Shown here piece after piece: positions 1 through 35,126 of a DNA stretch of 35,126 nucleotides; position 1 is the first letter of the stretch; every line of letters starts with the position of its first letter. Source of the DNA: Acidobacteriaceae bacterium (GTDB taxonomy: Bacteria; Acidobacteriota; Terriglobia; Terriglobales; Acidobacteriaceae); contig PKUV01000041.1 of assembly GCA_003131315.1 (NCBI GenBank), positions 24,216-59,341 on the forward strand, in the 5' to 3' direction. A program made the translations under genes and the position numbers. The notes beneath the pieces are model-generated. The model was not told the DNA's origin and did no database searches. It saw only the letters and a list, made by a program, of their open reading frames with translations.

Positions 1-95
1 GCGAGACGCCCGTCGCTCCACGCATGACTTATCACTACACGCGCCGACGTCGGCTTGTGCAGGGCGCTGCCGGGTTGTTACGATGCTGCACGACC

Positions 96-458
96 ATGCC
101 AACTCTGATTCCGCATCCTACGCGCATCGAATCCGCTGGAAGCAAGCCGAAGATCATTGAAGAATACGTCGGCCATGTCAACACCGCGACCGCTGGCGTG
201 AGCGTTGCCCACATGCGCAGTCCGGAAGGCTGGGAGGAACCGGGCCAGACTCCGGAATTTGACGAGTACACGGTGGTCTTGCGGGGCACGCTGCGGGTGC
301 AGCATAAATCCGGCGAACTGGATGTGGCGGCCGGGCAAGCCGTCATCGCGCACTGCGGCGAATGGGTCCGCTACTCGACTCCATTTTCGGGCGGAGCCGA
401 GTACATCGCTCTTTGCCTGCCGGCCTTCTCGCCCGACACGGTGCATCGCGACCTCTAA
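96..458 (+). CDS. Cupin-domain protein
   Basis: Small single-domain protein of about 120 aa. The middle and C-terminal half has the beta-barrel pattern of a cupin: a FDEYTVVLRGTL strand pair, then an acidic/Gly turn (ELDVAAGQAVIAHCGEWVRY), then a strand near the end. The reading frame is open from 24, but the first 24 residues of that longer version are Arg-rich and unlike a cupin, so the ATG at 96 is preferred; neither start has a convincing Shine-Dalgarno. Classic metal-binding His residues of cupin motif 1 are not obvious (an FDEY replaces an HxH), so an enzymatic role cannot be claimed. It lies 30 bp upstream of a glycosyltransferase on the same strand and may be cotranscribed with it. 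The substrate is unknown. Confidence 0.7.
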   Translation: MPTLIPHPTRIESAGSKPKIIEEYVGHVNTATAGVSVAHMRSPEGWEEPGQTPEFDEYTVVLRGTLRVQHKSGELDVAAGQAVIAHCGEWVRYSTPFSGGAEYIALCLPAFSPDTVHRDL

Positions 459-488
459 TACCCAGCCGGAGGTACACAGTTTACAATC

Positions 489-1280
489 GTGATGGATTCA
501 GGAGGAGTCTCGCCGTCCATCAGGCACGCCATGAAACTTTCCGTTGTGATGCCGGTATATAACGAACGCGCCACGCTCCGAGAGGTGGTCCTGAAGGTTC
601 TCTCGGTTCCGCTGGAGATCGAGCTGATCTGCGTGGACGACGGCTCGATGGATGGCTCGCGTGAGATCCTGGCCGAACTGCGGTCTGAGCATCCGCAAAT
701 CCGCGTCGTTCTGCAGCCGCATAACATTGGTAAAGGAGCAGCGCTCCGCCGTGGCATTCAGGAAGCCACGGGCGACTTCGTCATTATTCAGGATGCCGAT
801 CTGGAATACGATCCGGCGGAGTATCCGCTGATGATCGAGCCCTTGATCCAGGGCAAGGCGGACGTAGTTTTTGGCTCGCGTTTCCTGGGCGGCGCGCCGC
901 ATCGAGTGTTGTACTTCTGGCATTCGGTGGGCAATCGGGCTCTCACTCTGCTTTCCAATTGCCTCACCAACATCAATCTTTCCGACATGGAAACCTGCTA
1001 CAAGGTCTTCCGGCGCGAAGTGATTCAGTCGATCCCGATCGAGGAGAATCGTTTCGGATTCGAGCCCGAGATCACGGTGAAAGTTGCGCGGCGAAACCTG
1101 CGCATTTATGAGGTGGGAATCAGTTACTGGGGACGCACTTACGAGGAGGGCAAAAAGATCGGATGGAAAGACGGCGTGCGCGCCTTGTATTGCCTGTTGA
1201 AGTACTCCCTCAAAGAGCCTAGGGCGAGAACTGTTGCGCAGGCTGTTCCGGCGCCGGATCGCTCAACCGTTTCGCGCTGA
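489..1280 (+). CDS. Family 2 glycosyltransferase (dolichol-phosphate-mannose-synthase-like)
   Basis: GT-A fold glycosyltransferase of about 250-263 aa. Counting from the GTG at 489, the N-terminal strand [11 protein letters not shown] is at 16-26, the nucleotide-binding [10 protein letters not shown] at 48-57 and the DAD metal-binding motif at 102-104, followed by a [10 protein letters not shown] motif and an [10 protein letters not shown] motif typical of the DPM1/polyprenyl-phosphate sugar transferase group. It transfers a sugar from a nucleotide-sugar donor, probably to a polyprenyl phosphate or another membrane-linked acceptor; no transmembrane tail is visible. Start choice is open: the GTG at 489 follows a GGAGG at 469-473, while the ATG at 531 gives the usual short N-terminus. 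It may form a two-gene unit with the cupin gene and converges on the next minus-strand gene with an 18-bp gap. Confidence 0.88.
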
Positions 1281-1298
1281 ATCTCGCGCAATGCGGTC

Positions 1299-1703
1299 CT
1301 ATTGGTGAACGTGTTTCTGCCTTAGCCGCCCTTTGTAGGGGTTCGCACCTTGGTTGGCCATTCCCGCACTTTTTCCGCCGCCCGTTCCACCGAAATTGAT
1401 CGGCGGATTGGGCTTATCTCTTACCGGCTTCAGTGCGGACGCCGTCCCCGGCGTCCTCTTTCCGGCAGATCGAGACGGTGCGGAGGACTTGACGGTCTGA
1501 TGCTCCAGGGTTTGCAAATCCTTGGAGTTGGCAGCGGAAGCCGTTGCCGGACCCGCCGTCTTGCCGATGGGCACGCTTGTTTTCGGGGCCTTTTCGGCGG
1601 AGTGCGAAGGCTTCACCTTGAATGTGTTGTTTTGCTGCGCCAAGCCGCTCACGCTGATACCCACCAGTACGACCGCAACCGCCAACCAAAATCTCATCAT
1701 CAA
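1299..1703 (-). CDS. Small secreted hypothetical protein
   Basis: 134-aa protein whose first ~23 residues are a clear Sec signal peptide (MMMRFW, a Val/Leu/Ala core, cleavage near SGLAQ|Q). The mature part is low-complexity and basic, rich in Lys, Ser, Ala, Pro and Thr, and ends in a Gly-rich stretch (INFGGTGGGKSAG) and a His/Lys tail. No enzymatic motif is recognised. It is probably exported to the periplasm or surface. The signal peptide and good codon quality on this strand favour it over the overlapping plus-strand frames. Transcription converges with the glycosyltransferase gene. Function unknown. Confidence 0.65.
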   Translation of the reverse strand: MMMRFWLAVAVVLVGISVSGLAQQNNTFKVKPSHSAEKAPKTSVPIGKTAGPATASAANSKDLQTLEHQTVKSSAPSRSAGKRTPGTASALKPVRDKPNPPINFGGTGGGKSAGMANQGANPYKGRLRQKHVHQ

Positions 1704-2237
1704 TCCCCTGCCCGGAATTTCGAGCTACCTATCTTTAGATGCACGCACCCTGCCATCCAGCTCTTACATCTTTCCTATGTTAAACCCGCCACCACGGGAA
1801 AGCACTCGCGAGAACAGAAAGAAGGCTAACGGGTTATTCAGGACAGCGGTTTTCTGCAACGCCGGCGGTGATGAGCAGGAGGTGGGCGATATGCAATGTC
1901 CTGCACATTGCCGTCGAGTTCCTTCGTGTCCGCCAGGTAAGAACTGCCCAAATGCAACCCCGGGAACTTTAATCTCGGCGTGAACGCTCCTTATCCATTT
2001 ATTAGCAACAGCTTACAGGCTATAGCGGCTTGTTTTCCCTTTCGCACCGCAGTTCCATCCCGGAAGGAGGATTTGGCCCGGCGCAATTTGGCCAGATACC
2101 GCGCCCAGCTGGGCCTTTCGCAATCTATGGCTCGCGGCAGCCAGGGGCGACACTGGTCTTGCCGGAGCTGGAATTTCAGGGCTCCGGTGACCCGAAATCC
2201 CCCGCCGTAGTAGCGGAGACGGCAAACAGAGGTCGCG
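1704..2237. other. 530-bp intergenic region with hairpins
   Basis: No gene is supported here. It would contain the divergent promoters of the small secreted protein (minus) and the lipoprotein (plus). Two inverted repeats are clear: GCAATGT/ACATTGC at 1893-1911 with a 5-nt loop, and CCGGAGC/GCTCCGG at 2162-2187. The 2040-2237 stretch is G+C-rich with several further short self-complementary pieces, so a structured 5' leader is possible. No known riboswitch signature was matched. Confidence 0.5.
1893..1911. repeat. Inverted repeat (7-bp arms, 5-nt loop)
   Basis: GCAATGT at 1893-1899 pairs with ACATTGC at 1905-1911. It lies between divergent genes, so it could be an operator or a small hairpin; there is no T-tract, so it is not a good intrinsic terminator. 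Confidence 0.5.
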
Positions 2238-4154
2238 TTGAACGGTCATCGGTTGCATCATCGCCTAGCCACTTCCCTTGTCATTGTTGGCGGCCTGCTG
2301 CTGCTCATCGGCTGCGGGGGCCTAGCCGGAGGTTCGAACGGTGCAGGCACTGTCGGGGTCCGGAACGGCAGCCTGGACTTCGGAACGGTGGCGATCGGCG
2401 ACAGCAAGATTCTGCCGGACACGCTGTCGAACAACACCTCGTCCGCGGTTACCATCAGCTCGATTCAAGGATTGGGCCCCGCCTTCCAAGTCACCGGCGT
2501 CACACTGCCAATTGTGTTAGCCGCAGGACAAAACGCTCCGTTCAGCGTCCAGTTCCAACCTACAGATCCCGGCAATCCGACCACCACGATTGCCTTTAAT
2601 GGGACGAATGCGCAGCCCTATGTTTCCTTGTCTGCCTCCGGCACCGCCGTCACGCGGGGAAAGCTTTCACCGAGTCCCTCGCCGGTTGCCTTTGGAAACA
2701 CCAAGGTTGGGGCGAACCAGACCAGCACTGTGACTCTTTCGAACAGCGGTGGAACCGATCTCACCATCACGCAGGCGACGATGAGCGGCGCAGGATTTTC
2801 GATGAGTAACCTCGCCCTGCCACTCACGGTGCACGCCGGAAAAGCAGCTTCGGCGACGATCACGTTTGCGCCCACCGGAAGCGGAAATTTCAGCGGCAGC
2901 ACCTCGTTTGCTGTCACCGCGAACCAGCAAAACAGCAAGGTAGTGCTTAACTTCTCTGGCGCGGGAGTTGCTTCCGGAACACTGACTCCCAATCCTTCCA
3001 GCCTGACATTCGGAAGTATCCCGGTGGGCAGCAACAGCAGTCAGTCCGAAACTTTGACCAACACGGGCGGAGCCAGCGTCACAATCTCACAGGCGACGGC
3101 GAGCGGAGCCGGTTTCTCCGTCAGCGGACTGACTCTGCCGGTGACCCTCGCCAGCAATCAGAGCGTTACTTTCAACGCGATCTTTGCTCCAGCCGGCGCA
3201 GGCGCTGCGAGTGGAGCGCTGAACATCGTCTCCGACGCGTCTAACTCGCCGCTAAGCATTCCGTTCTCGGGCACGGGTCTGGCGCCCGGCTCGCTGAGCG
3301 CGAACCCCACGAGCCTTGCGTTCGGCAGCGTTCAACTCGGCAACAGCGCGCACTTGTCTGAAACGCTGACCAACACCGGTGGATCGACGGTCACCATCTC
3401 GCAGGCGAACTTGACCGGGGCGGTCTTCTCGGTCAGTGGATTGACCTTGCCCCTCACTCTCACGGCAAATCAAAGCGTGACGTTTACTGCGACCTTTACG
3501 CCGGCCAGTGCCGGTGCGGTGAGCGGAAGCCTGTCCGTGGTGTCGAACGCATCCAACTCGCCACTCAATATCGCACTCTCCGGGACCGGAACGGCCGCGG
3601 GCCAGTTGGCGGTGTCTCCAACCGGTCTCAGCTTTGGCAACGTGGCCGTCGGATCGAGTTCGTCGCTCAATGGCAGCCTGAACGCCAGCGGCGCGTCGGT
3701 CACAGTTAGTTCGGCAAGTGTTAACAACGGTGAGTTTGTGCTCTCCGGAATTTCGCTGCCGGTAACGCTGGCCGCCGGTCAATCCACTCCTTTCACCGTC
3801 ACTTTCACGCCGCAGGCTAGTGGAGCCACTTCGGCGTCTTTGTCGTTCTCGAGCAACGCGGCGAACTCGCCAGCCGTGCAATCGATGACGGGCACGGGAA
3901 CGCCGCCACCTCAGCACACCGTGGACCTCACCTGGAACTCCTCGAATAACGCGGTCGGCTACAACGTATACCGCAGCAGCGTGTCGGGTGGTCCGTACTC
4001 GATCGTCAACTCGTCGCTCGATGGTGCGACCGCATACACCGACAATACGGTCGCCTCCGGCCAGACTTACTACTACGTAGCCACGGCCGTGGATGGCAGC
4101 TCGAATGAGAGCGGATACTCGACGGAAACTCAGGCCGTCATTCCGAATCCGTAA
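2238..4154 (+). CDS. Surface lipoprotein with five ASH repeats and a C-terminal FN3 domain
   Basis: 638-aa predicted lipoprotein. The hydrophobic N-terminus ends in a lipobox LLIGC with lipidated Cys26. It is followed by five tandem ~104-aa beta-sandwich repeats of the ASH / choice-of-anchor D type, starting near residues 44, 144, 250, 354 and 458. Each begins with an [L/V]xFGxxxVG strand and contains an xLPxTLxAxQS motif and a closing SGTG-type turn. A single FN3 domain fills about 555-638 (VDLTWNSSNNAVGYNVYRSS and YYYVATAVDGSSNESGYS). Such proteins are common in Acidobacteriota and are thought to be adhesive or structural; no catalytic site is visible. The start is a TTG preceded by AGAGGT at 2228-2233. 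The repeats are similar at DNA level, so copy number may vary between strains. Confidence 0.88.
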   Translation: MNGHRLHHRLATSLVIVGGLLLLIGCGGLAGGSNGAGTVGVRNGSLDFGTVAIGDSKILPDTLSNNTSSAVTISSIQGLGPAFQVTGVTLPIVLAAGQNAPFSVQFQPTDPGNPTTTIAFNGTNAQPYVSLSASGTAVTRGKLSPSPSPVAFGNTKVGANQTSTVTLSNSGGTDLTITQATMSGAGFSMSNLALPLTVHAGKAASATITFAPTGSGNFSGSTSFAVTANQQNSKVVLNFSGAGVASGTLTPNPSSLTFGSIPVGSNSSQSETLTNTGGASVTISQATASGAGFSVSGLTLPVTLASNQSVTFNAIFAPAGAGAASGALNIVSDASNSPLSIPFSGTGLAPGSLSANPTSLAFGSVQLGNSAHLSETLTNTGGSTVTISQANLTGAVFSVSGLTLPLTLTANQSVTFTATFTPASAGAVSGSLSVVSNASNSPLNIALSGTGTAAGQLAVSPTGLSFGNVAVGSSSSLNGSLNASGASVTVSSASVNNGEFVLSGISLPVTLAAGQSTPFTVTFTPQASGATSASLSFSSNAANSPAVQSMTGTGTPPPQHTVDLTWNSSNNAVGYNVYRSSVSGGPYSIVNSSLDGATAYTDNTVASGQTYYYVATAVDGSSNESGYSTETQAVIPNP

Positions 4155-4183
4155 GCGTCGCGCTCGGCATGGCGGGCTAACTC

Positions 4184-4209
4184 TTGGCCAGCTAGCTTTT
4201 GGCCAGCTA
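4184..4209. repeat. 11-bp direct repeat, two copies
   Basis: TTGGCCAGCTA occurs at 4184-4194 and again at 4199-4209, just after the lipoprotein stop codon. It marks the edge of the decayed region and may be a duplication scar; no further role is evident. Confidence 0.45.
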
Positions 4210-4225
4210 AGTACGCCCAGACAAC

Positions 4226-4472
4226 TCAAGGAATCGTGGCTCGTACTTCGCCGGAGAACCTGCTCTCGTGGCTGGCTTGATCCAGGGCGGTCACAACGTA
4301 GAAGTAAGTGCTCCCACTAACCACCAGGCTATCTTCATACGGTGGGCCAGGAACTCGGGAGGCGATTTTCACGAATTGCTTGCCGGAAGTCGTGCTCCGA
4401 TAACGGCTGCGGCCGTTGAAAAAGCGGTGTGATCACCCGCTCGGAGAGAGACGGAGACCACACCACCAGAGG
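4226..4472 (-). pseudogene. Remnant of an FN3-domain protein (C-terminal part, frameshifted)
   Basis: Read on the minus strand, the segment ending in a stop at 4226-4228 encodes RYRSTTSGKQFVKIASRV, then YEDSLVVSGSTYFYVVTALD and ESRFSGEVRATIP. These match the second half of a bacterial FN3 domain, including the C-terminal FN3 of the neighbouring lipoprotein. The N-terminal strand of the same domain (LVVWSPS near 4450-4470) is in a different frame, so there is at least one frameshift around 4420, and no start codon or signal peptide is attached. It is therefore a decayed gene end, lying tail-to-tail with the intact lipoprotein gene. Confidence 0.65.
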
Positions 4473-4582
4473 GAACTCGCCGTAGCCTTGCTCAGGGGAG
4501 AAACAAAAACGGTCGTCCCTTCACATCAGTCGTTCACCTTAGTCATGCGGAAGATTAGCCGAACCACGGATCCGCGGTCTGT

Positions 4583-4813
4583 TCAAAATTGCACACTTTT
4601 GAAGACTTTCACTTCGGCAAGCTGGAGGACCAACCACGCCGGCACGTTAAGCGATCGAGCCGCGATCTCGAGCGTCAAGACGTTCGGTAGCTTCTCGCCG
4701 CGCTCGAGGCTGGACACCGCGGAGCGGGATGTCCGCATCTTGCCGGCTAGGTCGGATACACGTTGGAGCCGACGACCGAGACACTCCCGTGACGCCCGGG
4801 GGCGCTTCCCACA
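4583..4813 (-). pseudogene. Remnant of an XRE-family helix-turn-helix regulator
   Basis: The minus-strand frame ending in a stop at 4583-4585 contains GRRLQRVSDLAGKMRTSRSA, then VSSLERGEKLPNVLTLEIAA and RSLNVPAWLVLQLAE. This is the recognition-helix half of a Cro/C1-type HTH (SRSAVSSLERGEKLPNVLTL core). The first helix expected between GRRLQ and SDLAGK seems to be missing. An in-frame stop lies at 4814-4816, and no ATG/GTG start is in a sensible place. It is flanked on both sides by FN3-protein scraps, so the regulator fragment seems to have been inserted or rearranged. Unlikely to be functional. Confidence 0.6.
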
Positions 4814-4915
4814 TCAGCGTAACGCCGTGAGGCGGCGCTTTGTGACAGCACACACGAGGCCAACGCAAAGCAGAGCACATACGGCCAGCAAGAGCCGGAA
4901 TGGGTCGGTTCTCAT
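4768..4915 (-). pseudogene. Remnant of a secreted FN3-domain protein (signal peptide and first strand)
   Basis: From an ATG at 4913-4915 the minus strand encodes MRTDPFRLLLAVCALLCVGL followed by VCA, a convincing signal peptide or membrane anchor, and stops at 4814. In the overlapping frame the sequence continues as KAPPHGVTLMWEAPPGVTG, the first strands of an FN3 domain, so a one-base frameshift links them. The FN3 homology stops abruptly near 4770, where the XRE fragment begins. Because this piece and the C-terminal piece at 4226-4472 both contain a first FN3 strand, they probably come from two FN3 domains or two genes and not from one gene simply cut in half. Confidence 0.55.
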
Positions 4916-5029
4916 CGATTGCCTATCGCTGATTGCCTGTCGCTTGCCGTCTATCGACTATAGTCGGGTTTGCCCGGTTGGGCCGGTTGGACCTTCTTGG
5001 GAACTGGACAACTAAGGCAGATGCGCAGG

Positions 5030-5047
5030 GTTGCATTTTCATGCAAC
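5030..5047. promoter_or_regulatory. Perfect inverted repeat upstream of the exosortase-substrate promoter
   Basis: GTTGCAT (5030-5036) and ATGCAAC (5041-5047) are perfect 7-bp arms around TTTC. The site ends 20 bp before the -35 box of the small secreted protein, a position suited to an activator or repressor operator. No T-tract follows, so a terminator role is unlikely. Confidence 0.5.
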
Positions 5048-5066
5048 TATCGCAAAAAGTATCATC

Positions 5067-5096
5067 TTGACAGCAGGTTACCAAAGACAGTTAAAT
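5067..5096 (+). promoter_or_regulatory. Sigma70-like promoter of the exosortase-substrate gene
   Basis: A perfect -35 box TTGACA at 5067-5072 is followed after 18 bp by TTAAAT at 5091-5096 (four of six bases match the -10 consensus). This would start transcription near 5103 and give a leader of about 88 nt before the ATG at 5191. Confidence 0.55.
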
Positions 5097-5190
5097 GTAA
5101 GAGGTCCAAAGAATCGCTTGGGAAGTACTACCCTCCTACACTCCCCTCCAGGTCGATTCGCTAACTTGCTGAATGTAAAGGGAGTACTGC

Positions 5191-5421
5191 ATGAACAACA
5201 GGAATGGAAAATGGTGGCTGGCAGTGGTCGTGCTGTGTTGTCTGGCTCCTGCGACGTTTGCCGATCGGGGCCACGATCACGGATGCGATCCGCATTCGCG
5301 GAGGGATTGTCGGCAGGTGCCGGAGGGTGGCTCCACTGCGATCTACTTACTCGGAGCTGGGCTCACATGTGTCGGGGCCATGTTCCTGCGGTCCAGGATA
5401 GCAAAGCCCGCGCAATCGTAA
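5191..5421 (+). CDS. Small secreted protein with VPEGG-type exosortase sorting signal
   Basis: 76-aa protein with a Sec signal peptide (1-24, Ala-Asp cleavage after PATFA). A short His/Asp/Arg-rich mature segment containing two Cys (32 and 40) follows, then a tripartite C-terminal tail: VPEGGS at 43-48, a hydrophobic helix 49-66 and basic RSRIAK. That tail is the layout of PEP-CTERM-like exosortase recognition signals in a VPEGG variant. A strong ribosome site AAAGGGAG (5177-5184) stands 6 bp before the ATG. The matching exosortase is the next gene, convergent, separated by a terminator. The mature region is only about 18 residues after sorting, unusually short, so it may be a minimal substrate, pilin-like tag or signalling peptide. 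The specific function is unknown. Confidence 0.78.
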   Translation: MNNRNGKWWLAVVVLCCLAPATFADRGHDHGCDPHSRRDCRQVPEGGSTAIYLLGAGLTCVGAMFLRSRIAKPAQS

Positions 5422-5439
5422 ATTCAGACGGCACAAAAA

Positions 5440-5481
5440 GGGGCCTAGTTTGCGAGTATGTTCGCTCGCAAAGTAGGCCTC
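5440..5481. terminator. Bidirectional rho-independent terminator
   Basis: An 8-bp perfect stem (TTTGCGAG 5449-5456 with CTCGCAAA 5465-5472) is extended, past one mismatch, by GGCCTA/TAGGCC and flanking pairs to 5440 and 5481. On the minus strand the stem is followed by TTTTT (complement of 5435-5439), which suits termination of the exosortase operon. On the plus strand it is followed by a weaker T-rich run after 5481. It separates the two convergent units. Confidence 0.8.
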
Positions 5482-5559
5482 GTGTTTCTTGCAGTTTCTG
5501 CTTTGGTCCTGCTTTGACTAAGTTGTTCGTTTGAAACTGGCTGAATGGTCGCCGGGCAC

Positions 5560-6480
5560 TTATCGAGGCCCCACGGAGGCACTGAGTAACTGCAGTCGCT
5601 TCTCGCCCCGATGCAGAATCGCGAGGAGCACAACGATTGCGCCCAGCGCGATGCCGAGGAAGACGATTCCGCCGTGATGATGAAGCCTCCCATCCAGGAA
5701 TCCCGGATCCACGCGAGTTCCGAGCTCGGCAATCACGAAGATGCGGAGACCATTCTTTGCGATTGAAAGTGGAATTGCGATCAAGATAAGAACAAGATTC
5801 CGCCACCAGGATCGCAGGAACAGATGAGCCAGAACCATGGTCGTGATCACTAGCAGAAAACTGGAGCGGATGCTGCTGCATTCCTTCGCAACTTCAATAT
5901 CCAGTTTCGGGAGGGAGAGCCAAATCCCATCTTGCTGGACGGATTCGCCGACGGCTCGGAATAGCAAAGCGGCCATCCAGGCGGATCCGTGCTGGAGCCA
6001 TCGGACGATCACGTTCAGCACGACTCCCGGAACCGGCACGAGCAAAAACAAAAAGCAGAGAGGAAACAGAAAGGATCGAAAGGCGCGCCGGCCGAAACAG
6101 AACACCACGCTGGCGATCCACCAGGTCACGAGCGCGAACATACCGAGCGACAGCCGGACATCGTCGGGCACCCCACCCATCCCCCATCTCGCATAACCAC
6201 CGATCACCAACGCCAGAGCCAGCAGAGCCCCGCCGATGCGAGGGCTCGGCTGCGGATCGAGCCGGAGCGCTTTCGAATCCATCTGTTTCGAATCAACGTC
6301 TTTCGAATCCAGGTAAATGAGCGCGGCACTCAGGGGGAGAATCAAAAAGATGTGTGTGTAGGCCTCGTTCGCCAGCGCCAACCCCAACGTGTTTCCCAGG
6401 GGACGCCACCAGAACAGCAGGGAGACTGCTGCCAAAATAGCGAAACCCATAGCGGGACCAAGATAGGGCGGATGTTTCAT
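5560..6480 (-). CDS. Exosortase (exosortase/archaeosortase family transpeptidase)
   Basis: 306-aa polytopic membrane protein with the exosortase catalytic triad: Cys201 in AKECSSIRSS, Arg246 in AKNGLRIFVI and His in LHHHGG (267-269). The spacing and the surrounding membrane segments are typical. Exosortases cleave PEP-CTERM-like tails at the membrane and are thought to attach the protein to an envelope or exopolysaccharide component. The length fits a bare exosortase domain without the fused EpsI domain seen in longer members. Residues 58-70 (DSKDVDSKQMDSK) form a small threefold repeat in a loop, probably species-specific. It is last in a minus-strand run with wecB and the phosphopantetheinyl transferase (86-bp gap) and faces its likely substrate gene across a terminator. 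Confidence 0.93.
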   Translation of the reverse strand: MKHPPYLGPAMGFAILAAVSLLFWWRPLGNTLGLALANEAYTHIFLILPLSAALIYLDSKDVDSKQMDSKALRLDPQPSPRIGGALLALALVIGGYARWGMGGVPDDVRLSLGMFALVTWWIASVVFCFGRRAFRSFLFPLCFLFLLVPVPGVVLNVIVRWLQHGSAWMAALLFRAVGESVQQDGIWLSLPKLDIEVAKECSSIRSSFLLVITTMVLAHLFLRSWWRNLVLILIAIPLSIAKNGLRIFVIAELGTRVDPGFLDGRLHHHGGIVFLGIALGAIVVLLAILHRGEKRLQLLSASVGPR

Positions 6481-6566
6481 GGTCTGATAATCATTGTCAG
6501 ATATTCAACGTCAGATTGTTCAACCAGCTTGGTGGTGAGGCGGGGGCGCAGACCGAGATAGCAGGG

Positions 6567-7292
6567 TCAATTCCAGTCATATGTTTCCAGGTGAGAATGA
6601 GAGCGCTCGATAGCCACCGTCGCGCGGAAGCCATCGACGACGCTGAGGTCTGCCAGAAACCATTGTTTCCCGGCTTCCGTGTTTCCATTGATATCTTCAA
6701 GTTCAGGATCGAGATCGGGGTGTGTGGTGACGGAAAAATCTGCCAGCGGAAAAGAAAACCCGTCACCGGTGGCCTTCAGGAATGCTTCCTTGCGGGTCCA
6801 GCAGGCAAAGAAGCCCGGCACGCGGAGATGATCCGGCAGCGCCTGAAGTCCGGCGCGTTCGCGAACGGAGAAAAATCGCTCGGCCAGTGAAGTTGTGTCG
6901 ACGTCGCTGCGGATTTTTTCGATGTCGACGCCTAGCCGGTGCTCACTGCCAACAGCGATCAGCGCCATGTTTGCCGAGTGGGATACGTTGAACTGCAGCG
7001 CGTGTGGATTCCGCTCGGCTGCGAGCTGAGGCTTGCCGCTGGTCAGATACTCAAAATGGATCTCAGCGGCGGGAATTGCAAGGTAGCCGGCAAGCAGGCC
7101 CCGAAGCGCAGAGCGACATCGGGTAAAGTGAATCCGGTCTTTCTCGAAGTGAAATCGGCTGGCGCGCGCGATCTCATCGGGAGACAGAACACTCGCTTCG
7201 GAGCCTGCTTTCGCCGGTTCGTCAAGACGCACTCTCCAGACGTCAACGCGTCCAGTCGGAACTCCGGTGCTCCCCAGTTGCTTTGATTCCAT
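6567..7292 (-). CDS. Sfp-type 4'-phosphopantetheinyl transferase
   Basis: About 241 aa from the ATG at 7292. Family motifs in order are SGKPQL, FNVSHS, LGVDIEKI (Mg-binding Asp and Glu) and FFACWTRKEAFLKATGDG (the WxxKEAxxK signature). It moves the phosphopantetheine arm from CoA to the active Ser of carrier proteins, turning apo-ACP/PCP domains into holo forms. Size and motifs match the Sfp class that serves secondary-metabolite synthases, so it is the obvious activator for the four carrier domains of the NRPS/PKS genes at 13074-27153. The frame is open further upstream to 7367 but would overlap wecB; the ATG at 7292, 27 bp after the wecB stop, is preferred. Its position between wecB and the exosortase links both systems. 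Confidence 0.92.
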   Translation of the reverse strand: MESKQLGSTGVPTGRVDVWRVRLDEPAKAGSEASVLSPDEIARASRFHFEKDRIHFTRCRSALRGLLAGYLAIPAAEIHFEYLTSGKPQLAAERNPHALQFNVSHSANMALIAVGSEHRLGVDIEKIRSDVDTTSLAERFFSVRERAGLQALPDHLRVPGFFACWTRKEAFLKATGDGFSFPLADFSVTTHPDLDPELEDINGNTEAGKQWFLADLSVVDGFRATVAIERSHSHLETYDWN

Positions 7293-7318
7293 ATTCGAGG
7301 CTGCTGGAAGATTCCGAT

Positions 7319-8377
7319 TTACGGGACGAGTAAGGCGGCGATTCGTTCGCCCGCGTGACCGTCCCAAAGAGGAGGGATGGTTCCCTTCTTCGCCTGGCCG
7401 GCGAGGACTCGTGAGAGTTCGGAGCGCAGTTTGTCCGGGTCGCGTCCGACGAGAACGTTCGTTCCCAGGGAAACCGTAACGGGGCGCTCAGTGTTCTCGC
7501 GGAGCGTTAGACAAGGAACGCCGAGGTAGGTGGTCTCTTCCTGGATGCCCCCGGAGTCGGTTATGACGACGGTTGCGCGCGACTGCATGCCAAGAAACTC
7601 GAGATAGGACACCGGGTCAAGGATCTGGAGCTGGTTCGCATGCAGTCCGAAATCGGCAATGCGTTTTCGTGTACGCGGGTGGGCGGGAAATACGACGGAA
7701 AGATCCTGGCTGACCTCACGCAAAGACTGGAGAATGCGCTTCAGAATTACGCCGTCGTCGACATTGGCCGGCCGATGCAAGGTGACCAATGCGTAGCGCT
7801 GGGGAAGGCCGTTCTTGTTCTGACGCTGCGCCGCGGGCAGTAGCTTCACCAGAGAATCGATCATCACGTTGCCGACGCGGAAGACCTTCTCGGCAGGAAT
7901 TCCCTCTTTCCGAAGATTGAAGTCTCCGTCCTCGGAAGGCGTAAACAGCATATCTGCGAGCTGATCGGTAACCAGCCGGTTGATTTCCTCCGGCATGGTG
8001 CGGTCGAAAGAGCGCAGTCCGGCCTCGACGTGGCCGACGCGCACTCCGAGCTTGGCGCAGACCAGAGCGGTGGCGACCGTTGAGTTGACGTCGCCATAGA
8101 CCAGCACAATGTCGGGCTTGCGATCCAACAGCACCGGCTCGAACCGAGTCATGATTTCGGCAGTCTGCCGCGCATGCGTCCCAGAGCCAACCGCCAGGTT
8201 CACATCCGGAGCCGGGATGCCAAGCTGCTCAAAAAACACGTCCGACATATTGGCGTCGTAGTGCTGGCCGGTATGGACCAGGGTCTGAACCACGTGCTTG
8301 CGCGTTTTAAGCGCGTTCATCACGGGCGCCACTTTCATGAAATTTGGGCGAGCGCCTACGATGTGAAATACGTTCAC
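7319..8377 (-). CDS. wecB: UDP-N-acetylglucosamine 2-epimerase (non-hydrolysing)
   Basis: WecB family enzyme converting UDP-GlcNAc to UDP-ManNAc for surface polysaccharides. Recognisable blocks are VFHIVGARPNFMKVAPV at the N-terminus, LVHTGQHYDANMSDVFF, VYGDVNSTVA, VGHVEAGLRSFDRTMPEEIN with its conserved Arg/Glu pairs, and VITDSGGIQEETTYLGVPCL near the C-terminus. Length, about 352 aa, is normal. An open frame runs to 8398, but the GTG at 8377 starts the conserved VNVFHIV, and the same GTG is kept in a degenerate second copy of this 5' end upstream (8759-8871), which supports it. First gene of the run wecB - phosphopantetheinyl transferase - exosortase. Confidence 0.93.
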   Translation of the reverse strand: MNVFHIVGARPNFMKVAPVMNALKTRKHVVQTLVHTGQHYDANMSDVFFEQLGIPAPDVNLAVGSGTHARQTAEIMTRFEPVLLDRKPDIVLVYGDVNSTVATALVCAKLGVRVGHVEAGLRSFDRTMPEEINRLVTDQLADMLFTPSEDGDFNLRKEGIPAEKVFRVGNVMIDSLVKLLPAAQRQNKNGLPQRYALVTLHRPANVDDGVILKRILQSLREVSQDLSVVFPAHPRTRKRIADFGLHANQLQILDPVSYLEFLGMQSRATVVITDSGGIQEETTYLGVPCLTLRENTERPVTVSLGTNVLVGRDPDKLRSELSRVLAGQAKKGTIPPLWDGHAGERIAALLVP

Positions 8378-8410
8378 AGCTTCTCCGATCAACGACAACC
8401 TGGATCTAAA

Positions 8411-8617
8411 TTATCTGAGATTAAATGATCTGACGACAATCGCAGGAAAGGGGTGGATGATCTGGACCATTTCGTCGCTTGCTTTCCGCAAGGCGATGGG
8501 CAGAGTTTCATGCCGGTCGACCGGCAATCGTGCCGCTGGCTTCCGATCGCCAAGGCGGAGAATTTGGAGCGGGTGGGACGGAGTCGGCACCGCCGCTGTG
8601 ACCCTGGTCGGGCCCAT
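8411..8617 (-). pseudogene. Fragment of an NRPS condensation domain
   Basis: The minus-strand frame encodes HPLQILRLGDRKPAARLPVD followed by RHETLPIALRKASDEMVQII and HPFPA. This lines up with residues 551-605 of the large C-C-PCP-TE protein (NPALHMR..., LLVDRHESLRTTFQKEGEEL, IQIIHPSQP), including core motif C2 RHExLR. DNA identity is visible too: GGTGGATGATCTGG and CATGCCGGTCGAC occur in both places. The catalytic HHxxxDG part is absent and nothing of the rest of a synthase is attached. It is a relic placed directly upstream of wecB. Confidence 0.65.
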
Positions 8618-8758
8618 CGCCTACTTCACCCGCGTTGGTTAGCAATGCATCGAGGCAGCACACAACTCGGCTTCGCCCACCGGTCTCCCTTACCCATCGG
8701 CAGAGTAGTCAGTCAAGATTACCCCATCAATGGCAATGTGTTCACGACTTCAATGCCA

Positions 8759-8871
8759 TCCGACCATATTGGCGTCGTAGTGCTGGCCAGTGTGAACCGA
8801 GGTCCGGACGACGTGCTTGCGCGTTTTGAGCGCGTTCATCACGGGCGCCACGATGTGAAATACGTTCACAG
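8759..8871 (-). pseudogene. Duplicated 5' end of wecB with internal deletion
   Basis: This stretch repeats the first ~139 bp of wecB (8241-8379) with most bases identical. It translates from GTG as VNVFHIV, then APVMNALKTRKHVV and VHTGQHYDANM, but lacks nine codons (27 bp) that encode GARPNFMKV in the intact gene. The deletion lies between two similar GCGCC-containing sites. After the copied part the frame runs quickly into a stop. It is a non-functional partial duplicate on the same strand as wecB. Confidence 0.8.
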
Positions 8872-8907
8872 GATCCTCGCGATTATCTGTCGGTCCTTTG
8901 CAGTATT

Positions 8908-9201
8908 TTAGGCGCTGGCCCGACGTTGGATCCCGTCGCCCGGGCGCGTGGGAGCGAATCTGTAGTCAGCTAAAGTAATCCCTATCAAGATGACCACAAA
9001 ACACAGCGACATCATAGCACCGATTTTCTCCCCTTTGCCTCGAACCAGCTGGACTACCAATTTGTACTGTCCTTTCGGAACTTCCGCTTGCAAAAACCCT
9101 TCGTCCGATGAGGGTCGCATCTTAATTCCCTCGCCCGAATCATCGATATGGCCCTGCCAATCGGGGTAGTAGAAGTGGGCTAAATCAACCGGACATATCA
9201 T
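8908..9201 (-). pseudogene. C-terminal remnant of a large membrane protein (YfhO/PTPS-related-like tail)
   Basis: 97 aa: AHFYYPDWQGHIDD, PSSDEGFLQAEVPKGQYKL, a strand pair, then one transmembrane segment (AMMSLCFVVILIGITLA) and a basic end. The 'YYP.W....D....P...DG....VP.G' pattern followed by a last membrane helix resembles the very C-terminus of large multispanning glycosyltransferase-like proteins of the YfhO or PTPS-related type. The hundreds of residues that should precede it are missing, so this is probably a truncated gene end and not a real 97-aa protein. A small free-standing gene cannot be excluded. Confidence 0.45.
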
Positions 9202-9248
9202 GTGCTAACGACAAGGCCAAAACGTGCCATTGACGGTGAGAGCGCCCG

Positions 9249-10847
9249 GTGCTATTAACAGGCACCGGAATGAAGAGCGGCGCTGAACCCGCGTTGAGCA
9301 TTCACGAAAGAACCCCTGCTGGCAGGACTGAAAAAAAAGACGTAGTCATTCTCTTCTTTCCGAACCCCACTCCAGGCGACGCCACCCAAGCTCGGGTGCC
9401 TTATTCTCTGTTGTACCTCGAACGCGCGCTGCGGAACCTCGGCATAGAAATCGTTCTGCTCGATGAGCAACAGCAGCCGGATTATTCGACAATTCTGTCT
9501 GCACAGCACGACCGCCTCCTGCTCGCCGGCGTCAGCTCCTTGACCGGCGAACAGATCCATGGCGGGATTGCGTTTTCAAAAAAGGTCCGTGAGAGCTGTG
9601 ACGCTCCAATCGTGTGGGGCGGCTGGCACCCGACTTTGCTGCCGGAACAGACACTGCAGGAACCCTACATCGACTATGTCGTCGTTGGCCAGGGCGAGCG
9701 TCCCCTCCGCCAGCTCGTGGAACGGTTGCGGGAAGGGGACAATACTTCGGACATTCCGGGCCTCGGCTTCAAGCACAACGGCGCCGTTACCGTGAAACCG
9801 CCTGCGCCGTTGGAGGATATCAATACCTTCCCACGCATCAACCTCGGCGCCCTCGACCTCAAGAAGTACCTTAACCGAAGTCGCCTCCCGGAACACTTCA
9901 TTGGCTACTTTGCCAGCCATGGGTGTCCGCTGGACTGCAGCTTCTGTTGCATCGGTGAAATCTACCATCGCCGCTGGCAACACAAGCCCCTCGCTCAAAT
10001 CATTGAGGAACTTCGATTCCTGAAGGAACAAGTTGGCGTCGACAGCCTTCTGTTCGAGGACGACAATTTCTTCGTACGCGCGCAGTTTACTCGTGAACTT
10101 GCCCACTCCATGATCGATGCTGGGTTGAACTTGAAGTGGGAAACCAGCGCGCACGCTCACATTTTCGCAAAGGCTTACACGGACGACGATCTGCGGCTTT
10201 TCGCGCAATCCGGCTGCCAGCAAATCTACATTGGGGCGGAGTCCGGCGACCAGGAAGCGCTTGACTTGCTCGACAAACGCGCCACGGTCGGGGAGACCTT
10301 GCGCTTCATCGAGATGCTGGCACGCCACGGGATCACCCCGCGGCTCTCCACCATGGTCTGCCTGCCTACGGAGTCCGGCCGAGACCTCGACCTCACGCTT
10401 GACATGCTCCGCCGCGCAAAGCTGATGGAGCGCAGCGTGCGAGCAAGCATCTTCTTCTTCACACCGTATCCTGGCACCCGGCTTTATGAACGAGCCAAGG
10501 AAAAAGGGTTCGTCCCGCCGCAACAACTGTCGGGTTGGGCGCATCACACCTTGCGAAGATTCAAGGCTCCATGGGCGGCCAAAGGAATCGAGTGGCGGCT
10601 CGAGTGTTTCGCAAACTTCTATCTTCCTTTGGTGGATCCCAACTTCTATCGTCTCGTTCGCTCGTCCAAAATCCGTCCGATCCTATTTCTCGTCAACAAG
10701 TTCTTCTTTCCGATCGCGTGGCTGCGTTTCAAAACTAACTGCTTCCGGTTTCCTGTCGAGGCGGTGATCTTCTTGCAACTCTTGCAGTTGTACAACAAAC
10801 TCACGGGCAGCAATTTCTGTCTGGGCAATGGGAGTTATGTCGACTGA
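9249..10847 (+). CDS. B12-binding radical SAM protein
   Basis: 532-aa protein (GTG at 9249; an ATG at 9270 is an alternative start). The N-terminal ~150 residues form a cobalamin-binding Rossmann-like domain (DVVILFFPNP, LLLAGVSSLTGEQ, IVWGGWHPTLLPE, VVVGQGE). The radical SAM core follows with the iron-sulfur motif Cys226-x3-Cys230-x2-Cys233 in GCPLDCSFC, then LLFEDDNFF, WETSAHAH and the IYIGAESGDQEALDLL strand. The C-terminal ~120 residues are aromatic and partly hydrophobic. Members carry out radical methylations, ring formations or other C-C chemistry. It could tailor the NRPS/PKS product or act on polysaccharide or lipid; the sequence does not decide. It is the only plus-strand gene in this half of the window and converges on the next gene with a 40-bp gap. 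Confidence 0.9.
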   Translation: MLLTGTGMKSGAEPALSIHERTPAGRTEKKDVVILFFPNPTPGDATQARVPYSLLYLERALRNLGIEIVLLDEQQQPDYSTILSAQHDRLLLAGVSSLTGEQIHGGIAFSKKVRESCDAPIVWGGWHPTLLPEQTLQEPYIDYVVVGQGERPLRQLVERLREGDNTSDIPGLGFKHNGAVTVKPPAPLEDINTFPRINLGALDLKKYLNRSRLPEHFIGYFASHGCPLDCSFCCIGEIYHRRWQHKPLAQIIEELRFLKEQVGVDSLLFEDDNFFVRAQFTRELAHSMIDAGLNLKWETSAHAHIFAKAYTDDDLRLFAQSGCQQIYIGAESGDQEALDLLDKRATVGETLRFIEMLARHGITPRLSTMVCLPTESGRDLDLTLDMLRRAKLMERSVRASIFFFTPYPGTRLYERAKEKGFVPPQQLSGWAHHTLRRFKAPWAAKGIEWRLECFANFYLPLVDPNFYRLVRSSKIRPILFLVNKFFFPIAWLRFKTNCFRFPVEAVIFLQLLQLYNKLTGSNFCLGNGSYVD

Positions 10848-10887
10848 CATTGTATCCAGCGGCTCGACGGGTGCCAGCAGCAAATTC

Positions 10888-12069
10888 TCAGGACTCCACC
10901 AGCACAGCGTCGCCGGGCACGGGATTGGCGCGGCTGTTCTCCAGCAAAACAATTCCTAACCTCGCCAATATCCTCTGCACAAACCCGGGCCAGTACATAA
11001 CGGCGCCGAGGATCGTCCCGAGAGTGTTGTTAAGCAAGTCCCAGGACTCGGAGTCGCGAGTCGGCAAATAGTATTGCGTCGCTTCGATCAAGAAGCTCGC
11101 GGCACATCCGAACATGATCGTAAGAACGATCGCCCGCGTAACCGGCATCGATTGTGCGAAGTACACGCAGAAGAAAAACCCCAGAGGTACGAACCCGCCC
11201 ACATTGATGAGTGCGTCTTTCCAGACGCCCCACCCCCAACCTGTGGTTCTCCAGAAGGCTTCCAGGAACGGTGGATGAAGAACCAAATAGTGGTCTGGAA
11301 TATAGAGGTCGATTCCGCCAGGAACTTGGTTATGAACAACGGTACCGGTGCGCTCGTTAAACCTGAAGACTCCTATCGCTTGTTTTTCTGCGAGCGCGCT
11401 GGGTTGGCCGGAAGCCGCCCATGCCGCATAGTTATGCCTAACATCCTCTGCCGTCAGTTCCTGATTGTAGAGGCCAATCCCGCGGAGGACGCCCGACCAG
11501 CTATCATTTGCAAAGGGAGAGTTGCCGACTACCATCAGTCCGGAAAGATCACTGCGAGCGAAGCGGAAGTCTGAAGAAGAACGGACATGCACACCATCCA
11601 GGTAGATGGACATCCCTCCTCTGCCCGATGTCAGAGTGATAAACAATGGCGTGTCTTGTCGGAGTGCGCGCGGAATATAGATGACCTGTGCTGTCGGAGG
11701 CTTGTGGCTGGTGAACTTTCGTTCCAAAGCCACGTCGTCCAGACTCTGTTCGATTCTGAAGCGCACCGGATTCTCCGGTGAATCGAAAGCCAACATGGTA
11801 TTCGAATCCTCGATAAGGCCGGGTTGCATCCAGAGTTCAATGCTGCACGGGCCATCCGGCGGCCCATCCACACGGAGTGGGGCGGAGCTTAGGATCGAGG
11901 CGTACTCGCCGAACGAAAGACCGTTCTGATTCTCAATCCAGTTGACGTCGTTATGCGGCCGCGACGTAAACGGCCAGAGTCCAACCGCAAGTATGCCTGC
12001 CAGAAGGCATAGGCAAAGGCCAAGAAGCACTCTCCTGCTTAAAGCGTTTCCAACTTGGGTCATTTGCAA
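10888..12069 (-). CDS. LamG-like lectin domain fused to a VanZ-like membrane domain
   Basis: 393 aa. An N-terminal membrane helix (about 12-33, ending in LWPFTSRP) is followed by a concanavalin/LamG-type beta-sandwich at about 60-230 (CSIELWMQPG, FITLTSGRGGMSIYLDGVHV, SGVLRGIGLYNQELTAEDV). The C-terminus, from about 285, is a VanZ-like domain with four helices and the conserved sequence IEATQYYLPTRDSESWDLLN then NTLGTILGAV. VanZ-family proteins are membrane proteins of poorly known role, named after a glycopeptide-resistance accessory gene; LamG folds often bind sugars. The TTG start at 12069 follows an AGGGA five bases earlier; the ATG at 12063 is possible. It is the last gene of the long minus-strand series after the methyltransferase. 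A function in envelope glycan recognition is a guess. Confidence 0.8.
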   Translation of the reverse strand: MQMTQVGNALSRRVLLGLCLCLLAGILAVGLWPFTSRPHNDVNWIENQNGLSFGEYASILSSAPLRVDGPPDGPCSIELWMQPGLIEDSNTMLAFDSPENPVRFRIEQSLDDVALERKFTSHKPPTAQVIYIPRALRQDTPLFITLTSGRGGMSIYLDGVHVRSSSDFRFARSDLSGLMVVGNSPFANDSWSGVLRGIGLYNQELTAEDVRHNYAAWAASGQPSALAEKQAIGVFRFNERTGTVVHNQVPGGIDLYIPDHYLVLHPPFLEAFWRTTGWGWGVWKDALINVGGFVPLGFFFCVYFAQSMPVTRAIVLTIMFGCAASFLIEATQYYLPTRDSESWDLLNNTLGTILGAVMYWPGFVQRILARLGIVLLENSRANPVPGDAVLVES

Positions 12070-12146
12070 TAATTTCCCTGCAGCCTGAATGGGCTCGGCA
12101 GAATCTCTGCGCTCGTTTGGAAAACGCCGATTGCGAGCGGTAGAAC

Positions 12147-12998
12147 CTAAAAACTACACGAGGACTGAATCCTTTGCTTCTTGGTGCTGAAATAGAAACC
12201 AGAGTAGTAAGGCACGTTCAAGTCGGGAAACAGAGGCATTCGCATTCTCAATTCAGGCGCCTTCCAACGATCGATCAAAGCGTAGCCTGAAGCAGAGAAC
12301 TCACTCACGATCTCGTTAAGACTTCGTACAATGCATGGTACTGCATAGGAGCCGTTGTCCTGAACCGTAAAAAAAGCGGGACCTTGATCACGAACGGGAG
12401 TTCGGTTGATCACTATGTGATCAGGCAGTTCAGGAAACTGGTTCACAAACTCGGCAATGCTCTTCTCCCAATAATGAAAAGCCCCCGAAATCAATAGGAC
12501 TTGGTCGCGCGAATACTGCTCTAATGAAGTCGTAAACCCCAGACCGCGGCCACCCATTTCTCGGGCCAACTCCCGCCCCGTGCTGACGGTTTTCAGCAGA
12601 TCAAAGACTGTCCATTTGACAGAGTCGGATGTGTCAACCAAGTAGTTGAAGTAGCTGTAGAAAAGATTCCCTACATGTCCTCCGAAATCAAAAACCCTGA
12701 TCTCTCTCGAGCAGATTCGACTGATCCAATAAAGCGCTGCATAGTCACTGGGACGCAAAGTCTTTGACAGTTCGAGATGTAGCTTGATGTAGTCCGGATG
12801 ATCATGGCCCGCATATGCGGTCCTACGCGCCGCAATCCACGCCTCGTCAAACGATGAAAACACCGCGCGAGGATAACTTAACCTGTTTAAGAATCTGACG
12901 CCGACATTCGACTGAGCTAGTCGAATCAGCAAAGACCGGAACGGTTCAGAGCTCACCCCCTCGATCATCGCCTCTCGCGCGCTCATACCATCTCTCAC
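12147..12998 (-). CDS. Putative SAM-dependent methyltransferase (TIGR04325-like)
   Basis: 283 aa. The SAM-binding Rossmann loop is visible as VFDFGGHVGNLFYSYFNYL (about 102-120), followed by VKWTVFDLL (acidic strand-2 position), LLISGAFHYWE and DHIVINRTPV, the pattern of the small TIGR04325 family of putative methyltransferases found in polysaccharide and secondary-metabolite clusters. Start is a GTG at 12998; an ATG 12 bases further in is possible. It lies 75 bp after the thioesterase gene on the same strand, so it could tailor the peptide (N-, O- or C-methylation) or modify an exopolysaccharide sugar. Base composition looks lower in G+C than the NRPS genes (a 60-bp line near 12361 is about 47%), suggesting a different origin. 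Confidence 0.72.
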   Translation of the reverse strand: MRDGMSAREAMIEGVSSEPFRSLLIRLAQSNVGVRFLNRLSYPRAVFSSFDEAWIAARRTAYAGHDHPDYIKLHLELSKTLRPSDYAALYWISRICSREIRVFDFGGHVGNLFYSYFNYLVDTSDSVKWTVFDLLKTVSTGRELAREMGGRGLGFTTSLEQYSRDQVLLISGAFHYWEKSIAEFVNQFPELPDHIVINRTPVRDQGPAFFTVQDNGSYAVPCIVRSLNEIVSEFSASGYALIDRWKAPELRMRMPLFPDLNVPYYSGFYFSTKKQRIQSSCSF

Positions 12999-13073
12999 TT
13001 AACGAACTTATACGTTGCCGTTCTGGCACGATAGAAGAAGATGCAGCGTGTCGCCGTAAGACTGAAACTTCTG

Positions 13074-16000
13074 TTAACGAAGCGTTCTGGAAATCGTGAC
13101 TTGAAGCGCATTGGCCAAGTGCTCGACAAACGGCTCCAGCAACATGCCCGCAGGATAAACCGGGAGCGTCAGAATTTCGTGGCCCCCGCGCGCCAGCCGG
13201 CTCCAGTCGCCTTCCGCTGGGCCGTATTTCGCATACTGCCTCATCGGACGGAAATCGGTGACGACACCTTCGTAGGGCTTCGCCTGATAGACCACGCACG
13301 CCCGGTCGTTGATCCGCCACATCTCCGCGAGGAGAAGGGATTCCGGCTTGTGGCCCGATTCCTTCGCCAGGAATCTGCCGAACATCATGCCTTTCCAGAT
13401 CTTCGAGCGGCTCCGCAGGACTTTAATTTTCTCGTCAAAGAACTTTTTCTTTTCGCCAGCATTCAGCAGCAGAAAGTTCCTGCCGTGAAACCTGACTTTC
13501 TGTCCGAGGTGCCGTACTTTTCTCCAGGCGGTATCGGATGGGATGTTGCACCAGTTCATGGTGTCGAACAAAGCGAGCAGCGCGACTTCCTCACCCTGCG
13601 CTTTCAGTTGCTGCGCCATCTCGTAGGCGACAGTACCGCCCAGGCAGTAGCCGCCCAGATGATACGGGCCATGTGGCTGGACGCGGCGAATCTCATTCAC
13701 GTAAAGAGACGCCATCTCCTCGATCGTTGTCAGGCATGGACGTTCGCCGTCGAGGCCCTGGGCCTGCAAGCCATAGAAAGGCTGATCGGAGCCGAGATGC
13801 CGCGACAGGCCGCGATAGATCAGCACATTTCCGCCGCCGCCGTGGATGCAGAAAAACGGAGGCCGAGAGCCGTTTGGCTGGATCGCTACCAGCGGGGACC
13901 AGTCCGACGAAGCAGTGTCAGTGCGCAGAACCTTGGCCAACTGCGCGATGGTCTGAGCCTCAAAGAGGATGGAGAGTGGAAGTTTGCGCTGAAATTCTTT
14001 GGTGATCTGCGCGAACAGGCGCACCGCCAGGATCGAAGTGCCACCGAGCTCAAAATAGTTCTGATTCAGACCAATCGGGCTGGTGCCGAGGAGGCTCTCC
14101 CAGATTTTTTGAAGCTTTCTCTCGGTCGGGTCAGCGGCACGGCGAGGCTCAGCTTCTTTGAAGGTCGGCTCGGATGGACGCGGGAGCGGGGCGCGTCTTG
14201 AAATCTTGAGCTCGTGCATGCGCGCCTCGGGTACATCGCGCATCAGTTCGAGAACGTCCCGATAGTCCTCAAGAACCAGCCGAATGGTCGCCGCGTCAAA
14301 GAGGTCGGGGTTGTACTCGAGTTGGGCCCGCAAACCTTCCTTGCGGTCCAACAGGCCCATCTGCAGTTCAAAGTGTGTGCCCAAACCAAAGTCCGGGAGC
14401 GGCGTAACCGTCAGGCGATTGAGTTCCCGTGGCCGCAGGAAAGCAAGCTGATAAAAGAAGTAGCATTGCGATAGCGGATTCCGGCCACGGACGGAGCGCA
14501 CGTCCAAGTGATCCATCAGAACTTCAAAAGGCAACTCGGCATGATTCAGCGCGTCGAACGTGACGTCGCGCACGCGAGCCAGCAGTTCTTTTAGCGTGGG
14601 GTCGCCGGCCAGATTCAACCGCAAAGTAACCGGACTCGCGAAGGGCCCGATGAGTCCTTCGGTTTCGGGTTTGCGATTCGCCACGGGCGACCCGACGATG
14701 ATTTCCTCCTGCTCAGCGTAGCGACAGAGCAAGGCCGCGTAACCGGTCAGCAAGACCATGAATACAGTTGCGCCTTCGGACCGGCCCAACTCCTTCATGG
14801 ATCGCGTCAGGTCCTCTGGGAGCAGCAGCGTTTCCATGGCGCCGCGAGACGCGGGACGATTTTTCGGCGGCCGATCGGTGGGAAAGTTGAGCACCGGCAA
14901 CGGCGGCTTGAGCTGCGTTTTCCAGAACTCGAGCTCTTCGTTGGCCGCGTCGGACTTGAGCCACTCCTGCTGCCAGTGCGCGAAGTCCCCGTACTGGATG
15001 GGCAAAGGCGGCAAGGAGGGTGCTTCGCCCTTGGAGGTGGCTTCGTAGATTGTCCACAGATCGCGTTGGATGACGTTCTGCGAAAATCCATCGACGATGA
15101 TGTGATGGGTGGTGAGGATCAGCACATGCTCTTCGGGCGCAAGCCGGAACAAACGGGCGCGGAGCAGCGGTCCTTCCGCAAGATCGAATGGAGCACTGGC
15201 TTCGGCGCGAATCGACTCCCACAACTTCTGTTCCCGGTCAGGCGCCGCGACGAGTTCAAGCGAGGACACGGGCAGGTCGATTAATTGGGAGGAGGGTTGG
15301 GAGGGGTGGATGATCTGGATTAACTCTTCACCTTCCTTCTGGAAAGTGGTACGCAGGGACTCATGCCGGTCGACGAGCAATCGAAGACTGTCTTCCAGAT
15401 GGGCGAGGGAGACCTCACCGGTAAGCCGGACGCAGGCGCGCATGTGGAGCGCCGGGTTCCCGGGCACAATCTCTTCGAGTGCGAAGAAACGACGCTGCGC
15501 CGCGCTGGCTGGCAACCCGAAAGAGTCAACTGTGGTCGCTTCGGGTGCGGCAGGAATATTGTCCACTTTAAATTTAGAAACCGCTGGTGCTACCGCCGCA
15601 GCGGCCGCTCCTAACGAACGCGGAGTGGAAGACGCCGCACCGCCGGATTTTGAATGCGCGGGCACGGCGGTTGCCGGCCGCTTTTGCCTCGCCAGCGATG
15701 CGCCTTCAGAAACGGGAAATGAGGAGAGAGGCCGATTCGGATCTTGCACGATATTTTCGAGCAAGCCTTTGAAGTCAGCCAGAAGGCGCGTAATCGTGCC
15801 CGCCTCAAACAGATCGGTGTTGTATTCGCAAGCCAGGCGCCATCCCTCATTGCGAAGCACGAGGAAGACATGCAGATCGTATAACGCGCCCTGGGACTTG
15901 GACGGGATCACCGTCAATTTGATCCCGGCAAATTCCTGCGCCTTGACCGGATCGCGCTGGCAGATAAAGTTGAGGCGGAACAGTGTGTGGTGACTCGGAT

Positions 16001-17108
16001 AATCGTCGGGCCGCAGTTCCTTGAGCACCTGCTCGTAGCGAACATTCTGGTTCGCGATCGATTGCAGACCGACTTCCTGAACTCGCTGCAGCAACTGCGG
16101 GAAAGTCGGATTGCCCGATAGATCGAGGCGGAGAACCACGGTGTTGATGAACGGGCCGATGACGGACTCGAGTTCCACGCTGTTACGTCCAGCGATCTGC
16201 GTAGCAGCGCCAAAATCGATTTGACCAGTGTACTGAACCATCAGCACGCCGAGAGCAGCCAACATCGTGTTGAAGAACGTGGCACTCTCGCGATTTCCGA
16301 TTTCTCGCACGGCATCGGTTAGCACCACCGGCAGCAGTAAGGAAGTAATGGTTGCTTCGAAGGTTGGGGACGCCTGGCGCGGCCGGTCTGGCGGAACGTC
16401 GAGCAGGGGCAGGTCTTTCAGTTGCTCTTTCCAATAGGCAAGTTCTTTTTGAACCGCGGGAGATTCGGACTGCTCCCGCTGCCAGACCGCATAGTCTCCG
16501 TATTGAATGGTGAGTTCGGGAAGGACTGGGTCTGCATTACGGGAGTAGGCATCGTAGAGCGCTCCGAGTTCATTCGAGATCAAGCCGATCGACAAGTAAT
16601 CGATCACCGAATGGTGAGGAGTGACGAGCATGATGTGCTCGTTGTCTTCAACTCGCAACAACGTCACCCGGAAAAGCGGGCCAACCGCCAGGTCAAAGCG
16701 CCAACGAGCTTCGTTAAAAGAGAGCCGATCGACTTCCGCATCCCGCTCTGGTTTTGGAAAGTGGCGCAGGTCGACGACCGGAACCTCGATTTCGAGCGCA
16801 GACTTGATGACCTGCGCGGGCTGCCCGTCGAACTGCCCATCTACGACCGTGAACGTGGTGCGCAGCACTTCGTGACGCTGAACGATCTGGTTGAAAGCTC
16901 GCTCCAGAAGCGCAGGGTCAAGCGGCCCTTGCAAACGGAAGCGGACGGGCACGCTCCATGTGGGATTGCCTGGATTCATGCGGTCCAGCGCCCAGAAGCG
17001 CTCTTGTACGAGCGAAGCCGGCAGGACGAAAACTTCTTCGGGCTCGAGATTCGGCGGCTCGGGATTCGCCGGGGGCATAACTGGTTTCGTGTTTTCCAAA
17101 GTACTCAC
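13074..17108 (-). CDS. NRPS protein: C-C-PCP-TE (no adenylation domain)
   Basis: 1344 aa, terminal protein of the assembly line. Domain order: condensation C1 about 24-465 with HHSVIDY at 165-171 (both His and Asp170 present, but Tyr replaces the usual Gly); Ala/Ser/Pro-rich linker 466-525; condensation C2 about 526-965 with intact HHIIVDG at 668-674; peptidyl carrier about 985-1065 with phosphopantetheine Ser1025 in ELGGTSIL; thioesterase about 1085-1340 with oxyanion region FFCIHGGGG, nucleophile elbow GYCLGG (Cys1155 where Ser is usual), Asp1182 and His1310. No A domain is present, so the carrier must be loaded in trans or only receive the chain. Its ATG overlaps the previous stop by 4 bp, implying coupled translation. 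The tandem C domains may differ in role (epimerisation-like, ester-forming or inactive). Confidence 0.93.
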   Translation of the reverse strand: MSTLENTKPVMPPANPEPPNLEPEEVFVLPASLVQERFWALDRMNPGNPTWSVPVRFRLQGPLDPALLERAFNQIVQRHEVLRTTFTVVDGQFDGQPAQVIKSALEIEVPVVDLRHFPKPERDAEVDRLSFNEARWRFDLAVGPLFRVTLLRVEDNEHIMLVTPHHSVIDYLSIGLISNELGALYDAYSRNADPVLPELTIQYGDYAVWQREQSESPAVQKELAYWKEQLKDLPLLDVPPDRPRQASPTFEATITSLLLPVVLTDAVREIGNRESATFFNTMLAALGVLMVQYTGQIDFGAATQIAGRNSVELESVIGPFINTVVLRLDLSGNPTFPQLLQRVQEVGLQSIANQNVRYEQVLKELRPDDYPSHHTLFRLNFICQRDPVKAQEFAGIKLTVIPSKSQGALYDLHVFLVLRNEGWRLACEYNTDLFEAGTITRLLADFKGLLENIVQDPNRPLSSFPVSEGASLARQKRPATAVPAHSKSGGAASSTPRSLGAAAAAVAPAVSKFKVDNIPAAPEATTVDSFGLPASAAQRRFFALEEIVPGNPALHMRACVRLTGEVSLAHLEDSLRLLVDRHESLRTTFQKEGEELIQIIHPSQPSSQLIDLPVSSLELVAAPDREQKLWESIRAEASAPFDLAEGPLLRARLFRLAPEEHVLILTTHHIIVDGFSQNVIQRDLWTIYEATSKGEAPSLPPLPIQYGDFAHWQQEWLKSDAANEELEFWKTQLKPPLPVLNFPTDRPPKNRPASRGAMETLLLPEDLTRSMKELGRSEGATVFMVLLTGYAALLCRYAEQEEIIVGSPVANRKPETEGLIGPFASPVTLRLNLAGDPTLKELLARVRDVTFDALNHAELPFEVLMDHLDVRSVRGRNPLSQCYFFYQLAFLRPRELNRLTVTPLPDFGLGTHFELQMGLLDRKEGLRAQLEYNPDLFDAATIRLVLEDYRDVLELMRDVPEARMHELKISRRAPLPRPSEPTFKEAEPRRAADPTERKLQKIWESLLGTSPIGLNQNYFELGGTSILAVRLFAQITKEFQRKLPLSILFEAQTIAQLAKVLRTDTASSDWSPLVAIQPNGSRPPFFCIHGGGGNVLIYRGLSRHLGSDQPFYGLQAQGLDGERPCLTTIEEMASLYVNEIRRVQPHGPYHLGGYCLGGTVAYEMAQQLKAQGEEVALLALFDTMNWCNIPSDTAWRKVRHLGQKVRFHGRNFLLLNAGEKKKFFDEKIKVLRSRSKIWKGMMFGRFLAKESGHKPESLLLAEMWRINDRACVVYQAKPYEGVVTDFRPMRQYAKYGPAEGDWSRLARGGHEILTLPVYPAGMLLEPFVEHLANALQVTISRTLR

Positions 17109-20100
17109 TTCACCGTCTCTCTTTCAGGAACCTTGAGAACGGTCTTGACCCGGTAGCGGTCGCGGGAAACCGCAACGATGCTCGGGGCTGCTTTTGCGGG
17201 GGAAACGGCGCCACTTTCGAACTGCGCGAGGACCGCAGCAATGGTACGGTGCTTCAGGATCAGGGCGGGCGGAATTTTCATGCCCACCTTGCCCGCGCGG
17301 GCCACAATCTGGAAAATGTGCAACGAGTCCGCGCCCAACTCAAACAGGTTGTCCTGGATGCCGACTCGCTCCAGGTGCAGCACTTCGGCCCAAATGGCGG
17401 CCAGCGTCTTCTCCTGCTCGGTGCGCGGGGCGACGTATTCTTTCTGGCGCGCGGCGCGTCCCGTGTCGGGAGCAGGCAGCGCTTTGCGGTCGATTTTTCC
17501 ATTCGGAGTGAGTGGCATCGCGTCCAGGCGCACGACGGCCGACGGCAGCATGTAGTTGGGCAATTTGCCGGTGAGCGCCTCGCGCACGGTTGCGACCGTA
17601 ATTGCCTGCTGGTCGCTGGTGACGTAGGCCACCAGGCGCTTATCGCCCGGGATGTCCTCACGCACGATCACCACCGCTTCGCGAACGCCGGGGTAACGTG
17701 CCAGCGCAGTTTCGATTTCTCCGAGCTCAATGCGGAACCCGCGCAGCTTGACCTGGTGGTCCAGCCGTCCCAGGAACTCGATGGCGCCGTCGGGCGCGCG
17801 GCGGACCAGGTCGCCGGTTTTGTACATGCGGGCGTTAGTGTTCGAGCCCGTGTTCGGTCGGAAGGGATCGAAAACGAATTTTTCCGCGGTCAACTCGGGC
17901 CGATGGAAATATCCGCGGGCCAGTCCGTCGCCGCCGATGTGGAGTTCCCCTGCGACTCCGATGGGGACCAACTGCTGGGCCGCATCGAGAACGTAGAACT
18001 GGGTGTTGTCAATGGGCGGACCGATGGGCACCGGCTCCTCGCCGGCTTTGACTTCGAGCGTCGAGGACCAGATGGTGGTTTCGGTCGGTCCGTACATGTT
18101 CCAGACCGAATGCGCGCGGCGAACCAGCTCGTTCGCCAGATCGCGGGGAAAGGCTTCGCCTCCGCAGAGAACTTTGAGAGCTGGCTTCCCTTCCCAGCCG
18201 GCTTCGATCAGGAGCTTCCAGGTCACCGGCGTTGCCTGCATGACGGTGGCTCCCGAACTTACGATCCGACTGAGCAGGAGACTGCCGTCCGCAGCCGCCT
18301 CGCGGCTGGCGATCACAAGTTTCGCACCGACCGCGAGCGGCAGAAAGAGTTCCAGTCCTGCGATGTCGAACGAGAGTGTGGTCACGGCAAGCAAGGTGTC
18401 GTTCGCCTTCAGGCCGGGCTTCTTGCTCATCGACAGAAGCAGATTGACGACGGCGCGATGCGAAATCTCGACCCCTTTGGGCTTGCCAGTCGAACCCGAA
18501 GTGTAGATGACGTAGGCAAGATCATCTGCGGTGGACGCGGTGGGCGGGGCATCGTTGGAGTGTCGCGCAATGGTCGGCCATTCGGTGTCCAAGAAGACGT
18601 GATGGGCGGCACCGATGTTGACGGTCTTGAACAAACTTTCCTGCGTCAGCAGAACCGGGACGCTGGCATCGTTTAGCACGAACGAAATGCGTTCGGCCGG
18701 ATAAGTGGGATCCATGGGAACGTAGGCGCCGCCAGCCTTCATCACACCCAGCAGGGCGACGATCATGTCTAACGAGCGCTCGACGAACATGCCGACCATC
18801 ACGCCGGGTTTCACGCCGGTGCTTCGCAAGTAGTTGGCCAGTTGGTTGGCACGGCGATCGAGATCGCGATAGGTCAGCTGTTCGCTCTCGAACACAGCCG
18901 CGATCGCATCCGGCGTCTTCCGGGCTTGGGCTTCGAACAGTTGATGAACACAAAGGTTGCGCGGATAGTCGGCTGCGGTTTGATTCCAGTCGACAGCCAA
19001 CTGGCGGCGGCCGGCTTCGTTGAGCAGGGGCAGACGAGATACGGGTTGATCCGCATTTTCGACCATGCCCAACAACAGCGTTTCGTAATGACTCAACCAG
19101 CGGGCAATGGTGGATTCGTCGAAGATCCCGGTGTTGTAGTCGCAGTCGAGCGTGAGCCCGTCTTTCGACTCGACGACGTTCAGGAAGATATCGAAGTTGA
19201 CGAAACTTTTTGGATTGGGATCGGCTTCGGCCTGGAACCCATCGAATTGCATGTCGCCGCCGACGCGCTCGAGGTTGAATTGCACTTCGGTCAACGGCAA
19301 CCGGCTGGGATCGCGCGGAATCTGGAGCTTCCTGACGAGGCGACCGTAGGTGTAGTTCTGGTGCTCATAGCCAGCCAACACTGTCTGCTTCACGTGCTCC
19401 AGGAACTGCGCGGCGGTGGAGTCTGCGGTCGGCTTTCCGCGCAAAGGAATAAAGTTGACGCAGTGTCCCACCAGAACCGCGTCTTCCAAGAGCGACTGCC
19501 CGGCCGTGGGAATTCCGACCACGATGTCGTCCTGACCACTCAAGCGGCTTAAGAGGATCTGGAAGCCAGAAAGCAGAGTGACGAAGAGAGTGCACTTCTG
19601 CTTCGCCCCGAGTTTCTTGATGGCGTTGTAGGCATCGGCTCCGATTCTTGTCCGGTAGGTCGCACCTTTGAATTCCTTCACTGCGGGCCGTGGCCGATCC
19701 GTCGGCAGATCGAGTAAGGGGGCGGGCTGCTGGAATTGATCGAGCCAGAACTTTTCGACGTTGGCCCCTTCCGGCCCGCTCAGGAATTCGCTCTGCGACT
19801 TCGCGTAGGTCGCGAAGCTCATGGGCGAGGGCAAGGTCGAGGGTAGGATAGAGGACTCGCCGCGATTGAGCGCGTTGTAGATTGTGGGAAGCTCGTCGAG
19901 CAGAACGTTGGTGGACCATCCGTCGCACACAATGTGATGCGCGGTGAAGACCAGACACGCGTATCCCGGCTCGATTTTGACAAGTTGCGCGCGAATCATG
20001 GGACCTTCCACCAGGCGGAAGGGCGTGTGCGCATCATCACTGATGATTTGCTTCCAGCGGGCGTCACGTTCCGCCGCACTGAGCGCAGTGAGATCCACGG

Positions 20101-23100
20101 TTGGAATATTGAGATCGAGGTTGGCAGCGAACTTCTGCACCTGACCTTCGTGGATGAAAGTCGCGCGCAGGGCGTCGTGGCGGTTGACGACTTGGCGAAC
20201 GGCGTCTTTGAGCGCCGACTCGTTGACCTTTCCGCGCATGTGAAGGGTGAAGGATTCGTTGTAACTGCAGGACGCATCGTCGCTTAGCTGATCCGAGAGC
20301 CAGACTTCCAGTTGCGGCTCGGTGACGGGAACTTCCTGAGCGAATTCAGAACCGGCCGCTGCTGGAGCCGCCTTCAAGACTGGCGGTTCCGCGTTGGACG
20401 GCTTGGCGAAAAAGCCGGCTGCCTGCATGTCGAATACGCTTTCCTTGAACGCGGCGACAATTTTCTCAAGGTCGGCATCGGTGTGTGCCGTCGAGAGGAA
20501 GCAGGGGAAGCCTTCGAGAATGTAAATCCCCTTTGCTCGCAGGAAGTAATAGAAGAGGCTGGCGAAGCTTTCTTCCACCGGAAGCGCAAAGTAGAAGAAG
20601 CTCGCAAAATGCTCGATGCGCGTAGGAACTTGCTGGAGCTCGAAGAACTCATTGATGGTCTTGACCAGCTTGGCCGTGCGCTCGTTCAACCGCTCCTGCA
20701 AGCCGGAGCCCTGCTGCTCGAAGTGTTGCATCACGGCCTTCATCGCCGCCAAGGTCAGTGGGTGGCGGATAAAAGTGCCCGCGAAGAAAGTGACGCCGAC
20801 CTCAGGATAGGAATCGTCGCCGAAATGCCACGCTCCTCCGTCGAGAGCGTCCATAAATGCGGCTTTGCCGGCGAGGATGCCTATCGGCATGCCGCCTGCG
20901 ACAACCTTGCCGTAAGTGGCGAGATCCGCGCGGACTCCGAAGAGCGCCTGGCAGCCGCCGAGGTGGGCTCGAAATCCAGTCACAACCTCATCGAAGATCA
21001 GAGCCGCGCCCGACTCCTGCGTAATCTTGCGAATCTCCTGCAGGAACTCGCGAGGTTGAAGATGCGGGTGGCGGCTCTGCACCGGCTCGACCAGCACGGC
21101 GGCCAGATCTTTGGCGTTCTGGCGAATCCACTCGACCGATTCCGGTGTGCCGTAGTCGAGCACGACGACGTTCGAGAGACTCTCACGAGGAATTCCGGGC
21201 GCCACCGGGGCGGAGTGCGGAACGCCGCCCTTCTTCACGCTCTTGACCAGCACTTCGTCAAACATGCCGTGATACGCGCCAGCGAATAACACAACCTTAT
21301 TGCGGCCGGTAACGGTGCGTGCCACCCGCAGCGCGGCCATCACGGCTTCGGAACCCGTGTTGCAGAAGGTCATGCGCTCGTTGCCCGTCATCTGGCAGAA
21401 GAGCTGCGCGACTTCGCCGGCCAGTGGCGTCTGCGGGCCGATTTCGAACCCTTCATGCAGTTGCTTGGCAATCGCCTGCTCGACGAAGTCTGGACGATGC
21501 CCCAGCATGATGGGGCCAAACCCGTTCAGGATGTCGATGTATTCGTTGCCGTCCACGTCCCATAGCCGCGATCCCTGGGAGCGGTCGGCGACGATGGGAT
21601 AAACGATCTCCTTCCACTGCGAGCGGAAACCGGAAACGACGCGCGGGTCGGCAAGCGCGGCGCGATGCTTCTCGGTGCTGCTCTTGGACTTCGCGGTGCG
21701 CCGCGTATACAAGTCGATCAGATTCCTCAGGCCTTCCTGCTGCCGCGGCGTTACATTACACGATGTACCTTTTTGAGGCGGCTTGTACGGCCCAAAGGGT
21801 TTGAACTCTTCCTTCGCGCTCGCGGCGGCAACAGGTGCGGCCGGCGCCGCGATTGGCGCAATGACTGGAGCGGCTGATGGAGAGGAAGGCTGGGGCGCAA
21901 CCTTGGCAGGCGCAACGGCAGCAGGGGCAGCCGAAGCCGGTGCAGTCGCACCGCCACGCAACGCTTCCAATTGTTTTGCAAAGAGTTGATTCATCGCCAG
22001 AAGTTGTTCACGCATCAAGCGTTCAACCGGAGATTCAGACATGGCACCATCTCCATTTCCACTTACGGGGGCGTTGCCCATTGAACTGTTGGCCGCCGGT
22101 GTGGCCGACATGGCAATGACAGGAGCGGCCTGAGCAGTCACCGCGGGTGGCGCTGCTTCCGCCAGAACGTCCGCTGGGAGCTTGCCATCAAGGTACTCGG
22201 CGAGCGCATTCATGGTCGACAGGTCGCCGAGCAACTGGCGAAAGGTAATCTTCAAGCCGAACTTTCCATGCAGCGACTGAGTCACCTGGGTCAGGAAAAG
22301 CGAGTCGAAACCCATTTCGAGGAAACTTGTGGAGCCGTCGGCCTGAGAAAGATCCACACCAGAAAGATCCTCGAAAATCTCGCTGAGAACCTTGGCAATT
22401 CGTGTGGACCGGGATAGGGGGAGGGGGGAGGTTGCGAGGGTTTGCGAATTCACGTTCACCTGTGTGTTTTCCTCCGAAGCCGGGGCTTCAGCTGGGGTTT
22501 CAGCAAAGCGTGGAGCCGCGACCGGTGCGACCAGCAGCGCTGCCGCAGATTCTTCGAGTATGGGAGCATCGAGCCAATAACGTTTCCGCTCGAAAGGATA
22601 GGTTGGGAGCGAGATACGCTGCCGCTTCTCCCCGCCATGAAGGCTGCGCCAATCCGGCTGCGCTCCGGCGAGCCAGAGTGCGCCGAGCGAGTTCATCAGG
22701 CTTGCGGCGTCTCCCTCGCCAGAAAAACTGTCAGCCAGCGAAGAGAGAATCGGTTGATCGGGGGACGCGCCGGCCTGCTGCCGAGCGAGCGTGCCCAAGA
22801 CGTTGCCTGGACCCACTTCGAGAAGAATGCTGCTGGGCTTCTTACGAAGTTCGGCAAGAGCGGAAGCAAACTGCACGGGCTGGCGGAAGTGACGCGCCCA
22901 ATACGCAGGATCGGTGGCTTCCTTCTCGGTGATCCAGGTTCCGGTTACGCCGGATATGTACGGAATCTGCGGCCGGCCAGGACGCACTTTGCCAACAAGC
23001 TTGGTGAACGGTTCGACGATGGGGTCCATCATCGAGGAGTGAAAAGCGTGGGAGGTCACCAGACGGCGGCTAACAATCCCGTCCGTCCCAAGCTTCTTCT

Positions 23101-25249
23101 CAAATTCTTCAATCGCATCGAAGGGGCCAGCGACGACACATAGAGACGGCGAGTTGACCGCGGCGAGCGAAAGCTTTCCGTTCAGCCGCGTTCGGAGTTC
23201 CTCTTCTGGCAGCCGCACCGACAACATGCCACCGCGCGGCAGGTCCTGCATCATTTTTCCGCGCGCTGCCACCAGTCGCAGGGCGTCCTCAAGCGAAAAC
23301 ACTCCGGCCATGCAGGCGGCAGCGAACTCTCCGATACTGTGGCCGAGCATGGCGGCAGGCCGGATTCCCCAGCTCATCCAGAGCTGCGCCAGCGCGTATT
23401 CAATAGTGAAAATCGCAGGCTGCGCGATGACGGTATCGGTTACGCGCCGGTTCGCTTCTTCGGATGCAACCTCTCCCGGATAGAGCAACGATCGAAGATC
23501 TTCTCCGAGCGGAGCGCGAAGGATTTCGGCGCACTGGTCGACACTCTCACGGAAGACTCGCTCGCTTTCATACAATTCGCGGCCCATGTTTGGATGCTGC
23601 GACCCCTGGCCCGGAAACAGGAAGGACACCATGGGGTTGTCGAGAGGCCTCAAACGAGTGGGCAACCGTTTCCGGTCGCGCTGCGACAGGCTTGCTATCG
23701 CCTCGGGCACATCCCGCGCGACGATGGCGCGCCGGCAAGGGAATGGACGACGGCCCATTTGGAGTGTCCAGGCAGCGTCGGCAAGATTCAGTCCCGGATG
23801 CGCGCTTAGATATTGGCCAAGGTTCGCAGTGGCATTCTCCAGCGCCGCTTCCGAACGCGCCGACAACACCAGCAACTGCAACTGCAAAGATCGCGCCGAA
23901 GGAGAAGACTGCCGGGCTGGCGCCTGCTCAAGAACCACGTGCGCATTGGTGCCGCCAACTCCAAAAGCACTCACGCCTGCGCGTCGAGGACCGTTTTCCT
24001 GCTTCCACTCTTTGCGGTTTGAGTTGAGGAAAAAAGGACTGTTTTCGAGATCGAGCTTCGGATTCGGTTTTTGGAAGTGCAGCGTCGGCGGAAACACGCC
24101 GTCGCGGACCACGTGCGCGGCGTGAATCAGTCCCGTAATGCCCGCGGCAATATCCAAATGACCGACATTGGTTTTAGCCGTACCGACGGCACAGAATTGT
24201 TTCGCCTTGGTGTGGGCGCGAAACGCTTTCGTGAGCGCGGCCATTTCAATGGGATCGCCGAGCGGCGTTCCGGTTCCGTGTGCTTCGACGTACCCGATGG
24301 AGTCCGGAGATACGCCAGCCAGCGCCTGTGCCATAGCAATGACGTTGGCTTGACCCTCAACGCTCGGCGCGGTGTATCCGACCTTATCGGAGCCGTCGTT
24401 GTTCGTCGCAAAGCCGCGGATGACCGCGTAGATCGAGTCGCCGTCGGCCACGGCGTCTTCGAGCCGCTTCAGCACGACGACTCCCGCGCCGCCACCAAAG
24501 ACGGTGCCATTCGCGTTCTCATCAAACGCGCGGCAATGGCCGTCGGGCGAAACCATCCCGCCTTCCTGATAGAGGTATCCACGTTTCTGCGGGAACGTAA
24601 TGGAAACTCCTCCGGCCAAGGCCATGTCGCACTGGTAGGTTTGCAGCGCTTGCGCCGCCTGGCAGACGGCGAGCAGCGAGGTTGAGCAACCAGCCACCAT
24701 GGTGAAGGCCGGTCCCTTCAAATTCAATTTGTAGGAAACGCGAGTCGCGAGAAAATCGATGTTGCTGCCGAGGGTTACCGGATAATTGGCGACCTGGTAG
24801 CCGGTGACGTAGTCTTCGATAAAGCGCCGGTCGCGGCAGACGTGGCGCAAGAAATAGGTACTGGGACTGCACCCGGCATAGACGCCCGTCATGGCAGGAC
24901 AGTTCAGCGGATCGTAGCCGGCGTCCTCAATCGCCTCCCAACAGCATTCGAGAAAGATGCGCTGTTGCGGGTCCATCAACTCCGCCTCTTTGGGATAAAC
25001 GCTGAAAAAAGCCGCATCAAACAGATCCACGTCGTCGAGGATCGGCCTCGCTCGCACGTAACTTGGATCGGCGGCAGCGGCAGCGGCGTTCGCCACCTCA
25101 AGTTCTTCCACCCGGAACTGAGCGATGGACTCAACCCCCGCCAACTGGTTTCGCCAGAACTCGGCGACCGTGCGGGCGCCCGGGAAACGGCCAGACATTC
25201 CGACGATCGCGAGAGCGTTACTGAGATCTTGCGTATCGTGATCCCTCAT
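17105..25249 (-). CDS. Hybrid PKS/NRPS: KS-AT-ACP-aminotransferase-C-A-PCP
   Basis: 2714 aa. Ketosynthase 10-440 (Cys188 in VAGCSTS, His324 in EAHGTGT, His364 in NVGHLD). Acyltransferase about 540-890 (GHSIGE, Ser638; HAFH 734-737, which predicts malonyl-CoA). ACP about 945-1022 (Ser983, GFDSL). Ala/Pro linker with a short helix about 1075-1100. PLP aminotransferase of the glutamate-1-semialdehyde type about 1160-1610 (CNTGSEAVMAALR, AYHGMFDE, IFDEVVTGFR, Lys1448 in TYGKVVAGG). Condensation 1635-2070 (HHIVCDG 1771-1777). Adenylation 2100-2595 with TSGSTGKPKG; specificity positions read D-I-L-Q-L-G-M-I-W-K, one step from the published glycine code DILQLGLIWK. PCP with Ser2642. No KR, DH or ER: the beta-ketone should be aminated, as in mycosubtilin/iturin-type synthases. 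Overlaps both neighbours by 4 bp. Confidence 0.95.
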   Translation of the reverse strand: MRDHDTQDLSNALAIVGMSGRFPGARTVAEFWRNQLAGVESIAQFRVEELEVANAAAAAADPSYVRARPILDDVDLFDAAFFSVYPKEAELMDPQQRIFLECCWEAIEDAGYDPLNCPAMTGVYAGCSPSTYFLRHVCRDRRFIEDYVTGYQVANYPVTLGSNIDFLATRVSYKLNLKGPAFTMVAGCSTSLLAVCQAAQALQTYQCDMALAGGVSITFPQKRGYLYQEGGMVSPDGHCRAFDENANGTVFGGGAGVVVLKRLEDAVADGDSIYAVIRGFATNNDGSDKVGYTAPSVEGQANVIAMAQALAGVSPDSIGYVEAHGTGTPLGDPIEMAALTKAFRAHTKAKQFCAVGTAKTNVGHLDIAAGITGLIHAAHVVRDGVFPPTLHFQKPNPKLDLENSPFFLNSNRKEWKQENGPRRAGVSAFGVGGTNAHVVLEQAPARQSSPSARSLQLQLLVLSARSEAALENATANLGQYLSAHPGLNLADAAWTLQMGRRPFPCRRAIVARDVPEAIASLSQRDRKRLPTRLRPLDNPMVSFLFPGQGSQHPNMGRELYESERVFRESVDQCAEILRAPLGEDLRSLLYPGEVASEEANRRVTDTVIAQPAIFTIEYALAQLWMSWGIRPAAMLGHSIGEFAAACMAGVFSLEDALRLVAARGKMMQDLPRGGMLSVRLPEEELRTRLNGKLSLAAVNSPSLCVVAGPFDAIEEFEKKLGTDGIVSRRLVTSHAFHSSMMDPIVEPFTKLVGKVRPGRPQIPYISGVTGTWITEKEATDPAYWARHFRQPVQFASALAELRKKPSSILLEVGPGNVLGTLARQQAGASPDQPILSSLADSFSGEGDAASLMNSLGALWLAGAQPDWRSLHGGEKRQRISLPTYPFERKRYWLDAPILEESAAALLVAPVAAPRFAETPAEAPASEENTQVNVNSQTLATSPLPLSRSTRIAKVLSEIFEDLSGVDLSQADGSTSFLEMGFDSLFLTQVTQSLHGKFGLKITFRQLLGDLSTMNALAEYLDGKLPADVLAEAAPPAVTAQAAPVIAMSATPAANSSMGNAPVSGNGDGAMSESPVERLMREQLLAMNQLFAKQLEALRGGATAPASAAPAAVAPAKVAPQPSSPSAAPVIAPIAAPAAPVAAASAKEEFKPFGPYKPPQKGTSCNVTPRQQEGLRNLIDLYTRRTAKSKSSTEKHRAALADPRVVSGFRSQWKEIVYPIVADRSQGSRLWDVDGNEYIDILNGFGPIMLGHRPDFVEQAIAKQLHEGFEIGPQTPLAGEVAQLFCQMTGNERMTFCNTGSEAVMAALRVARTVTGRNKVVLFAGAYHGMFDEVLVKSVKKGGVPHSAPVAPGIPRESLSNVVVLDYGTPESVEWIRQNAKDLAAVLVEPVQSRHPHLQPREFLQEIRKITQESGAALIFDEVVTGFRAHLGGCQALFGVRADLATYGKVVAGGMPIGILAGKAAFMDALDGGAWHFGDDSYPEVGVTFFAGTFIRHPLTLAAMKAVMQHFEQQGSGLQERLNERTAKLVKTINEFFELQQVPTRIEHFASFFYFALPVEESFASLFYYFLRAKGIYILEGFPCFLSTAHTDADLEKIVAAFKESVFDMQAAGFFAKPSNAEPPVLKAAPAAAGSEFAQEVPVTEPQLEVWLSDQLSDDASCSYNESFTLHMRGKVNESALKDAVRQVVNRHDALRATFIHEGQVQKFAANLDLNIPTVDLTALSAAERDARWKQIISDDAHTPFRLVEGPMIRAQLVKIEPGYACLVFTAHHIVCDGWSTNVLLDELPTIYNALNRGESSILPSTLPSPMSFATYAKSQSEFLSGPEGANVEKFWLDQFQQPAPLLDLPTDRPRPAVKEFKGATYRTRIGADAYNAIKKLGAKQKCTLFVTLLSGFQILLSRLSGQDDIVVGIPTAGQSLLEDAVLVGHCVNFIPLRGKPTADSTAAQFLEHVKQTVLAGYEHQNYTYGRLVRKLQIPRDPSRLPLTEVQFNLERVGGDMQFDGFQAEADPNPKSFVNFDIFLNVVESKDGLTLDCDYNTGIFDESTIARWLSHYETLLLGMVENADQPVSRLPLLNEAGRRQLAVDWNQTAADYPRNLCVHQLFEAQARKTPDAIAAVFESEQLTYRDLDRRANQLANYLRSTGVKPGVMVGMFVERSLDMIVALLGVMKAGGAYVPMDPTYPAERISFVLNDASVPVLLTQESLFKTVNIGAAHHVFLDTEWPTIARHSNDAPPTASTADDLAYVIYTSGSTGKPKGVEISHRAVVNLLLSMSKKPGLKANDTLLAVTTLSFDIAGLELFLPLAVGAKLVIASREAAADGSLLLSRIVSSGATVMQATPVTWKLLIEAGWEGKPALKVLCGGEAFPRDLANELVRRAHSVWNMYGPTETTIWSSTLEVKAGEEPVPIGPPIDNTQFYVLDAAQQLVPIGVAGELHIGGDGLARGYFHRPELTAEKFVFDPFRPNTGSNTNARMYKTGDLVRRAPDGAIEFLGRLDHQVKLRGFRIELGEIETALARYPGVREAVVIVREDIPGDKRLVAYVTSDQQAITVATVREALTGKLPNYMLPSAVVRLDAMPLTPNGKIDRKALPAPDTGRAARQKEYVAPRTEQEKTLAAIWAEVLHLERVGIQDNLFELGADSLHIFQIVARAGKVGMKIPPALILKHRTIAAVLAQFESGAVSPAKAAPSIVAVSRDRYRVKTVLKVPERETVK

Positions 25250-27153
25250 GGAAGTTGCCCTACTTTGTCTTTGTCTTTGCGCTGTTTCGCCATCGCGTTC
25301 CGCTGCTTGCGGATTCTCTCGGCGATCTCGGAACTAGCTACCTGCGATGCTTGCCCGTCGAGATAGTCGCTCAAAGCGCGGATGGATGGGAATTGAAACA
25401 AGTCGGTTACCGAAAACCTGCGATTCAGTGTTTGTTGCAGTTCCGCGTGGACTTCCACGAGGAGAATGGAGTCGCCGCCGAGGTCAAAGAAATTGTCAGT
25501 CGGTCCCACATGCTCAACTGCGAGCACCTTCTTCCAAACCGACGAGATGACTTCTTCAGTTCCCTCTTTCACTGCGGTGGCGCCGCTTTCCGGTTCGCTC
25601 CGCGCCAAAACCGATGCCGGAAGAAGACTGCGATCCACCTTGCCGTTCGCGTTCAAGGGCAGCGCTTCCATCATCAAGAACGAGGACGGGATCATATAGG
25701 CAGGAAGAAAGCTTTCGAGAGCCGCCCGCAATTGGTGCGCTTGCAGCGGCTGGCTATTTTCCGGAACGTTCTCCGGAACGTTTTCCGGAACTATGTAGGC
25801 TGCGAGTTTTTTCTGACCGTCGAGATCGATCGCATCCACCACGGCCTGCTTCACGCCGGGCTGGCGGAGCAAAGTCGCTTCGATTTCGCCGAGTTCGATT
25901 CTCTGTCCATTGATCTTGATTTGTCGGTCGATCCTGCCGAGGAACTCGATCTCGCCGTCCGGCATGAAGCGTCCTCGGTCTCCAGTGCGGCAGATACGCT
26001 CTCCCGTTCGGGGATGGATCGCGGTGCGGGCACGGGTCTGCTCGTCGTTGCGCCAATATCCTTTCAGAAGACCAACGCCGGAACAGCAGAGCTCGCCGGG
26101 TTCCCCGCGTGGGCAGTCTTGCAATTGTTCGTCGAGCACGTAGTAGCGGGTGTTCGCAATCGGATGTCCGTAGGGGATGCTGTTCCAATCCGCCTGAACA
26201 TTCTTGACCGGGTACCAGATATTCCAGACCGTGGTCTCGGTGGGTCCTCCGACGCTGACAACTTGGACATCTCCGAAGTGGGCACGGATACGGCCCGGCG
26301 CACTGAGCGCAATCCAATCACCGCCCAGGAAGGCTAAACGAAGACGGCCCTTCAACGCGAGCTTCCGCGCGGATGCATGGACGAGCAGCATTTCCATAAA
26401 CGCCGGAACGGAGTTCCACACGGTCACACGGTACCGGTCGATCAGTTCAACCCAATGATCGGGAGAACGCGTCCCGTCGCGATCGGGCATGACGATGGCC
26501 CCGCCGGCGGCCAGCAATCCGAAGATGTCATATACAGACATATCGTGGTGCAAAGCGGTGACGGCAAGCACGCGATCATCCGGCCCCACGCCAAATGTGC
26601 GGTTCGTTTCCAGGATGCAATTCACCAGCCCGCGATGACCAATCATCACGCCCTTTGGCTTCCCAGTCGAACCGGAAGTGTAGAGAACGTAGGCAACATC
26701 GTCGGGAGACTGCACGCGAACAAGCGGAATGGAACCGTCGGCGCCGGATTCGTCATGGTCAACACAAAACCGAGTCACGCCGGACGGCCACGACAACTTC
26801 TCATCCAGCCAGGACTGAGTGAGAACGATCTCGACCTCTCCGTTTTCGAGCAGGTACGAAAGGCGGTCCGGTGGAATATTCGGATCGATGGGCAGGTAAG
26901 CCGCGCCCGACTCGAGAATGCCCAGCACGGCAGCGATCTGTTCCCAACCTTTGTCCATCACGACCGCGACCAGGGTGTTAGGCCGGACTCCAAGCGCCCG
27001 CAGCCGGTGGCCCAGACCTCGCGCCCGGAAAAGTAAGTCGGCATAGGACAGCGTTCGCGTGGACCAGATGACGGCTGGACGCTCAGGCGTGCGCGTGGCC
27101 TGTTCGATGAACAGGTCCTGAATGAGACAGTCGGAAATGGCTGATTTAGTCAA
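25246..27153 (-). CDS. NRPS loading protein: adenylation-PCP
   Basis: 635 aa. Adenylation domain about 10-510: LTQSW, YVLYTSGSTGKPKG at 155-168, TALHHDMSVYDIFGLL, VSVGGPTETTVW, YRTGD-like CRTGDRG, and catalytic Lys505 in NANGKVDRSL. A carrier domain follows at about 530-600 with Ser562 in DLGGDSIL, then a basic helical tail (IAERIRKQRNAMAKQRK) that may dock to the next protein. Positions of the specificity code read D-M-Y-N-F-G-V-V-W-K; the DxYN..xxWK frame resembles cysteine-type codes (DLYNLSLIWK), but half the positions differ, so no substrate is predicted. There is no condensation domain, so it fits chain initiation for the KS that follows. Start is a TTG without a strong ribosome site. 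The stop overlaps the next start by 4 bp. Confidence 0.92.
   Translation of the reverse strand: MTKSAISDCLIQDLFIEQATRTPERPAVIWSTRTLSYADLLFRARGLGHRLRALGVRPNTLVAVVMDKGWEQIAAVLGILESGAAYLPIDPNIPPDRLSYLLENGEVEIVLTQSWLDEKLSWPSGVTRFCVDHDESGADGSIPLVRVQSPDDVAYVLYTSGSTGKPKGVMIGHRGLVNCILETNRTFGVGPDDRVLAVTALHHDMSVYDIFGLLAAGGAIVMPDRDGTRSPDHWVELIDRYRVTVWNSVPAFMEMLLVHASARKLALKGRLRLAFLGGDWIALSAPGRIRAHFGDVQVVSVGGPTETTVWNIWYPVKNVQADWNSIPYGHPIANTRYYVLDEQLQDCPRGEPGELCCSGVGLLKGYWRNDEQTRARTAIHPRTGERICRTGDRGRFMPDGEIEFLGRIDRQIKINGQRIELGEIEATLLRQPGVKQAVVDAIDLDGQKKLAAYIVPENVPENVPENSQPLQAHQLRAALESFLPAYMIPSSFLMMEALPLNANGKVDRSLLPASVLARSEPESGATAVKEGTEEVISSVWKKVLAVEHVGPTDNFFDLGGDSILLVEVHAELQQTLNRRFSVTDLFQFPSIRALSDYLDGQASQVASSEIAERIRKQRNAMAKQRKDKDKVGQLP
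25757..25792 (-). repeat. Three tandem 12-bp repeats inside the adenylation gene
   Basis: The unit TTTTCCGGAACG occurs three times in a row with one or two changes (25757-25768, 25769-25780, 25781-25792). On the coding strand it gives VPEN VPEN VPEN at residues 455-466 in a surface loop of the small C-terminal adenylation subdomain. It keeps the frame, so the copy number could vary without breaking the enzyme. Confidence 0.7.
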
Positions 27154-27231
27154 ATATTTACCGGATCTGTGTTTAGTCTCAGGCTCGTATGGAACCTTAA
27201 CAGCCCGTGGTGGAAGTGGGATTCGTATCAG

Positions 27232-27251
27232 GGCATCGCTTTAGCGATGCC
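27232..27251. repeat. REP-like hairpin upstream of the NRPS operon
   Basis: GGCATCGCT (27232-27240) and AGCGATGCC (27243-27251) form a perfect 9-bp stem with an almost closed TT centre. It sits in the 192-bp gap between the deacetylase stop and the A-PCP start. The CTTTAG core is shared with the hairpin at 30578-30589, suggesting a family of dispersed palindromic repeats; an attenuator role is the alternative. Confidence 0.6.
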
Positions 27252-27345
27252 GTAACTTCTTCGAGATCAGACGCTCCTTTAGGGGCCAGGCATCGACAAT
27301 CGACCGTCAACACGGTCTCCTAAGCTGTTGCAATCGGCAAGAGGC

Positions 27346-28716
27346 CTATCGTGAGCTAACCGCCAAGGGCGCCGCGGTGAGTGATAACACCAACCGGCCA
27401 TCCTTCTCGCTGGCATACGCAATCGAAGCTCGCTCTTTGCCTGCGCCCTCGATTCGCAACTGCCCGTCTTCTTCGACGAGCGCCATTTCCGAGCGTTGTC
27501 TCCACCACGTGTTCACTTCACCGGGAGTGGTAACCCAAAGATTTTTTTCGGCTTTCAGTTGCACCAGACGAGCCAGCAGCCCCTCGTAGGTATTTCTGGC
27601 CCGCGCGCTGGTGATGTAATCCGGATGAATGACGACACTGATCAGGCCATGTTTTTCCATGATGAGCTCGATCTGGCGCTCCCAAAGAGTGGTCGAGTAG
27701 TCATTCAGGATATGAAACAAGGTGTAGTCCTGCGTCGTGGTCACCGGTATTTCCAGGACTTTGCCGACAAAGTATGGCATCACGGTGCAGCAGCCGCCCC
27801 GTTGCGGATCGAGGTGCGCGACGTTCGGAACCGACATGTCGTATTCAAAATCGAGCAGGTCATACCAGAGCTGGTTTCGATAGAGCACTCCGGCTCGAAA
27901 ACCCGCCGCTCCAAACTGCTTGCCATACGCATTAATCTTGGCCGCGCGCTCGACAAAGCGTTCCCGGTCCCGGAACAAGTGTCCATCATGATTCAGATCG
28001 TGGACGACAACCTCGAAACCACGATCCCAAATCGACTGCAGGAATGCCGGGGTCACGTGATAGCGTTCCTCCGGGATGACCTGGAATGATCCCTTGATCC
28101 CAAAAGAATCGTTGACGTCCATCAGCATGCGGCAAAGATCCACGCCGAGCGGTGTCTCCACGTCGTGCGTCATCAGGGCACAACTGGAAGCGCCCTCTGG
28201 CCAGAACCAGATGAACGGAATCTGTTTCAGGTTCTGCGCCCGGAGCGACAAGAGCAACACATGCTCCAGAAGGTTGTCCACCGTCCGGTCGACTGGCCAC
28301 TGCGGAAATGGAATCTTTTCCCAGCCCCGCAAGCGTATTTTTTGGAGATGCTTCCGAATCCACACCGGGAGGAGTGGGCGAACAAAGTAATACAGGCTCA
28401 GCAACCAGGAGTTTGCGTCTCTGTTGCGCCGGTCTTGCGCGTACATCTCCCAACGAAGACCGTCGACGACCTGTGACACGTCAAAAGGCAGGCGGGCCGT
28501 TCCATTGTCGGCGTGCACATCCTGAAGCACGTCCCAGAGTGGTTCCGTCGGAGAAGCCGCCGGTTCCTGCCCGCAACACTGGCCGTAGAGCGTGTCCTCC
28601 CCAAACCGAAAATACCCGCTCTTCTCCGAGAGCACGCCGCTCAGCGCAATGCGAGCGTAGCGCTCGGGGCACTTGTAGTATTGGCTCAGACAGTTCATTG
28701 ATCCAGGACTCTTCAT
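27346..28716 (-). CDS. Polysaccharide deacetylase-like (NodB fold) protein
   Basis: 456 aa (a start at the ATG at 28698 is equally likely). The first 165 residues are of unknown fold. The NodB-type domain then begins at CALMTHDVETPLG (motif 1, Asp185), with IKGSFQVIPEER, VVVHDLNHDGHLF (metal-ligand His region, 239-246), AAGFRAGVLYRN (motif 3) and SVVIHPDYI near 400. A beta-rich C-terminal extension of about 50 residues follows. Family members remove N- or O-acetyl groups from polysaccharides using a divalent metal; no signal peptide is visible, so it may be cytoplasmic or act on a lipid-linked precursor. It lies directly upstream of the NRPS genes and downstream of the flippase, in line with exopolysaccharide assembly. 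Confidence 0.82.
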   Translation of the reverse strand: MKSPGSMNCLSQYYKCPERYARIALSGVLSEKSGYFRFGEDTLYGQCCGQEPAASPTEPLWDVLQDVHADNGTARLPFDVSQVVDGLRWEMYAQDRRNRDANSWLLSLYYFVRPLLPVWIRKHLQKIRLRGWEKIPFPQWPVDRTVDNLLEHVLLLSLRAQNLKQIPFIWFWPEGASSCALMTHDVETPLGVDLCRMLMDVNDSFGIKGSFQVIPEERYHVTPAFLQSIWDRGFEVVVHDLNHDGHLFRDRERFVERAAKINAYGKQFGAAGFRAGVLYRNQLWYDLLDFEYDMSVPNVAHLDPQRGGCCTVMPYFVGKVLEIPVTTTQDYTLFHILNDYSTTLWERQIELIMEKHGLISVVIHPDYITSARARNTYEGLLARLVQLKAEKNLWVTTPGEVNTWWRQRSEMALVEEDGQLRIEGAGKERASIAYASEKDGRLVLSLTAAPLAVSSR

Positions 28717-28837
28717 GGAGTGTGCGTCGCGATCGGCGCACCGATTACAAGTTGGGTCCGATTGTAAGACTTTGACGGCAGCAACGTAACCTGCGCTCGC
28801 GACCGCTGAGACACAGACTGGCTCTCGTCACTCAGGT

Positions 28838-30436
28838 TCATGTAGTCGCAGTTTTCGCCTCTGCCGCGGTCACAGCGACCACCGGAATGTTCCTTGAATA
28901 CTTGCGCCAGGGCAGCATCTCGAGCAGCAGTCCTCTGAACTGCAAAAGTGGCGTGACACCGCCGTGGAGAACGGCAACCGCAGTCAAATATAAGGCCCCA
29001 AACAAAACAGAGTCCGTGACGATGCGAATGAAAGCGCCAACTGGGCCCGGCACTCCAGCAAAAACAGGCACGCCTCTAAGGATCATGGCCGATGCGCCGC
29101 CAGCAAGCAACGCTGCCAGAATGTATTTCCAGACTTGGGTAACCACGGGCGCAACGCCGAAGCCGATCGGTTTCCCGGCATACCAGAAGGCCGGAATGGT
29201 GAGAATCCAGAACGAGAGCGTCCAGGCGGCAGCGATACCCTCGGGTCCCCAATGCAGTCCCACCAGAAACAGCGAGGCGGTGACGGCAAACTCCACGACC
29301 ACCCAGCGGAACCAGCGGTGCGCAGTTCCGATCGAGAGGTGAAGCCAGCCGTGCGTGTTGTAAATAAGCATGATGCCCACGCCCGGTCCGAAGAACATGA
29401 AGATCCGGCCGGCGGTCGCCCACGCCGGTCCCAATACCAGAAGAATCACGTCTTTCCCGATGAGCGTGAGATCTGCACCTATGCCCATTCCCACAAATGC
29501 CATCACGGCCAGGGTCCGGAGAAAATAGCGCCTGTACTGGTCAGAGTCGCTGTTCAAGCGGCTTAGAGCGGACACGGCGACCGATGTCAGCGGCGCCGAA
29601 AGTTGGCAGGCGGGAAGCAGGAACAAGTCATAGGCCTTCTTGTAAAAGCCCAGTGCGCTCGAACCAAATCGCCATCCCACCAGAAGATTGTCCGTGTTTC
29701 TCGCGAAGTAGTTAAAACTGAATCGTCCATAGATATTGAAAGCGTACCGCACCATCGAACCGGTTCCCGGCTCACGCCGGGGCAAACCTGGAATCCAACG
29801 GCACTGTATCCACGCTCCGATTGCCACCGTCAGTGGCAGCGCCAACGCTCCCGCTACCAGCGCCCAGTATCCAAAGCCGGCCCAGCCGAGCGCGATCGAA
29901 ACCAGCAAAGAAACCGCACGGGCGGCGATATCGTTGAACGACACGGTCGAGAAACGCATCGCCCGCTTGAGGAGCGCGAGGTGCTGAACGGCGACACTGC
30001 TGAGGAAAATCGCCGGCGACATGGCGATCGCGACGTGGGCTACTTTGGCGTCCCCATAGAATCGTGCCAGCAGCGACCCGGCGGCAGCGAACCCGACAGT
30101 CAGTAATCCGCCCACGCCTACGTTAATCCAGAACAGGTTGCTCGCGAGCCTACTGTTAATCTCCTCTCGCTGCTGGATTGCCTCTGTGAATCCATTCAAC
30201 CCAAAGTTGGTGAGCAGCAGGCTGAATGTGGTGACCATCGCTACCAGTCCAAAGTCGGATGGCATCAACAGACGAGCCAGCACCACCGTCGAGATCATCT
30301 GGACGCCAAAACCAAGCCCCCCGGAGAGTAGAGTGAAACCCGCTCCCCGAACCGCAAGTTGTCGCGTCTCGCCCCGGTCGACAGCGGGGCGGAAACTGCC
30401 GCTTGCGTCAAAAGGTCTCAAAATCGCTCCCAACAA
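28838..30436 (-). CDS. Wzx/WzxC-type polysaccharide flippase
   Basis: 532-aa integral membrane protein with about 12-14 hydrophobic segments. The N-terminal block GAGFTLLSGGLGFGVQMIST then VVLARLLMPSDFGLVAMVTT and TNFGLNGFTEAIQQREEI is characteristic of the MOP/Wzx superfamily that moves lipid-linked oligosaccharides across the inner membrane. RNTDNLLVGWRFGSSALGFY and YDLFLLPACQL are typical of the WzxC/LPS O-antigen subgroup. The start is uncertain: a TTG at 30436 opens the frame, but the conserved region begins only about 28 residues later. It lies between the beta-helix protein and the deacetylase genes on the same strand. Confidence 0.9.
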   Translation of the reverse strand: MLGAILRPFDASGSFRPAVDRGETRQLAVRGAGFTLLSGGLGFGVQMISTVVLARLLMPSDFGLVAMVTTFSLLLTNFGLNGFTEAIQQREEINSRLASNLFWINVGVGGLLTVGFAAAGSLLARFYGDAKVAHVAIAMSPAIFLSSVAVQHLALLKRAMRFSTVSFNDIAARAVSLLVSIALGWAGFGYWALVAGALALPLTVAIGAWIQCRWIPGLPRREPGTGSMVRYAFNIYGRFSFNYFARNTDNLLVGWRFGSSALGFYKKAYDLFLLPACQLSAPLTSVAVSALSRLNSDSDQYRRYFLRTLAVMAFVGMGIGADLTLIGKDVILLVLGPAWATAGRIFMFFGPGVGIMLIYNTHGWLHLSIGTAHRWFRWVVVEFAVTASLFLVGLHWGPEGIAAAWTLSFWILTIPAFWYAGKPIGFGVAPVVTQVWKYILAALLAGGASAMILRGVPVFAGVPGPVGAFIRIVTDSVLFGALYLTAVAVLHGGVTPLLQFRGLLLEMLPWRKYSRNIPVVAVTAAEAKTATT

Positions 30437-30535
30437 GTCTTTGCTTCGGAATCAAACGTTGGCACTGGTGTGAACCTTGGCACAAACGTGAGCATTCTGT
30501 TTTTCTTCGGTTGACTGGGCAAAGAAGGTTTGAAA

Positions 30536-30557
30536 GGGCCCGGCTTCAGCCGGGCCC
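30536..30557. repeat. Strong palindromic hairpin (9-bp stem, TTCA loop)
   Basis: GGGCCCGGC (30536-30544), loop TTCA, GCCGGGCCC (30549-30557): a perfect, very stable stem. It lacks a T-tract on either side, so it looks like a REP-type element and not an intrinsic terminator. A second hairpin lies 20 bp further on. Confidence 0.7.
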
Positions 30558-30577
30558 CTACGAGCCGCATAAACACT

Positions 30578-30589
30578 GGGCTTTAGCCC
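30578..30589. repeat. Small palindrome GGGCTTTAGCCC
   Basis: GGGCT-TT-AGCCC. It shares the CTTTAG centre with the hairpin at 27232-27251 and stands in a fixed neighbourhood with the longer hairpin at 30536, resembling a two-stem REP unit. Confidence 0.55.
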
Positions 30590-30688
30590 CTGAGGGAACT
30601 ACCCGTCCCCTCTGAAACCGGTTTATGAAACAAGTTCTAACGACAATGTTCGAGATCAACGTCCAAAGGCACCCGGGTGGAGGAACGA

Positions 30689-32563
30689 TCAGTGGACGAC
30701 CGCTTTGAGTTGCGTCGGCGGAAGAAGCTGGCTGGCCGAGTAGCAATTGCCGGCGTTGAAAGTCAGCGGACTGCCGGCGCCGCCTTCACTGCCTCCCATA
30801 ATGTTCTGGTAGCAGTTCTGGGCAGGAATAAGTCCTGCGTGTCCACCAGCCCCGGGGGCACCGCTCACATCAGGTCCGATCGCGGGGAACCCAAGCGACG
30901 ATGGCCACCAAGCTGGAGTACTTGAGAGGTAGAACGACGGCGGAAGAGTGCGGGTCACTCCGTTTGCCCAGTTAATAGCTCCGTCTGCGTGCGTGTAATT
31001 GCCGTGCAGAAACGACGTCGCATAGGCGTTGGCGCTGTGGCAGGGCGGATTTAAAGACCCGGCACAGCCGGTACCGGATCCGTCATCGCTACCTTCGCCG
31101 TAACCAAACGTCCAGTTGTAGTTCACAGAATCGTAGGAACGCGAGGAAGAGTAATCAAGGTTGGCTACGTGCGTCGTCTGCTGCGTTCCATAAGCCAATA
31201 AAGCGTTCTGCGCATCGGATCCAGTCACGTTTCCAACGAAGTTATAAGAGGTTGCGAGATGGTCGATCGACATGGCACGAGAGCCCTGGAACGTCCACCA
31301 GCCATTGCTTCCAGAACAATTCACGGTTCCCCTGCCCTTCATAGGGTTGCATGCCATCGTGGTTCCGCGGGTCCAGTTACGAAACATTGTGCCGGTGCTG
31401 GAGGAACCCCAGATCTCGTCCGGCTCGATCCCTTTTGTGATGTTTCCCTCGAGCAAGTTGAACTGGGGATGCGCTCCGTGAAAACCGATGCCGCCGCCCG
31501 CATAGTTGGGCGAACCAGAATCAAACTCGCCTTCTGTGAGGTTGTACGCAATGACATTCCCAGCGGCCCCCCAGTTGATCATGATGGAAGCGTGACCGCG
31601 CTCGATGATGTTGTTTTCAACCAGAGAAGCGCTGGTCTTGTTCACGATAAAGACATCGGAATCAGTCTGGCCTGGGGAATGAGCGTAAGCATTGGAAAAA
31701 TAGCTGTCTCGAACTTCGTCTCTGTACCCGTAGTGAACCTGAACAAAGTCTCCGTCGGTGTAATTCGATTCCACGCCCTTAATCCAGCAGTATGCGCAGC
31801 CACTCATCTTGAAACTTGCCACATAGCCGGTGTTGTTGGAGTAGACCTGAAGATCTTCGACTCCGGCATACTTGGTAGCCGTCATCAGTGCGACCAGCGG
31901 CGTTTGGCTGTAGGCACTGTATAGCGCCCGAGTAAATCCGATGGTGGTTCCAGCGACCGAGGTGACTTCTACGATCTGGCCCCGAGCCCGCGTTCCGCCA
32001 TAGCCATCACACCAGGTGCAGTTTCCCTCACCGCCTTGAATCGTTACGTATGAGGAATCGTTCAATTCCGTGATCATCAGGTAAGTGCCCACGCTAATCC
32101 CGCTCGCGCTGCTCACCACGATGCTGGTAGATCCCGCCGTCGCCCCACTCGTAACCGATACGCCGGGGTAGGTGGGACTTCCAGACCCGAGATTGATGAC
32201 TCCGCTTCCCGAACCGTGAGCATCGAGAATCGTCTGGTTTGCGCCAGCCCCGCGCAAGGTCACGTTGGCCGGCACGTTGATGTTGCCATTGACCCTGAAC
32301 GTGCCCGATGCCAGGACCACCGCTTGCCCGGAGGAACAGGCAGACAACGCCGAATTGATCGTCGCCGTCATGTCGTTCGAGCCGTTTGGATTGAGGGTAG
32401 AACAGGCCGTCGCGCGAGGAGGGATTCCGCCCACTCCCACGTGGCTCCAGTCGATGGCACGAGTCGGATCAAGAATGCCGGACCAAAGCTGTGCATAGCA
32501 ATGAACCGACACGCCAACGACGATGAGGATGAAGAGAAAAAGTGGGGGACTCTTTTTTCGCAT
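30689..32563 (-). CDS. Secreted right-handed parallel beta-helix protein (pectate-lyase-like fold)
   Basis: 624 aa with a Sec signal peptide (about 1-24, cleavage near HCYA|Q). The early mature part has the pectate-lyase-superfamily entry pattern: NDMTATINSALSACSSGQAV then VLASGTFRVNGNINVPANVT and LRGAGANQTIL. A long run of Asn/Gly/Ser-rich strands follows (SLVENNIIERGHASIMINWG, NVIAYNLTEG, NLLEGNITKG). The C-terminal part holds SLGFPAIGPD, LIPAQNCYQNIMGG and the ending PPTQLKAV, a linker that often precedes FN3 domains but stops here. Such proteins bind or cleave polysaccharides; no catalytic residues are assigned. In this place, beside flippase and polymerase genes, it may process the exported exopolysaccharide. 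Confidence 0.82.
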   Translation of the reverse strand: MRKKSPPLFLFILIVVGVSVHCYAQLWSGILDPTRAIDWSHVGVGGIPPRATACSTLNPNGSNDMTATINSALSACSSGQAVVLASGTFRVNGNINVPANVTLRGAGANQTILDAHGSGSGVINLGSGSPTYPGVSVTSGATAGSTSIVVSSASGISVGTYLMITELNDSSYVTIQGGEGNCTWCDGYGGTRARGQIVEVTSVAGTTIGFTRALYSAYSQTPLVALMTATKYAGVEDLQVYSNNTGYVASFKMSGCAYCWIKGVESNYTDGDFVQVHYGYRDEVRDSYFSNAYAHSPGQTDSDVFIVNKTSASLVENNIIERGHASIMINWGAAGNVIAYNLTEGEFDSGSPNYAGGGIGFHGAHPQFNLLEGNITKGIEPDEIWGSSSTGTMFRNWTRGTTMACNPMKGRGTVNCSGSNGWWTFQGSRAMSIDHLATSYNFVGNVTGSDAQNALLAYGTQQTTHVANLDYSSSRSYDSVNYNWTFGYGEGSDDGSGTGCAGSLNPPCHSANAYATSFLHGNYTHADGAINWANGVTRTLPPSFYLSSTPAWWPSSLGFPAIGPDVSGAPGAGGHAGLIPAQNCYQNIMGGSEGGAGSPLTFNAGNCYSASQLLPPTQLKAVVH

Positions 32564-32700
32564 TTTGCGTGTTTGCTCGATTCAGGGCCCGGCTCGCTAT
32601 TCCTTGGCTTCCGGAATCACACCGTCGGCACCTTCCATGAGTCTATGTACTGCGGATACCGCAATCAAGACACGGAAGTGCAGCCGGAAGACCAAGCAAA

Positions 32701-33633
32701 TCACGCTGCATGGTCATGACCTACTGGGCGACCACCTGTCTCTTTCCGCAAGATCATGTCGTCCACCCTTTGTGCCAAAGCCAGACTGTCATCAGAAAAC
32801 TTCCTTGCAAACAACGCTTCCCCACTGCCATACACATCATTGAGCAATACTTTGGGCTGAGACTCGAACAGCGCAATGTGGTGATCATCAATCATGGCAG
32901 GGCTGGAACCGCGGGCGGACCAATCTTCATAGACCAAATTTCTCCGGGTTCGAGATCTGAACGCTGAATTGCCCAGAATTGTGTGAAAGAGCATTTCCTC
33001 AGGCGCAAACACAGTTTGGAAATATTCCTCCACGTACCGATTCCGCTCCACGAACTCCAATAAATATTGGCACGCATCTCGCGTCACAGCCCACCAAGTG
33101 CTGCCAGAATAGGGTTCTAAACTTCCCAGGTATCTCCTATAGTCGCGTTGAGCCAAACCAAGCTTTGCCAGCGCTCTCACAGCGAATCGGCGAACCGGCT
33201 TATCGGATTGAATCCTCAGCGTGTTAATCCGGGAGATTGGCTTGCCGGCTGCCTCATTGGGCATCTTCACCATGCTCATGAATTCCACGCCGCGATTCTC
33301 TTCCAGGAATGTGTGAATATATTTACCGCTTCGTAACGGGTATTCGCTCCCGCTAAGAAGAACGAAGTAATCGTAAGCTTGAGACCTTTCCAATGCCTGC
33401 TGAAGCAATAGCAGGATCGCCTGCACGCCGGAGAATTCGCCCCAGTACACGGGTATCCGCTTCTCGCTAAAGAAAACATTCTCTCCCTCAATCCGGGAAA
33501 AATCCTTCATGTTGCTTTTCTGGTCGATATGAATGAAGAATTTGCAATCCTCACCTGAAAGCGCTCCTATCGCTCTCTTGAGAAGCTGTGGATTCCTGTA
33601 GGCAAACACTAGGTAAGCGATTTTCACTTTCAT
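32701..33633 (-). CDS. GT14-like (core-2/I-branching) beta-1,6-N-acetylglucosaminyltransferase
   Basis: About 310 aa. The N-terminal strand KIAYLVFAYRNPQLLKRAI, then FFIHIDQKS, VYWGEFSGVQAILLLLQQAL, YDYFVLLSGSEYPLRSGKYI, GSTWWAVTRDACQYLLEF and VFAPEEMLFHTIL are the signature of the core-2/I-branching (GT14) enzyme family, metal-independent GT-A-like transferases of GlcNAc or xylose. In bacteria they occur in capsule and exopolysaccharide clusters. The frame is open to 33714, which would overlap the preceding gene; the ATG at 33633 or a GTG six bases further in (after AAAGGTG) is preferred. Base composition looks lower in G+C than its neighbours, suggesting a separate origin. Confidence 0.85.
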   Translation of the reverse strand: MKVKIAYLVFAYRNPQLLKRAIGALSGEDCKFFIHIDQKSNMKDFSRIEGENVFFSEKRIPVYWGEFSGVQAILLLLQQALERSQAYDYFVLLSGSEYPLRSGKYIHTFLEENRGVEFMSMVKMPNEAAGKPISRINTLRIQSDKPVRRFAVRALAKLGLAQRDYRRYLGSLEPYSGSTWWAVTRDACQYLLEFVERNRYVEEYFQTVFAPEEMLFHTILGNSAFRSRTRRNLVYEDWSARGSSPAMIDDHHIALFESQPKVLLNDVYGSGEALFARKFSDDSLALAQRVDDMILRKETGGRPVGHDHAA

Positions 33634-33664
33634 CACCTTTGCACGCCCGCGAGGCAAGTTGACA

Positions 33665-35086
33665 TCAAGCAGGGTCAAACTCGCTCCAGGCATGGAACAC
33701 AACGGGAGGGGCAAGTTTGGTCACCGCCGCCACCGCCTTCCGGGGCTTATTCTTGATCCACCCTCCCGGAACGGAGATGGTCGCCAGCAGAAAGCAGATC
33801 CATATCAGGTTCAGCGACCCGAATGCTGACTCTGCGAAGTTGTAAGCGACTGCGACGGTAAAGTAGGCCAACCGCAGTTTTCCCTCCTCCGCGTTCCGGC
33901 GGAATGCGCTCACTACTGTCCGGTAGCCCGTAACCAGCACGATCCCAAACATTACGATCCCCAGCCACCCTAAGCTCAGAAACATTTCGAGGTACCCGTT
34001 GTGCGCCTCCCGCGGATGCCACCAATAGATGCTCCACATCTTCTCCAGTCGCTTCCCCAGCCAGAAGCTTTCGAACCCGGTGCCGAACACCGGATTCCCC
34101 GCCATGCCCAGCACCAGCTTCCAGATGTCGGTACGGCCAGTGAGCGTCGGGTCCCGCCCCATGGTTTGCAGGACGCCAGAGCCCATGTCGAGAAAGAGCG
34201 TAGTAACGGACGCCGCCAGGATCGCGAACACCATCACGTGTACGACCCATGGTTTGCGGGCAACCATGCGAAGGCTGGTTGCCAACATGAGAGCGCCGGC
34301 CATGAAAAAGCAGGACATTGAGGTCATCGAACCGGCCATCCAAAGCAGCCACGACACCATCGCCAGACAGGCCCCGAACGCGAGCAGGTGCATGTTTCTG
34401 GCTGCGCGCTGTTCGCTGCGCAAGGCTGTCACAATCCGCCAAACGACACCCAATCCCAAGATCAGACAAAGTCGCCCGAGTTCGTTCTTATTGGTCGCGA
34501 CACCGGTGTAGTAGGGCGTCCAGATCCAAGGGTGATATCCCCGGCCTAGATCGGGGTAAAACTTGATGAACAGCACAGAAATGGGAATCAGGAGGAAGGC
34601 CGTCCACGCCAACGCGCGCTTGATGGCTGCGTATCGATCGCGATCCGTCAGGATGATCAGGACCATGACGACATCGCCCAGAGCCTTGATCCACCGTTTG
34701 AACGCGACATCGGGGTAGTCGGACCAAGCGACACTCACGGCGCAGTAAAGAAAAAACGCGACCAGCGGCCAATTCGCTCGCAAAATTCCCAGAACTTCTT
34801 GCCTTCTTCTCACCAGCACGATCAACCCCGCCAAGAGCAGTCCGCTGTACACCAGGCGGTCCGTGGGACTGCCCTCGGTGTATGCCGAGGCGTCCGACGT
34901 CGTATCGGTGATGGAGGCCCCGTGCAGCGTGCCAATCCACTGGCCGACGCTGCGCGACCCGGCGATTGACAGCCATATAACCGCGATCCATAGAGCCTTG
35001 GACGTGTGGGACTTTGGGTCCCGATCCAGCAAAAATAGTCCCAGGATTCCCGCAGCAAACACCAGCGTTGCGATTCCTGCGGGCAC
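33665..35086 (-). CDS. O-antigen ligase/Wzy-type polysaccharide polymerase
   Basis: 473-aa membrane protein with about 11-12 helices. The Wzy_C region is clear: a large periplasmic loop beginning LTGRTDIWKLVLGMAGNPVF, GTGFESFWLG, then REAHNGYLEMFLSLGWLGIV, with the conserved Arg, His and Asn. These enzymes join lipid-linked repeats into polymer or onto an acceptor. The GTG start at 35086 follows AGGGAG (35094-35099) by 7 bp, a good ribosome site. First gene of the visible minus-strand series; the window ends 40 bp upstream, so its promoter and possible earlier genes are not seen. Confidence 0.88.
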   Translation of the reverse strand: MPAGIATLVFAAGILGLFLLDRDPKSHTSKALWIAVIWLSIAGSRSVGQWIGTLHGASITDTTSDASAYTEGSPTDRLVYSGLLLAGLIVLVRRRQEVLGILRANWPLVAFFLYCAVSVAWSDYPDVAFKRWIKALGDVVMVLIILTDRDRYAAIKRALAWTAFLLIPISVLFIKFYPDLGRGYHPWIWTPYYTGVATNKNELGRLCLILGLGVVWRIVTALRSEQRAARNMHLLAFGACLAMVSWLLWMAGSMTSMSCFFMAGALMLATSLRMVARKPWVVHVMVFAILAASVTTLFLDMGSGVLQTMGRDPTLTGRTDIWKLVLGMAGNPVFGTGFESFWLGKRLEKMWSIYWWHPREAHNGYLEMFLSLGWLGIVMFGIVLVTGYRTVVSAFRRNAEEGKLRLAYFTVAVAYNFAESAFGSLNLIWICFLLATISVPGGWIKNKPRKAVAAVTKLAPPVVFHAWSEFDPA

Positions 35087-35126
35087 TCAACGTCTCCCTA
35101 GTACCGTGACCGCGTGATGAGTCATA

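What the first reader, a model, noticed from the sequence alone, without database searches (positions are those of the whole stretch)
13074..27153. Compact three-protein NRPS/PKS line that should make a beta-amino-containing peptide
Three genes, each overlapping the next by 4 bp, give A-PCP / KS-AT-ACP-AMT-C-A-PCP / C-C-PCP-TE. Seen in the sequence: all active-site residues of KS, AT, ACP, PLP aminotransferase (Lys1448) and C-A-PCP, and no ketoreductase. Known: in-line aminotransferases of this type turn beta-ketoacyl thioesters into beta-amines in mycosubtilin/iturin-type systems, which start from a fatty acid. Here the chain seems to start from an amino acid on a separate A-PCP, so amination after malonate extension would give a 3,4-diamino-acyl unit linked to glycine. 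This starter arrangement without fatty-acyl ligase is unusual.
Basis: partly seen in the sequence, partly recalled or inferred. Interest (0 to 1): 0.75.

Follow-up and report, generated by a model that had tools for sequence, protein, structure and literature searches.

The report
Diamino-peptide enzyme line inside polysaccharide locus
A soil bacterium carries a three-gene enzyme line that should extend an amino acid into an unusual diamino acid joined to glycine; related lines occur in several bacterial phyla, often beside genes for the cell's outer sugar coat, which suggests the product belongs to that coat.

Summary
In detail: A-PCP / KS-AT-ACP-AMT-C-A-PCP / C-C-PCP-TE, 4-bp overlaps, no ketoreductase, catalytic residues present. 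The amino-acid start is well supported: the AMT is MycA-like but groups with AMTs fed by an amino-acid A-PCP; on a 100-row tree feeder type (57 amino-acid, 11 acyl-ligase rows) changes once. "Unusual starter" is not supported: an amino-acid A-PCP directly precedes KS-AT-ACP-AMT in 42 of the 80 nearest loci in other genomes, in several phyla, and a 2013 survey lists such layouts. Starters vary; the next residue is usually Gly. The new result is context. The window is a polysaccharide locus (Wzx, Wzy, glycosyltransferases, exosortase), as is a Rhizobium plasmid locus with the same trio. Polysaccharide genes flank 15 of 23 loci of the window's clade, 8 of 29 of its sister clade, 0 of 20 of the other AMT clade; in same-family genomes 18 of 118 flank ORFs against 2 of 253 control ORFs. 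Best reading: a line making a 3,4-diaminoacyl-Gly(-Gly) unit that works with, and perhaps decorates, an exopolysaccharide. Attachment is not shown; I know of no product.

The parts
25246..27153 (-). Loading protein A-PCP (635 aa, TTG start); A about 25621-27105, PCP about 25360-25551; code DMYNFGVVW(K), substrate not assigned
17105..25249 (-). KS-AT-ACP-AMT-C-A-PCP protein (2714 aa)
24074..25213 (-). KS domain, GCSTS active site
22796..23623 (-). AT domain, GHSIGE and HAFH (malonyl type, recalled)
20390..21652 (-). In-line PLP aminotransferase, Lys1448, NGFG motif of the amino-acid-fed clade
17495..18937 (-). A domain, code DILQLGMIW(K) = Gly (recalled); C domain before it at 18998-20338, PCP after it at 17225-17407
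13074..17108 (-). C-C-PCP-TE protein (1344 aa): C1 15720-17024 (HHSVIDY), C2 14199-15515 (HHIIVDG), PCP 13929-14117, TE 13077-13862 (Cys nucleophile GYCLGG)
12147..12998 (-). TIGR04325-family methyltransferase, 75 bp downstream; relatives lie in rhizobial trio loci
10888..12069 (-). LamG plus VanZ-like membrane protein
6567..7367 (-). 4'-phosphopantetheinyl transferase; such a gene lies by 12 of 25, 11 of 29 and 2 of 30 loci of the three AMT sets
7319..8398 (-). WecB-type UDP-GlcNAc 2-epimerase
5560..6480 (-). Exosortase (Exosortase_EpsH; closest NCBIfam model XrtC, below its cut-off)
27346..28716 (-). 456-aa protein without a Pfam or NCBIfam family; relatives beside the line in L025 and L107
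28838..30436 (-). Wzx-type polysaccharide flippase (Polysacc_synt_3)
30689..32563 (-). Beta-helix, pectate-lyase-like protein
32701..33714 (-). Branch-type glycosyltransferase
33665..35086 (-). Wzy_C / O-antigen-ligase-type protein
489..1280 (+). GT2 glycosyltransferase

Best explanation
A PKS/NRPS line makes a 3,4-diaminoacyl-glycine peptide as part of an exopolysaccharide locus. Proposed steps: (1) the A-PCP protein activates an alpha-amino acid (identity open); (2) the KS takes it from that PCP and extends it with malonate to a 4-amino-3-oxoacyl-ACP; (3) the AMT replaces the 3-oxo group by an amine, giving a 3,4-diaminoacyl-ACP, an 'amino-statine'; (4) C-A-PCP joins it to Gly; (5) the third protein adds one more unit, most likely a second Gly charged in trans because its PCP has no A domain, and (6) the Cys-type thioesterase passes the short peptide to an acceptor. 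I take the acceptor to be an amine of the locus's own polysaccharide precursor; release as a small peptide used with the matrix is the alternative. Shown here: domains, catalytic residues, codes, phylogeny, gene neighbourhood. Inferred: steps 1-6 as chemistry. My odds: amino-acid start with transamination and Gly about 0.75; a functional tie to the polysaccharide locus about 0.65; covalent attachment about 0.3.
For: AMT is MycA-like. Its tree separates amino-acid-fed from acyl-ligase-fed lines with one change over 68 labelled rows. Aligned position 43 is Asn in 49 of 57 amino-acid-fed AMTs and Met in 11 of 11 ligase-fed ones. KS motif CSTS in 45 of 58 amino-acid-fed loci (11 not read, 2 CSSS), CSSS in 9 of 11 ligase-fed (1 CSTS, 1 not read). 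A-PCP and KS in one frame in 29 of 58. Next A domain DILQ-type in 38 of 58, 44 with a looser Gly-like pattern. Terminal modules of L029 and L030 keep a Gly-coded A domain that L031-L035 lack, the basis for the trans-loaded second Gly. Polysaccharide setting: window and its 20-kb flanks; Rhizobium CCGE531 plasmid locus with flippase, sugar transferase, Wzz-domain protein, export protein and pyruvyl transferase round the trio; 15 of 23 and 8 of 29 loci against 0 of 20; Pfam counts without my seeds agree; same-family genomes 18 of 118 flank ORFs against 2 of 253 control ORFs, p 4e-8. The window genes from 35086 down to 10888 run on one strand with gaps of 252 bp or less.
Against: No product, intermediate or expression data. 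The starter code matches none that I recall. 8 of 23 loci of the window's clade and 21 of 29 of its sister clade show no polysaccharide gene in the short flanks held. In each of the 5 genomes sampled farther out, the signal sits on one side of the line only. Other NRPS loci of the host's relatives are not free of such genes: 2 of 14 flank ORFs in L004-L020, 0 of 12 in own-genome L042 and L043. L107, 78% identical in the AMT, has no A-PCP in the 6 kb held upstream. Profile seeds came from the window and kindred loci, rows are related by descent, control loci have shorter flanks and other hosts, so p values are indicative. The TE Cys is not universal: the Thr-coded Acidobacteriota loci have Ser. 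Gly is not universal after the AMT. No gene shown here is a known peptide-to-sugar transferase.
Confidence: 0.6

Rival explanations
1. An ordinary secreted small peptide (signal, protease inhibitor or metal ligand with a 3,4-diamino acid) whose genes merely lie in or beside a polysaccharide island.
For: A TE domain ends the line; Cys-nucleophile TEs of solved lines release small molecules, obafluorin and sulfazecin (PMC11298585, passages); 8 of 23 loci of the clade show no polysaccharide gene nearby; 2 of 14 flank ORFs of other Acidobacteriota NRPS loci were polysaccharide-type too.
Against: The association recurs in Acidobacteriota, Rhizobiaceae, other Alphaproteobacteria and Bacteroidota and is absent from 20 loci of the other AMT clade and nearly absent from 20 arbitrary windows of kindred genomes.
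Confidence: 0.35
2. The A-PCP is not the loading module; the KS is fed by another carrier and the A-PCP serves the third protein's A-less module in trans.
For: L107 lacks an adjacent A-PCP in the stretch held; the last PCP has no A domain in its protein.
Against: A-PCP is in one frame with the KS in 29 of 58 related lines; KS motif and AMT clade follow the amino-acid-fed lines; 4-bp overlap with the KS gene.
Confidence: 0.12
3. The line starts from a fatty or aryl acid, as in mycosubtilin or microcystin lines, and makes a beta-amino lipopeptide or the like.
For: AMT is MycA-like; McyG shows that an A-like loading domain need not take an amino acid (recalled).
Against: Asp at the first code position and amino-acid A-domain relatives (compare); AMT and KS lie with the amino-acid-fed group.
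Confidence: 0.06

Closest known systems
Mycosubtilin synthetase subunit MycA (acyl ligase-ACP-KS-ACP-AMT-C..., layout recalled)
   Same: In-line class III PLP aminotransferase after the ACP that aminates a beta-ketoacyl thioester; nearest solved structures 6kfm, 6kfr, 6kfu
   Different: MycA-type lines start with an acyl ligase; Bacillus AMTs of that kind lie in another clade, with Met, not Asn, at position 43; here the KS module carries its own AT and the next residue is Gly
A-CP-KS-AT-CP-PLP1 assemblies tabulated by Milano et al. 2013 (Pedobacter heparinus, Thiorhodococcus drewsii, Salinisphaera shabanensis)
   Same: Amino-acid A-CP ahead of KS-AT-CP-aminotransferase; predicted products such as Nrp-Mal-Gly-Pk (PMC3870968 Table 2, passages)
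   Different: No isolated product and no polysaccharide context in the passages I saw
Statine-type lines (amino acid + malonate + ketoreductase; recalled)
   Same: Amino acid extended by one malonate
   Different: Aminotransferase in place of the ketoreductase, so 3-amino instead of 3-hydroxy
Cys-thioesterase lines ObiF (obafluorin) and SulM (sulfazecin)
   Same: Catalytic Cys in the terminal TE (PMC11298585, passages)
   Different: Four-membered ring closure there uses a beta nucleophile on the last residue; a terminal Gly has none
Wzx/Wzy exopolysaccharide loci
   Same: Flippase, polymerase-like protein, glycosyltransferases and, in Rhizobium, export genes round the line
   Different: A PKS/NRPS trio in the middle

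Membership tests
MycA-type in-line beta-aminotransferase lines | Class III PLP aminotransferase in cis after the PKS ACP, closest to MycA | tested here: met
   E about 1e-142 to MycA against 3e-60 to the next family, GSA aminomutase; Lys1448 present
Iturin/mycosubtilin lipopeptide synthetases | Acyl ligase loads a fatty acid ahead of the KS | tested here: not met
   Upstream domain is an amino-acid-type A domain with Asp at the first code position; comparison loci: L105 hits fatty-acyl-AMP ligases, L096 a mixed set of 6ulx, McyG and fatty acyl-adenylate ligases
Amino-acid-fed A-PCP/KS-AT-ACP-AMT lines (grouping defined here) | AMT in the amino-acid-fed clade, Asn43, KS CSTS, A-PCP directly upstream | tested here: met
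Amino-acid-fed A-PCP/KS-AT-ACP-AMT lines (grouping defined here) | Product contains a 3,4-diamino acid | not testable with these tools
   needs enzymology or isolation
Exopolysaccharide (Wzx/Wzy) locus | Flippase, Wzy-like protein and glycosyltransferases together | tested here: met
   flanks
Exopolysaccharide (Wzx/Wzy) locus | PKS/NRPS product is bound to the polysaccharide | not testable with these tools
   no chemistry; no transferase identified
beta-lactone/lactam-forming Cys-TE lines | Catalytic Cys in the TE | tested here: met
   GYCLGG, Cys1155; Cys in 18 of 29 TE rows aligned, from 28 chosen loci
beta-lactone/lactam-forming Cys-TE lines | Last residue carries the beta nucleophile that closes the ring | tested here: inconclusive
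   Last PCP has no A domain in cis; Gly expected from kin

The most novel reading that the evidence does not exclude
These lines are dedicated to polysaccharide: a PKS/NRPS assembly line whose Cys thioesterase (or unusual terminal C domain) hands a 3,4-diaminoacyl-Gly peptide to an amino sugar of an exopolysaccharide repeat, giving a cationic, peptide-decorated matrix in several phyla, with the starter amino acid as the strain-specific variable.
Probability: 0.28. Interest if true: 0.85.

Novelty: new variant of a known kind. Interest (0 to 1): 0.56.

Why it matters
If right, 3,4-diamino ('amino-statine') acids, which I know only as synthetic protease-inhibitor units (recalled), have a widespread natural assembly line with a readable sequence signature (AMT Asn43, KS CSTS). 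If the polysaccharide tie holds, PKS/NRPS chemistry serves the biofilm matrix or capsule and not only secreted metabolites, and a search for a free product would look in the wrong fraction. Named strains such as Rhizobium lusitanum SEMIA 4060 (L057) and Rhizobium sp. CCGE531 (L124) carry the trio beside polysaccharide genes, so the question can be tested directly.

Tried and rejected
Fatty-acid or aryl start: rejected on A code, solved-structure relatives and AMT/KS grouping. Chance co-location with polysaccharide genes: made unlikely by two controls but not excluded per locus. Beta-lactone or beta-lactam release: considered because of the Cys nucleophile; not favoured, since the terminal residue should be Gly. 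A search of relatives with the third protein gave mainly other C and TE domains and was followed by AMT searches. Other NRPS loci as a control: L004-L020 held only 14 flank ORFs, 2 of them polysaccharide-type (WecB in L006, GT2 in L019), too few to decide; own-genome L042 and L043 had 0 of 12. Paper searches: the listings (0 papers; 15 of 920 listed; 1; 3; 'aminostatine', 0; 15 of 220 listed; 1; 1) showed me no product, no polysaccharide link and no natural amino-statine; I opened three papers in part (PMC3870968, PMC6256449, PMC11298585) and none of the others. Searches were for MycA and Cys-TE background. The library is open-licence PubMed Central only, so absence there proves little. Structure prediction was not used; it would not show the product.
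Full report
Observation. Pfam gives A-PCP, KS-AT-ACP-AMT-C-A-PCP and C-C-PCP-TE and no ketoreductase. Catalytic residues are present, including AMT Lys1448.

Host. The window is G000:C14:24216-59341 of a 6.0-Mb genome in 194 contigs. The nearest named relative of the AMT is an Acidobacteriales metagenome genome (L107, 78% identity; tree), so I take the host to be an Acidobacteriota member; the genome itself is unnamed. In its phylum 17 of 297 genomes sampled, the host included, have an AMT match at E 1e-80 or better.

Chemistry. The AMT's best solved relative is MycA of mycosubtilin (E about 1e-142), far ahead of glutamate-1-semialdehyde aminomutase (3e-60). The loading protein's best solved relatives are amino-acid A domains of linear gramicidin synthetase, and its code is DMYNFGVVW(K), to which I cannot assign a substrate. 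The A domain after the AMT has DILQLGMIW(K), a glycine code. Code positions and the substrate names attached to codes are recalled, not tool output.

How common is the arrangement? With the window and the earlier loci, 102 loci had a scorable AMT. Feeder types, for the 80: 42 an amino-acid A-PCP directly before the KS, 3 a peptidyl C-A-PCP, 11 an acyl-ligase-like domain, 6 a carrier alone, 5 an A domain cut by the contig end, 4 something else, 9 no KS in view. Over all 102 loci 58 are of the amino-acid type, 29 with A-PCP and KS in one frame and 29 in separate frames. The trio as separate genes recurs in nine loci of one Acidobacteriaceae-level sister genus (same family as the host; L026, L027, L029-L035) and on Rhizobium and Sinorhizobium plasmids (L021-L023). 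Milano et al. 2013 (PMC3870968; abstract and passages seen) already list A-CP-KS-AT-CP-PLP1 layouts. So the arrangement is neither rare nor new.

Does the AMT follow its feeder? A maximum-likelihood tree of 100 AMT domains (2 of 102 left out as too short) puts the window in a 66-row clade (support 91/86) with 55 of the 57 amino-acid-fed rows; the other two (L056, L104) stand apart near the midpoint. All 11 ligase-fed rows lie in a 23-row clade (100/98), inside a 30-row clade (96/87) that also holds polyketide- and most peptidyl-fed rows. The label amino-acid-fed (57) against ligase-fed (11) needs one change. At aligned position 43 the amino-acid-fed rows have Asn in 49 of 57 (C 3, G 1, M 2, S 2), the ligase-fed rows Met in 11 of 11, the peptidyl-fed rows Met in 4 of 5. 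KS motifs: CSTS in 45 of 58 amino-acid-fed loci, CSSS in 2, not read in 11; CSSS in 9 of 11 ligase-fed, CSTS in 1, not read in 1. The ligase label rests on low A-domain scores; it was checked for two of the 11. L105 is clearly fatty-acyl-AMP-ligase-like; L096, a Bacillus iturin-type locus by recall, matches 6ulx (named an amino acid adenylation protein), McyG and fatty acyl-adenylate ligases, so it is an unusual loading domain but less clear.

Variable start, near-constant glycine. Starter codes read as Thr-type (10 of 58), Val-type, Pro-type, hydrophobic in rhizobia, Asp-type and others; the next A domain has a DILQ code in 38 of 58 and a looser Gly-like code in 44 of 58. Terminal proteins differ: C-A(Gly)-PCP-TE in L029 and L030, C-PCP-TE in L031-L035 and most rhizobia, C-C-PCP-TE in the window, L024-L027 and L107. 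This is why I expect the A-less PCP of the window to be charged with Gly in trans; yersiniabactin-type trans loading is the recalled precedent. By a regular expression, several terminal C domains read HQ for HH (rhizobia, L026, L027, L046, L048), so the last condensation may be unusual. The TE nucleophile is Cys in 18 of 29 aligned rows from 28 chosen loci, including the window and rhizobia, and Ser in the Thr-coded Acidobacteriota loci.

Setting. The window reads as a polysaccharide locus: GT2, WecB epimerase, exosortase, flippase, Branch-type transferase, Wzy-type protein, with a TIGR04325 methyltransferase just downstream of the trio. Ten genes from 35086 down to 10888 run on one strand with gaps from -50 to 252 bp. 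The next 20 kb on either side hold further glycosyltransferase, DegT and Wzc-type hits, and beyond them ordinary metabolic genes. In Rhizobium CCGE531 the annotated trio lies among a pyruvyl transferase, GH16, PPTase, DegT aminotransferase, TIGR04325 methyltransferase, flippase, sugar transferase, GT4, Wzz-domain protein and polysaccharide export protein.

Tests of the setting. I made three sets from the tree: window clade (25 loci after leaving out the window and 7 near-duplicate or plasmid loci of a 33-row clade), sister clade (29 of 31 rows, 2 near-duplicates left out) and the other AMT clade (30 loci, ligase-, polyketide- and peptidyl-fed). Six deep or long-branched loci (L045, L053, L056, L087, L104, L123) were in no set. 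Flanking ORFs were scanned against Pfam (123, 110 of 168, and 92). In the first two lists PPTases, glycosyltransferases and other polysaccharide families rank high; in the third no polysaccharide family reaches two members, and methyltransferases, TauD and ABC transporters lead. Per locus, with local profiles and only loci with at least two flanking ORFs: 15 of 23, 8 of 29 and 0 of 20 (window clade against controls p 3e-6; both clades p 1e-4; genes 32 of 121, 13 of 168, 0 of 86). In five same-family genomes, stretches about 10-30 kb from the AMT gave 18 of 118 ORFs, against 2 of 253 in 20 arbitrary 20-kb windows from these genomes and a sixth (p 4e-8; at least two hits in 4 of 10 flank windows and 0 of 20 controls; the hits are on one side of the line in each genome, and 5 of the 10 flank windows have none). 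A weaker control with other NRPS loci of the host's relatives gave 2 of 14 ORFs, and 0 of 12 for two own-genome lines. Profiles were seeded from the window and kindred loci and rows share descent, so the p values are indicative.

Reading. I conclude that the line makes a 3,4-diaminoacyl-Gly peptide from an amino acid and that it works with an exopolysaccharide locus. Attachment to the polysaccharide is the bold form; nothing here shows it. The paper searches named in Tried and rejected gave no product and no such link in their listings; PMC6256449, on a Rhizobium strain with a related locus (hit H21), mentions PKS, NRPS and exopolysaccharide genes only as separate predictions (passages).

Noticed in passing
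L042:8377-16113 (-) and L043:511-8624 (-), own genome: Two further amino-acid-started PKS/NRPS lines in the same genome, both with Gly-type starter codes and no AMT (one a single protein A-PCP-KS-AT-ACP-C-PCP-TE).
   Followed up: partly
window:2238-4154 (+): Protein of ASPM-SPD-2-Hydin/HYDIN Ig-like repeats (Pfam) near the exosortase; possible surface protein.
   Followed up: no
window:9249-10847 (+): B12-binding radical SAM protein between the trio and the epimerase/exosortase genes; below the cut-off of each of the 21 NCBIfam models listed.
   Followed up: no
L024:1059-2315 (+), L025:16520-17740 (-), L107:5099-6322 (+): A gene with a weak ATP-grasp match (scanned for L024 only, just under the Pfam cut-off; the others by clustering) sits directly before the line in the three closest relatives but not in the window; a possible carboxylate-amine ligase.
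   Followed up: partly
L107:1-6406: Closest named relative has no A-PCP gene in the 6 kb held before its KS gene, although the rest of the line is there.
   Followed up: no
L006:4129-5211 (+): A WecB-type epimerase lies next to another NRPS terminal module in a same-genus genome.
   Followed up: no
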